This document shows, in pieces, positions 1-64,000 of a DNA stretch of 64,000 bases. A program made the translations under genes and the position numbers. The stretch covers positions 4,694,768 through 4,758,767 of the forward strand of contig PSQN01000017.1 in NCBI GenBank assembly GCA_002989075.1. The letters run 5' to 3'. The DNA is from Arthonia radiata (taxonomy: Eukaryota > Ascomycota > Arthoniomycetes > Arthoniales > Arthoniaceae). How positions within the stretch are numbered: the first letter of the stretch is position 1; the number at the start of each line of letters is the position of its first letter. The notes beneath the pieces are model-generated. The model was not told where the DNA came from and made no database searches. It saw nothing but the letters and a program-made list of their open reading frames with translations.

Positions 1-1086
1 TCGACTACCGGCTATATCTTTCTACTCAGAAACGGAGCTCTTAGCTGAAATTCGAAGCTATAAAAAACGGTCGCCTTAAGCTCTTGTGAGGCCGAATATA
101 TGGCCCTTAAAGAAGCTATAAAGGAACAGTCATTTATCCGATTAATTGCTACCGAACTGTCTAGGATTTTTAAAGAAAATTCGATTACTACCGTTTTAGC
201 GGGTACTTTTAAAAAGTCTGCGGATAAAAAGACTCGGCGGGCTCTAATGCACTAAGCAAGCATATATTTGCCCGGGCAAGCCGGTCAAATTAGACCGAAG
301 ACCCCGGTTTTGCCGGTAAAACTGTTACTTACCGACAGCAATTCGACAAAAGAACTTACAAAAAACTCTACCTTCTGAGCTAAATTTAAGCATATTAATA
401 TACAGTATCACTATGTTAGAGAAAACGTTTAGGCAGGCCAAACAGAGCTCAAATACGTTTCTACAAAGAAACAATTAGCAGACGGTTTAACAAAACCGAT
501 CGACTTGGCTAAAATACTAACGTTTAGAACTTAAATTAGCTTACAATTCGGCTAAAACAACTAGTCGATTAAGAGGGTATATTAGAAATTAACCAACTAG
601 CTAGTTAGCCGGAATCCTTAGGGGCCTAGAGTATCGAATAGGTCCTACCAGCTGTCTCGGTCTAGAATAGAACAAGCCTTTTACCTAAAGGATTGGGCCT
701 AGTAGCCCGAGTTTAGAACAAAAAAGAGCATTGTACGACCCGTTATAGACAGCTGGCCCGTAGTCTAAGACAACATAGAATAAACTTAGAGACTAATAGT
801 TTTAGATAGATAGAATTACTATTTTATACGGTAAGTTACAGGTTATCTGGTTTCTATTAAAAAAACAGATATCTAGTAAGTTCTATACGGGCCGCTGGAC
901 TTAGATATATAAGCTAGAATCTCTCTAGAGAATTCTAGCTAACAAGACAGACAATATAACAACAGCTTCTTCTTGCTACTAAGTATTGTACCTATACTAA
1001 GCTTAAGTATTGCACTAGTCTTAAGCTAGTCTCGTCTTTCTACTCTTTATAGTAGTATTCTTCTTCTTCCCTGCACCTTTTTAACA
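1..1086 (+). mobile_element. Copia retrotransposon C1, 3' end (cut by window edge)
   Basis: This is the 3' end of a Ty1/Copia element. Positions about 79-110 read SCEAEYMALKEAIKE, the end of the Copia RNase H domain, and about 465-500 read KKQLADGLTKPID, the usual Copia pol tail. Several TAA/TAG codons break the frame, as RIP would do. A polypurine tract (AAGAGGG, 571-577) precedes the 3' LTR. The element sits inside Ty3 element A0: the next bases (from 1087) match A0 internal sequence seen also at about 1785. The 5' half and left TSD are outside the window; the right TSD should be ATAGC (1087-1091). Confidence 0.85.
580..1086 (+). repeat. 3' LTR of Copia element C1
   Basis: 507-bp LTR of the Copia family, matching the solo LTRs at 26181-26688 and 42621-43126 and the reverse LTR at 39509-40016. 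It begins TATTAGAAATTAACC (TG mutated to TA) and ends CTTTTTAACA. Differences from the other copies are G:C to A:T transitions. Confidence 0.85.
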
Positions 1087-1211
1087 ATAGCCGCTATAGA
1101 TAAGATATTGAACGTTAACAATAAAATAGACAAAAACTTCTTAGATAAACGTTCTAAACTTACTTTATTTCTAATACGCTTGGCTATATATTTTAAGACT
1201 TATAAGAATTA
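1087..1211 (+). mobile_element. Ty3 chromovirus A0, segment 1 (start of internal region)
   Basis: This segment matches A1 internal sequence at about 1786-1911 (start of the gag region). It ends at 1211 with AATTA, which recurs at 15827-15831 after A1, so it is the left TSD of A1. The 5' LTR and about 100 bp of A0 lie left of Copia C1, outside the window. Confidence 0.8.
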
Positions 1212-1682
1212 TATTACGGACACCAGCTCTAGACGGCCTAGCGTATATTTAAGCATTAACTACTACCAGTTATCTTAGCTCTACTAGCATTATTTCCGAC
1301 TAAGTCTATAAACCCGCCGTAGGTATTATCGAACAAGACGGCTATAAGGGTCTATATTCTCTATAAACCTAATATAGATATTATTAGATTAATAGATATA
1401 AAGAAACTTTCTTATATACCTTAAACTATATAGCTAAACTAATAACTAACCTTAAAATAGACTTTAGTCTATTAACTTAACATTTAAATATAAGTTTCTT
1501 AACTATATTTAGATAATATACTTTACCTTCTATCTACTTTAGTTAAGCCCCTCTTACCTTCTATAATCTATTTCGCCTCTCCTATCTTTTAGTCTCTAGT
1601 ATATAAGATACCTACTACTAAGGTTAATAAGTATATAAGATAAGTAAGCCTTAGTTTATTTCTTCTAGCGACCAGCGTTATA
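1212..1682 (+). repeat. 5' LTR of A1
   Basis: 471 bp, starting TATTACGG and ending GCGTTATA (TG..CA ends mutated by RIP). The internal region follows with CTTTAATAGACTCGC, the expected primer-binding-site position; the same junction occurs beside the 5' LTRs of D and A2. Confidence 0.9.
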
Positions 1683-4232
1683 CTTTAATAGACTCGCTAT
1701 AAAAGTAGAGAAAGTAGATTAATTATATCTACTACTTCGACACTTAATAGCCGCAACGCTATAAATAGGCTAGCCAGCAAGATAGCCGCTACAGATAAGA
1801 TATCGGACGTTAATACTAAAATAGATAAGAGCTTCTTAGATAAACGTTCTAAACTTACTTTATTTTTAATACGCTTAGCTATATACTTTAAGACTTATAA
1901 GAATTAGTTTCTAAATAACAGTACTATAGTTTTATTTGCTGTATTCTATATAAATAGTAAGGTATATAAATAATTTAACTTCTATCTTAAAGACTACCTC
2001 TATAAGGCACCTAATAAACGACAGAAAGAGACTAATAAGCTCTTCTCTAGCTTTACTACGTTTTAGTAAAAGCTTCGATAAATATATAGAAATATAGATT
2101 CTAAACGTACTGCTATATATAAACTTAAGATACTCCGCTAGATAAGATTAGCTAGCCGATACGCCGCTAAGTTCCTATAATATGCTAATTAAATTAGATA
2201 GAATAAAGAACCTCTAGTTAACGCCTTTTATAAAGGCTTAAAGGACTATATTAAGGGAATTATCTATATTTATAGAGAGAAGTTTACTAAACTAAAAAAG
2301 TTTATAGAACGAGCCAAGAAAATTAACAACAGCAACTTTAAATAACAGTTCGAGAAGAAAGAAGCTAACTTAGATAAGTTTATTTAAACTTAAAGTAAGT
2401 ACAACTTACAATAGAACCGGAGTAATTTAATAGAATTAGACTTTATAAGGCTCTATAAGAAACTAAACAACCAAGAACGAAAACATAGAATAAAGAATAA
2501 GCTATACTTATATTACGGAAAACTAGAGCATTAAGTTAAAGAATGCCGTTCTAAAAAATAACAGTTTAATAGTACTAGCAGAAACGAACACAATCGATCT
2601 TAGAAATCCTATTTCCTACGACAATAGTTTAATATAACTATCTAGACACAGAAGAACAACGGTTGCAATAAGGCGATAGAATTGCTAGCAGCCTTCTTTG
2701 ACCGCTGGTATAAGAACTTAACTAAGAGTTGTCCTCTTTAAGCGTTAGAACTTCTATCTAAGATTAACCAGAACTAGTATAAGTACGTTACTAGATTAAT
2801 TAAGAAGTAGAAGAATATCTACTAAAGTACCTTCTATAACTAGAAAGATACTTACTAGATTACTTTTAATAAGAAGTATAATAAGCTAAACTTATTTAAT
2901 TTATATAAGAACTAGGATACAAATAGTAAGTTATAGAAAGAAATAAAGAAACGACAAATAAAATAGAAACAATAGAATCTATAGAACTAGAACAATATTA
3001 ACCGCACTATTTTAAGGCAGCAAATATAAGATACTATTACACCACATAAAACACTATTTTAGACTACGTACTACAATAATAATTATACAATTTATAAATC
3101 CGATAAATTAGAATTAGAATAGTAGCCGAGAAAACCAATATCTTTAAAACAAGGTTTGATACAAGAACTAGACCTTACTCGAGAACAATTTAGGTTACCT
3201 TACCTAGAAACCTAAGGGAAATTTAAGAAAGAATAGACCGTAGAAGCTAAGCAAGATAGCAGCTACGATACGTTATAAGCAAAATAACAACTTAAAGACA
3301 AAAATATAGATTCTAATAGTATAGAATCTTTACTTAAGAACGATACTAATTAGAAAGAATAAACTCTAATCTGTTAAAAAGGAATAATATAGAGACTTTG
3401 TTAGTTAGCCTTCTATAATAGAAAGTTAAGCGCTAATAGAGATATTAACGATATTCTAGAATATATTTATTTATATCTACAATAACTAGTAAACTACCTT
3501 ATTAGGGGTCTAGAATTATATAGTTAGTACTAATATCTTTAACTAACAATATATAATCTATAGATACGATAGGTTTTAACCAGCAATAGTTATATAATTA
3601 AGACAGGAATTGTAAACAACAAACTAAACGTTATAATAAAGACAGTACTAGAACATTCTATACAGAAATTCTTATAGCAAATTAATCGATAATAGGTTCT
3701 AATATCTAAAATACTTTAGAACGTACATAATTAACAGAAAAAAGACTAAGCCGACTACTTTAAGGGTAGTGGTACCGGTCTGTTTAACGGTTAGACCCTC
3801 TAAAGGCCTAGCTCTGTACAAGCTTAGCTTTTTACAGAACATATTTTTATACTTAAGCAACAATAAACTATAAAAACATTAAAATTATAATCGATTCAGA
3901 CGCAATAGACAACTTTATTTTAATACGCTACGTTAAAAAGTATTAAATATAAATATAAAAGAAGAAATTACTTTATACACTATTTAAATTTTAAAAGATA
4001 GAGAAAAGAGTTAACTATAAAAACTTTACTAATAAGTATAATAATTAAAGACTATTAAAAAGAAATTACTTATAATATTATAAATATTAACTAGTACTAC
4101 GCTGTACTAAGTATACTTTAGTTATAACAATATAACTTAGAAGTAGATTAAAAAACTAAGAAACTTCTCTTTACTAGGTATAAGCACTCTAAACAAGAGT
4201 TGTTTTATAAAATAGATACCTTATAAGCTATC
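1683..4232 (+). pseudogene. A1 gag and protease remnant
   Basis: Gag capsid-like reading frame from about 1970, then a CCHC zinc knuckle at about 2508-2560 (LYYGKLEH..KEC, with one Cys turned to Tyr), then a retropepsin motif at about 3885-3920 (IIDSDAIDNFI, where DSGA is expected). Most broken codons are TAG or TAA. The coding region stops at the insertion of D (TSD CTATC, 4228-4232) and resumes at 11528. RIP-inactivated. Confidence 0.85.
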
Positions 4233-4682
4233 TGTAACGCCGGTCGCTGGGAGAACCGAACTAAGGCTTACTTACCTTGTATGCTTGTCGACCTTAATAG
4301 TAGGTATCTTGTGTGCTAGAGACTAAAAGGTAGGAGAGGCGAGATAGATTATAGAAGGTAAGAGGGGCTTAACTAAGATAGATAGAAGATAAAGTATGTT
4401 ACCTAAATAGAGTTAAGGAACTTGTATTTAGATATTAAGTTAATAGACTGAAGTCTATCTTAGAGTCGGTCATTAGTCTGGTTATATAGTCTAAGGTATA
4501 TAGGTATATTTCTCTATATTCGACGGTTCCGATACTTTCTTTGTCGTATAGTTGGGATTCTATTGCGATATAGCGACGTTGCCGACGTCGCTATATCGAA
4601 GTCGTTAGATATACTATATAATACTTTAATAAGGCGGGCTGCGCTTAGCCCTGTACTAGCCTAATATAGTAAGATCGTAACA
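4233..4682 (-). repeat. 3' LTR of D
   Basis: 450 bp. Reading on the plus strand it runs from TGTAACGCCGG to GATCGTAACA, so both TG..CA ends are intact. It differs from the partner LTR at 11073-11522 by transitions only where I compared them. The part 4233 to about 4502 is shared with the family A LTR; the rest is not. Confidence 0.9.
4566..4598. repeat. Perfect 14-bp inverted repeat in the D LTR
   Basis: Arms 4566-4579 and 4585-4598 (CGATATAGCGACGT and its complement) flank a 5-base loop. The partner LTR has the same structure at 11407-11437, with C:G to T:A changes on both arms so that pairing is kept. Function unknown; a hairpin in the transcript or a regulatory site is possible. Confidence 0.7.
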
Positions 4683-4858
4683 CAAGGTCCTCTCTTTAAG
4701 GCTAGTCGTCCTCGACGGCCCTAGAGACATTAAAACCTTGTCGTTCCTCTGTAATAGATTTAGTTCTGTAAGTCGTTATATCTAAAGTTAAGAAAGTCCC
4801 TAGCGCTAATAAAGTGCTTAAGATCAATACTATTCTTACCGAAGTCTGTAGTTAAGAG

Positions 4859-5441
4859 ATGCCTCTGTATTTCCGTTGCTCTTATCTAAGTAAGAAGTGT
4901 GTCCTAAAGTCTGGGAAGGCATCGTATTTTGTGTATACCCGCGATAAGAAGTCGTATAACGTTCGTCCGTCGTTAGAGAATAGTTAGTTTCTATCTTACG
5001 TTTGTTGTCCTTGTTAATTTAACTTATTTTTTAGCTCGAAGTATTTATTCTTAGTACTTACGGGTGTCGGATGCCCTCTAGGGGCAACGCAAGCGTTTAT
5101 CGGAAGAAAAGAAAGTCGTTTGTACGGCGAAAAGGTAGCGCAAAGTTATTAAAGCGGCGGTTGTAGATTTAAAGAAGGAGCTCGAAAGGTTACGTATCTA
5201 GGCGTAGAACAAAATAAATTAGAATAATACATTATTTGAAGAAGAATGGCTGGCGGCTATGTTCAGTAGTAATATTGTAGAGGTACTAAGTAGCTTAAGT
5301 GTAAATTTTCGTAACAATTTGTTTCTAGAGTTAGGTAGTAGGCTACTAATATAGTAAGCTAGTTTGTTTATAGATAACCTAAGTATTAATAAGATACACT
5401 AGATAGTAAATTAGAGTATTAATACTGCTACGACTAATTAA
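4859..5441 (+). pseudogene. Antisense Zn2Cys6-like coiled-coil gene of element D (two exons, RIP-damaged)
   Basis: This gene lies opposite to gag-pol, between the pol 3' end and the 3' LTR. Exon 1 is 4859-4982 (124 nt, ATG start). A 52-nt intron at 4983-5034 has donor GTTAGT, a TTTAAC branch-like site and acceptor TTTTAG. Exon 2 is 5035-5441 (407 nt, TAA stop present in all A and D copies). The product would be 176 aa. Exon 1 keeps Cys7 and Cys14; Tyr at 4, 23, 26 and 33 come from TAT codons that fit RIP of TGT, giving C-x2-C-x6-C-x8-C-x2-C-x6-C, the spacing of a fungal zinc cluster. Exon 2 is rich in Lys, Glu, Arg and Leu (for example AVVDLKKELERL) and probably forms a coiled coil. In-frame TAG/TAA codons fit mutated Gln codons. 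Function unknown; a DNA-binding or regulatory role is inference. Confidence 0.75.
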
Positions 5442-8400
5442 TATTCTAGTCCCAATATCGTTAAATAGTATCTTTATAGTTAGTCAGGTTTTGTTCCAAT
5501 TTCTATTAATTTTTGTATTCGAAATATCCTTTCTACTTTATAAGATATTGTCGTTTACCTCGGTATTATCTATAAGCTCGAATTGTTTCGACCTTATACT
5601 TAGGTTCTTAATTATTAGAGAGAATTTCTAGGTTAGGTTGTTCTACTTCTTAAGAGTAGACTAGCTTTAATAGCGCTACATAGAATATAGGATGTATCCT
5701 TATTGTCTTTAGAAGTTTAAGTTTAAATGTTACGGGTCTTAATTGCTGTAAGATTTTAAACGGTTCTGTCTTAATATAGTCGAGTTTTTTGCTTGGTCTG
5801 ATAGTTTTTAAGTTTCTTATAAGCAAGTAAGCTCTTCCCCTCTCTTTTATACTTATATTTAGAGTAGTTCTTAATTTGTTATACTATTGTCTTGTTTGTT
5901 TGTTAATAAACTCGCTGTTAGACTTTAACTGCTAGTAAAGGGTCTTTATACTTATAGCTATTCGTATAGCTATCTCGTTTTTAGTAGTATTGTGTAGTTG
6001 TCTTCTCTAAAGAGGGTAATAGCTATATAAGGTATAGAACGGAGTTGTCTTAGTTATATTGTTTTTAGTATCGTTGTACGCTGCTTATGCTACTAGTAGT
6101 AACTATACCTAGTCGTTCTGCTAGTAGTTAATATATGCCCGAAGGTACTATTTAAGTGTTTAATTTGTTCGTTCTGTCTGTCTGTCTGTTTGTAGATAGA
6201 ATAATGTTAATATTTTTTGTTTTGTCTTTAGCTGTTATATTAGAGATGTTTAAAATCGTAAGACAAATTTCTAGTCTCTGTCTAAGACGATTCTTTGCGG
6301 TTAACCGTGGTTAGCTAAGATAATCTATAGGAAGGTATACGTTAACTATTCTAAGTTGCTAGCTTCCCTGTAAGGTACGAAGTACGCGTACTTTGTTAGT
6401 TTGTTGCATATAACTAGGATAGCGTTGTAAGCTATTCTTATGAGTAAATCCTTGGAGGCTGGTAACTTAGTAATAAAGTCTAGTAAGACTGTATATTATA
6501 GTCTTTTAGGTGTCTCGAGTAGTTATAGTTTACTGTATAGTAAATGCCTCGGGTACTTAGTTCTTACGCATATATTGTATTCTCGGATATAATCCTCGAC
6601 GTAGTATCGGATTCTTAGGATATAATAGGTCCTTATAATCTTTTCTATAGTATTATCGATGCCTTTATGTCCTTTAGTTAGGTTATCGTAGAAGTTACTA
6701 ATAATGTTTTAGATTAGATTCCTTAGGACGTAGATTTTGCCTTAGAATTCGTAGTAGCCTCTATTGTTCTTAGTTAATCCTAGGTATCGTTTCTCGTTTT
6801 CCTGGTAGGTCTTAGAGTCGTTTAGGATATCTAGGATTCGGCTGTCTAGTTTAATAACAAACTCTGTTGTTATAGCTAATTAATTGTATCTAATCTCGTT
6901 ATTGTGTTCTCGAAATATTGCGTGCTCGACGTATTTCTTGTTATTAAGGTAATCTAGTCGTCGGCTTAGAGCGTTAGCTCTATCGTTCTTAGAACCCTTC
7001 TTGTAGATAATAATAAAGTTGTATAGAGCTATAGTTTTTAACTATCTAACTTGTCTGCGGTTGAGTTTCTTTGTTGTCGTAAAATAAGTTAGGTTCTTAT
7101 AATCTGTATATACTATAATCGTATAGTTTGTTCCTTTTAAGTAAGCTCGCTATGTTTTGAATGCTGCTATAATGGTTAAAAGCTCTTTATCGTAAATATT
7201 ATAGTTCTGTTCTGTAAGTAATATCTTTCTTGAGTAGAAAGCTACTGGTCTAAGCTTTTCTTCTTTATTGTTTTAACTTATGTATGCTCCAATTATATAG
7301 TCTAACGCGTCTATTTTTATAATAATCGGTAGGTTAGGGTTAAATATTGCTAGTATAGGCTCGATCTTAAAAGCTTCCTTAAGCTCTTTAAATACTGATT
7401 GTTCTTTCTACGTCTAAAAGAATCCTATCGATTGCTTCGTCTATTGAGACAGCGGTGCTGTAATTCGGCTAAAGTTAAATATCTATCGCCTGTAGTAATT
7501 AGTAAAACTAAGAAACTATTGTAGTTGTTTTATATTCTTTAGTGTAGGCTAGGTTAGAACGGATTAAATTTTTGAATCTTCTATTTAAAGACTGTGCTCG
7601 GTAATTATAAATCCAAGAAATTCGACGGATTGTTGATAGAACTAGGTTTTCTTTATATTAATTTGTAAATCGGTACGCACTAATCTTTCTAATACCTTCT
7701 TAATATGTTTCTTATATTCTTTTAGTATACAGCTACATACTAGGATATCGTCTAGATAAGTAGTTATAAATATATCTAGGTAATTACTAAGTGTGTTGTT
7801 AATTAGTTTCTAAAATAATACTGGTGCGTTTATTAGTCTAAAGGGTATAACGCAATACTCAAAAAGTCTGTGTCTAGTACGGAAGGCTGTTTTCTATTCT
7901 TTGCCTTTCTTTATATAGATTAGGTTATAGGCTCCTTGTAAGTTAAACTTAGTAAACTATTGTACGTTATACAACCGATCTATTATTTTGTCGATACGTA
8001 GCAAAGGATATTAGTTTTTAATAGTTATCTTGTTTAGCTGTCTATAATCTACGTAGAGTCGTAGTTTGCTATTCTTCTTTGGTACGAAGAGTATCAGGTA
8101 TCCGGCTAGTAATATTAATTTCCGGATAAATTCTTTCTTAAGATTTTTGTTAAGATAGTCGCAGAGTGCTTAATTTTCTGCTTCTAATAGGAAGTATATT
8201 AGACCGAATATTAGCGTTTTGCCCTTCTATAAAGGTATTGTGTAATCCTACGGTTTATGTTCTAGAAGAGCTGAGTTCGGCTTAGCTTCTTTAAACAGGT
8301 ATCGGAATTAATTGTATTTCTTAAGTATCTTAGTAATTAACTAAGTACTTATCGTCGTATAGAATCGTTAACGTGCAGTTGTCTCTTATTTATACTTGCG

Positions 8401-10750
8401 TGTAGCTAGCTACAGACGAGATACTGCGTTAGACTTCTCTTATAGAATATCTGAATGTTGGAGTATAGTAGTACTAACCCGCGTAAGTTCTTTATCGCGC
8501 TCCTTATTCTTACTACTAAAAATAGCTTGTAAGATATTCGTTCTGCAGAACGACTCTTGTTTAGAGTGCTTGTACCTAGTAAAGAGGAGCTTCTTAGTTC
8601 TCTAATCTACTTTTAGATTATATTGTTGTAACTAGGGTATACCTAGTATAGCGTAGTACTAGTTAATATCTACAATATTATAAGTAATTTCTTCTTAATA
8701 GTCCTTAATTGTTATGCTTATTGGTAAAGTCTTGTAGTCGACTTTTTCCTCTACTCTTTGAAATTTAAACAGTACGTACGGTAATTTCTTCTTTTATATT
8801 TATATCTAGCACTTCTTAACGCAGCATATTGAGATAAAGTTGCTTATTGCGCTTAAATTAATTATAATTTTAATGTTTCTATAGTTTATCGTTACCCGAG
8901 TATATAGATATATTTTATAGGCAGTCGAGCTCGCGTAGAGCTAAACTCTTAGAGGGTCTAACCGTTGGACGGGCCGGTACTACTGCCCTTAAAGTAGTCG
9001 GTCTAGTCTTTTTCCTGTTAATTGTATACGTTCTAAAGTATTTTAGGTACCGGAACCTATTGTCGGTTAATTTGCTATAAGAATTCCTGTATAAGGTGTT
9101 CTAGTACTACTTTTATTATAACGTCTAGTTTATTGTTTACGATCTCTACTTTAATTATATAACTATTACTAATTAAGACTTGTTGTGTTTATAGGTTGTA
9201 TATTGTTAATTAAAGATATTAATACTAACTACGTAATTTTAAATCTCTAATAAGGTAGTTTACTAGTCGTTGTAGGCGTAAATAAATATATCTCGGAATA
9301 TTGTTAATATCTTTATTAGCGCTTAACTTTCTATTGTAGAAGGCTAACTAACAAAGTTTCTATATTATTCCTTCTCAACGAATTAGAGTTTGCTCTTTCT
9401 AATTAGTATTATTCTCGAGTAAGGATTTTGTACTATTAGAATCTATATTTTTGTCTTTAAGTCGTTGTCTTGTCTATAACGTATCGTAGCTACTATCTTG
9501 CTTAGCTTCTATAGTCTGTTCTTCCTTAAATTTCTCTTAGGTTTCTAGATAAGGTAACCTAGGTCGTTCTCGAGTAAGGCCTAGTTCTTGTATTAAACCT
9601 TGTTTTAGGGATATTAGTTTCTTTAGCTACTATTCTAATCCCAATTTATTAGATTTGTGGGTCGTATAATTATTATTATAGTATACAGTTTAGAATAGTG
9701 TTTCGTGTAGTATAGCGGTATCTCGTATCTACTGTCTCGGAATAGTGCGGTTAATGTTGTTTCAGTCCTATAAGTTTTGTTGTTCCTGTTTTATTTGTCG
9801 TTCCTTTGTTTCTTGCTATAACTCAATGTCTGTATCTTAGTTTTTGTATAAATTAAACAAATTCTACTCTTAGTGCTTCTCGTTGGACGAAACCTGATGA
9901 GTGTTTTTCTGGTTACAGAAGGTATTTCAATAGATATTCTTCTACTCCTTGGTTAGTTTAGTAACGTACTTATACTAGTTCTGGGTAGTCTTTTGTAGAA
10001 GACCTAATTCTTAGAGAAGGTAGCTCTCGGTCGGGTCCTTCTGTTAGCAGTTAGAGAAGGCTGCTAGTAGTTTTATTGCCTTATCGCGACTATTGTCCTC
10101 TTTTGTCTAAGTAGTTATATTAAACTATTGTCGTAGGAGACAGGGTTTCTAAGATCGATTGTTGTACTCGTTTCTATCGGTACTATTAAACTATTGTTTC
10201 TTAAAACGGTATTCTTTAACTTAATGCTCTGGCTTTCTGTAATACAAGCATAGCTTATTCTTTATTCTGTGTTCTCTTTCTTGGTTGTTTAGTTTCCTTC
10301 GAGGCTTTATAAAATCTAGCTCTATTGGATCGCCTCGGTCTTATCGTAAGTTTGCTCGATTCTTTGCTCTATAGAATCTATTAGTAGGGTTACCCTTCTT
10401 TTCTATCTATCTTTTAAAGTTACTGTCGTTAATCTCCTTTGCTCGTTGTATAAAGTTATTGAGATTATTAAACTTCTCTCTACGAATATAGATTATTTCC
10501 TTAATATAATCCTTAAGTCCTTCGTAAAAGGTCTCGATAAGGGGTTTCTTATCCTATCCTATTTAATTAGCATACTGTATAAATTTGGCGGCATACCTGC
10601 TTGCTAGTTCTATTTATTTAAGGTTCCTAAGCTTTCTAATAGCGACGCGTTTAGCGTCGGTCTATCTAAAGATTTTGCAAAGCTTCTTTTAAAAGAAAGT
10701 AAAGCTAGTAAAGAACTCGTCGGTATCCTCGCGCCTGCTCTTTATCGGAG
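5442..10750 (-). pseudogene. D gag-pol remnant
   Basis: Read on the minus strand from high to low coordinates: CCHC zinc knuckle at about 10200-10250 (CLYYRKPEH..KE), retropepsin at about 8830-8870, RT with YLDDILV at about 7735-7770, integrase with DRD.KFVLRF at about 6245-6290, and a chromodomain at about 5510-5590 (YLIK.KGY). This order, with integrase after RNase H and a terminal chromodomain, defines a Ty3 chromovirus. TAG/TAA codons interrupt every domain. Confidence 0.85.
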
Positions 10751-11072
10751 TAAATAAGAAATCGTTGAGGTAATATTTAATCTACTTGTAAGCATCTTTA
10801 TCTATACAAGAGGTAGCGAATAGAACTATAGTAGTATCGTTTAGAAACTAGTCTTTGTAAGTTCTAAAGTATACGACTAGGCGTATTAAGAATAAAGTAA
10901 CTTTAGAACGTTTATCTAAGAAGCTCTTTTCTATCTTAGTATTAACGTCCGATATCTTACTCGTACTAGTTATTCTGTTGGCCAACCTGTTTGCAGCGTC
11001 GCGGCTATTAGGTACCGAAGTAGTAAATATAATTAATCTACTTTCTCTACTTTTGTAGCGAGTCTATTAAAG

Positions 11073-11522
11073 TATAACGCTAGTCGCTAAGAGAACTAAA
11101 CTAAGGCTTACTTACCTTATATACTTATCGACCTTAGTAGTAGGTATCTTGTATGCTAGAGACTAAAAGATAGGAGAGGCGAGATAGATTATAGAAGGTA
11201 AGAGAGGCTTAATTAAGATAGATAGAAGATAAAGTACGTTACCTAAATAGAGTTAAGGAACTTATATTTAGATATTAAGTTAATAGACTAAAGTCTATTT
11301 TAGAGTCGGCTATTAGTTTAGCTATATAGTTTAAGGTATATAGGTATATTCCTCTATGTTTAATAGTCCCGATACTTTCTTTGTCGCGTAGTTGGGATCC
11401 TATTACAATATAGCGACGTTACTAACGTCGCTATATTAAAGTTATCGGGTATACTATATAATACTTTAATAAGGCGGGCTGCGCTTAGCTCTGTACTAGC
11501 CTAATATAGTAAGATCGTAACA
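11073..11522 (-). repeat. 5' LTR of D
   Basis: 450 bp, TATAACGC to GATCGTAACA on the plus strand. GCGAGTCTATTAAAG just below it is the primer-binding-site region on the minus strand. It contains the hairpin copy at 11407-11437. Confidence 0.9.
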
Positions 11523-11527
11523 CTATC

Positions 11528-14500
11528 TTTAGTAGTAAGAATAAGGAGCGCAATAAAGAACTTATATAGATTAGTACTACTATACTCCGATACTTAGATA
11601 TCCTATAAGAGAAGTTTAACGTAGTATCTTGTCTATAGCTAACTATACGTAAGTATAAATAAGAGACAACTATACGCTAATAATTCTATACAACGATAAG
11701 TACTTAGTTAATTACTAAGATATCTAAAGAATACAATTAATTCTAATACCTGTTTAAAGAAGCTAAATTAAACTTAGCTCTTCTAGAATATAAACTATAG
11801 GATTATATAATACCTTTATAAGAAGGTAAGACGCCAATATTCGGTTTAATATACTCTCTATCGAAAGCAGAAAATTAAGCGCTTCGCAACTATTTCGATA
11901 AAAACCTTAAGATAGAATTTATTTAAAAATTAATATTACTAGCTAAATACTTAATACTCTTTATATTAAAGAAGAATAGTAAATTACGACTTTATATAGA
12001 CTATAGACAATTAAACAGAGTAACTATTAAAAACTAGTATCTGCTACTATATATCAACAAAATTATAGACCGACTATATAACGTACAATAGTTTACTAAG
12101 TTTAATTTATAAAGAGCTTATAACTTAATCTATATAAAGAAAGGTAAAGAATAGAAAACGGCTTTCTATACTAAATATAGACTTTTTAAGTATTATATTA
12201 CACTCTTTAAACTAATAAACGCACTAGTATTATTTTAGAAACTAATTAACAACATACTTAGTAATTACTTAGATATATTTATAACTACTTATCTAAACAA
12301 TATTCTAGTATACAGCCGTATACTAAAAGAATATAAAAAATATATTAAGAAGGTATTAAAAAGATTAGCGCGTACCGATTTATAAATTAATATTAAGAAA
12401 ACTTAGTTTTATTAACAATCCGTTAAATTTCTTAGATTTATAATTACTAAGATTTAAAGATTTAAACTATTTTAATTTAGTCTATACTAAAGAATATAAA
12501 ATAATTGTAATAGTTTCTTAGTTTTGTTAACTACTATAAACGATAGATATCTAACTTTAGCTAAATTATAGTACCGCTGTCTTAATAAATAAAATAATCG
12601 ATAGAATTCTTTTAGACGTAGAAGAAACAATTAGTATTTAAAGAGCTTAAGGAAGCTTTTAAGATTAAATCTGTACTAGTAATATTTAACTCTAACTTAC
12701 TAATTATTATAGAAATAGACGCGTTAGACTATATAATTAGAGTATATATAAGTTAAAATAATAAGAAAAGAAAACTTAGACTAGTAGCTTTTTACTTAAA
12801 AAAGATATTATCTATAGAATAGAACTATAATATTTACAATAAAGAGCTCTTAGCTATTATAACAGCATTTAAAATATAGCGAGCTTACCTAAAAGGAGCA
12901 AACTATATAATTATAGTATATATAGACTATAAGAATCTAACTTACTTTACGACAATAAAGAAACTTAACTATAGATAAGTTAAATAGTTAGAAACTATAG
13001 CTCTATACAACTTTATTATTATCTACAAGAAGGGTTTTAAAAATAATAGAGCCGACGCTCTAAGCCGACGTTCTAATTATCTTAATAACAAGAAATATAT
13101 TAAGTACGCAATATTCTAAGAACACAATAATGAGATTAGATACAATTAATTAGCTATAATAATTAAGTTTATTATTAAACTAGACAGTCAAATCCTAAAT
13201 ATTCTAAACGACTCTAAAACTTACTAGAAAAACGAGAAACAATACTTAAAATTAACTAAGAACAGTAAAGGCTATTACAAATTTTAAGGTAAAATTTATA
13301 TTCCGAGAAATCTAATCCGACACATTATTAGTAACTTCTATAAAAACCTAATAAAAGGACACAAAAGTATCGATAATACTATAGAAAAGATTATAAGAAC
13401 CTACTATATCTCGAGAATCTAATACTACGTTAAGAATTATATTTAAGAATACAACGTATATATAAGAACTAAGCACCTAAAGTATTTACTATACAGTAAA
13501 CTATAGCTACTAAAGATATTTAAGAGGCTATAATATACAGTCTTACTAGATTTTATTATTAAGCTACTAATATCTAAGAATTTACTTATAAAAGTAGCTT
13601 ACGACGCTATTCTAGTTATATACAATAAACTAATAAAGTACGTATACTTTGTATCTTATAAAGAAGTTAGCAATTTAGAACAATTAGTATATATATTCCT
13701 TTAAATTATCCTAGCAAACTATAGTTAACTACAAAGAATTGTCTTAAACAGAGACTAAAAATTTGTCTTACAATTTTAGATATCTTTAATACAATAACTA
13801 GAAACAAAATAGAAGATATCTATATTATTCTATCTATAAATAAACAGACAGACAGAATAGATAAATTAAATACTAAAATAGTACCTTCGGGTATATATTA
13901 ACTATTAGCAAAACGACTGAGTATAATTACTACTAGTAGCGTAAGCCGCGTACAATAATACAAAAAATAATATAACTAAGATAACTCTGTTCTATGTCTT
14001 ATACAGCTATTACCCTTTTTAAAGGAGATAACTGTAAAATACTACAAAAAATAAATTAGCTATACAAATAGCTACAAGCATAAAAACTCTATATCAGCAG
14101 TTAAAGTTTAACAGCAAGTTTATTAGCAAATAAACAAAAAAATAGTATAATAAGTTAAAAACTGTCCTAAATATAAGTATAAAAGAAGAGAAGAGAGCTT
14201 ACTTACTTATAAGAAATATAAAAACTATTAAACTAAGCAAGAAACTTAACTATACTAAGACAAAACTATTTAAAATCTTACAGCAATTAGAATCTATAAT
14301 ATTTAAACTTAAATTTCTAAAGACAATAAAAATATATTCTATATTCTACGTAGCGCTGTTAAAACTAGCCTACTCTTAAGAAGTAAAACAATTTAACTCA
14401 GAAATTCTTTCTAATAACTAAGAACCTAAGTATAAGATTAAAATAATTCGAGCCTATAAACAATACCGAGGTAAACGATAGTATCTTATAAAATAGAAAG

Positions 14501-14587
14501 GATACTCTAAATATAAAAATTAATAGAAACTAAAATAAAACCTAACTAACTATAAAGATACTATTCAACAATATTGAAACTAGAATG
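11528..14587 (+). pseudogene. A1 pol remnant: RT, RNase H, integrase, chromodomain
   Basis: This continues the A1 coding region after D. RT lies at about 11980-12300 (LRLYIDYRQLNRVTIKN, then YLNNILVYS where YLDD is expected). RNase H is at about 12690-12740 (IEIDALDY for ETDASDY). Integrase has a His-His zinc finger at about 13310-13390 and NRD.KFVLQF at about 13740-13775. A chromodomain lies at about 14455-14530 (YRGKR.YLIK.KGYSKY). Family knowledge: the chromodomain steers integration towards heterochromatin marks, which fits the nested stack. RIP-inactivated. Confidence 0.87.
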
Positions 14588-15169
14588 TTAATTAGTTATA
14601 GCAGCACTAATACTCTAATTTACTATCTAGTGTATCTTATTAGTACTTAAATTACCCTTAAACAAGCTAGTTTACTACGTTATAGAACTACTATCTAACT
14701 TTAAGTAGGAATTACCCTAAAAGTTAATAAATAATCTGTTCGAATATTTAAATATATTGCTACTAGCTATTAACGCGGCAAACTTCTCTTATTCTAACAA
14801 TTTATTTTAAGCTAACTTTGCTGCTATCCGCGTACAAGTCTTTTTAACCTTCTTTTTTAACTTTCGGATCTTAAATCAATTACGCTGCACAGCCGCAATT
14901 AATACTGCTATCTATACCTTTAACGTACGTAATTAGCGCTTTATACGCTAAAGAATAGCCGACTAAAAGGAATATTAAGAATAAATTAAATGCACTACAA
15001 CTAAGTTAGTTTTAAGTATTATAGAAGGATAGTAAGTAGATATACTATCTACTATTAATATCTATAAATTATAACTCTTTTTGTTCCAAGTATATACTAA
15101 ATATATTATCTTTTTAAACTAAACTATATATCTTTTCTTAGTTAATATATATTTAAAATAAAAAGGTAT
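14588..15169 (-). pseudogene. Antisense Zn2Cys6-like gene of A1
   Basis: Exon 1 is 15169-15046 (124 nt; start codon now ATA). The 51-nt intron is 15045-14995 (donor GTATAT, branch CTAAC, acceptor TTGTAG). Exon 2 is 14994-14588 (407 nt, TAA stop). Exon lengths equal those in D, A0 and A2. The Cys positions now read Tyr (TAT). The coiled-coil part includes KIRKLKKKVKKTC. See the D copy for the domain description. Confidence 0.72.
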
Positions 15170-15355
15170 TTTAATACCGTAGACTTTAATTAGCAGGTAT
15201 TAGCTATACTTCTTATTAGAACCTATAGTAACAGATTTTATATAAAGTATAGCAACTTACAGATTAGTTACAGAAGAAGAGACAATATATAACTTATAAA
15301 TATTTAGCGAGCTAAGGGTTAATTAAGAACAATTTAACTAAAAGAGAGGAAATTA

Positions 15356-15826
15356 TATTATAAATACTAGCCTTAAACAGCTTAGCGTATATTTAAGTAT
15401 TAACTACCGCTAGTTATTTTAGCTCTACTAGTATTGTTTCTAACTAAGCTTATAAACATACTATAGGTATTATTAAATAAAATAGCTATAAGAGCTTATA
15501 TTCTTTATAAACTTAATATAAATCTTATTAAGTTAGTAAATATAAAGAAACTTCTCTATATATCTTAAACTATATAGCTAAACTAATAACTAACCTTAAA
15601 ATAAACTTTAGTTTATTAATTTAATATTTAAATATAAGTTTTTTAACTATATTTAAGTAACATACTTTACCTTCTATTTACTTTAGTTAAGCTTCTTTTA
15701 TCTTTTATAATCTATTTCGCCTCTCCTATCTTTTAGTCTTTAGTATATAAGATACCTACTACTAAGGTCAATAAGTATATAAGGTAAGTAAGCCTTAGTT
15801 TGGTTCTTCTAGCGACCGGCGTTATA
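15356..15826 (+). repeat. 3' LTR of A1
   Basis: 471 bp, preceded by the polypurine tract AAAAGAGAGGAAA. It ends GCGTTATA at 15826 and is followed by the TSD AATTA. Confidence 0.9.
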
Positions 15827-18264
15827 AATTAGTTCTTAAATAACAATACTATAGTTTTATTTACCGTATCTTATATAAATAGCGAGGTATACAAATAGTT
15901 TAACTTTTATCTTAAGGATTATCTCTATAAGACACCTAACAAACAACAGAAAGAGACTAACGAGCTCTTCTTTAGCTTTACTGCGTTCTAGTAAAAGCTT
16001 CAATAGATGTATAGGGATATCGACTCTAAACGTACTACTGTACGTAAACTTAAGATACTCTGTTAAATAGGACCAGCTAGCCGATACGCTGCTAAGTTTC
16101 TACGATATACTAACTAAACTAGATAGAATAAAGAACCCTTAGTCGACGCCTTTTATAAAGGCCTAAAGAACTATATTAAGGAAATTATTTATATCTATAA
16201 AGAAAAGTTTACTGAACTAGAAAAATTTATAGAACGAGCCAAAGAAATTAACGACAGTAACTTTATACGTCAATTAAAAAAGAAGGAAACTAACTTAGAT
16301 AAGTTTATCTAAACTCGGAGTAAGTATAATTTACAACAAAATTGAAGTAATCTAATAAAACTAGACTTTATAAAGCTTCGTAGAAAACTAAATAACTAAG
16401 AAACAGAATATAGAATAAAGAATAAGCTATACTTATATTGTAGAAAACTAGGGCATTAATTTAAAGAATTCTATTTTAAGAAATAACAGTTCAACGGTAT
16501 TAGACGAAGTAGGTACAATAATCGATCTTAGAAAATCCGCTTGCTACGACAATAGTTCAATATAACTATCTAGATATTAATAAACGATAGCTACAATAAG
16601 GGAATAGACTTACTAGCAATCTTTGCTAACCGCTGGTACGTAAACCTAATCGAGAGTTGTCTTCTTTAAGAATTAAAACTCCTACTAAAGATTAATTAGA
16701 ATTAATATAAGTACGTTACTAGACTAATAAGGAAGCAGAAAGATATCTATTAGAGTGTCTTTTACGACTAAGAAGATATTTACTAGAATACTTCTAATAG
16801 AAAGCGTAATAAGCTAAACTTATTTAATTTATATAAAAACTAGAATACTGATAGTAAGTTATAGGAAGAAACAAAAGAACGACAGACAAAATAGGAATAA
16901 TAAAACCTATAGAACTAGAACAACATTAACCGCACTATTCTAAGGTATTAGATATAGAGTACCGTTATACTATATAAAATACTATCTTAGACCGCGTACT
17001 ACAATAACAATTGTACGATCTATAAACTCAATAAATTAAGATTAGAATAATAGCTAAAGAAACTAATATCTCTAAAACAAGATTTAATACAAGAACTAAA
17101 CCTTATTCAAGGACAATCTAGATTATCTTACTTAAAAACTTAAGAGAAATTTAAGGAAGAACAGACTATAGAAGCTAAGTAAGATAGCAGCTACAATACG
17201 TTATAGATAAGACAACAACTTAAAGACAAAAACATAGATTTTAATAGTATAGAATCCTCTCTTAAGAACAATACTACCTAGAAAGAACAAACTTTAATCC
17301 GTTAGAAAGGAATAATATAGAGACTTTGTTAGTTAGCCTTCTATAATAAAAAGTTAAGCGCTAATAAAGATATTAACGATATTCTAAAATATATTTACTT
17401 ACGTCTATAACAACTAGTAGACTATCTTATTAGAGGTCTAGAATTACATAGTTAGTACTAATATCTTCGACTAACAATATATAACCTACAAACACAATAA
17501 GTTTTAACTAGCAATAGTTATATAATTAAAGTAGAGATTATAAACAATAAACTAAATATTATAATAAAAGTAGTACTAAGACATTTAGTATAGAAATGCT
17601 TATAATAAATTAACCGACAATAGATTTTAATATCTAAAATACTTTAGAACGTATATAATTAACAGAAAAAAGACTAGATCGACTACTTTAAGGGTAGTAG
17701 TACCGGCTTATCTAACGGTTAGACTCTCTAAGAGTCTAGCTCTATATAAGCTTAGCTACCTATAGAACATATTTATATACTTAGACAACAATAAACTATA
17801 TAAATATTAAAATTATAATCGATTTAAACGTAATAGACAACTTTATCTTAATACGCTACGTTAAAGAGTACTATATATAAACACAAAAAAAGAAATTACT
17901 CTACATACTATCTAGCTTTTAAGAAATAGAAGAAAGAGTTAACTATAAGACTTTACTAATAGATATAACTATTAGAAACTATTAAGAAGAAATTATTTAC
18001 AATATTATAGATATTAACTAGCACTATATAGTACTAAGTATACTTTAGTTATAACAATATAACATAGAAGTAGATTAGAGAACTAAGAAACTCCTCTTTA
18101 CTAAATATAAGTACTTTAAATAAGAGTCGTTCTATAGAATAAATACTCTATAAGCTATTTTTAATAGTAAAGATAAAGAGCGTAATAAAGAACTTATATA
18201 GGTAAGTACTACTATACTCTAACAACTAGATATCTTATAAGAGAAGTTTACTATAGTATCTTAT
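15827..18264 (+). mobile_element. Ty3 chromovirus A0, segment 2 (gag and protease remnant)
   Basis: This continues A0 after A1: the sequence AATTAGTTCTTAAATAAC matches A1 at about 1907. It carries a RIP-damaged gag, a CCHC knuckle at about 16430-16485 and retropepsin at about 17815-17850. It ends at the insertion of B (TSD CTTAT, 18260-18264). Confidence 0.85.
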
Positions 18265-18716
18265 TGTAACGACTATATAACTAGATCTCCAAACCAGCCT
18301 TACAATAGATTTTCTAAATAGAAAAGACTAGTATTACTAGCTAGACTTAGTATTAAACCAGGTAGATTATATATAGAACGAACCCGCTAAACTAAAGCAA
18401 CCCGCTAGAGAGTTTAGCAGGGATATAGAATAAAGGCTACAGCTATAAACTATATAGCTACAATAGCAGACTATCTCTATAGACTAATATCGGTTAACTT
18501 ATTACTCTATCTCAAACTTAATTACTTATAACAGTAACGTGTCTCGTATCTTTTATGTTTAACAGTTTACTGTTGTATTAGACTATTGCCTTAATTCTTA
18601 AACTAAAGCCTTAATTAATTGTTTATACTATATATATTGTACTTGTCTTTTATTATCGTCTCTATCTTTTAAACCTATAACCTCTATGCTAGGAGATATA
18701 ATCTAGCAGCGTTATA
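18265..18716 (+). repeat. 5' LTR of B
   Basis: 452 bp, TGTAACGAC to GCAGCGTTATA. CTTTAATTGATCGC follows at the primer-site position; it starts with CTTTAA as in families A and D. Confidence 0.9.
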
Positions 18717-21700
18717 CTTTAATTGATCGCTAAAAGATAACAACCGACAAAGAAAAAGATATATATTCTTCTATTTTATAACTAACTCTAAACGTAAGGT
18801 TCTATTAGAAGATATATTTTTATTAGATAAGAAGGAACGCCGATTAGTAAGACGTTTACTTAGTTTAGCAACATTAGTACGAAGTATACCTACGTTATCT
18901 TAAGGACGTATCGAAAAGAAATTAATATTAGTAAGATACTACGCTAAACAGCGTAACAGAATTTTTAATATACTTAAACAATTTATACTAAACATACTAA
19001 AACAATTTATAATCGAACTAATTAATATTTAAGATAATAAAGACTTAGACGATACATCTAATAAAATAACTATAGTTAGAATTAAACTTTATTTAAACGA
19101 TTATATAGCTTTAGAACTATTTCTAATACTTTATAAACTTACTTTTATACTTAACTTATCTAAGTTTAATAATAATACAAAGAAGGTTATATTTATAGAA
19201 TTATAACTTAAAGGAGGACTACTATAGTAGTTCTTATTAATTTTATAAGACCGATTAACAAACAGAGAACAAGCTAAGTAGAAAACAAAGATACTTTTTA
19301 TTCACACTAATTATATCTCGATACTTAGAGACATATATAGTAGGAAAGACTCTAAAAAGAATACTTAATTTAAAATTTAGCGACTTCAGTAAGGTAATAT
19401 ACTAGCAGCACAATACGCTAGTAAGTTTATATAATTTATCTATCTTACGGAATTTAAAGAAGAAGCACTTATAAATTAGTTTTATTAAAAACTTAACAAA
19501 GATATTAAAAATATGTTTATATATTAAAATAAACTAATATCTCTACTTATATTTAGAACCTACGCTATTAAGTTAAATAAACGGAACTAAAAATAATAAC
19601 GTAAGAAATAAAGATTCTAAAATACTTAGATATTTAATACTTTTAAATAGCGTAATACGAGAGTTACTAAATCTATAGACCTTAACGCCTTCTAAAAGAA
19701 ACCTAGAAAGTAATATAGCAAACTATCTAATAAGGATAGAAAGCACTAACTTACAAATAACCTCTATCTTTACTATAGTAAAGAGGAACACCGAGCAAAC
19801 AAATACTACACTCTAAAATTAAAGAAACAGTTTTACTTTAAGAAGCTTTTAGTACTTATAAGAAGAAGCGGATATTAATAGAAACAGTTATAAGAGAATT
19901 TAAAGCTTAAAGTACTAGCAACCTACTCTATTAAGGATAATAATAGTAAACAATTATAATTGTTTACTCTATAGGAAGCAATAGAGTTTAAAGTCAACGT
20001 ACCTGCTTAAAAGAAATATATCTAAAAACATTATATTTCTTAGAAATTTATAACTATACTTTTTACTAAGTATAAAAATAACAATGTTGAAGCAGAAAAT
20101 CTACTATACTAACTTACCGGAGATAAGTAGTATAAGCTAACATAGCAAGAAATAAATAAATAGACAGATAATAAAGAATAAAGAAACCCTCTAGAACTAG
20201 TTTAAAAAAACAATAAATAGACTATCTTAGTTAGAACTCTTCTTAGAAGTAATATAAACTAGAACGATATATTTAAAATATACGACTATATTACAAATCT
20301 ACAATACTTTAACGACAATATAGACAAAACTTAAGATAAAAGCTATAAATCTAATAAATCTAATAAATCTAATAAATCTAATATTAAAGTATATAACAAT
20401 ATAGACGTTACCTTTAGACAAATAAAATAAGTTAATATTATCTTTCTATTGCAATTACTAATTATAAACCTATTTGCAATAGTTATAATCTTATTAGACT
20501 AGACGGTAATTGCACTCTTTAAAGAAAACAATAAATAGAATATCTAGATTATTAAACGTTCTAGCCTAGACGATATTAAATTTAGATAGGCAGTACTACG
20601 AGAGATAGGACAACGGTAGTTTCTAGTTCGACTAAGATAACAATTAGAAAACACTAATATCGCCTTAACAGAGAGATTAGTACGACGACTAGTATCTCTC
20701 TATCTAAACTCTGTTCCTTTACTTAAGAAAGACGAGGTTAAGAAAGAGTAAAAATTCTACTTAACGGAACACTAGTAACTACAATAATCGATATCGACGC
20801 TATAGAAAATTTTATTTATCTAGACACCGTTAAGAATATTAAAGAAAAAATATAGAAAAATAAGAAAACTTATTAGTTGCAAGTTACTAATAGTACAGAT
20901 ACAGCGTATTAAAACGGCTTAATTATACATAAAGTTAGAACTATTATAAAGACAGAAAATATAAAAACTAATATTGTGTTATACGTAATAAATATAGAAA
21001 CTTATTAAGTTATCTTTAGAACGCTATTTCTTAACAAGCACTTACTAACATAGAGACAAATACTAACACAATTTACGATTCGCAATGTAAATAATATTAA
21101 CCGGCATAAAGAAAGATTATCTATACTTAGTAGTTAAAAAGACAATTTATAGAATAAAACCTTTCTATACGACAATTTATTTCTATATAGAATATATAAA
21201 TAAGTAAAGAAGACAATTTATATAGCAATAACAATAGACTTAAGCCTAACTTTACTTATCGAGTATTAATAGTACAAACAAGTTTTTTAAGAAGACGTCG
21301 ACAATAAGCTTTTAAAGTATATATCTTAGAACTATAAGATTAAACTTAAATCTAATACTAATTCTAGAGGAACAAAGCTCTATAAAATAAGCTTAGTACT
21401 TTGAGAGGAATATCGAAAATATATCGAAAAGCTACTTAAAAAGAGATTTATTCGAAGATCTAAAGCCTTAATAGCCTATTTACTGTTCTTCGTTCTAAAG
21501 AAAGGAAGAAAGATTCGATCTATCGTTAACTATAGATTACTTAATAATATTATACAAAAGGATAGATACTTATTGCCTCTTATAGAAGATATACTTAACT
21601 GTCTTTAGAAAGCAACTTAGTTTATAAAAATAGATCTATAAAGAGTATATAATTTAATCTAAATTAAAGAAGAAGATAAGTAGAAGATAGCCTTTAAGAT

Positions 21701-23945
21701 AATCTTAGGTATATATAAATACCTTGTAATGCTATTTAAACTTAGTAACGCTCTAGCAACATTCTAAAAATATATTAATAACGTGTTATATAAGAACCTC
21801 AATATTTACGTTCTTGCTTATATAAACAATATTATTATCTTCTTTAAGATATTAAAGGAATATAAGAAATATATTAAATAAGTTCTAAATTAGCTTTAAA
21901 AGTATAAACTCTAAGTAAAACTCGCTAAGTACGAATTTTACGTTAAAAAAACAAAGTTTCTTAGATACTAAATTAGTAAAGAATACATTAAGATATTAGA
22001 AGAGAAAGTAAGAGCTATTAAAAAATAGCTAACACTAAAATTAATTAAAGACATTTAGTCTTTTCTCGGCTTTAGAAACTTCTATAGAAAGTTTATAAGA
22101 AACTACTTTAAAAGAGGAAAAGCCCTTACTAAGCTAATAAGAAAGAGAATTCTATTTGTGTAGGAACAACCTTAGTAAGAAGTATTTAAGAAGCTTAAGT
22201 TATAGTTTATATTGAAACTAGTATATATTCTATTTTACTATAAAAATCTAATTATAATCGAAACCGATGCGTTAAATTACGCTATTAGAGTATACTTAAA
22301 CTAACTTAAAAAAGGAAAGCTATACTTAGTTGTATTTTACTTACAAACAATAATAAATTTAGAACTTTAGTACAATATCTACAATAAAGAGCTACTTAAA
22401 ATAGTTAAAGCGCTTAAATATTAGAAACTCTACTATATTATAGCTAAATACTAAATTTACGTTATTACGAACTATTAAAATTTTATATACTTTATAAGTA
22501 TAAAGGTTCTTAACAGACGACATATATAATAAATAGAAGAGCTTATAAACTTTAACTATTAAATTATTTATACTAAAGGATTAGAAAACGGACGAGTAGA
22601 TATACTTAGTAGACAACTAAACTACTTAGAAAACAAGAAACAGTTCTTATACGCTATATTTTAAAAAAACTAAGATAGTTTATTAAAAAACAATAAATAT
22701 ACGCTCGTAACAATCCTTACAATTAAATAAAGGCTATTAAAGAAATAAATTCTTTAAGCTTATAAATTGAACCTATACGTTAAGATATATAATAAGCATT
22801 ACAAGAATAATTTTTTTATTTATATAAAAGAAAAGGTCTACGTTTCTATAGCGCTATAGAAAGAACTTATTTATAAACATTATAAAGCAGAATACTGAGA
22901 AATAGGATTAACGATTAAAACAATATAATAGCGATATTTTATTCTTAAACTACAAAACAAAATTACAAGACTTATAAACGACTACAATATTTATAAGAAA
23001 AGTAAATATAAACGTTATAAACCTTATAAATTACTATAACTATTAGAGGCCTTAGAGGCTCTATAACATTTAATTACTATAAATTTTATTACTAACTTAT
23101 TTAAATTAAAAGAACTAGAAAATACTACGGTATACAATACTATCTGTGTAATAGTAGACAGGCTTACAAAGTACGCGTACTTTATACCGGTAGTACGAAT
23201 AAATATAGCAGAGAACCTTATATTTATTTTGTATCGAGTTATTATTATAGTATATAGCGTATCTAAAGAAATAATCTCTAACAGAAATAAACTCTTTATA
23301 TTAAAATTCTAGACTTTACTTATAAAGCTTATAAATATTAAGTACAAGCTATCAATATTATTTTATCTTTAAACAGATAGACAAACTAAACAGACTAACT
23401 AGACGCTTAAATAGTTTTTATACGCATACGTTAACTATAAGCAAAACAATTGGGTATTACTACTACTACTCGTATAGTTCGTTTACAATATAAACTATAG
23501 TTCTTTTACAGACGAAATACTGTATTACGCAAACTATAGACTCTATTCTATTCTTATACACAACTTATTGGTCTTAGACATTTTTTTAAAAAAAGTAAAG
23601 ATCTTAAAGAATAAGCTAATAGCTTTATACAAGTAATTAACCCTTAAAATTACTTTTGTGTTATTAAAATAGAGTTATTAAGCTAATAAATATAGGTTGT
23701 ATAAATCTAACTTTAAGAAGAAGAACAGTGTTTACTTCCGCTATAAATATATTAAGACAAAAAGACTAAACAGCAAGTTAGACTATATAAAGCTTAAGCT
23801 ATTTAAGATTAATAAGAAACTAAAACTAGTTACGTTTAAACTTAAACTTCTAACAACAATACGTATACATTTAGTCTTTTATAAGTTATTACTAGAACTA
23901 GTACTTAATATTAAACTACTAGGACCTATTTACTTAGACAATTAG
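18717..23945 (+). pseudogene. B gag-pol remnant
   Basis: Zinc knuckle at about 19765-19815 (LYYSKEEHRANK; two Cys expected at Tyr), retropepsin at about 20755-20835 (IIDIDAIENFI), RT with AYINNIIIF at about 21810-21850, RNase H at about 22245-22300 (IETDALNYAI), integrase at about 22850-23450. The last part, 23697-23945, is still open for 82 codons and encodes the post-integrase region with LVFYKLLLEL, where Ty3 elements usually have VFHVSLLEP. This stretch is a relic of pol, not a separate gene. Confidence 0.85.
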
Positions 23946-24073
23946 ATATAGAAACTAGAAATATAAAGTAAAAGAAATACTCGACGACCGCAAACAGAAA
24001 GAAACGTACTAGTACCTTGTTAGATAGAAGAAATACTCTAACAGTAAAAATTTATAGAAACTAGTTAAAAATC

Positions 24074-24585
24074 TTAAATGTTGCTAGTATCTTCTAAACT
24101 AGTATTAATAGAGTTAAGCTAACTTAATAGAGTCTCGTTAACAATAAACTTTATACCGCTTAGCATTAACTAGTTATATTCTAACTTAATTATTAACTTC
24201 TTCTATTTTAGCAACTTATCTTAAGTATTTAAATCGATACGCTCTTTATTTAAATCGGCTAACTCTTACTTAATTGTAAGCTTAGCTCGCTTAGTATTTA
24301 ACTCGGCTTATTAAGCTTCTACTCTCTTACAACGCGTAATACGCGCTTCTTTATTAGCCGAATCTAAACGTCTTTAAATCTTATTACTTTAAGAATTAAA
24401 TACCTTTACTATAAGATAAGTTAGTATGAGCTAAATACAGAATAACGAGTAAAATACGGACCATTAGCCTAGATAATTGCTACGTTATAGCGCTTCTCTT
24501 TCTTAATACAAGGAATACAAGTAATCTTTTGGTATACAAAATAACACCTCTTTAACTATCGAACACAGTTTAAATAAGAAGGTAT
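24074..24585 (-). pseudogene. Antisense Zn2Cys6-like gene of element B
   Basis: Exon 1 is 24585-24462 (124 nt, the same length as in A and D; start codon ATA). The 53-nt intron 24461-24409 has donor GTCCGT, branch CTAAC and acceptor TTATAG. Exon 2 starts at 24408; the first in-frame TAA (24076-24074) is also TAA in B', so it may be the true stop (152 aa), but it could be a mutated CAA. Cys7, Cys14, Cys23 and Cys26 are intact; positions 4 and 33 read Tyr. The spacing C-x2-C-x6-C-x8-C-x2-C-x6-C is identical to family A/D. The tail is charged (KEARITRCKRVEA, DLNKERIDLN), probably coiled coil. Confidence 0.75.
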
Positions 24586-24799
24586 ATTATTAAGAATAAC
24601 CTAAGGCTTGTTTAAGAACTAAAAGGATTTATACGAAGATTTAGAAAGTAGCTTCTAACAGCGAGATTTAGTAACAGTACTATAAAATTTTAATATAATA
24701 ACTTATAGAAAAGAAAATACTAAAGACAATAGATAGACTTATAAGTATTTATAGTGCAGTTAGTTAATTAAGAATAATTTAACCTTAAGAGAGGAATTG

Positions 24800-25251
24800 T
24801 ATAACAGCTATATAACTAGATTCTCAAATTAGCCTTACAATAGATTTTCTAAATAAAAAAGACTAGTATTACTAGCTAAACTTAGTATTAAACTAAACGG
24901 GTTACGTATAGAATAAACCCGCTAAACTAAAGTAATCTACTAGAGAGTTTAGTAGAAATATAGAATAGAAGCTACAGCTATAAACTATATAGCTACGATA
25001 GTAGACTACCTCTATAGACTAATATTAGTTAACTTATTACTCTGTCTTAAACTTAATTACTTATAATAGTAACGTATCTTCTACCTTTTACGTTTAATAG
25101 TCTACTATTGTGTTAGACTATTGCCTCGGTTCTTAAACTAAAGCCTTAATTAATTGCTTATACTATATATATTATACTTGTCTTTTGTTATTGCCCCTAT
25201 CCCTTGAGCCTATAACCTCTATGCTAGAAGATACAATCTAGCAGCGTTATA
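24800..25251 (+). repeat. 3' LTR of B
   Basis: 452 bp, TATAACAGC to GCAGCGTTATA, preceded by the purine-rich AAGAGAGGAA. Confidence 0.9.
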
Positions 25252-26180
25252 CTTGTCTATAGCTAACTATACGTAAGTATAAATAAGAGACGACTATACA
25301 TTAACAATTCTATACGACAACAAGTACTTAGTTAATTACTAAAATACTTAAGAAATACGATTAATTTCGATATCTATTTAAAGAAGCTAAGCCGAACTTA
25401 GCTCTTTTAGAATATAAGCCGTAGAATTATACAATACCTTTATAAGAAGATTAAACGCTAATATTTAGTTTAATATACTTTCTATTAGAAGCAGAAAATT
25501 AAACGCTCTACGACTATTTTAATAAAAACCTTAAGAAAGGTTTTATCCAAAAATTAATATTACTAGCCGAATATTTAATACTCTTTGTACCGAAGAAAAA
25601 TAGTAAACGACAACTCTATATAGATTACTAACAACTAAACAGGGTAACTGTTAATAACTAATATCCGCTACTATATATTGATAAAATTATAGATCGATTA
25701 TACGACGTACAATAGTTTACTAAGTTTAATCTACAAGAAGTCTATAACTTAATTTATATAAAAGAGGATAAAGAGTAGAAAACAGCCTTCTATATAAGAT
25801 ATAGACTTTTTAAATATTGCGTTATACCCTCTAAGCTAATAAACGTACTAGCATTATTCTAGAAACTAATTAACAATACGCTTAGTAACTATCTAAATAT
25901 ATTTATAACTGCTTATTTAGACAATATTTTAGTATATAACTATATACTAAAAGAATATAAGAAACATATTAAAAAGGTATTAGAAAGATTAATATATACC
26001 GATTTACAAATTAATATCGAGAAAACCTAGTTTTACTAATAATCTGTTAAATTTCTTAGATTTATAATTACTAAGCACGGTCTTTAAATAGAAGATTTAA
26101 AGATTTAATTTGTTTTAACCTAGCTTATACTAAAAAATATAAAATAACTATAATAGTTTTTTAGTTTTACTAACTATTAT
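25252..26180 (+). mobile_element. Ty3 chromovirus A0, segment 3 (RT remnant)
   Basis: This continues A0 after B and matches A1 at 11632-12530. It holds the RT core at about 25610-25950, including the YLDD equivalent AYLDNILVYN. It ends with TSD ATTAT (26176-26180) before the solo Copia LTR. Confidence 0.85.
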
Positions 26181-26688
26181 TGTTGAAAATTAACCAACTA
26201 GCTGGTTAGCCGGAACCCTCAGGGGCCCGGAGTATCGAACAGGTTCTACTAGCTGTCTTAGTCTAGAATAGAACAAGCCTTTTACCTAAAGGGTTGGGTC
26301 TAGTAGCCCGGACCTAGGACAAAAAGAAGTATTATACGACCTATCTTAGATAGCTAGCCTGTAGTTTAAGACAATATAGAATAAACTTAGAGACTAATAG
26401 TTTTAAATAGACGAATTTACTATCTTATATAGTAAGTTACAGGTTATCTAGCTTCTATCAAAAGAACAGATATTTAGTAAGTTCTATATAGGCCGCTAGA
26501 CTTAGATATATAAGCTAAAATCTTTTTAAAAGATTTTAGCTAATAAGACAGACAATATAACAATAGCTTCTCCTTGCTACTAAGTATTGTATCTATACTA
26601 AGTCTAAGTATTGTACTAGTCTTAAGCTGGTCTCGTCTTTCTACTCTTTATAGTAGTATTCTTCTTCTTCTCTGCCCCCTTTTTAACA
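26181..26688 (+). repeat. Solo Copia LTR
   Basis: 508 bp with intact ends TGTTGAAAAT and TTTTTAACA and TSD ATTAT at 26176-26180 and 26689-26693. No internal region is present, so it is a solo LTR left by recombination between the two LTRs of a Copia element. Confidence 0.9.
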
Positions 26689-28976
26689 ATTATAAACAAT
26701 AGATATCTAAATTTAGCTAAATTATAGTATCGCTGTCTTAATAAATAAAATAATCGATAGAATTCTTTTAGACGTAAAAAGAATAATTAGTATTTAAAGA
26801 GCTTAAGAAAGCTTTTAAGATCGAATCTATACTAGCAATATTTAACTCTAATTTACTGATTATTATAAAAATAGACGCGTTAGACTATACGATTAGAGTA
26901 TATATAAATTAAAATAATAAGGAAAGAAAGCTTAGACTAGTAGCTTTCTACTCAAAAAAAATATTATCTATAGAACAGAACTACAATATTTATAATAAAG
27001 AGCTTTTAGCTATTATAGCAGTATTTAAAATATAGCGAGCTTACTTAAAAGAAGCAAACTATATAATTATAGTATATATAGACTATAAGAATTTAACTTA
27101 CTTTATAATAATAAAGAAACTTAACTACAGATAAGTTAGATAGTTAAAAACTATAGCTCCGTATAACTTTATTATTATTTATAAGAAGGGTTCTAAGAAC
27201 AATAAAGCCGACGCTCTAAGCTAAAGTTTAAATTACCTTAACAATAAGAAATATATCGAGCACGCAATATTCTAAGAATATAATAATAAGATTAGATACA
27301 ATTAATTAGCTATAATAATTAAGTTTGTTATTAAACTAGATAGCCGAATCTTATATATTCTAAACGACTCTAAGATCTACTAAGAAAACGAGAGACAATA
27401 TCTAAGACTAACTAAGAATAATAAGAGCTATTATAAATTCTAAGGTAAAATCTACGTTCTAAGAAATCTAATCTAATATATTATTAGTAATTTTTATAAT
27501 AACCTAACGAAAGAATATAAAGGTATTAACAACACTATTAAAAAGATTATAAAAACCTACTATATTCTAAAAATTTAACACTACGTCGAGAATTATATCT
27601 AAAAATACAATATATATATAAAAACTAAGTATCTAAAATATTTACTATATAGTAAACTACAACTACTAGAAATACCCGAAAGACTATAATATATAGTCTT
27701 ACTAGACTTTATTACTAAATTACTAATCTCTAAGGATTTACTTATAGAAATAGCTTACAATGCTATTCTAGTTATATACGATAAACTAACAAAGTACGCG
27801 TACTTTGTATCTTATAAAGAAGCTAATAATTTAGAATAATTAGTATATATATTTCTTTAAATTATTCTGGCTAACTATAGACAACTACAAAAAATTGTCT
27901 TAAACAGAGATTAAAAATTCGTCTTACGATTTTAAACATCTCTAATATAACAACTAGAAACAAAATAAAAGATATCTACTTTAGTTTATTTATAGACAAA
28001 CAGACAAATAAAATAGATAAACTAAACTCTAGAACAATACCTCTAAGCATATATTAACTACTAGTAGAACGACTAGGTATAGTTACTACTAGTTGCGTAA
28101 GCTACGTATAATAATACTAAAAACAATATAATAAAAATAACTCTGTTTTATGTTTTATATAGCTACTACCCTCTTTAAAAAAGATAACTATAGAATATAA
28201 TAAAGAATAAAACTGCTACACAAATAGCTATAAATATAAAAACTCTATACCAGTAGTTAAAGTCCGACAGCAAGTTTATTAACAAACGTATCAAAAAGTA
28301 GTACAATAAGTTAAAAACTATCTTAAATATAGATATAAAAGAAAGAAAAAGAGCTTACTTACTTATAAGAAACCTTAAAACTACTAAACTAAGTAAAAAC
28401 CTTAACTATACTAAGACAGAACTATTTAAAATCTTACAGCAATTAGAATCCGTAATATTTAACTTCGAGCTTCTAAGAACAATAAAAATATACTCTATAT
28501 TTTATATAGCGCTATTAAAACTAGCTTACTCTTAGAAAGTAGAACGATCTAACTTAGAAATCCTTTTAAACAACTAAGAATCTAAATATAAGGTAGAGAT
28601 AATTTAAACTTATAGGCAATACCGAGGTAAACAACAATATCTTATAAAATAGAAAGAATACTCTAAATATAAAAATTAGTAGAATCTAAAATAAAACCTA
28701 ACTAACTATAAAGACACTATTTAACGGTACTAAAACTAAAATATTAATTAGTTATAATAGTACTAACGTTCTAATTTACTATTTAATGCGCGTTACTAGT
28801 ATTTAGGTTACCTTTAAATAAACTAGCTTACTATATTATAGGTCTGCTATCTAACTTTAAGTAAAAATTACTTTAAAAGTTAATAAATAACCCGCTCGAG
28901 TATTTAAATATATCGCTACTAGCTATCAATACGGCTAACTTCTCTTACTTTAACAATTTATTTCGAGCTAGCTTTA
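26689..28976 (+). mobile_element. Ty3 chromovirus A0, segment 4 (RNase H, integrase, chromodomain remnant)
   Basis: It matches A1 from about 12537. RNase H is at about 26860-26910, the integrase NRD.KFVLRF motif at about 27900-27935, a chromodomain at about 28620-28690 (YRGKQQYLIK.KEYSKY). The 3' part overlaps exon 2 of the antisense gene. It ends at TSD CTTTA (28972-28976), where A2 inserted. Confidence 0.85.
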
Positions 28977-29447
28977 TATAACGCTGGTCGCTGAGAGGAC
29001 CGAACTAAGGCTTACTTGCCTTATATACTTATCGACCTTAGTAGTAGTTATCTTGTATACTAGAGACTAAAAGATAGAAGAAGTAAGACAGATTATAGAA
29101 GGTAAGAGAGGCTTAACTAAAGTAGATAGAAGATAAAGTACGTTATCTCAATATAGTTAAAAAACTTATATTTAAATATTAAGTTAATAGACTAAAGTTT
29201 ATTCTAAGGTTAGTTATTAGTTTAGCTATATAGTTTAAGGTATATAAAGAAGTTTCTCTATATCTACTAACTTAACAATATTTATATTAGGTTTATAGAG
29301 AATATAGGCCTTTATAGCTGTCTTGTTCGATAATGCTTACAGTAGATTTATAGGCTCAGTCAGAAATAATGCTAGTAGAGCTAAAATAATTAGTAGTAGT
29401 TAATACTTAAATGTACGCTAGACCATTTAGAGCTAGTATTTTTAATA
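28977..29447 (-). repeat. 3' LTR of A2
   Basis: 471 bp, TATAACGCTGG to TTTTAATA on the plus strand. The polypurine tract (reverse) follows as CAATCCCCCGTCTTTT. Confidence 0.9.
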
Positions 29448-30024
29448 CAATCCCCCGTCTTTTAGTTAAATTGTCCTTAATTAACCTTTAACTCGTTAAA
29501 TACCTATAAGTTATATATTATCTCTTCTTCTATAACTAATCTGTAAGTTGCTATACTTTGTATAAAGTCTGTTACTATAAATTCTAATAAAAAGTATAGC
29601 TAATACCTACTAATTAAAGCTTACGGTATTAAAATACCTTCTTGTTTCTAATATATATCGACTAAAAAGAGGTATATAGTTTAGTTTAAAAAGACAACGT
29701 ATTTAGTATATATTCGAAATAAGAAGAGTTATAATTTATAAGTATTAATAGCAGATAATATACCTTATTGTTGTTTTTCTGTAGTATTTAAAACTAACTT
29801 AGTTATAGCGCGTTCGGTTTATTCTTAATATTTCTTTTAGTCGGCTGCTCTTTAACGTACAAAGCGCCAATTATATATATTAAAGGCTTAAATAGCAGCG
29901 TTAATTACGGCTATATAGCGTAACCAATCTAAGATCTAGAAGTTAAAAGAGAAGGTTAAGAAGATCTATACGTAGGTAGTAGCAAAGTTAGCTTAAAATA
30001 AATTATTGAAGCAAGAAAAGTTTG

Positions 30025-30406
30025 TGTTAAAAAAGATATAGGGAAGAAGAAGAATACTACTATAAAGAGTAGAAAGACGAGACTAGCTTAAAACTAGTAC
30101 AATACTTAGGCTTAGTACAGGTACAATACTTAGTAGCAAGGAGAAGCTATTGTTATATTGTCTATCTTATTAGCTAGAATTCTCTAGAGAGATTTTAGCT
30201 TATATATCTAAGTTTAGAGGTCTGTACAGAACTTACTAAATATCTATTCTTTTAATAGAGGCTAGATAACCTGTAACTTACTATATAAGATAGTAATTCC
30301 GTCTATCTAAAACTATTAGTCTTTAAGTCTATTCTATATTGTCTTAGACTATAGGCCAGCTGTCTAAAATAGATTGTACAATGCTTCTTTTTGTCCTAGA
30401 CCCGGG
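30025..30406 (-). repeat. Partial 3' LTR of C2
   Basis: The first 382 bp on the plus strand of the reverse Copia LTR, starting TGTTAAAAAAG. It stops at GACCCGGG, about 126 bp short of the full LTR seen at 39509-40016. Confidence 0.85.
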
Positions 30407-30858
30407 TATAACGCTGCTAGATTGTGTCTTCTAGCACAGAGGTTATAGGCTTAAGAAATAGAGGCAATAACAAGGGACAAGTATAATATATATAGTATAA
30501 ATAGTTAATTAAGGCTTTAGTTTAAAGATCAAGGCAATAGTCTAATACAATAGTAGACTACTAAATATAAAAGGTACGAGATACGTTACTATTATAAGTA
30601 ATTAAGTTTGAGACAGAGTAATAAGTTAACTAATATTAGTTTATAGAGGTAGTCTATTATCGTAGCTATATAGTCTATAGCTATAGCCTCTATTCTATAT
30701 CCCTGCTAAATTCTCTAGCGGGTTACTCTAGTTCAGCAAATTTATTCTATACGTAATTTATCTAGTTTAATACTAAGTTTAGCTAGTAATACTAGTCTTT
30801 TCTATTTAAAAAATCTATTGTAAGGCTAGTTTAAGGATCTAGTTATATAGCTGTTATA
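30407..30858 (-). repeat. 3' LTR of B'
   Basis: 452 bp, TATAACGCTGC to AGCTGTTATA on the plus strand; the reverse polypurine tract CTCCCTCTTAAG follows. Confidence 0.9.
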
Positions 30859-31072
30859 CAATCTCCCTCTTAAGATTAAATTGTTCTCGATTAACTAGCT
30901 GCGCTGTAAATACTTATAAGTCTGTCTATCGCTTTTAGTATTTTTTTTTCTGTAAGTTATTATACTAAAATCTCGTAGTACTGTTACTAAACCTCGCCGT
31001 TAGAAGCCGCTTTCTGAATCTTTATATAAATCCTTTTGGTTCTTAAACAAGCCTCAGGTTATTCTTAACAAT

Positions 31073-31584
31073 ATACCTTTTTATTTAAACTATGTTTAAC
31101 AGTCAAAGAGATATTATCTTGTATACCGAGAGATTACTTATATTCTTTGTGTTAAGAAAAGAAAGCGCTGTAACGTAGCGATTATTTAGGCTAATGGTCC
31201 GTATCTTACTTATTATTTTATATTTAGCTTGTGCTAACTTATCTTATAGTAAAGGTATTTAATTCTTAAAGTAATAAGATTTAAAGACGTTTAGATTCGA
31301 CCGATAAAGAAGCACGTATTACGCGTCGTAAGAGAGTAGAAGCTTAATAAGCCGAGTTAAATACTAAGCGAGCTAAGCTTATAATTAAATAAAAGTTAGT
31401 CGATCTAAATAAAGAGCGTATTGATTTAAATACTTGAAATAAGTTACTAAAATAGAAGAAGTTAATAATCGAGTTAGAATATAACTAGTTAATACCGAGC
31501 GGTATAAAGTTTATTATTAACAAAGCTCTATCAAGTTAGCTTAACCCTATTAGTATTAGTTTAGAAGGTGCTAGCAACGTTTAA
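31073..31584 (+). pseudogene. Antisense Zn2Cys6-like gene of B'
   Basis: Exon 1 is 31073-31196 (124 nt, start ATA), the 53-nt intron 31197-31249 has donor GTCCGT, branch CTAAC and acceptor TTATAG, and exon 2 starts at 31250 with the first in-frame TAA at 31582-31584. Cys26 and Cys33 are intact, so B and B' together show five of the six cluster Cys. The sequence VKKRKRCNVA around Cys33 and ARITRRKRVEA in the tail are strongly basic. Confidence 0.75.
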
Positions 31585-31711
31585 GATTCTTAACTAGTTT
31601 ATATAAATTTTCGCTGTTAGAGTATTTCTTCTATCTAACGAAGTACTAGTACGTTTCTCTCTATTTATAGTCGTTAAGTATTTCTTTTACTTTATATTTT
31701 AGTTTCTATAT

Positions 31712-34700
31712 CTAATTGTCTAAGTAAATAAGTCCTGGTAGTTTAATACTAGATACTAGTTCTAGTAGTAACTTATAAAAGACTAGATATATGCGTATCG
31801 TTATTAAAAGTTTAAGTTTAAACGTAACTAGTCTTAGTTTCTTATTAATCTTAAATAGTCTAAGCTTTATATAGTCTAACTTACTGTTTAGTCTTTTTAT
31901 CTTAATATATTTACGGCGGAGATAAACGCTGTTTCTCTTTTTAAAGTTAGGTCTATACAATTTACGTTTATTAGCTTAGTAACTCTATTTTAATAACGTA
32001 AAAGTAACTTTAAGCGTTAATTGCTTGTATAAAGCTATTAGCTTATCTTTCGAGATCTTCGCTTTTTTCGAAAAAATGTCTAAGACCAATAAGTTGTGTG
32101 TAAGGGTAAAATAGAGTCTATAGTTTATATAATACAGTATTTTGTCTATAAAAGAACTATAGTTTGTATTATAAATAAACTATACGAGTAGTAGTAGTAA
32201 TACCTAATTGTTTTGCTTATAGTTAACGTATACGTATAAGAACTGTTTAAGCGTTTAGTTAGTCTATTTAGTTAGTCTATTTAGTTTATCTATCTTTTAA
32301 GAATAAAATAATATTAATAGTTTATATTTAATATCTATAAGCTTTATAAATAAAGTCTAGAATTTTAATATAAAGAGTTTGTCTCTATCGAAGATTATTT
32401 CTTTAGGTACGCTATATACTATAATAATAACTCGATACAAAATAAATATAAGGTCTTCTACTATGTTTATTTGTACTACCGGTATAAAGTATATATACTT
32501 TGTAAGCCTATCTACTATTATAAAGATAGTATTGTATACCGTAGTATTTCCTAGTTTTTTTAATTTAAATAAGTTAGTAATAAAATTTATAGTAATTAAA
32601 TACTATAGAGCCTCTAAGGTCTCTAGTAGTTATAGTAATTTATAAGGTTTATAACGTTTATATTTACTTTTCTTATAAATATTATAGTCGTTTATAAGTC
32701 TTATAATTTTGTTTTATAGTTTAAAGATAAAATATCGCTGTTATATTGTTTTAATTATTAATCTTATTCTTTAGTATCCTGCTTTATAATATTTATAAAT
32801 AAGTTCTTTCTATAGCGCTATAGAAACGTAAACCTTTTCTTTTACGTAAATAAGAAAATTATTCTTATAATACTTATTATATATCTTAACGTATATATTT
32901 AATTTATAAGCTTAAAGAATTTATTTCTTTAATAGCCTTTATTTAATTATAAGGATTGTTGTAAGCGTATATTTATTGTTCTTTAATAAACTATCTTAGT
33001 TTTCTTAAAATATAGCGTATAAGAACTGTTTCTTGTTTTTTAAGTAGTCTAGTTGTCTACTAAGTATATCTACTCGTCTATTTTTTAATCCTTTAGTGTA
33101 GATAATCTAGTAGTTAAAGTTTATAAGCTCTTCTATCTATCGCGTTTGTTGTCTATTAAGGACCTTTATACTTATAAAGTACGTAAGATTCTTATAGTCT
33201 GTAATAATGTAGATTTAGTATTTAGCTATAATATAGTAGAGTTTCTAATATTTAAGCGCTTCGACTATGTTAAGTAGCTCTTTATTGTAAATATTGTATT
33301 AAAGTTCTAAATTTATTATTATTTGTAAGTAGAATACAATTAAGTATAGCTTTTCTTTCTTAAGTTAGTTTAAGTATACTTTAATAGCGTAATTTAATAC
33401 GTCGGTTTTAATTATAATTAGATTTTTGTAGTTAAATAGAATATATACTAGTTCTAATATAAACTATAACTTAAGCTTCTTGAATACTTTTTACTAAGGT
33501 TATCTCTATATAAACGGAATTCTCTTTCTTATTAGCTTATTAAGAGCTTTCTCTTCTTTAAAGTAGTTTCTTATAAATCTTCTATAAAAGTTTCTAAAGC
33601 TAAGAAAAGACTAAATGTTTTTCACTAATTTTAGTATTAGCTATTTCTTAATAGCTCTTACTTTTTCTTCTAATATCTTAATATATTTTTTACTAATTTA
33701 GTATCTAAGAAACTTTGTTTCTTTAATATAAAATTTGTACTTAGTAAGTTTTACTTAGAGTTTGTACTTCTAAAGCTAGTTTAGAACCTATTTAACGTAT
33801 TTCTTATATTCCTTTAATATCTTAAAGAAGATAATAATATCGTTTATATAGATAAAAACGTAAATATTAAGGTTCTTACGTAGCACGTTATTAATATATT
33901 TTTAGAATGTTGCTAGAGCATTACTAAGTTTAAATAGCATTATAAGGTATTTATATATACTTAAAGTTGTCTTAAAGGCTGTCTTCTACTTATCTCCTTC
34001 TTTAATTTAAATTAGGTTATATACTCTTTATAGATCTATCTTTATAAACTAAGTTGCTCTTTAAAGACAGTTAAGCATATCTTCTATAAAAAGTAATAGA
34101 TATCTATTTTTTTACGTAAGGTCGTTAAGTAATTTATAGTTAACAACAAGTCGAACCTTTCCTTCTTTCTTTAGAACAAAGAATAGTAAATAGGCTACTA
34201 AAGCTTTAAATCTTCGGATAAATCCCTTTTTAAGTAGCTTTTTAATATATTTTCAATATTCCTCTCGAAGTACTAGGCTTATTTTATAAAGCTTTATTCC
34301 TTTAAAATTAGTATTAAGTTTAAGTTTAATCTTATAGCTCTAAGGTATATACTTTAGAAGCTCGTTGTTGGCGTCTTCTTAAAAAACTTATTTATACTAT
34401 TAATACTTAATAAATAAAGTCGAGCTTAAGTCTATTGTTATTGCTATACGAATTGTCTTCTTTATCTATTTATATATTCTGTATAGAAATAAATTGTCGT
34501 ATAAAAAGATCTTATTCTACGAATTGTCTTTCTAACTACTAAGTATAAATAATCTTTCTTTATGCCGGTTAGTATTGTTTACGTCGCGAATCGCAAATTG
34601 TATTAGTATTTGCCTTTATATTGGTAAGTACTTATTAAGAAATAGCGTTTTAAGGATAACTTAATAAGTCCCTGTATTTATTATATATAACACAATGTTA

Positions 34701-36900
34701 GTTTTTATATTTTCTGTCCTTATAATAGTTCTAACTTTATATATAATTAAGCTGTTTTAATACGCTATATCTATACTATTAGCAACTTATAACTAATAAG
34801 TTTTCTTGTTTTTCTATATTTTTTCTTTAATATTCTTAACAGTATCTAAGTAAATAAAATTTCCTATAGCGCCGATATCGATTATTGTAGTTACTAGTGT
34901 TCCGTTAAGTAGAATTTTTACTCTTTCTTAATCTCGTCTTTCTTAGATAAAGGAACAGAGTTTGAGTAGAGAGACACTAATCGTTGCACTAATCTTTCCG
35001 TTAAGACAATATTAGCGTTTCCTAATTATTATCTTAGTCGGACTAAAAACTACTATTGTCTTATCTCTCGTAATACTATCTGTCTAAATTTAATATTGTT
35101 TGGGCTAAAACGTTCAATAATTTAAATATTCTATTTATCGTTTTCTTTAAAGAGTACAATTATCGTTTAGTTTAATAAAATTATAACTATTATAAATAGG
35201 TTTATAATTAGTAATTGCGATAGAAAGATAATATTAACTTATTTTATTCGTTTAAAGATAACGTCTATATCGTTATACACTTTAATATTAGATTTATTGG
35301 ATTTATAGCCTTTATCTTAAGTTTTGTCTGTATTATCGTTAAGAAGTCGTAAATTTGTAATATAGTCGTATATCTTAAATATATTATTCTAGTTTATATT
35401 ACTTCTAAGAAGAGTTCTAAGTAAGATAGTCTATTCGTTGTCTTTTTTAACTAGTTCTAGAGAGTTCCTTTATTCTTTATTATCTATTTAGTTATTTATT
35501 TCTTGCTATATTAGCTTATACTACTTATCTCCGGTAAGTTAATATAGTAGATTTTCTACTTTAACATTGTTATTTTTATACTTAATAGAAAGTATAGTTA
35601 TAAATTTCTAAAAAATATAATGTTTCTAAATATATTTCTTCTAAGTAGATATATTAACTTTAAACTCTGTTGCTCCTTATAGAGTAGACAATTATAATTG
35701 TTTACTATTATTGTTCTTAATAGAGTAGGTTACTAGTACTTTAAACTCTAAATCCTCTTATAACTGTTTCTATTAATATCCGCTTCTTCTTATAAGTACT
35801 AAAAGCTTCTTAAAGTAAAACTGTTTCTTTAATTTTAGAGTACGGTATTCGTTCGCTTAGTATCTCTCTTTACTATAGTAAAGATAGAGGTTATTTATAA
35901 GTTAATACTTTCTATTCTTATTAGATAGTTTCCTATATTGCTTTCTAAGTTTCTTTTAAAAGGCGTTAAGATCTATAAGTTTAGTAACTCTTATGTTACA
36001 CTGTTTAAAAGTATTAAGTATCCAGGTATTTTAGAATCTTTATTTCTTACGTTATTGTTTCTAGTTTCGTTTATCTAATTTAATAGCGTAGGTTCTAAAT
36101 ATAAGTAGAGATATTAGTTTATCTTAATATATAAATATATTTTTAATATCTTTATTGAATTCTTAATAAAACTAATTTATAAGTACTTCTTCTCTAAATT
36201 CTATAAGATAAACAAATTATATAAACTTATTAGCGTATTGTACTGCTAATACATTGCCTTACTAAAGTCGCTAAATTTTAAATTAAGTATTCTTTTTAGG
36301 GTCTTCTCTACTGTATATGTTTCTAAGTACCGAGACAAAATTAATGTAAACAAAAAGTATCTTTATTTCCTACTTAGCTTGTTCTCTGTTTGTTAACCGA
36401 TCTTATAGGATTAATAAGAACTACTGTAGTAGTTCTTATTTAAGTTACAATCCTATAAATATAACCTTCTTTGTATTATTATTAAACTTAAATAAGTTAA
36501 GTATAAAAGTAAGTTCGCAAAGTACTATAAATAGTTCTAAAGCTATATAATCGCTTAAATAGAGTTTAATCCTAACTATAGTTATTTTGTTAGATATATC
36601 GTTTAAGTCTTTATTGTCTTAAATGTTAATTAATTCGATTATAAATTGTTTTAGTATATCTAGTATAAATTATTTAAGTATATTAAGAATTTTATTACGC
36701 TGTTTAGCGTAGTATCTTACTAATATTAATTTCTTTTTAATATATTCTTAAGATAACGTAAATACACTTTATACTAATATTGCTAGACTAAGTAAATATC
36801 TTACTAGTCGGCGTTCCTTCTTATCTAATAAGGATATATCTTTCAATAGAACTTTATATTTAAAGTTAGTTATAAGATAGAAGGGTACATACCTTTTTCT
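31712..36900 (-). pseudogene. B' gag-pol remnant
   Basis: Reading on the minus strand: retropepsin at about 34850-34890 (IIDIGAIGNFI), RT at about 33830-33870 (IYINDIIIF), integrase around 32100-32800, and the post-integrase part 31960-31712, still open for 82 codons and 82-codon homologous to 23697-23945 of B. RIP stops elsewhere. Confidence 0.84.
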
Positions 36901-36934
36901 TTATCGGTTGTTATCTTTTAGCGATCGGTTAAAG

Positions 36935-37386
36935 TATAACGCTGCTAGATTATATCTCCTAGTATAGAGATTATAGACTTAAGAGATAGAGGCGATAATA
37001 AGGGACAAGTACAATATATATAGTATAAGCAATTAATTAAGGCTTTAGTTTAAGAACCGAGGCAACAGTCTAATATAATAGTAGACTATTAAACATAAAA
37101 GACACAAGATACGTTACTATTACAAGTAATTAAGTTTAAAATAGAGTAATAAGTTAACCGATATTAGTCTATAGAGGTAGTCTACTATCGTAGCTATATA
37201 GTCTATAGCTATAGTCTCTATTCTATATCTCCGCTAAATTCTCTAGCGGGTTGCTCTAGTTCAGTAGATTCGTTCTATACGTAATCCGCCTGGTTTAATA
37301 CTAAGTTTAGCTAGTAATGCTAGTCTTTTCTATTCAGAAAATCTATCGTAAGGCTAGTTCAGGGATCTAGTTATATAGCCGTTATA
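36935..37386 (-). repeat. 5' LTR of B'
   Basis: 452 bp, TATAACGCTGC to GCCGTTATA on the plus strand. CGATCGGTTAAAG just below it is the primer-site region. Confidence 0.9.
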
Positions 37387-39508
37387 CTAAGCTCTAGATT
37401 TTAATAGTACTAACATCTAGTTTTTTGCCGTATTTTGCTTTGTACGGGGTAATAAACCCCGGTAATCCGGTATAAGGAGTCCTATTATAAATATAGATAG
37501 CTGCTTTTAGCGCTTTACCCTAATATATCTAGGGTAGCCCGGCGGTATAAAGTATTGCTTAAACTTTACTAACAATTGTTCGGTTAAAGCGTTTGGCTCG
37601 TCCGTTTTACTAGAGAGTATATAATACGAATATCGTTAGAATAGCTTCTTTTTATTCTAGAAGCTGTTTTACCCGGCCTTTCCGGTATTCTTTTGCGTTA
37701 TCTAAGTATAATCTTTTAAAAGGATACTCGAGCTACGTTTCTTTCTAAGTAATATAAGTAGATAGTATATCGAAAATCTAGTCTTTAGACTGTAGTACCT
37801 CGGTAGTCGTATACTAAGTTTTATTGTCTATAAAGCTAGTAAATAATCGACCTTTAGAAGGGGTTTGCGGTACAATTAGCCTATAAATATTTAAGTAGAC
37901 TTTTTCTAAATAATTAGTTAATTTGTCTAGAGTTTTTTGGCTAACTTTAGCCGTTGCCTTTGCTTTAAAGCAAATTTAGCAATTATCTTCTAATTTGTCT
38001 AAATAATCTATTTCTAGAGCAACCTTTTTAAGCTGTTTTAAGGCGTTTTCGCCTATATATCCTATCTTTTAATACTTAAGGTTAGTTTTTAAAGAAATAG
38101 TGTAAAGAGATCGAACTATATTAATAGTCTGAGCTTTTATTACTATTAGACCGTTAATATACCGCCCCTCGGTAGTTAGTTGTCCGGCTCAATTAACTTT
38201 TAGCTTATTTTGGCTAAGAGTTACCTTATCTCCTCTCTTTCTAAGCTTGTTAAAGCTTAGAAGATTAATTCTAAATTCCTTAACAAATAAAACTTTGTCT
38301 AGAACAATTGTTTTGTTCTTAAAGAACAGTTTTGCTTTGCCTGTCTATAAGGCTCGGATTAACTTTCCTCCTTCTTAACGAATAATCTAGTTAGTTGGCC
38401 GGATATCCGTTAGAAGGTTAATATTCGAGCAAATATAGCTTATTAAGTCTATAACAAAGATTTAAGAATTAGTAGAGTAATTGACTCTATTTAGTAATAC
38501 TATAAAGCATTGTTCTTCTTGTAGATTAGAACTATGTACAGAAAATATTGAAAAATCGGTGTTTTTAGAGCTTTTGTTGGAATTTGGCCGGAGGTTTGGA
38601 TATTTTTTCCAACAAGTTGCCGGTTTATGCCCCTTTTTGTTGTAAAAGGGGTATTTTTCTTAGTTTTTACTTAGAGATTTTTAATTTTCTTCGGTCCTTT
38701 ACGTCGATTTATTGTCTATTGCAGTAAAAATCTTTTCTACTGGAGTACTACTACGGATTTAGCGAGACTTATCTATAAGTTAACTAAATAAGTCCTGTAG
38801 ACTTATATCGCTAGTCGTTTGTCGGTAGCTTTAGCTAATAATAGCTACCGTATGCTTGTATTTAGAGATCAGATTGTAGAGAACGTAGGCAGCTACTACC
38901 TTGTTAGGTAGTACTAGTCCTCGGGTTACTAAATTGTCTGTTAATTGCCTAATTTTAGCAAGATAAAGCTTAAGGTTTTTTATCTTACTAAGTATAGTGC
39001 TAAAGAGCTCCTTGCAAATTAGAAACTCGAAACTAAAACCTTTCGATTCGTATAACCTTTTTAGACTATTCTAAAGCTCTAGAGAGTTATAGATCCTCTT
39101 TATTTAAATAAGGGGACCGTCCTCTAGAGTTAGTTGAATAAGGGCTGCTACCCTTGTTGACTGTTTCTAACGGCTAGCTTCGGTAATATCTCTAGCTAAA
39201 TAGCCGGAAAAGGGGATTATAATATTACTATAGCTCTTTTTAGTTAAAAGGGCCTCTATTTAAATCGACTAAATATTCCAATTAGTCGAGCTCTTAAGTT
39301 TAGGAATCTTATAAGAGGAGTCTATAGCCAAATATATAGTCAGAGATTTCCAAAAAAAAAGGAAATTTCTTTCTAATAGTTAAATTGAACTAAAAATTTA
39401 GAGTCGATTGATAATAGAATCGTTTAAAGGTGCCGATAGATGTCGTAGAGAAAATATTTTCTAAAAAGCAAATTTAAAAGGAATTAATGCTAACTCGGGC
39501 TTATAACC
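37387..39508 (-). pseudogene. C2 gag, protease and integrase remnant
   Basis: Minus strand: a gag zinc knuckle at about 38600-38650 (YNKKGHKPATCW), a Copia protease relic, the pre-integrase His/Cys finger at about 37975-38080 (ends NC.ICFKAKA), and the integrase core with YLDNAKEYRKG and YTL..NGRAKRFNRT, close to the Copia consensus TPQQNGxAERxNRT. The integrase precedes the missing RT, which fixes the superfamily as Copia. The frame ends at the deletion joint 37387. Confidence 0.83.
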
Positions 39509-40016
39509 TATTAAAAAAGATATAGGGAAGAAGAAGGATACTACTATAAAGAGTAGGAAGACGAGACTAGCTTGGGACTAGTACAATACTTAGGCTTAGT
39601 ACAGGTACAATACTTAGTAGTAAGAAGAAGCTGTTGTTATATTGTTTATCTTATTAGCTAAAATTCTCTAGAGGGATCTTAGCTTATATATCTAAGTTTA
39701 GCGGCTTGTATAGGACTTACTAGATATCTGTTCTTTTAATAGAGGCTAGATAATCCGTAACTTAATATATAAGACAGTAATTCTGTCTATCTAAAACTAT
39801 TAGTCTTTAAGTCTATTTTATATTGTCTTAGACTATAGGTTAGCTGTCTAAAACGGGTCGTACAATGCTCCTTTTTGTTCTAAACTCGGGCTACTAGGCC
39901 CGACCCTTTAGATAAAAGGCTTGTTCTATTCTAGACTAAGATAGCTAGTAGGACTTATTCGATACTCTAGGCCCCTAAGAGTTCCAACTAACCAGCTAGT
40001 TGGTTAATTTCTAATA
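39509..40016 (-). repeat. 5' LTR of C2
   Basis: 508-bp reverse Copia LTR, TATTAAAAAAG to TTTCTAATA on the plus strand; TSD GTTTG follows. Confidence 0.88.
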
Positions 40017-42620
40017 GTTTGCCGCGTCGATAGCTAATAGCAATATATTTAAATATTTAAGCAGATTATCTATTAACTTTTAGAGTAACTCTTATTTAAA
40101 GTTAGATAGTAGTTCTATAACGTAGTAAACTAGCTTGTTTAAGGGTAATTTAGATATTAATAAGGCGTACTAAATAGTAAATTAGAGTATTAGTGCTACT
40201 ACGACTAATTAATATTCTAGTTCTAATATTATTAAATAGTATCTTTATAGTTAATTAAGTTTTATTCCAGTTTCTATTAATTTTTATGTTTAGAGTATTC
40301 TTTCTATTTTATAAGATACTGTCGTTTACCTTAATATTTTCTATAAGCTCGGATCGTTTCGACCTTATACTCGGGTTCTTAGTTGTTAGAAAGGATTTCT
40401 AGGTTAAGTCGTTCTACTTCTCGGAAGTAGGCTAGTTTTAATAGCGCTACGTAGAATATAGGATATATTCTTACTATCTTTAAGAGTTTAAGTTTAAATA
40501 TTATAGGTTCTCATTGCTGTAGAATTTTAAACGGTCCTGTTTTAGTATAGTTAAGTTTCTTGCTTAGTTTAATAGTCTTTATATTTCTTATAAGCAAGTA
40601 AGCTCTTTCCCTCTCTTTTATGCTTGTATTTAGGGTAGTTCTTAATTTATTATATTATTTCCTCGTTTATTCGTTAATAAACTCGCTATCTAACTTTAAC
40701 TACTAGTATAGAGCTTTTATACTTATAGCTATTTGCGTAGCTAATTTATTTTCTGTAATACTCTATAGTTGTCTTTTTTAAAGAGGGTAATGGCTATATA
40801 AGATATAGAACGGAGTTATTTTAGTTATATTGTTCTTTATATTATTGTATGCAGCTTACACTACTAATAGTAATTATATTTAGTCGTTTTGCTAGTAGTT
40901 AATATATACTTAAAGATACTATTCTAGTATTTAATTTATTTGTTTTGTTTATCCGTCTGTTTATAAATAGAACGACGTAGATATCTTCTGTTTTATTTCT
41001 AGTTATTGTATTAAAGACATCTAAAATTGTAAGACAAATTTTCTATCTCTATCTAAGATAATTCTTTGTAGTTAACTATAGTTCGCTAGGATAATCTAAA
41101 GAAATATATATACTAACTATTTTAAATTACTAGCTTTCTTGTAAGATACAAAGTATACGTACTTTATTAGTTTGTTGTATATAACTAGAATAGCGTTGTA
41201 AGCTATTTCTATTAGTAAATCCTTAGAAGTTAGTAATTTAGTTATAAAGTCTAGTAAGACTATATACTATAGCCTTTTAAATATCTTTAGTAGCTGTAAT
41301 TTACTATATAGTAAATACCTTAGATACTTAGTTCTTATGTATATATCGTATTCTTAAATATAATTTTTAATATAGCGTTAGACTCTCGAAATATAGTAGA
41401 TTCTTATAATCTTTTCTATAGTATTATCGATACTCTTGTGTCTCTTCGTTAGATTATTATAAAAGTTACTAATAATATATTAAATTAGATTCCTTAGAAT
41501 ATAGATTTTGCCTTGAATTTATAATAGCCCTTATTGTTCTTTATTAGTTTTAAATGTTGTTTCTCGTTTTTCTAGTAGGTTTTAGAGTCATTAAGAATGT
41601 CTAGAATTTAGTTGTCTAGTTTAATAACAAACTTAGTTGTTATAGTTAATTAATTATATCTAATCTTATTATTATATTCTTAGAATATTGCGTACTCAAC
41701 GTGTTCCTTGTTATTAAGATAATTAGGACGTCGGCTTAGAGCGTCGGCTCTATTGTTCTTAGAACCCTTCTTATAAGTAATAATAAAGTTGTATAGAGCT
41801 ATAGTTTCTAACTATCTAACTTATCTGTAGTTAAGTTTCTTTATTATTATAAAGTAGATTAGATTCTTATAGTCTATATATACTATAATTATATAGTTTG
41901 CTTCTTTCAAGTAAGCTCGCTATATTTTAAATACTACTATAATAGCTAAAAGCTCTTTATTATAAATATTATAGTTCTATTCCGTAAGTAATATTTTTTT
42001 TAAATAGAAAGCTACTGGTTTAAGCTTTCTTTTCTTATTATTTTAACTTATATATACTCCAATTATATAGTCTAACGCGTCTATTTCTATAATAATTAGC
42101 AGATTAGGATTAAATATTACTAATACGGGCTTAATCTTAAAAGCTTTTTTAAGCTTTTTAAATACTAATTATTTTTTTTATATCTAAGAGAATTTTATCG
42201 ATTATTTTATTTATTAAGACAGTAGTACTATAATTCGGCTAAAGTTAGATATCTATTGCTTATAATAGTTAATAAAACTAAGAAACTACTGTAATTGTTT
42301 TATATTCTTTAGTATAGGTTAAGTTAGAATAAATTAGATCTTCGAATTTTTTACTTAAAGACCGTGCTCGGTAATTATAAATCTAAGAAATTCGATAGAT
42401 TGTTAATAAAACTAGGTTTTCTTAATATTAATTTATAAATTGGTACGCGCTAATCTTTTTAATACCTTCTTAATATATTCTTTATATTCTTCTAGTATAT
42501 AGCTATATACTAGAATATCGTTTAGATAAGCAGTTATAAATATATTTAGATAATTGCTAAGTATATTGTTAATTAGTTTCTAAAATAATACTAGTGCGTT
42601 TATTAGTTTAAAGAGTATAA

Positions 42621-43126
42621 TGTTAGAAATTAACCAACTAGCTGGTTAGCCGGAACCCTTAGAGGCCCGGAGTATTGAACAGGTCCTACTAGCTATTCCG
42701 GTCTAAAATAGAACAAGCCTTTTACCTAAAGGATCGGGCCTAGTAGCCCGGACCTAGAACAAAAAGAAGCATTGTACGACCCGTCCTAGACAGCTGGCCT
42801 ATAGTCTAAGACAATATAGGATAGACTAAGACTAATAGTTTTAGATAGACAGAATTACTGTCTTATACGGTAAGTTACGGGTTATCTGGCCTCTATTAAA
42901 AGAACAGATATCTAGTAAGTCCTATACAGGCCGCTAGACTTAAATATATAAGCTAGGATCTCTCTAGAGGATTCTAGCTAATAAGACAGACAATATAATA
43001 ATAGCTTCTCCTTGCTACTAAGTATTGTACCTGTATTAAGCCTAAGTATTGTACTAGTCTAAAGCTAGTCTCGTCTTCCTACTCTTTATAGTAGTATCCT
43101 TCTTCTTCTCTGCCACCTTTTTAATA
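42621..43126 (+). repeat. Solo Copia LTR in A2
   Basis: 506 bp, TGTTAGAAAT to TTTTTAATA, with TSD TATAA at 42616-42620 and 43127-43131. Same family as the LTRs of C1 and C2 and the solo LTR at 26181. It splits the RT region of A2. Confidence 0.9.
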
Positions 43127-45681
43127 TATAACGTAATACTTAAAAAGTCTATATATAGTATAGAAAGCTGTTTTCTATTCTTTACCTTTCTTTATATAAA
43201 TTAAGTTATATACTCCTTATAAGTTAAATTTAGTAAACTGTTGCGCGTTATATAATTAATCTATTATTTTGTTGATACGTAGTAAAGAGTATTAGTTTTT
43301 AATAGTTACTCTATTTAATTATCTATAATTTATATAAAGTTATAATTTACTATTCTTCTTTAGTATAAAGAGTATTAAGTATTTAGCTAGTAATATTAAC
43401 TTTTAGATAAATTCTTTCTTAAGGTTTTTATTGAGATAGTCGCAGAGCACTTAATTTTCTGCTTCTAATAGAGAGTAGATTAAACCGAATATTAATGTCT
43501 TATCTTCTTATAAAGATATTGTATAATCTTATAGTTTATATTCTAAGAGAGCTAAGTTTAGCTTAGCTTTCTTAAATAGATATTAAAATTAATTATATTC
43601 TTTAAGTATTTTAATAATTAACTAAGTACTTGTTATTGTATAGAATCGTTAGCGTACAGTTGTCTTTTATTTATACTTACGTATAGTTAGCTATAGAAAA
43701 GATACTACATTAAACTTCTTTTATAAAATATCTAAGTGTCGGAGTATAATAGTACTAATCTGTATAAGTTCTTTATCGCGCTTCTTATTCTTACTACTAA
43801 AAATAGCTTATAAAGTATTTATTCTATAGAACGACTCTTATTTAGAGTGCTTATATTTAGTAAAGAAGAGTTTTTTAGTTCTCTAATCTACTTTTAGGTT
43901 ATATTATTATAACTAAGGTATACCTAGTACAGCGTAGTACTGGTTAATATTTACAATATTATAAGTAATTTCTTTCTAATAGTTCTTAATTGTTATATTT
44001 ATTAGTAAAGTCTTATAGTTAACTTTTTCCTCTACCCTTTAAAATTTAGATAGTATATAGAATAATTTCTTCTTTTATATTTATATTTAGTATTCTTTAA
44101 CATAGCGTATTGAAATAAAGTTACCTATTACGCCTAAATCGATTATAATTTTAATGTTTCTATAGTTTATTGTTGTCTAAGTGTGTAGGTATATTTTATA
44201 AAAAGCTAAGCTTATATAAAGCTAAGCTTTTAAAGAGTTTAACCATTAAATAGACCGGTACTACTACTCTCGAAGCAATCGGCTTAGTCTTTTCTCTATT
44301 AATTATATACGTTCTAAAGTATTCTAGGTACTAAAATTTATTATCGATTAATCTGTTATAAGAATTCTTATATAAGATGTTCTAGTACTACCTTTATTAT
44401 AACGTTTAGTTTATTATTTACAATCTCTACCTTAATTATACAACTATTGCTAGTTAAAACTTATTGTGTTTATAGATTGTATATTGTTAGTTAAAGATAT
44501 TAGTACTAACTACATAATTCTAAACTTCTAATAAGATAGTTTATTAGTCGTTGTAAGCGTAAGTAAATATATTCTAGAATATTATTAATATTTCTATTAG
44601 CGCTTAACTTTCTATTGTAGAAGGCTAACTAATAAAGTCTCTATATTATTCCCTTTTAACGAATTAAGGTTTATTCTTTTTAATTAGTATTGTTCTTAAG
44701 TAAAAATTCTATACTATTAGAATCTATATTTTTATCTTTAAGTTGTTACCTTGCTTATAACGTATTGTAGCTGCTATCTTGCTTAGCCTCTACAGTCTGT
44801 TCTTTCTTAAAATTTTCTTAAGTTTCTAAGTAAGGTAACCTAGGTCTTTCTCAAATAAGGCCTAGTTCTTGTGTCGAATCTTATTTTAAAGATATTAGTT
44901 TTCTTAGCTATTATCTTAATTTCAATTTATCGAATTCGTAGGTTATATAATTGTTATTGTAGCACGCAGTTTAAAATAGTGTTTTATATAGTACAATAGT
45001 ATTTTATATCTACTTCCTTAAAATAGTGCGGTTAATATTGTTCTAGTCCTATAAATTTTGTTGTTCCTGTTTTATTTATCGTTTCTTTATTTCTTTTTAT
45101 AAGTGACTATCTGTATTCTAGTTCTTATATAAGTTAAATAAGTTCTATTCGTTATGTTTCTCGTTAGAAGAAACCTAGTAAGTATCTTCTTAGTTACAGA
45201 AAGCGCTCTAATAGATATTCTTTTGCTCTTTAGTTAGTTTAGTAACGTACTTATACTAGTTCTAGATAGTCTTCTATAAGAGACCTAATTTCTAAAGAGA
45301 ACAACTTCTGGTTGGGTCCTTATACTAGCGGTCGGAGAAGGCTGCTAGTAATTTTATCGTCTTATTGCAACCATTGTTCTTCTGTGTCTAAGTAGTTATA
45401 TTAAACTATTGTTGTAGGAAACAGGGTTTCTAAGATTAATTGTTGTGTCCGTTTCTGCCGATACTGTTAGACTGTTGTTTTTTAGAATAGTATTCTTTAA
45501 CTTAATGCCCTGGTTTTCCGTAATATAAGTATAGCTTGTTTTTTATTCTATATTCTCTTTTCTGGTTGTTTAGTTTCCCTCGAAGCTTTATAAAATCTAA
45601 CTCTATTAAATCGCCTCGGTCTTGTTAGAAGTTTGCTCGATTCTTTGTTTTATAGAACTTGTTAGTAGAGTTACTCTTCTT

Positions 45682-45759
45682 TTCTATTTATCTTTCAAAG
45701 TTACTGTCGTCGATCTCCTTTTCTATTTATCTTTCAAAGTTACTGTCGTCGATCTCCTT
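45682..45759. repeat. 39-bp tandem duplication in A2 gag
   Basis: Two identical 39-bp units, 45682-45720 and 45721-45759, in frame (13 codons). The equivalent sites in D (about 10410) and A1 have one unit. It accounts for most of the extra length of A2. Confidence 0.85.
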
Positions 45760-46392
45760 TGCTCGTTGTATAAAGCTGTCGAGATTATTAAACTTCTCTT
45801 TATAAATATAGATTATTTTCTTAATATAATTCTTAAGTCCTTTATAGAAAGTCTTAATAAGGGATTTCTTATTCTATTCTATTTAGTTAGCATACTATAT
45901 AAATTTAGCGGCGTATCTGCTCGCTGGTCCTATTTGCTTAAGGTTCTAAAGCTTTCTAATAGCAATGCGTCTAGCGTCGGTTTATCTAAAAATTTTATAA
46001 AGCTTTTTCTAAAAGAAGGCGAAGCTAGCAAAGAACTAGTCGGTATCCTCGCGCCTGCTCTTTATTAAGGTAAACAAAAAATCGTTAAGGTAATACTTAA
46101 CCTACTTGTAAGCATCTCTATTTATATAAGAGATAGTAAATAGAACTATAGTAGTGTCGTTTAAAAACTAGTCTTTATAAGTTCTAAAGTATACGGCTAG
46201 GCGTATTAAGAATAAAGTAACTTTAAAATGTTTATCTAAGAAGCTTTTTTCTATCTTAATGTTAACGTTTGATATCTTATTTATACTAGCTATTCTGTTA
46301 GCTAACCTATTTGTAGCGTTGCGGCTATTAGATATTAAAGTAGTAGATATAATTAATCTACTTTCTTTACTTTTATAGCGAGTCTATTAAAG

Positions 46393-46863
46393 TATAACGC
46401 CGGTCGCTAGAAGAACTAAACTAAGGCTTACTTATCTTATATACTTATCGACCTTAGTAGTAGTTGTCTTGTATACTAAAGACTAAAAGATAGGAGAGGC
46501 GAAATAGATTATAGAAAGTAAAAGGAACTTAACTAAAGTAGATAGAAGATAAAGTATGTTACTTAAATATAGTTAAAAAACTTATATTTAAATATTAAGT
46601 TAATAAACTAAAGTCTATTCTAAGGTTAGTTATTAGTTTAGCTATATAGTCTAAGGTATATAAAGAAGTTCCTCTATATCCGCTAACTCGATAATATTTA
46701 TATTAAGTTTATAGAGAATATAGGCCTTTATAGCCGTCTTGTTCGATAATGTCTATAACAGGTTTATAAGCTTAGTCGGAAATAATACTAGTAGAGCTAA
46801 GATAACTAGCAATAGTTAATACTTAAATGTACGCTAGGCCGTTTAGAGCTGGTACCCGTAATA
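46393..46863 (-). repeat. 5' LTR of A2
   Basis: 471 bp, TATAACGCCGG to CCCGTAATA on the plus strand. TSD CTTTG follows. GCGAGTCTATTAAAG before it is the primer-site region. Confidence 0.9.
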
Positions 46864-47875
46864 CTTTGCTACCGCTCGCGTACAAGTCTTCTTAATCTTC
46901 TTTTTTAACTTTCGAATCTTAGATTGGTTACGCTATATAGCTGCAACCAATACTGCTGTCTAAGCCTTTAACGTACGTAATTAGCGCTTTGTATACTAAA
47001 GAGCAGCCGACTAAAAGAAATATTGAGAATAAACTGAATGCGCTATAACTAAGTTAACTTTAAATACTACAGAAAAAATAATAATAAGGTATACTATTTA
47101 CTATTAATACCCGTAAATTATAACTCTTCTTATTCTAAGTATATACCGAATACGTTATCTTTTCTAACTAAACTATATACCTTTCTCTAGTCGACAAATA
47201 TTTAGAACAAGGAGGTATTTTAATACTATAGACTTTAATTAATAGATATTAACTATACTTTTTGTTAGGACCTATAGTAATAGACTTTATACAAGGTATA
47301 GCGACTTATAGAATAGTTACAAGAGAAGAGATAATACGTAACTTATAGGTATTTAACGAGTTAAGAGTTAATCGAGAATAATTTAACTAAAAGAGGGGTA
47401 ATTGTATTATAAATACTAACTCTAAACGGTTTAGCGTACGTCTAAGTATTAACTACCGCTAGTTATCTTAGCTCTATTAATATTATTTCTAACTAAGCTT
47501 ATAAACCCGCTGTAGACATTATCGGGTAAAACGGCTATAAAGATCTATATTCCTTATAAACCTAATATAAGTATTATTAAATTAACAGACATAGAGAAAC
47601 TTTTCTATGTATCTTAGACTATATAGCTAAACTAATAGCCAACCTTAGAATAAACTTTAGTCTGTTAATTTAATATCTAAATATAAGTTTCTTAACTATA
47701 TTTAAATAACGTACTTTACCTTCTATCTACTTTAGTTAAGCCCCTCTTACCCTTTATAATCTATTTCGCCTCTCCTATCTTTTAGTCTCGAGTATACAAG
47801 ATACCTAATACTAAGGTTGATAAGCATACAAGGTAAGTAAGCCTTAGTTTGGTTCTCCTAGCGACCGGCGTTATA
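46864..47875 (+). mobile_element. Ty3 chromovirus A0, segment 5 (3' end)
   Basis: A0 resumes after A2 (CTTTGCTACCGC matches A1 at about 14817) and runs to its own 3' LTR. It contains exon 1, the intron and part of exon 2 of the A0 antisense gene. Its right end at 47875 is the edge of the whole stack; CCCAA (47876-47880) should be the right TSD of A0. Confidence 0.85.
47405..47875 (+). repeat. 3' LTR of A0
   Basis: 471 bp, TATTATAAATAC to GACCGGCGTTATA, preceded by the polypurine tract AAAAGAGGGG. Confidence 0.9.
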
Positions 47876-49020
47876 CCCAACTTATTAGAGTTTAGATAGA
47901 CTTAAAGAGTATACTTTTAATAGTAACTAAGCTTCTTAATAGTTTCTTCTACTACTATTAATAACAATAACAGCGTAGTAAAGATAATATTAATCTATCT
48001 AGTAAGGTTAATTATCTTAGATAAGATATATACTAGCTTTAGCTTTATCTTTACCTTACTCTTTACTTTAGTAGACAGCTTCTACGGTATAAGCGTAGAT
48101 ATCGACGACATAGACTAAGCTTATAAAACCTCCTTAGCGTATACTATTACTAATAGCTTTACCTTATTTAGTGTCTTCTTTTTATTAATAATTAACTTAA
48201 CTAGATAGTTAATATTACTACTCGTCTCCGTTAGACCGCTATTATAATAGTAGTCTACGTACGTAGAAAACAAGCTACCGCGGCTCTACTATAGAATTAC
48301 TACTATATTTCTAGTCTCTTATACTAGCCCTTACTCCTTAAGAGTATATAAAAGCTTTATACTAAAGATAAACTTCTTGATATTAGATACGTAAAAATTA
48401 TAGTCTTAATAGACTTAGAAGTTAGTAAAGACAGCTTTATCTTTAGGCCTAGTAACGGCTTAATAGGTAACTAAATACTCTCGTAGCTTCTGCTCTATTG
48501 GTACTAGCAACGGTAATACTTATAGAGTCGCTTACAGCTAGATAGTTGGTAGTAATAAGAACCGCGCATTTATCTATATAGCAGATAAATCTACTATATT
48601 AGTTCTTATACTAATATTAACAGTATTTAGTATATCTACCGCTAGCTATAGGTCATTGCTCTAGCTCTTATTGCTGTCGTCGCTCTCTACGGCCGCCTCT
48701 CCTATCTTATTGTCTTTAGTCGATATATTCTTCTTATCGATATTGAGCACCTTCGCCGTATTAATACTAGGCACTTTAGCTAGGCCCAGCAACTTATATT
48801 TAGGCTCCGCCTTTAATGCCTAAAGATCTATCTTAGCGACTACTACTATACCGCTTAGCGTTATTGTTATCTACTTACTCTCTGTATCTAGATTACGTTA
48901 ATTTAGTGCCGAAGTTATCTTAGTACGCAGCATCTCGCTAAAATTTAATCTTAGATTAGCCGCAGGCTTCTTCTTCAGCTTCTCTAGAGAGCTAGCGGTA
49001 GCAGTACGAGCAGATAAAGT
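47876..49020 (-). pseudogene. RIP-damaged reading frame of unknown function, cut by A0
   Basis: One minus-strand frame can be followed from about 49015 to 47881, some 375 codons, with about two dozen stops, nearly all TAG or TAA where Gln or Trp would be expected. Readable stretches include SSLEKLKKKPAANLRL, IEQKLREYLVTY, AVTRPKDKAVFTN and INKKKTLNKVKLLVIVYAKEVL. The frame is charged and I do not recognise a domain. The A0 LTR begins right after it, so the 3' part should lie beyond the left end of A0. It may be a gene of the host or part of another repeat; RIP usually needs a repeat, but it can leak from a neighbour. Confidence 0.5.
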
Positions 49021-49442
49021 GCGCTTGTTAGGCGCGCGAGTCTATAGAAGCATAGCGGAGCACGCGGAGCAAGGTAGCAAAGCGGTAGGTAAGCAGGCAA
49101 CGACGGCAGTAAGGTCAAAAAGGCTGTTGTATGAACTACTAACAGCGACGTCCTATATTCTGGTGTGTCCCTACCCAAATATGGGATGGTGGTGTCAGGC
49201 GTGTGTGCGCGCGTGCACGGGCCACAGTTGCCAAAGGTCATGCGAACAGCTGTATGCAGTAAGAGTTAACAAGAATCTGGTGACCAAACAAAGACCAATG
49301 GTCCACGACCAAACACTGGACCAGACCGTTCAATAACTGTTTCTTACTCAACGTAAGCCCTCACCCGACCTCAATAATTGTCATTCAATCTCCATCATTA
49401 CCCCAATCGGACCATTACCCAACGAATAACATTGATCGCTCT
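49021..49442. other. Transition from RIP-mutated to normal DNA, no gene seen
   Basis: Base composition changes here within a few tens of bases, around 49010-49060, from AT-rich DNA poor in CpA/TpG to ordinary sequence. I see no convincing coding frame or RNA gene in this stretch. Confidence 0.5.
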
Positions 49443-50401
49443 TCAGGCAATTTGCTGTCGATACACGCCGATAGCAATCTTCAATCGCAATCGACGCTCA
49501 TCCAATGTACCCGTAGTGGCTTGTCGGAGGCTGTCCAGAACCTGATTGACCTGAGTATCTGATTTTCGATTAGCAGCAGAGATGGCGAATACGCTAAGCA
49601 TGTGCATACCGTCCATGACCTCCTCGATGTCTCTAATTGTTGTTGGGAAGTCAGGGATAGGCTGGTTCTGACGATCATACAGCTCTGCTAGATCCTCATC
49701 GAGTCGTAGACCTATAGAATTGTGGAGACGAGCTGTGCTATTGCGATCACTATAGCATCTTAGAGATCAGCAATACTCGTTCTGTATGCAACAACGTACC
49801 TCACGTCGATTCGGTCCTCGATATTCTGCTAGATTATCTGCATTTGCTGCTGCATGGTCTGCTGCATGGGCTGCTCTGTGGTATGCTGCATCGTCTGCAG
49901 TTGCTGCTGGCTGGTCTGCTGGCTGGTCTGCTGGCTGGTCTGCTGCACGGTCTGCTGCATTGTGTGCTGCATGGTCTGCAGTTGCTGCTGCATCGTCTGT
50001 AGCATGGCGTGCGTTGTCTGCTGCATGGCCTGCTGCAATTCCTGCTGTGTAGCCAGCTGCATTGGCAGCAGCAGCATAGTCTGCGTTTCCTGCAGCATAA
50101 TTTGCGTCCGCTGTAGCATGGTCTGCGTTTGCTGCAGTATGGTCTGCGTCAGCTGCAACACAGGCTGCGTTGGAAGCAGCGTGGTTCGCGCTTGTAGCAG
50201 CGTGGTCTGCGAATGTAGTTGCATGGTCTGCGTTCGCAGCGGCATGATCTGCAGTTGATGCTGCATTTGTTGAGTTTGATTGGTGATGCTTGGAAGGGTC
50301 GCGTTGTCGTTCTGGAATTGGGGAAGGTTGTCCAATTTTCCCAATTCATGGGCGACCGTCAGAAGGCTCTGTTTGAGGACCTGAGCATTCGGTTGCGCCA
50401 T
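49443..50401 (-). pseudogene. Gln-rich fungal protein of unknown function, with in-frame stop
   Basis: Exon 1 is 50401-49800, a 50-nt intron 49799-49750 (donor GTACGT, acceptor TATAG) follows, exon 2 is 49749-49443. Joined, they give 303 codons in frame. The N-terminus (residues 1-50) is ordinary; residues about 45-190 are a Gln/Met/Leu/Thr-rich repeat, probably coiled coil; exon 2 encodes a conserved-looking C-terminus (NSTARLHNSIGLRLDEDL, PIPDFPTTIRDIEE, RRLRLKIAIG). From memory, fungal proteins with a Gln-rich coil followed by such an IP.FP.T segment are common, without known function. Codon 191 is TAG (49831-49829), in the context ATC TAG CAG, so a CAG to TAG change (C to T before A, as in RIP) is likely. 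Either the gene is broken or an unseen splice removes the stop. Confidence 0.6.
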
Positions 50402-50665
50402 TGTAGAGTTTGTAAAGATTATTGCATGGGTAGGACCGAGTTCCGAAAATAAAGGTTAATGCACGTCAAAAAGGCAAAAGGTAAACATCAGAAGACCAGG
50501 TGATGTCTCATAAGCGTGCTGAACAGAGGGTGCATGAGCGCGCACCTCCAATGCGTTTTGTTGAAATTGACGCGAAGACCTCAGAGGGCCAGAATATAAA
50601 GCCATACGTACCCCACAACACGCGACTCGTCTAATTGAGTCGGATTCAATGGTTCCCAATGCGCT

Positions 50666-52003
50666 TTAGTCGCGTAACGGACGATGCGGGCGACCGCCTA
50701 GTTTTGGAGTGCCCATATCACTCATCGCAAAGCCATATCCGACCACATCGCCTCCTCCGTGTGCCTTACCGTCGCGCACCATGACACGAACTTCAGGACC
50801 ATTGAAACCGGTCATACTACCCTTGCTCTTTTTGCTATAGTCGGAGTGGCCTGGTGTGCGTCCCGCCAGGCGTTGACCCTCTTCGCCGTCGTCCAGCCGG
50901 TAGTGATACGAGCTCGACTTCTTCGTTCGCTGGCGAATCGCCGTAAAGAGCACGCCAAGCGTGGGAAGACAAGCGCAAAGGGTGCCTACGCCAGCCTCCA
51001 CAGCCGACCAGATGCCGCCGTTGACGTCCGACCCTAGTCAGATGTAAGTATTTGATCTCCCATGATGTTGTTCAGAGGTAGCCAATACTCACAACTCGGA
51101 TCCGTTGCGGAAACGTTCACCAACATCGGTGCACGAGCAATGCTGATCGCGAAAACGGCTCCACCACATACAAAGATGCCTGTCAACTGTAGCTTCCTCT
51201 TCACATCCATATTAAGCTTCCACAAGAACGGCATCGGCAGTGCCATCAGCATCAAATCCGTCAACGCGTTCAGCGCGCTTGTCACGATGAAAATGGTTGA
51301 CATGGGGATGCAGGTCGCATGCGCAGCGAGTTCTGGTACCCAAAGGGCGGCGAGAGGCCGGCATTGGGTCATGATCGTGACACTGAGGACCATGGAATAC
51401 GCGTGAACGAGGACGCCTACAGTCCAGAGGTAGGGAACGAGCTTTGCGGAGGGAAATACGCGGTGGAGGAGGAAGAGCGTGCTGGTCTTGATGAGAGCGA
51501 TGGAGATGCTGTAGAGGACTTCGGAAAAGAGAAGGCCCTTACGTAGTGTTAGACGTGGTAGCGTTGGCTGGGAAGAATGGTGAGCATACCATGGTGTTGG
51601 CGGCGGGACTAGTGATAGTAATGGCGTGATGACCATAACCCATATGGGCCCTATTGTTTGACATTAGCCCTGATGGTGAGTAACAATGGTATATGAGGAT
51701 CGACTTACATAACCATCATGAGGACGATGAAAGCCGTCGTGATTATCTGCTCTGGGGAATCAGTAGTGCTTCAGAGGTCTGAGTGCAACATGGGCATACG
51801 GCAGATGCCAGCGCAATCCAGTCGTCCCACAAGTATGGTTGCTGTTTGATCCTTCGAGCATAAAATCGTAGTGCTACTGCAATGTGAGCTAGGACTAGGC
51901 TGACGATGAAGGCCACCATCATCTCTGGCACCCGAGAGTCGCTCCTATGCTCCGCCTGATAGGCCATATCAATAGCCACTTCGGCTTGCGTAGGTGTAGG
52001 CAT
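50666..52003 (-). CDS. Fungal rhodopsin-domain (SAT4/PTH11-like) integral membrane protein
   Basis: Five exons, 52003-51800, 51749-51709, 51650-51590, 51537-51093 and 51033-50666, joined in frame to 372 aa. The introns are 50, 58, 52 and 59 nt with GTATGC, GTAAGT, GTATGC and GTGAGT donors. ATG 52003 is the first in-frame ATG after a stop. The protein has about seven hydrophobic helices. Family marks: WDDWIALA after helix 1-2, the FSEVLYSISIALIKTS helix, CRPLAALW with a second Cys in HATCIP, LTDLMLMALPMPFLWKL, and WSDVNGGIWSAVEAGVGTLCACLP before the last helix. The C-terminal tail (about 110 aa) is charged and probably cytoplasmic. Proteins of this family sit in membranes and some act in sensing or pathogenicity; no specific role can be read here. 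Its promoter would lie in the long 52004-53604 gap shared with the divergent gene. Confidence 0.88.
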
Positions 52004-53604
52004 CTTGTCTTTCTCTGAAGCCACGGCTATGAAAAGCTATGCGACCAGAATGGTAAGAGACAATGAACGAAAGGAACGGTGAATGATGAATGAAACGAGA
52101 TCATGAATGACCTTAAGAATGAAGCGGGCTGTTCTGTCGTGGAGGCATGATATACTTGTAGGCGTGCGTCGAGGCACGTCCTCAACTTCGAACAACAGCG
52201 GCATGTCTGCCGTTTGATGCAATCCTTGCGATGCTCACCTCGTGGCTTAGGCGGAGCCAAGATGTTGGATGGTAGGAAAAGCTTAAACAAGCGCCGAAGG
52301 AGCGCAAAGATAAGCCATGCAAGGTGCTCTCTCACAGTGGATGTTCGGCTAGCCCGCGTGAGGAGAAATACGCTACGTCGTGAGTTGAAAAGCGCGGCTC
52401 GAACATTGTGCGTTCTTAAGGAATCGGGGCGTTTGAGCCGTCGCACAGCACGTGTATTCGCGGCCGCTAAGACTGGTGAGGGTAATGGCGCAAGAAGCGA
52501 TCGACTTCTTGACATAGACATGTTTCAGCATCTGTGACCAGTTGATGATGATCCATTAATTTGGCGAGGCGAATGCTGCAATAGATGCTGCAACAGATGC
52601 TGCAATACATGATTGGGCATTCAATGTTACGAACAGATCTTGAGTGTCGAAGCAGTGGTGCCAGTATAGAGGCTGGCGTCTCCCTCAGATGTTGTAGGGG
52701 GAGGTCCATGGAGATGGAGCGCAGGTTGCAGCAAAGGAATGAGAGAGAGTTCCTCCTGCTGGATGAAAATAGGATGCTGCCACCGTCCCACCGATGTCCG
52801 CGGCGAACGTGCCGGTCCGGTATCAGAGGCACGGGCTGCAAATCCTTCACGATGTCCGGTGGATCAGGTCATCAGTAGCACGTGGGAGATGGCACGTGGG
52901 AGAATGTCCACGCCAGATGATTTGATGTAGTACGGAGTACCGCTTCAGGTGGGCACACGAGGTTGCTAATCCTGGAACGACGTGTCCTCGATGAACGGTC
53001 GCCTTTCAGATGTGCAGCTACGGCGACTGAAGAACATAAAAAGCGAGCCACATGAGTGGAAAGGCGAATACAAGAATATAAGCGGATGAGTCTCGTGAGC
53101 TTCAAAACACCAAAGCATCCGATGGTTCTGCTCTCTGCCAAGAACGATACGCGGATACAAAATAACTGTCTCTTCACAAAAGAGCTGCCTCTTCAAAGCT
53201 TGGCATACGCTAGTAAAAAAGCTCCATCCCAATGTTGGCGCACGGGCCCATGTCAGCTGTCGATGTCACAACCCACAAACGGCAGTTCCAGATCCCACGA
53301 TATGGCCAAACGTGCGCGTAAGGATGTAGTCAGTGGGTGAAAATAGAACCAGCGTGGTGCCAGTAATTTTTTGTGTCTGGCCGACGAGAGAACAGAGCGA
53401 TGTCTGCTTGTGTGGCTCCTGATCGGTTGTTCGCGAGCAAGCAAAGGTGACGTAGTCAGCTCTGCCCACTTTCTCCCCGCGCGTTTGCATCATACTTTTC
53501 CTTCTCGTTCTTGAGCAGTCATCCTTGCACCTCACCAGCCACACTATCACTCGTAAACCAGATCTCTCTCTCTTTTCAAAGCTCGCCAGCAATCCGCAAT
53601 CATT
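52004..53604. other. 1.6-kb intergenic region, no gene supported
   Basis: Divergent promoter region between the rhodopsin-domain gene (-) and the gene at 53605 (+). Open frames exist on both strands (for example 52027-52521 minus and 52585-52878 plus), but they overlap each other, have Arg/Ser/Cys-rich random composition and match nothing I know. The last 100 bases before 53605 are rich in C and T (CTCTCTCTCTTTTC), as in many fungal promoters. Confidence 0.5.
52573..52608. repeat. 12-bp tandem repeat, three units
   Basis: Units at 52573, 52585 and 52597 (ATGCTGCAATAG and two variants). Short minisatellite; it resembles the CTG/CAG-rich repeats inside the Gln-rich gene at 49829-50280. Confidence 0.7.
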
Positions 53605-54209
53605 ATGGAGTGGACCAGACAAGCCTACAACAACCAATACGAGCAGTGGTACCCATGGATGGAGGACCAGTACCTTCGTTGGTTCACCAACGATAACAAG
53701 GCGTCTTACACTACTAAAGGTCTGGGACCGACGAGCTGTCTCATGGTTCTCTTCATTGGACTGACCATCATACAGACACTCTCGACCAAGCCAAGTTGGT
53801 TGACGACAAGTCAGGAGTCCTCAGTCCCGTGGGCAAGCTGCAAGGCAGCATTAACGATACTGTCGCCGGCCAAGTTGGAACTGGCGGACTCCTACAACCT
53901 GCGGGCGACGCTGCATCAAAGGAAGGTTTCAATCGCGTCGAGCGAGGCGGCAAAGATGACTCCGGCTCGTACATGCCCACTATGGGTGGCACGGCAAGCG
54001 GCGCTTCAGACTACAGCAAGAGTGCTAGTGATGCAGTGGGCAGTGCAGCCGGTGGTGCGTCAGAGTACGGCAAGAGTGCTGCTGGTTCGGTTGGCGGTGC
54101 AGCGAGCGGCGTCACAAGTTCGCTTGGTGGCATGTTCGGCGGTGGAGGCAGCAAGAGCGACGACCAACAGCAAGGTCAGCAGCAAGGCCAACAGCAGGGC
54201 AAGCAGTGA
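53605..54209 (+). CDS. Small conserved fungal protein, function unknown
   Basis: Exon 1 is 53605-53719, the 56-nt intron 53720-53775 (donor GTCTGG, branch CTGAC, acceptor ACAG), exon 2 53776-54209; the product is 182 aa. The start MEWTRQAYNNQYEQWYPWMED and the junction NKASYTTKDTLDQAK look like a family conserved in Pezizomycotina that I remember only as hypothetical. The first 45 residues are Trp/Tyr-rich. The middle contains GQVGTGGLLQPAGDAASKEG and the last 90 residues are Gly/Ala/Ser-rich repeats (SASDAVGSAAGGASEYGKS) ending in GQQQGQQQGKQ, probably disordered. No signal peptide or membrane helix. The donor is unusual for the window, but skipping it would break the frame. It converges with the gene ending at 54393. 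Confidence 0.82.
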
Positions 54210-54392
54210 TCCGACATAGGTACCATGGTCTTGTCCCTACAAGCATGATTGATGAATCAGCCAGTAACCGCGGCGTTGGATAGGCTACTATGCCCAAGTG
54301 ATTAACAATTAAAACATTCGACTTCATTGATGCCTGCTCTTTCTTCGCTTCCCTTGCATCATCAAGTGCCGGCTGCTCAGCAGGAGGTGATC

Positions 54393-54665
54393 TCAAACTC
54401 TCGCTATGTTCGAACCGCTCATTGTCTCCCACCACCGCTGCCATATACCTCCTCGTTGTAGATTTTGCGCATGAGAAACCACTGTGGCTGATCTTTGACC
54501 GAAAGATGATGCGCTGTCACTGCATTTCACTACTTCATTCACACGCCCTTCGCTGCTATGTTGAAGCGTCTCATTTGACACTGTACCAGTCGCGCTCTGC
54601 TCAACACCGGCTTGGCGTGGTGTAGTGGACCTCTGGGGATCTGGGCGTGCAGAGGTGACCTTTCC

Positions 54666-54712
<47 letters not shown>

Positions 54713-55895
54713 CTTGTTCTTGTTCTTGTTTCTGCGACTGATTGGGCCTTCGTGGCTGCTTTGGACTAGCTGATGGAGTCTGAGCTTGCTTGCTTTGATT
54801 CGAAGTAGAGTTCTGACGGTGTGGTGTTTGCCGTTGGAGTGCTGGTGCGGTGCCTGACGATGGCTGCCCACTTGCACTCCCTTGCGGTAGTTGCGAAGGG
54901 CCTGATGTGCGAGCAATCGGCTCTGGGGCGAAAACAGTCCACATGGCCAATCGCTTGGAGAAACCCAACCCGCGGAAGTTGATATTTGCCACAGGTCCAT
55001 CAAGCATGGTCAATTTGCTCCGCAGTCGTTCGTCTGCAGCAAATTTCTGCAGAAACGTTTCGTAACCTCGATCGTGACTGCAGCCAAGAATGATGTGTCG
55101 ACATTGCGGTTGCTCAAGGTAATGTTGAAGCCATTCCCGGATCTTATTGTCTGCACGCTCCTTACCAGAGCCAACATTAGAGAAATCGAAGAGGGGGATT
55201 CGCTGGTTAAAGGCTTCTACAAAGAGTTGGAACAGGGGACTGCCGGACTTGATCAATCCGTATCTCTGCAGCGCATTGGCAAGACCTTGATGATAGGCAT
55301 AGGCCTTGAGAATGACAAGAACTGGTTCAAAAGGGGGCAAAGCCAATTCCTGACGAAGATACTCTGAGGCACGATGGTATAGCTCATCTGCAGCACGCTG
55401 ACCGCCGTTTGCGCCATCCACGAGGAATTCGTGCCTGAAGCAATACGAATCAGCGTCCAGCAGTATCACAGCAAAATCTTTACCTATCGTTGTCATTGGT
55501 GCGTCCCTGTCAGGCATGTGGATTGGCAACGTTGACGCTCGCGATTGCAGGCCAGAACGGAGGTAGCCGTTCTCAAGTTCCAATGCAGCGACTTGATTCT
55601 GGAGCTCGTTCGCAAGATCCAGCAAGTCTTCGTTTGCGTTCAACAAACCTTCGGTCATCGACCGCCGGGAATCTCGAACGTGCTGCAAGCGGGTTTTGGC
55701 AGTAGGAACGAGGGGAGCCACAAGTGGCAGTGAGGCCGACAGAGACGTGTGAAGCATGCTGTTTCTTGCCGTCGGCATCCGTGAAGGTGGGAGAACTTGA
55801 GGCATGTCAGTAGAGGGCTGCTGCCTTTGAGGGCTACCGTCATTGTTGTTTAACGATTCGTCCAGCGTTCCATGGCTCATATCTGATAAGTCCAT
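54393..55895 (-). CDS. DUF7923-like (CCCH zinc-finger-associated) domain protein with polyQ, no zinc fingers
   Basis: Single exon, 500 aa from ATG 55895; this is the first ATG of the frame. Residues about 70-120 form a coiled coil (LLDLANELQNQVAALELENG). Residues about 138-322 hold the globular domain: FAVILLDADSYCFRHEFL, GGQRAADELYHRASEYL, IPLFDFSNVGSGKERADNKI and IILGCSHDRGYETFL. This acidic-rich order (LLDxD, FDFxxVGxGKERADxKI) matches what I know as the N-terminal domain of fungal CCCH zinc finger proteins, which has a NYN-nuclease-like look; the nuclease idea is inference. The usual C-terminal CCCH fingers are absent and the tail is Gln/Ser/Pro-rich with 15 pure Gln codons. An RNA-related role is possible. 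It diverges from rps29. Confidence 0.75.
54666..54710. repeat. (TTG)15 microsatellite encoding polyQ
   Basis: Fifteen pure TTG units (CAA on the coding strand), followed by TTCTTG units that encode alternating Gln-Glu. It lies in the C-terminal part of the gene 55895-54393 and is in frame. Confidence 0.95.
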
Positions 55896-56268
55896 AGCAA
55901 ACTTTAGCGGGAATTTGATGGCTCGTCTAGTAGACTGAATCACCAAGCATCTGGAGAATATGGCCAGAATTCTTGTTTCGAAGTGTGGGAGATTGGCGGT
56001 CACGAGCAGTGCAACTTATTGGGCGAGCCTGAGGACGGAGTGACGACACAAGGTTGATCAACGTATAAACAAAGAGACAAGGGTTAGGGTTGAATCAGAT
56101 TACATAAGCAATAACCCACATCCACGCCTTGCGGCGCTTCGCCGTGAGAAGCATGTGTTCAGCGCAACCAAGATACTTTAATCACCGCATCACCTAGCAA
56201 GCTCCCTTCGCACCGACAACGAGTCATCGAAATCGTCTTGCGACTGCACCCTTTCGAATCTCGCAACC
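55896..56268. other. Divergent promoter region between the DUF7923-like gene and rps29
   Basis: 373 bp with the telobox at 56081-56091. No other feature recognised. Confidence 0.6.
56081..56091 (+). promoter_or_regulatory. Telobox (GGGTTAGGGTT) upstream of rps29
   Basis: GGGTTAGGGTT lies about 180 bp before the rps29 start. Tbf1-type Myb proteins bind TTAGGG repeats and regulate ribosomal protein genes in several fungi. Binding here is inference. It is 7.8 kb from the telomere, so it is not telomere sequence spilling inward. Confidence 0.6.
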
Positions 56269-56577
56269 ATGTCTCACGAGAGCGTATGGTACTCCCGCCC
56301 ACGCGGCTATGGTAAAGGTGCTCGTGGATGGTAAGCTATTGCTACCACGAATCATTTCGGACAGCACCACCTACTGGCATTGCACGCTGACATTCTTGCT
56401 TTTCGCAGCCGGGTCTGTGACCACAAAGCCGGTTTGATTCGCAAGTACGGCCTCAACATCTGCCGCCAATGCTTCCGTGAAAAGAGCGGTGACATCGGCT
56501 TCACCAAGGTAGGCTGTCATTGCATTCAATATTTACTCTCGAACACTTGATCTGATACATCTTTACAGCATCGATGA
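56269..56577 (+). CDS. rps29: 40S ribosomal protein uS14 (Rps29)
   Basis: Three exons, 56269-56330, 56409-56508 and 56569-56577, with introns of 78 and 60 nt (GTAAGC..CGCAG and GTAGGC..TACAG). The product is 56 aa, the normal length of eukaryotic uS14. It reads [20 protein letters not shown] and then the zinc ribbon with CRVC (Cys21, Cys24) and CRQC (Cys39, Cys42), and it ends GDIGFTKHR. These match yeast Rps29 along the whole length. The protein sits in the head of the small ribosomal subunit. The last exon holds only His, Arg and the stop. It converges with the H-protein gene ending at 56870. Confidence 0.97.
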
Positions 56578-56869
56578 TCTCTACATTCTCCGAGTCCGGG
56601 CAAAACATGGCGCACGGGGCATAGCGTGGGCATCACGATAAAATTTTCTGCACAACACGGAACTTGCGAAGACCTGCCGCGAGAGAAGCTCATCAGTAGC
56701 ATGCAATTTCATTCGAGGAGGGCATGCACCTACATCCACACCAGCTCAGAGCTGTCACAATCAGTGTCGAATCGAAGAATCTGTTGAAGACCACATGTCC
56801 AAATGAGCTGATGCGAGCTACGGCGCATACTTTCGCTATTCTTGAAAGTGACCACGCGCCAATGTCCAC

Positions 56870-57502
56870 TCATTTGGCCTCTTCTTGCTCCCCCGTGAAA
56901 TTATCGTAGGCGGTTTTGTCCATGAGCTTGTCAATCTCAATCTTACTCGCAATTTCAATCTTCGCTATCCAACCTTGGCCTTCAGGGCTCTTGTTGATGG
57001 TTGCTGGCTTCTCTTCTAGAATGCTGTTGGCCTCCACGATCTTCCCTGCCACCGGTGTCATAATGTCTGATGCGGACTTGACGGATTCCACTGCCCCAAT
57101 GGCATCTCCCTTTGCTACGTCCGTATTCGCTACGGGAAGTTCGACAAAAACGACGTCACCAAGTGCTTTTGCTGCGTACTCGGATATACCAATTGTCCCT
57201 ATTTCCTAATTAGCTAATGCGCATGGAAAGGCATCGAACTGAGCACCTACCGATGTTGGCTTCTCCCTCGAGCTCAATCCATTCGTGTTCTTCTGTGTAC
57301 CTTTTCTCCAGCGCTTTGAAGTTTTGTTAGCGTGAGACGTGGCTCTGAAAGAGCCGAGCTTACTTCGCTGTGTCGTAGAAAACGGGCGAGTCCATTGCTT
57401 GTGGAAACGAGGATACCGAGGTCTGGGCTTGATGCGGATGGTTGGCTTAATGGACCGTGAAGCCGCACTACTCAAGCACCTGCACAGCGCGATTGCGGAC
57501 AT
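56870..57502 (-). CDS. gcvH: Glycine cleavage system H protein, mitochondrial
   Basis: Three exons, 57502-57364, 57313-57251 and 57198-56870 (introns 50 and 52 nt), give 176 aa. The N-terminus is rich in Arg, Ser and Lys without acids (MSAIALCRCLSS..), a mitochondrial presequence; mature protein starts near residue 47. The H-protein fold follows: KRYTEEHEWIELEGE, GTIGISEYAAKALGDVVFVE, and the lipoylation site ESVKSAS with Lys at about 108, then PVAGKIVEAN and INKSPEGQGWIAKI. Lipoyl-Lys carries the aminomethyl intermediate between the P, T and L proteins. The intron 2 acceptor was chosen at GGAAATAG because it alone keeps the frame into GTIGIS. It is the yeast GCV3 orthologue by family. Confidence 0.93.
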
Positions 57503-57905
57503 CCTGGAAGACGATATGGACTCTTCAAACAACAAGCCAAGATCACACAAGCTCAAACGCCCTGCGTTTAGAAGGTTGTTGTGGTAGAATTACTCAATAT
57601 GGCAGGCGCGTATACGAAAGGATATGGCTATATCTCTGGATGCTCTGCCATATCGTGCGCTTGACTGTTGGTGACACAGGAAAGATCGCCTTGAAATACA
57701 TGTCCTTCAAAACTGACCTGCAGGGTACAATATGCGGGCTTTGAAATTACAGTGGCTCATTGCAGCCTGCATTCAAATTGTCGTTTACCAGACGTACTGC
57801 AAACTCTCGTCGTGAGGGTGCTGCACACGCGGAGCAACTTTGAGCAAAGTGTCCTGCGCTCTTATCTGAATCTCGCTAGAGACGCGAGCACAGCTTTTTG
57901 ACTTC
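57503..57905. other. Intergenic region between gcvH and the 14 kDa subunit gene
   Basis: 403 bp between two minus-strand genes; it must hold the gcvH promoter and the 3' end of the upstream gene. No motif stands out. Confidence 0.5.
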
Positions 57906-58405
57906 TCATTGTACTGACGGTCCTCGCCCTTCTTCTGGCGTCACCTCAACCCCTGTTCTTCGTACGCCAACTTCTCCTACCTGACTGGGTTCCTCCTCAT
58001 TCTTCAAAGTGACCAAGTTCTTCACGCTGTCTACTAGTCCCTCGTCTCGCTCGCCAGCTTCATTATCCACGGAAACGCCTTCTCGTTGCGCTCTTCGCCT
58101 TCGCTTCTCAAGTAAAGATTCTCGTCGTTCGTTCAGAAAAGCGACTTGACGTTGCTCAACGCCCATAAGCCAGTAGCCCACTGAGCCTCCAAGGCCGGCG
58201 TATACGGGGTAGACCCAGAGCGATTGTCGGTTGAAGAAGGGCCGCATCTCGATGCCAAGCTGCCATAGGCGTACAGCGACGCCTGTGCGATATGTCAGCC
58301 AGTGCGAGGCCCGATCATTTCATGATTTGCTTAAACAGCTCGTTTGAGCAGTGGGAGTAGGTGCTAAAGCATACCGAAGCCGCTCCACAGCAGAATCTTG
58401 TGCAT
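57906..58405 (-). CDS. Probable NADH-ubiquinone oxidoreductase 14 kDa subunit (NUXM-like)
   Basis: Exon 1 is 58405-58375 (only 31 nt), the intron 58374-58283 is 92 nt, exon 2 58282-57906; the product is 135 aa. It reads MHKILLWSGFGVAVRLWQLG, IEMRPFFNRQSLWVYPVYAG, and LGGSVGYWLMGVEQRQVAFL, so two hydrophobic segments with a short loop, then a basic stretch (RRESLLEKRRRRAQREG) and an acidic, probably disordered tail. This order fits what I remember of the fungal accessory subunit of respiratory complex I, in the inner mitochondrial membrane. I assign it from memory of the family, so the function is likely but not certain; the tiny first exon is supported by its fit to that memory. It diverges from the shg1-like gene. 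Confidence 0.68.
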
Positions 58406-58745
58406 GTTGATAGGCGCGGGACGGATGATGCTGGTCGAAGAAGCGCCCCTGGGCGCAGTCCTAATGTCGTACTATCTATGAGCGAAGACGGGTTGTGAGC
58501 GGCGATTGAGAGGAATACGCTGGCTAGCGTTATTGGCGGTGTTGTGTTTGGCCTTAGTACTCCAGTAGTAATGTGAAGCTGGAGTTCGACGGAGGTGATC
58601 TTAGGGCGATGCACTAACCCTAAAATGGTAGGACGATGGTTACGTCGACGTCTGCACGCGTCCTTGGAGCATCATTATTGAACCCCAAGGTGGTGGCTGC
58701 GCGTCTCGCATAAGCAGTGCGCGCCTCTTTCAACTGTTGCTAAAG
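58406..58745. other. Divergent promoter region between the 14 kDa subunit gene and the Shg1-domain gene
   Basis: 340 bp containing a telobox-like CTAACCCTAA (58614-58623). Nothing else recognised. Confidence 0.5.
58614..58623 (-). promoter_or_regulatory. Telobox-like motif CTAACCCTAA
   Basis: Reverse complement TTAGGGTTAG, about 120 bp before the start of the Shg1-domain gene and about 210 bp before that of the 14 kDa subunit gene. Role inferred from the Tbf1/telobox family only. Confidence 0.4.
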
Positions 58746-60749
58746 ATGACGTCGATCACCTCGCGTCCTGGTGGCGAGCCTCCTCGCAAGCGGCTCAAGC
58801 CCAACGACCTCCCTCTCTCCGCCAGCCAACGCACAGCAATCGGTAGCATCCTTCATGCGTACAAAAAACGAGGCGCATTTGATTCGCTCCGGAAATCTGT
58901 CTGGTCAGGCTTTGAGCTATCCTCATCCAAAGTGACATTGATTGCCGATATTACTACGCTTGCCGAAAATGAGATTGATCGTAACTCAACCCTCCTCGCG
59001 AAAGACCGAAGACTCGCCGCCCCGCTCATTGAAGGTGCAGCGGAACGTAGCGGCGTCTACAGCAAAGTCGAAAGCGATGTTGAGGGACTCATTGAGGGGC
59101 TTTTAGGAGACGCGGGAAGCGAGCTTCGAGCCTTTCGGCGCAAAGACATTGGTGATGCGGCTGCAGATGCGGAGGAGAGACGAGGTGCAAAGACAGATGA
59201 AAACTACGCCGCTGATGCTGTCGCGCGGAGAAGGAAGCGCGATCACTTGAAAAGGGAAGAAGAGAAAAGAGCTCGACACAAAGAATTCGAAGCACTGAAA
59301 AAGCGCGAAGCTGAGCTCTTGAAACAGCGTGAGGAGCGTGAGCGAGTCGCCAAAGAGAACGAAGAAGAACGCCAGAAGGTGCTTGAGGCAGAGACAGCTA
59401 AGCGTGATGCCGAAAATAAAGAGAGGGCAGAACGCAAAGCACGGCAAGATGCACAATGGGCAGCTGAGCAAAAGGATAGGGAGGAAAGAGCGAAAAGAGA
59501 ACGGGAAAAGAAAGTTCAGGAGGCAGCGCTTGAAGAACTGCTGCGGGAAGGGAAGAGGGCAGCTGCAAGGACCGCAGGCGCCGTCGCAAGCCCTATCAGA
59601 CCTTCATTCAGCGGAAGGAAAGAGAGTGCCATCGACGAAATCATGCGACGGGAGAAGATGGAGAGGGGCGAGCCAGTGGCAGGTTTGGAGCGCGTGGATT
59701 CGACTACTTCGCGCAGATTGATCAAGAGAAGAACCGACAGTGATGCCAGACCACCAAGCACGCCTTTGCTTGCAGGACCTGCAATGCCCCCCAGTGCAAT
59801 TCAGCCATCTTCAGACCCGCGAGGCCCGGAGCGTCGCACTCCCATCACTCCGATTCTCGATCGTCCTAAATCTCAGCGCAGCCAGAACAACACGACAGAT
59901 ATCATTGGACGGGACAACAGATTCCAAAAACATGCCCCGCCGCCTCAGCACTATACTCAACATGCGACAGAGCTTCGACGCCCCCCCAATCACCATGGTC
60001 ACGAGCACGAGTCACCACCAAGATATGCAAGAGATCAGCAGACCGCTCATGATCAAGATGTTCTGTTCACGCGTCGACATGATTATGAGAGCGAGGACCG
60101 TGACCGCAGGCGTGATCCTGACGGGGGCAGCAGTCGTAAACCAACCTACGATTCCTACAAAGCAGACAAGGAAGCTAGCTTCGATCGCGGATCATTACGG
60201 GACCAGTCAAATGCTCCGTCGGTGCATGCGCGGTCGCAACGCGAAGATTCTCGAGCACCTCCACCACATCCGCGGCCGACCCGCGATGCAGACGTAGCAC
60301 CTTCTCAACCAAGTCCGATTGCGCAGCGCAATGATAAGATCAGCACTCCCGCGGAAATCGACCGATACGTCCCAAGCACGTCTGCTAGAGCCGCACGACC
60401 GAACGATAGCATCCGCACAAAGATTGTTGATCGGGCCGCGGAGGATGACACGAGGTACACTAGGAGGCGCAGCCGGTCTCGAGATCGCGACAGGTCCAGG
60501 GAGAGGGCTAGAGATAGAAGCAGGGAGCGAGACAGGGATAGAGAAAGAAGGTGGAGGCGAAGCTATTCAAGAAGCAGAAGTCCAGACAGAGACAGAGAAC
60601 GTGAGAGAAGGCATCGCGATCGGGAAATAGATCGCGATAGGGAGAGAGGTAAGGAGAGAGGTCGTGATGCAGACCGCAAAAGGGATAGATCCAGAAGTAG
60701 GGACGAAAGGCGAAGACGCTCACGAAGCAGGAGTCGCACTCGACGTTAG
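58746..60749 (+). CDS. shg1: COMPASS complex Shg1-domain (BOD1/SHG1) protein
   Basis: Single exon, 667 aa from ATG 58746. Residues about 30-120 hold the BOD1/SHG1 domain: ASQRTAIGSILHAYKKRGAF, DSLRKSVWSGFE, IADITTLAENEIDRN and SGVYSKVESDVEGLIEG, a helical bundle. Family knowledge: Shg1 is a subunit of the Set1/COMPASS histone H3K4 methyltransferase; fungal members are much longer than yeast Shg1. Residues about 140-285 are a very long charged helix of Lys, Arg, Glu and Ala (coiled coil or single alpha helix). The middle is Pro/Ser-rich and disordered, and the last 110 residues are an RS/RD-rich domain (RSRDRDRSRERARDRSRE), as in splicing factors. The link to COMPASS is by domain; the RS tail may mean an RNA-linked role. 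Confidence 0.82.
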   Translation: MTSITSRPGGEPPRKRLKPNDLPLSASQRTAIGSILHAYKKRGAFDSLRKSVWSGFELSSSKVTLIADITTLAENEIDRNSTLLAKDRRLAAPLIEGAAERSGVYSKVESDVEGLIEGLLGDAGSELRAFRRKDIGDAAADAEERRGAKTDENYAADAVARRRKRDHLKREEEKRARHKEFEALKKREAELLKQREERERVAKENEEERQKVLEAETAKRDAENKERAERKARQDAQWAAEQKDREERAKREREKKVQEAALEELLREGKRAAARTAGAVASPIRPSFSGRKESAIDEIMRREKMERGEPVAGLERVDSTTSRRLIKRRTDSDARPPSTPLLAGPAMPPSAIQPSSDPRGPERRTPITPILDRPKSQRSQNNTTDIIGRDNRFQKHAPPPQHYTQHATELRRPPNHHGHEHESPPRYARDQQTAHDQDVLFTRRHDYESEDRDRRRDPDGGSSRKPTYDSYKADKEASFDRGSLRDQSNAPSVHARSQREDSRAPPPHPRPTRDADVAPSQPSPIAQRNDKISTPAEIDRYVPSTSARAARPNDSIRTKIVDRAAEDDTRYTRRRSRSRDRDRSRERARDRSRERDRDRERRWRRSYSRSRSPDRDRERERRHRDREIDRDRERGKERGRDADRKRDRSRSRDERRRRSRSRSRTRR

Positions 60750-60943
60750 GCACGCCGATACAAAGCTTGAGATCATGGACTTAGCTCGTGTACTCATCAT
60801 TACCATGAACCATCAGTCGGTAGACGATCGTGTCCTCAACGCTTCACCCACTCCAAGACTTGGTACATGTCTCTGCGCGCAAAACGCGGACATTGCCGCT
60901 TTTGTTCGCAACGCAAATTGTACTGTCGTGGTGCACTGTTGCC

Positions 60944-62962
60944 TCATACCAGCTGCCATTGGGCAACCCCGTCAAAACCCATACCTCTCCGGCCTGCCGC
61001 GGCTTCATAGTCTTGGTAAGTCATGCCGCGTGCATCTTCACCATTGACTGTAGTTACAGCATACAGGTGTACGCTTTGCCCGACACAACCGAGATCTCTT
61101 ACCTCCATATCTAGCCACCAATACCTACCATTGCTCCTGAAGGGTACGTTCTTTCTGTTGCGTCCATCGCGTCCGCCTACTGCCAGCACATACTGATATG
61201 GTTTGCCCTGACCTTTCTGCACATGGTCCCAATGCTCGCAGACGCTGCTGAACATGAAATGCACACGCTGAGTACCTGCTGCGCCGCGGACTTGGATGTG
61301 CTTGGTACGTGGCTGGAAAGACTTTTCGTCCATACCGTGCTTGTCCTGACACTTGCAATAGACGGTGACCTTTTCTTGGCCTTGCATCGGGCCGCGAATG
61401 TATTCGTCCCAGGTCGTGATGCGCCCGTCGTTTCTGAACTGCTGATTGGGATCGCCAGGGAAATGGTCCAGGCCAAAGTCGTCGTTGCTCTGTGTGAAGC
61501 GTTCAGGGTGAAACGCGCGATGATAGTTCATGTCGTCTCCGAGATGACCAGCGCCCCAACAGACATCGATGAGCTTCCATTCATTGTCGTCGATCTTGAC
61601 AACGTTCCATGCGTGACCGTTGGCATCCTGAGGCGGTGTTGGATCATTAGGGCCAATGGGCGACTTTCTGAAGCCCATGCCATGCCCGCCAACTACGACA
61701 CATTCGAGTCCGATGGCCAGGGCCATGACATTGAAGAGAGCAGCGTAACCCTCGCATACGGCGAGACCTGTCTCCAGGGTTGATTGTGGCGTCGATGGCT
61801 TCACTGAACCATTGAGGAAATCATGAGCGTTGTAGTCAATGTTGTGATGGCACCACGTAAAGAGCACACGAGCTTTGTCCGTATGTGAAGCGAAAGGATC
61901 AGTGAGCGACTCCGCCAGCCATTGAACATCGCTTGGGACAGATTCGCGGGGAAAGCGGGCTGCGTGCTGATCAGGACCGGAGAAGTCACGGCACTTCAGG
62001 CAGACCCCGGCGGGACCTGAAGTAGTTACTCTCGTGCCTATGAATGGAGGCTTAGGTTTGGAGGCCTGAAGTGCGGCCAAATTTGGTCTCGATGCTGTAG
62101 GTATAGGTGGAGGGGTGCCATTCCCTTCTCGCGCGATTTCCGGCGTGCGCGATCGGGTACCGGCCTTGTTCATGCTAAACGACAGCGCTGAGCGCTTGGT
62201 TACGGGGGGTGCTTTGATCTCTCTTGTCTGTGGGCGGCTGGATAGCGCGAGTGCGGCCTCCTCTTTCTGGGCTTGATCGCCATAGCTCGGCTCTCCAGGT
62301 GGCCTTGCGGGAGGCACTGGTGTAGCATCTCGTCTGGGCGGTGAGACTGGCGGTAGATCGCTTGACGGTCGCCGCAAGAGCTTCGTTGCTGTAATGTTCG
62401 ATGAGCTGGCTGAGGCGTGCAATGGAGGGCGCTGTGGTTCAGCCTTTTTGGCAGGAAGGGGAGGCAACGAGCTTGGATCAAAGCTTGGTACCCTGAAACA
62501 ACTCGTTCGTGGCTCTAATGACGGCGTTGTCGCGGCTGTTCGTGTGGACATGCCTGAGATTGAAGAGCGCGCGGAGATGGTGGAGGAGATGGACTCGTTG
62601 GAGTCGCGTTTGACGAGTACTTGCGAGCCATTGGCTCTAGCTGGTAATGGCGGTGGTAGGCCTTCGCCAGTCTTTCGATACGCATCGTGCGTGATCTGCC
62701 GTGGAGGTGGCATTGGACGCGCTGCTCTCTCTTTCCGCTGCGGCGGTTGTGGAGCTTGCATTGATCTTGCAGGTTGGTTGCCGACTGGCTGCTGGCCGTC
62801 TTCCGCGCCAACGTGCACATTCTGAGTAGATGCTGATGACATCGGCGGCGGTCTAGGGGGCAGAGTAGGTTTGTTCGAGGGCCGTGGTTGGGGGGGTCTA
62901 TCATCCGTGGGAGTACAAACATGGCCCAGGTTGAGGGAGGCAATGCGGTCTTGGATGGACAT
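60944..62962 (-). CDS. Transglutaminase-like (Cyk3-related) protein
   Basis: Single exon, 672 aa. I chose ATG 62962 (context ACAATG, protein MSIQDRIASLNLGHV, the start usual in fungal homologues) over ATG 62974, which lies four codons upstream in a weak context. Residues 20-310 are Pro/Ser-rich with PPLPAKK and PPRPPP motifs, able to bind SH3 domains. Residues about 320-340 carry CLKCRDFSGPDQHAARFPR. The transglutaminase core follows: catalytic triad candidates Cys403 (TGLAVCEGYAALF), His450 (NGHAWNVV) and Asp466 (LIDVCWGAG). It continues with about 180 residues of C-terminal beta-rich sequence. Cyk3-type proteins act at the division septum, mostly without proven enzyme activity; an SH3 domain is absent here. 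It converges with the Shg1-domain gene and is the last gene before the telomere. Confidence 0.83.
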   Translation of the reverse strand: MSIQDRIASLNLGHVCTPTDDRPPQPRPSNKPTLPPRPPPMSSASTQNVHVGAEDGQQPVGNQPARSMQAPQPPQRKERAARPMPPPRQITHDAYRKTGEGLPPPLPARANGSQVLVKRDSNESISSTISARSSISGMSTRTAATTPSLEPRTSCFRVPSFDPSSLPPLPAKKAEPQRPPLHASASSSNITATKLLRRPSSDLPPVSPPRRDATPVPPARPPGEPSYGDQAQKEEAALALSSRPQTREIKAPPVTKRSALSFSMNKAGTRSRTPEIAREGNGTPPPIPTASRPNLAALQASKPKPPFIGTRVTTSGPAGVCLKCRDFSGPDQHAARFPRESVPSDVQWLAESLTDPFASHTDKARVLFTWCHHNIDYNAHDFLNGSVKPSTPQSTLETGLAVCEGYAALFNVMALAIGLECVVVGGHGMGFRKSPIGPNDPTPPQDANGHAWNVVKIDDNEWKLIDVCWGAGHLGDDMNYHRAFHPERFTQSNDDFGLDHFPGDPNQQFRNDGRITTWDEYIRGPMQGQEKVTVYCKCQDKHGMDEKSFQPRTKHIQVRGAAGTQRVHFMFSSVCEHWDHVQKGQGKPYQYVLAVGGRDGRNRKNVPFRSNGRYWWLDMEVRDLGCVGQSVHLYAVTTVNGEDARGMTYQDYEAAAGRRGMGFDGVAQWQLV

Positions 62963-63905
62963 TGTTGCAGTCATAAGTGAAAAATAAGTGCTGCGAGTGA
63001 GCGTAGAGTAGTCGGCAGAATTACAAAGTAGTGTTGCATGAAGAGAATTATAGCACGAGCGCGAAAGTGAAAATGAGGAGGAGTTTGGTGATTGATGTTG
63101 GAGGAGTGGTTCGCAGCTCAATGAGTGGTCAATCGCTCCGCCTCAAAACGCGCTACAGTACGAGGCAGACTCCATGCACTGCCTTCGGGTTTGGTCTCAC
63201 ATCCTTCGCGGCGTTAAGCGTGCTGTGCCTGCAGATGGCGAAGATGTCAACAATAATGCATACAACGTTGACGATATCATTCAATTTGCACTCTGCTACA
63301 GCTAACCGTGCTGCAAGCCCCGCTGCACAGAATGCGCAGCGTACGCTCCGCTGATCGACCATGACTGACTGCTCCAGCCCGACCATGTCTGCTATAAATG
63401 CGGGCTCGAACAAGCATGACAGCATCATGTGGCGAAGACCATGGTGCGAATGCTGAACATTTGCGGCCTGAGCACGCGCTTTCCCATTGAGCGCGACACA
63501 TCTCCACTCTCGCCTTCTCGTGTCCCGAGTCATACCGATCGTTTCATTGATATGAAATGCTGGACGGAGGGGTGAAAGATTCGCCGCTCTTGCCGCCTGT
63601 TCCCGAGAAAGCTCGAGGGGTATCATGATAAAGCAGCGAGAAATACGAACGAAAGGTCGGGGAAATTTGCCCTCTACACGCCAGTAGCCAGGTAACTTGT
63701 AGATGGAGTGTGCTACATCAAGACTGCGTTGCCGTACGGAATGCCACTTCTCAAGCCAGGACCGGACGAATTCGCAAGAGACAAGTTCTCAAGCGCATCT
63801 TGAAACGGTTCAATTTCATCGTCGGTCTCGTCGTTGGCGGCTATGCTGGAGTAGCTCAGCAGGACGTGAGTCTTGACGGGATCCCCGCGCGATGCGGCCA
63901 GGCCT
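62963..63905. other. Subtelomeric unique sequence, no certain gene
   Basis: Promoter of the transglutaminase-like gene, then about 0.9 kb up to the telomere. It has no telomere-associated repeat and no helicase. A plus-strand frame without an ATG is open from about 63635 into the telomere and encodes KRFNFIVGLVVGGYAGVAQQD followed by GTGAGT, which looks like the end of an exon; see findings. Confidence 0.5.
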
Positions 63906-64000
63906 TTAGGGTTAGGGTTAGGGTTAGGGTTAGGGTTAGGGTTAGGGTTAGGGTTAGGGTTAGGGTTAGGGTTAGGGTTAGGGTTAGGGTTAGGGTTAGG
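63906..64000 (+). repeat. Telomere, (TTAGGG)n
   Basis: Fifteen perfect TTAGGG units plus five bases, running to the end of the window. TTAGGG on the plus strand pointing to the right is the correct orientation for a right chromosome end. Typical of filamentous ascomycetes. Confidence 0.98.

What the first reader, a model, noticed from the sequence alone, without database searches (positions are those of the whole stretch)
4859..5441. Antisense, intron-containing Zn2Cys6-like gene inside Ty3 chromoviruses (families A and D)
Seen in sequence: in D, A0, A1 and A2 a two-exon frame runs opposite to gag-pol between the chromodomain and the 3' LTR. In all four copies exon 1 is 124 nt, exon 2 is 407 nt and the intron is 51-52 nt, although all copies are heavily RIPped and two of them are split by later insertions (the split pieces sum to exactly 407 nt). 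Exon 1 encodes six aligned Cys positions, C-x2-C-x6-C-x8-C-x2-C-x6-C, intact or read as Tyr through TGT to TAT changes. Exon 2 is charged and coiled-coil-like. Known: some plant Ty3 elements (such as Grande) carry an antisense gene. Inference: this is an accessory protein of the element, perhaps a DNA-binding regulator, and I know of no description of it in fungal chromoviruses.
Basis: partly seen in the sequence, partly recalled or inferred. Interest (0 to 1): 0.88.

Follow-up and report, generated by a model that had tools for sequence, protein, structure and literature searches.

The report
Swapped antisense gene in fungal retrotransposons
A fungal jumping element carries, back to front near its end, a small spliced gene for a cysteine-rich protein that looks DNA-binding, and that gene plus the adjacent promoter stretch exists in at least three very different versions swapped between otherwise closely similar elements, which suggests a self-regulation module.

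Summary
Family D (40 copies read) and family A (30) carry the antisense frame: exon 1 124 nt, intron 50-54, exon 2 407. All 70 are broken, as RIP would do. A RIP-proof test (purine/pyrimidine differences only) shows codon-position constraint in the antisense frame. Six columns with Zn2Cys6 spacing read Cys or Tyr in all 70 bar one cell, though no copy keeps all six Cys.

The claim that it is undescribed in fungi is wrong: Boty elements carry the antisense gene brtn (Zhao 2011, seen only as cited). Zn2Cys6 membership is not established (at best 11.8 bits against a cut-off of 21).

New here: D and A0 share R-U5 and pol (0.4-0.8% purine/pyrimidine difference), but U3, spacer and antisense gene differ at 21-39%, with sharp edges. 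A third version (T3, 17 copies read) has the same edges. Part of gag differs too (15%) and reassorts with the cassette. So antisense gene and U3 form a swapped, multi-allelic 3' cassette. Most likely function, inferred: an element-encoded nuclear DNA-binding regulator. An allele-specific 'immunity' cassette is the boldest reading left.

The parts
4235..11523 (-). Ty3 chromovirus copy D (gag-pol on minus), LTRs 4235-4683 and 11075-11523, 5-bp target duplication CTATC, inserted in element A0
   Evidence: self-BLAST, junctions; Pfam above cut-off on 4 of 6 unbroken pieces: RVT_1, RT_RNaseH, Integrase_H2C2, SH3_Tf2-1; Chromo found on an X-masked piece of a sister copy (L040)
4859..4982 (+). antisense gene exon 1 (D), 124 nt, six Cys/Tyr columns at codons 4, 7, 14, 23, 26, 33
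4983..5034 (+). intron of antisense gene (D), GT...AG, branch-like TTAAC
5035..5441 (+). antisense gene exon 2 (D), charged region; 3' end (about 5350-5441) lies in a stretch conserved with pol and probably overlaps the 3' end of pol; true stop may lie at codon 164 or 168
4504..5350 (.). exchanged cassette: U3 + PPT + spacer + most of the antisense gene; 21-39% purine/pyrimidine difference between D and A0, against 0.4-0.8% in R-U5 and pol
4520..4683 (-). U3 of the D 3' LTR (limits inferred), part of the cassette
   Evidence: (50 of 164 purine/pyrimidine differences to A0)
4566..4598 (.). 33-nt dyad in D-type U3, possible dimer binding site (lead only)
   Evidence: best dyad in the same position bin in 36 of 40 D copies; not matched in A or T3
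14995..15169 (-). antisense gene of A0: exon 1 15169-15046, intron 15045-14995
14588..14994 (-). antisense gene of A0: exon 2
46863..47218 (-). antisense gene of A1, exon 1 (47218-47095), intron (52 nt) and first 180 nt of exon 2; rest displaced by nested insertions
28744..28975 (-). antisense gene of A1, last 227 nt of exon 2 plus the 5-bp target duplication
29634..30024 (+). antisense gene of A2, exon 1, intron (51 nt) and first 216 nt of exon 2, split by a later insertion
40016..40212 (+). antisense gene of A2, last 191 nt of exon 2 after the target duplication

Best explanation
It is a genuine accessory gene of a fungal Ty3 chromovirus, coded antisense between the chromodomain and the 3' LTR, with one intron. 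Its nominal product is 176-183 aa: an N-terminal six-cysteine cluster with Zn2Cys6 spacing, a charged middle part and a conserved C-terminal part. It exists in at least three divergent alleles (D, A, T3), exchanged together with U3 as one 3' cassette in a nearly constant R-U5/pol backbone, most likely by template switching during reverse transcription. Most likely action (inferred): made from an antisense promoter in the spacer or 3' LTR, it enters the nucleus and binds element DNA through the cysteine cluster as a coiled-coil dimer, tuning transcription from, or integration of, its own kind of element. Shown: gene structure, codon constraint, Cys columns, mosaic structure, mixing with gag types. 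Inferred: the template-switch route, expression, zinc, dimer, DNA target, regulation.
For: Two families share exon lengths and splice sites; T3 has exon 1 124 (17 of 17), intron 51 (16 of 17), exon 2 428 (13 of 17). Purine/pyrimidine differences, which RIP cannot cause, rank codon position 2 < 1 < 3 in all pairs: D-A 29.8/40.9/48.4 ungapped, p=0.006; D-A, D-T3, A-T3 p=0.0003, 0.0008, 0.0001 on a MAFFT alignment of 12 copies each (not independent tests). The six columns are TGY/TAY in 419 of 420 D+A cells and 101 of 102 T3 cells, with Cys kept in at least 2 copies per column and family. Exchange, D vs A0: R-U5 1 of 266 and 2 of 266, pol 30 of 4203 (third positions of 5351-8900: 22 of 1177), against U3 50 of 164, spacer 54 of 175, exon 1 26 of 124, exon 2 to 5350 74 of 310. 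The same boundaries hold for T3. Gag type vs cassette: gagD with D 13, with A 1; gagA with A 4, D 3, T3 1; 58 of 80 gag hits unpaired.
Against: No intact copy among the 40 D, 30 A and 17 T3 copies read; no copy keeps more than five of the six Cys; no RNA data. Pfam Zn_clus: best 11.8 bits against a cut-off of 21, and only half the domain; no hit at the gene among 62 places. Profile comparison with 15 Zn2Cys6 domains of the same genome aligns only the first triad, to the second half of the domain, and fails for A alone (score 9.3, shuffles up to 12.0). No homologue found in the protein collection or PDB (best E 0.095). The backbone is not constant throughout: part of gag differs at 67 of 450 sites, and in 12 x 12 copies pol 5879-6838 differs at 2-8% per 60-nt window. 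U3 and gene are adjacent, so their joint exchange needs no functional link; one T3 copy (L121) has a D-type LTR. Only D-type U3 has a dyad clearly above chance.
Confidence: 0.62

Rival explanations
1. Allele-specific immunity cassette: the antisense protein represses (or activates) only the U3 it travels with, so an element with a new cassette escapes control by resident elements, much as lambdoid phages swap repressor plus operators (phage comparison recalled).
For: DNA-binding-like protein gene and promoter exchange as one block in three types; a U3 dyad in D; self-encoded control with recombining variants is known for Ty1 (abstract of PMC7055915).
Against: Adjacency alone explains the linkage; L121 mixes D-type LTR with T3 gene; A-type U3 dyads are at the shuffled median and T3 at the shuffled 95% bound; no binding data.
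Confidence: 0.2
2. Integration or nuclear-import cofactor: the protein acts with integrase and chromodomain or with Gag, not on transcription.
For: It lies next to the pol 3' end and probably overlaps it; part of gag also varies, 67 of 450 sites; gag and cassette types are associated (gagD with D 13 of 14; gagA with A 4 of 8); the Grande antisense protein is nuclear (PMC7264820, sections 5 and 7 read).
Against: Mixed pairs (gagA with D 3, gagD with A 1) argue against obligatory Gag pairing.
Confidence: 0.2
3. Regulatory antisense RNA: the transcript, not the protein, matters (dsRNA against the sense RNA).
For: Antisense position beside pol 3' end and LTR; this option is discussed for plants in PMC7264820 (passages read).
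Against: Codon-position constraint, Cys columns and shared splice sites show a protein was under selection.
Confidence: 0.07
4. Chance frame in AT-rich, RIP-mutated DNA.
For: Every copy read has many stops.
Against: Three divergent types keep frame, splice sites and Cys columns; RIP-proof codon signal.
Confidence: 0.02

Closest known systems
brtn, antisense gene of Boty-like Ty3 elements (Botrytis cinerea, Sclerotinia; Zhao et al. 2011, seen only as cited)
   Same: Antisense gene between pol and 3' LTR of a fungal Ty3 element with a chromodomain (passage of PMC4227169 lists CHROMO; PMC7264820 section 5 places it between pol and 3' LTR)
   Different: Sequence, introns and Cys pattern of brtn not seen; exchange as a U3-linked cassette not mentioned in the passages seen
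Plant aORF-3R genes: Grande gene23, RIRE2, Retand ORF4 (PMC7264820 and PMC11963269, passages)
   Same: Antisense, between pol and 3' LTR; nuclear protein (Grande); supposed DNA-binding regulator
   Different: Plant elements, non-chromovirus in the case of Retand; TRP28 domain in Retand, not detected here
Zn2Cys6 binuclear cluster proteins (PF00172, Gal4 type)
   Same: C-x2-C-x6-C-x8-C-x2-C-x6-C near the N-terminus, charged stretch after it
   Different: Below Pfam cut-off; usual loop proline not seen (recalled feature); very small protein
HTLV-1 HBZ and other retroviral antisense genes (HBZ named in a passage of PMC11963269; HTLV antisense promoter in PMC7264820)
   Same: Antisense, nuclear; 3' LTR promoter and splicing (splicing recalled)
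   Different: bZIP protein (recalled); no homology claimed
Ty1 copy number control (PMC7055915, abstract read) and lambdoid immunity regions (recalled)
   Same: Self-encoded control; variants spread by recombination
   Different: Ty1 factor is a Gag fragment; phage region is repressor plus operators; function here unproven

Membership tests
brtn-type antisense gene of fungal Ty3 elements | antisense, between pol/chromodomain and 3' LTR | tested here: met
brtn-type antisense gene of fungal Ty3 elements | sequence similarity to BRTN | not testable with these tools
   BRTN sequence and Zhao 2011 not held
brtn-type antisense gene of fungal Ty3 elements | host element is Boty-like by pol phylogeny | not tested
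   no Boty pol available; Pfam shows chromovirus domains only
Zn2Cys6 (PF00172) | six Cys with C-x2-C-x6-C-x5..12-C-x2-C-x6..8-C (spacing rule recalled) | tested here: met
   by columns: TGY/TAY in D, A and T3 bar two single cells; no single copy keeps all six, at most five
Zn2Cys6 (PF00172) | Pfam score above cut-off (21 bits) | tested here: not met
   of 62 genome places over the cut-off none lies within 2 kb of the 97 listed D, A and T3 places. RIP changes of Cys to Tyr make this test harsh
Zn2Cys6 (PF00172) | profile similarity to Zn2Cys6 domains of the same genome | tested here: inconclusive
   pooled score 16.9 vs at most 11.0 in 40 column shuffles but only 16 columns; D 19.0 vs 14.2, T3 16.4 vs 9.5, A 9.3 vs 12.0
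Zn2Cys6 (PF00172) | zinc and DNA binding | not testable with these tools
   needs protein
Retand TRP28 (PF04195) | TRP28 domain | tested here: not met
   11 X-masked members (7 D, 4 A), Pfam at E<=1: not listed
Immunity-type cassette | putative regulator gene and adjacent promoter exchange together | tested here: met
   one exception L121. That the gene is a regulator of this promoter is not tested
Immunity-type cassette | allele-specific binding and repression | not testable with these tools
   bench work needed

The most novel reading that the evidence does not exclude
A retrotransposon 'immunity cassette': an antisense-encoded DNA-binding protein and the U3 promoter it controls form a co-inherited, multi-allelic module that is swapped between otherwise closely similar Ty3 elements by template switching, so that elements change regulatory type and escape control by resident copies, while gag variants reassort separately.
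Probability: 0.2. Interest if true: 0.85.

Novelty: new variant of a known kind. Interest (0 to 1): 0.6.

Why it matters
Antisense genes beside the 3' LTR recur in plant and fungal Ty3 elements and in retroviruses, but the two plant papers seen here leave the role of the retrotransposon ones open. Here one genome holds three divergent versions in a largely common backbone, with sharp exchange boundaries near the promoter and at the pol end. That gives a natural experiment on whether the protein is matched to its promoter, to Gag or to neither. The purine/pyrimidine method also allows coding and recombination tests on RIP-ruined DNA without reconstructing anything.

Tried and rejected
Protein-collection searches with one X-masked copy and an 11-copy profile found nothing; 34 and 6954 candidates shared words, so the collection may simply hold few fungi. 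PDB profile hits are weak, E 0.095 or worse, mostly helical proteins. Rfam on the D element and a tRNA scan of the window: nothing. Post hoc U3 motifs for A and T3 look specific, but a general dyad test puts A at the shuffled median and T3 at the shuffled 95% bound; kept as a lead for D only. Constant exon length within a family was rejected as evidence after the spacer control. first cut T3 exon 2 at 407 nt, which gave no AG acceptor; with a 51-nt intron 16 of 17 end in AG and exon 2 is 428 in 13 of 17.

Rows dropped: L027 (D), L045 and L053 (A) from the full-frame counts; 4 of 17 T3 from the 552-nt set; A copies 31-40 of the list were not fetched. The three-way alignment used 12 of 40 D, 12 of 30 A, 12 of 17 T3, mostly the copies with fewer stops or no indels. 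L121 with its D-type U3 was kept in it, which lowers the D-T3 difference in U3. Of the 40 pol-end hits, 20 were fetched; 18 were left because they fell at known D or A places and two (C2:2604220, C1:176900) were simply left out.

Gag pairing accepted gene-to-gag distances of 4800-6200; 13 of the 22 pairs lie at 5459-5465, the rest at 5222-5856 and are less sure, among them two of the three gagA-D pairs (5270, 5275) and the gagA-T3 pair (5856).

Literature searches: (searches listed nothing). No title or abstract start in the listings showed a swapped antisense/U3 cassette in fungi; most subscription papers are not held, so this is no proof of absence.

Full report
What is there. The window lies in a 33.5-Mb genome in 16 contigs. 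Its AT-rich part is a nest of retroelements, among them Ty3 chromoviruses, with a clear RIP signature: TpA/ApT is 1.72 in element D against 0.60 in the GC-rich part 50-64 kb. Element D (4235-11523, pol on minus) has LTRs 4235-4683 and 11075-11523 and sits inside element A0, flanked by CTATC. Of six unbroken pieces of D, four match Pfam families above cut-off (RVT_1, RT_RNaseH, Integrase_H2C2, SH3_Tf2-1), and an X-masked piece of a sister copy matches Chromo at 29.7 bits, cut-off 25.1.

Check of the finding. Genome searches gave 40 scored copies for D (278 first-look candidates) and 40 for A (323 candidates), of which I read 40 and 30. Exon 1 is 124 nt in 40 of 40 and 29 of 30; exon 2 is 407 nt in 39 of 40 and 29 of 30; introns are 50-54 and 50-52 nt. 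The split copies A1 and A2 also sum to 407 (180 + 227; 216 + 191). Every copy read is broken: 7-19 (D) and 11-27 (A) in-frame stops counting the last; the highest count in each family is a copy with a 1-nt frameshift. At most stop columns (11 of 14 internal in D, 14 of 19 in A) other copies carry a sense codon, but codon 57 in D, codons 69, 148 and 149 in A, and codons 164 and 168 in both are stops in every copy counted; 164 and 168 are stops in 13 of 13 countable T3 copies too. For 164 and 168 this leaves open that the true end of the protein is there.

Is it more than chance? RIP makes only transitions, so I compared purine/pyrimidine classes. Between D and A outside the pol overlap, differences at codon positions 1/2/3 are 40.9/29.8/48.4 of 139/138/138 sites (permutation p=0.006). 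On a MAFFT alignment of 12 copies each, D-A, D-T3 and A-T3 give 35.9/23.2/46.8, 30.3/19.4/41.3 and 32.4/25.3/50.4 (p 0.0003, 0.0008, 0.0001; shared history, so not independent). Position 3 exceeds position 1 each time, which favours the antisense strand over a sense frame with the same middle position. Length constancy within a family, by contrast, is uninformative: the non-coding spacer is 175 nt in 40 of 40 D copies.

The cysteines. The six columns are TGY or TAY in all 240 D cells and in 179 of 180 A cells, and in 101 of 102 T3 cells. Each column keeps Cys in at least two copies of each family, but no copy keeps more than five. A change from TAT to TGT is not a RIP change, so Cys is the likely older state. 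The spacing fits Zn2Cys6. Yet Pfam gives at best 11.8 bits against 21, over half the domain. Of 62 PF00172 places in the genome, none lies within 2 kb of the 97 D, A and T3 places. Against 15 of those Zn2Cys6 domains the pooled exon 1 profile scores 16.9, column shuffles at most 11.0 (40 shuffles), but only the first triad aligns, to the second half of the domain; A alone fails, 9.3 against 12.0. I call it Zn2Cys6-like, not a member. Codons 58-112 are rich in charge (K+R 28-32%, D+E 5-15%) and nearly free of proline; the coiled coil is inference.

The swap. Along D against A, purine/pyrimidine difference is 0-2% in the inner LTR (4259-4498) and 0-1% in pol 5399-5878, and jumps to 0.2-0.4 between about 4504 and 5340 (12 copies each). 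In that comparison pol 5879-6838 differs at 2-8% per 60-nt window, more than in D against A0 alone (0.7-2.7% per 150 nt). In counts, D vs A0: R-U5 1 of 266 and 2 of 266; pol 5351-9573 30 of 4203, third positions of 5351-8900 22 of 1177; U3 50 of 164 and 62 of 157; spacer 54 of 175; exon 1 26 of 124; intron 17 of 51; exon 2 to 5350 74 of 310. Third positions of the antisense gene differ at 33-35%, those of pol at 1.9%, so faster amino-acid change alone cannot explain it; the block has a separate history. Twenty further copies of the pol end gave 11 D, 8 A and one third type. That type, T3, has at least 17 near-full copies, the same exon-intron plan (exon 1 124 in 17 of 17, intron 51 in 16 of 17, exon 2 428 in 13 of 17) and the same two boundaries against both D and A. 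One T3 copy, L121, has a D-type LTR joined at the LTR edge.

Gag. A stretch of gag also differs between D and A0 (67 of 450 sites; the flanking stretches 16 of 747 and 11 of 301), so the two are not identical outside the cassette. Gag type is not locked to the cassette: D-type gag goes with D 13 times and A once; A-type gag with A 4, D 3, T3 1; 58 of 80 gag hits could not be paired. The gagD-A pair (distance 5465) and one gagA-D pair (5462) sit at the standard distance; the other mixed pairs do not and are less sure.

How it probably arose and works. In reverse transcription the first strand jumps from R at the 5' end to R at the 3' end of an RNA, then copies U3, the antisense gene and pol (established retroviral mechanism, recalled). 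A jump to a co-packaged RNA of another type, followed by a switch back near the pol end, would yield this mosaic in one cycle and put the new U3 in both LTRs. The boundary near 4504 lies beside a TATA-like stretch, close to where U3 should end (inference). For the protein, the closest known genes are brtn and the plant antisense genes, of which Grande's is nuclear (PMC7264820, sections 5 and 7 read). With a six-Cys cluster followed by a charged part, a nuclear DNA-binding regulator of the element is the best guess. An allele-specific immunity cassette is possible but unproven: adjacency alone makes U3 and gene travel together, and only the D-type U3 shows a dyad clearly above chance (15 of 16 pairs in the window's sequence; best dyad in the same position bin in 36 of 40).

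Novelty. The antisense gene as such is a known kind, also in fungi (brtn, 2011; the original paper is not held). New here, as far as the listings show, are the conserved six-Cys pattern with one intron and the exchange of antisense gene plus U3 as a multi-allelic cassette; the first of these may already be in the brtn paper, which I could not see.

Noticed in passing
10324-10773: A stretch of gag differs between D and A0 at 67 of 450 purine/pyrimidine sites while pol differs at 0.7%; gag types mix with the 3' cassette types.
   Followed up: partly
L121 (C9:1860018-1861283): Apparent natural recombinant: D-type LTR up to the LTR edge, T3 spacer and antisense gene beyond it.
   Followed up: partly
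4566-4598: 33-nt near-perfect dyad in the D-type U3, best dyad in the same position bin in 36 of 40 D copies; A at the shuffled median, T3 at the shuffled 95% bound.
   Followed up: partly
28976-46862: Nested insertions: A2 lies within the antisense exon 2 of A1 and is itself split between 30024 and 40016.
   Followed up: partly
579-1084, 26187-26690, 39509-40014, 42620-43124: A repeated LTR-like sequence of about 505 bp from another element family, apparently as a solo LTR at 42620-43124 inside A2.
   Followed up: no
18260-25252 and 30406-37391: Two 7-kb elements of another family in inverted orientation, 88.6% identical; no match to the D antisense protein there.
   Followed up: no
5035-5441, codons 164 and 168: These codons are stops in all 39 D, 28 A and 13 T3 copies countable, so the antisense protein may end before the nominal stop.
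   Followed up: partly
59001-61000: Strong AT skew (+0.32) in the GC-rich part of the window.
   Followed up: no
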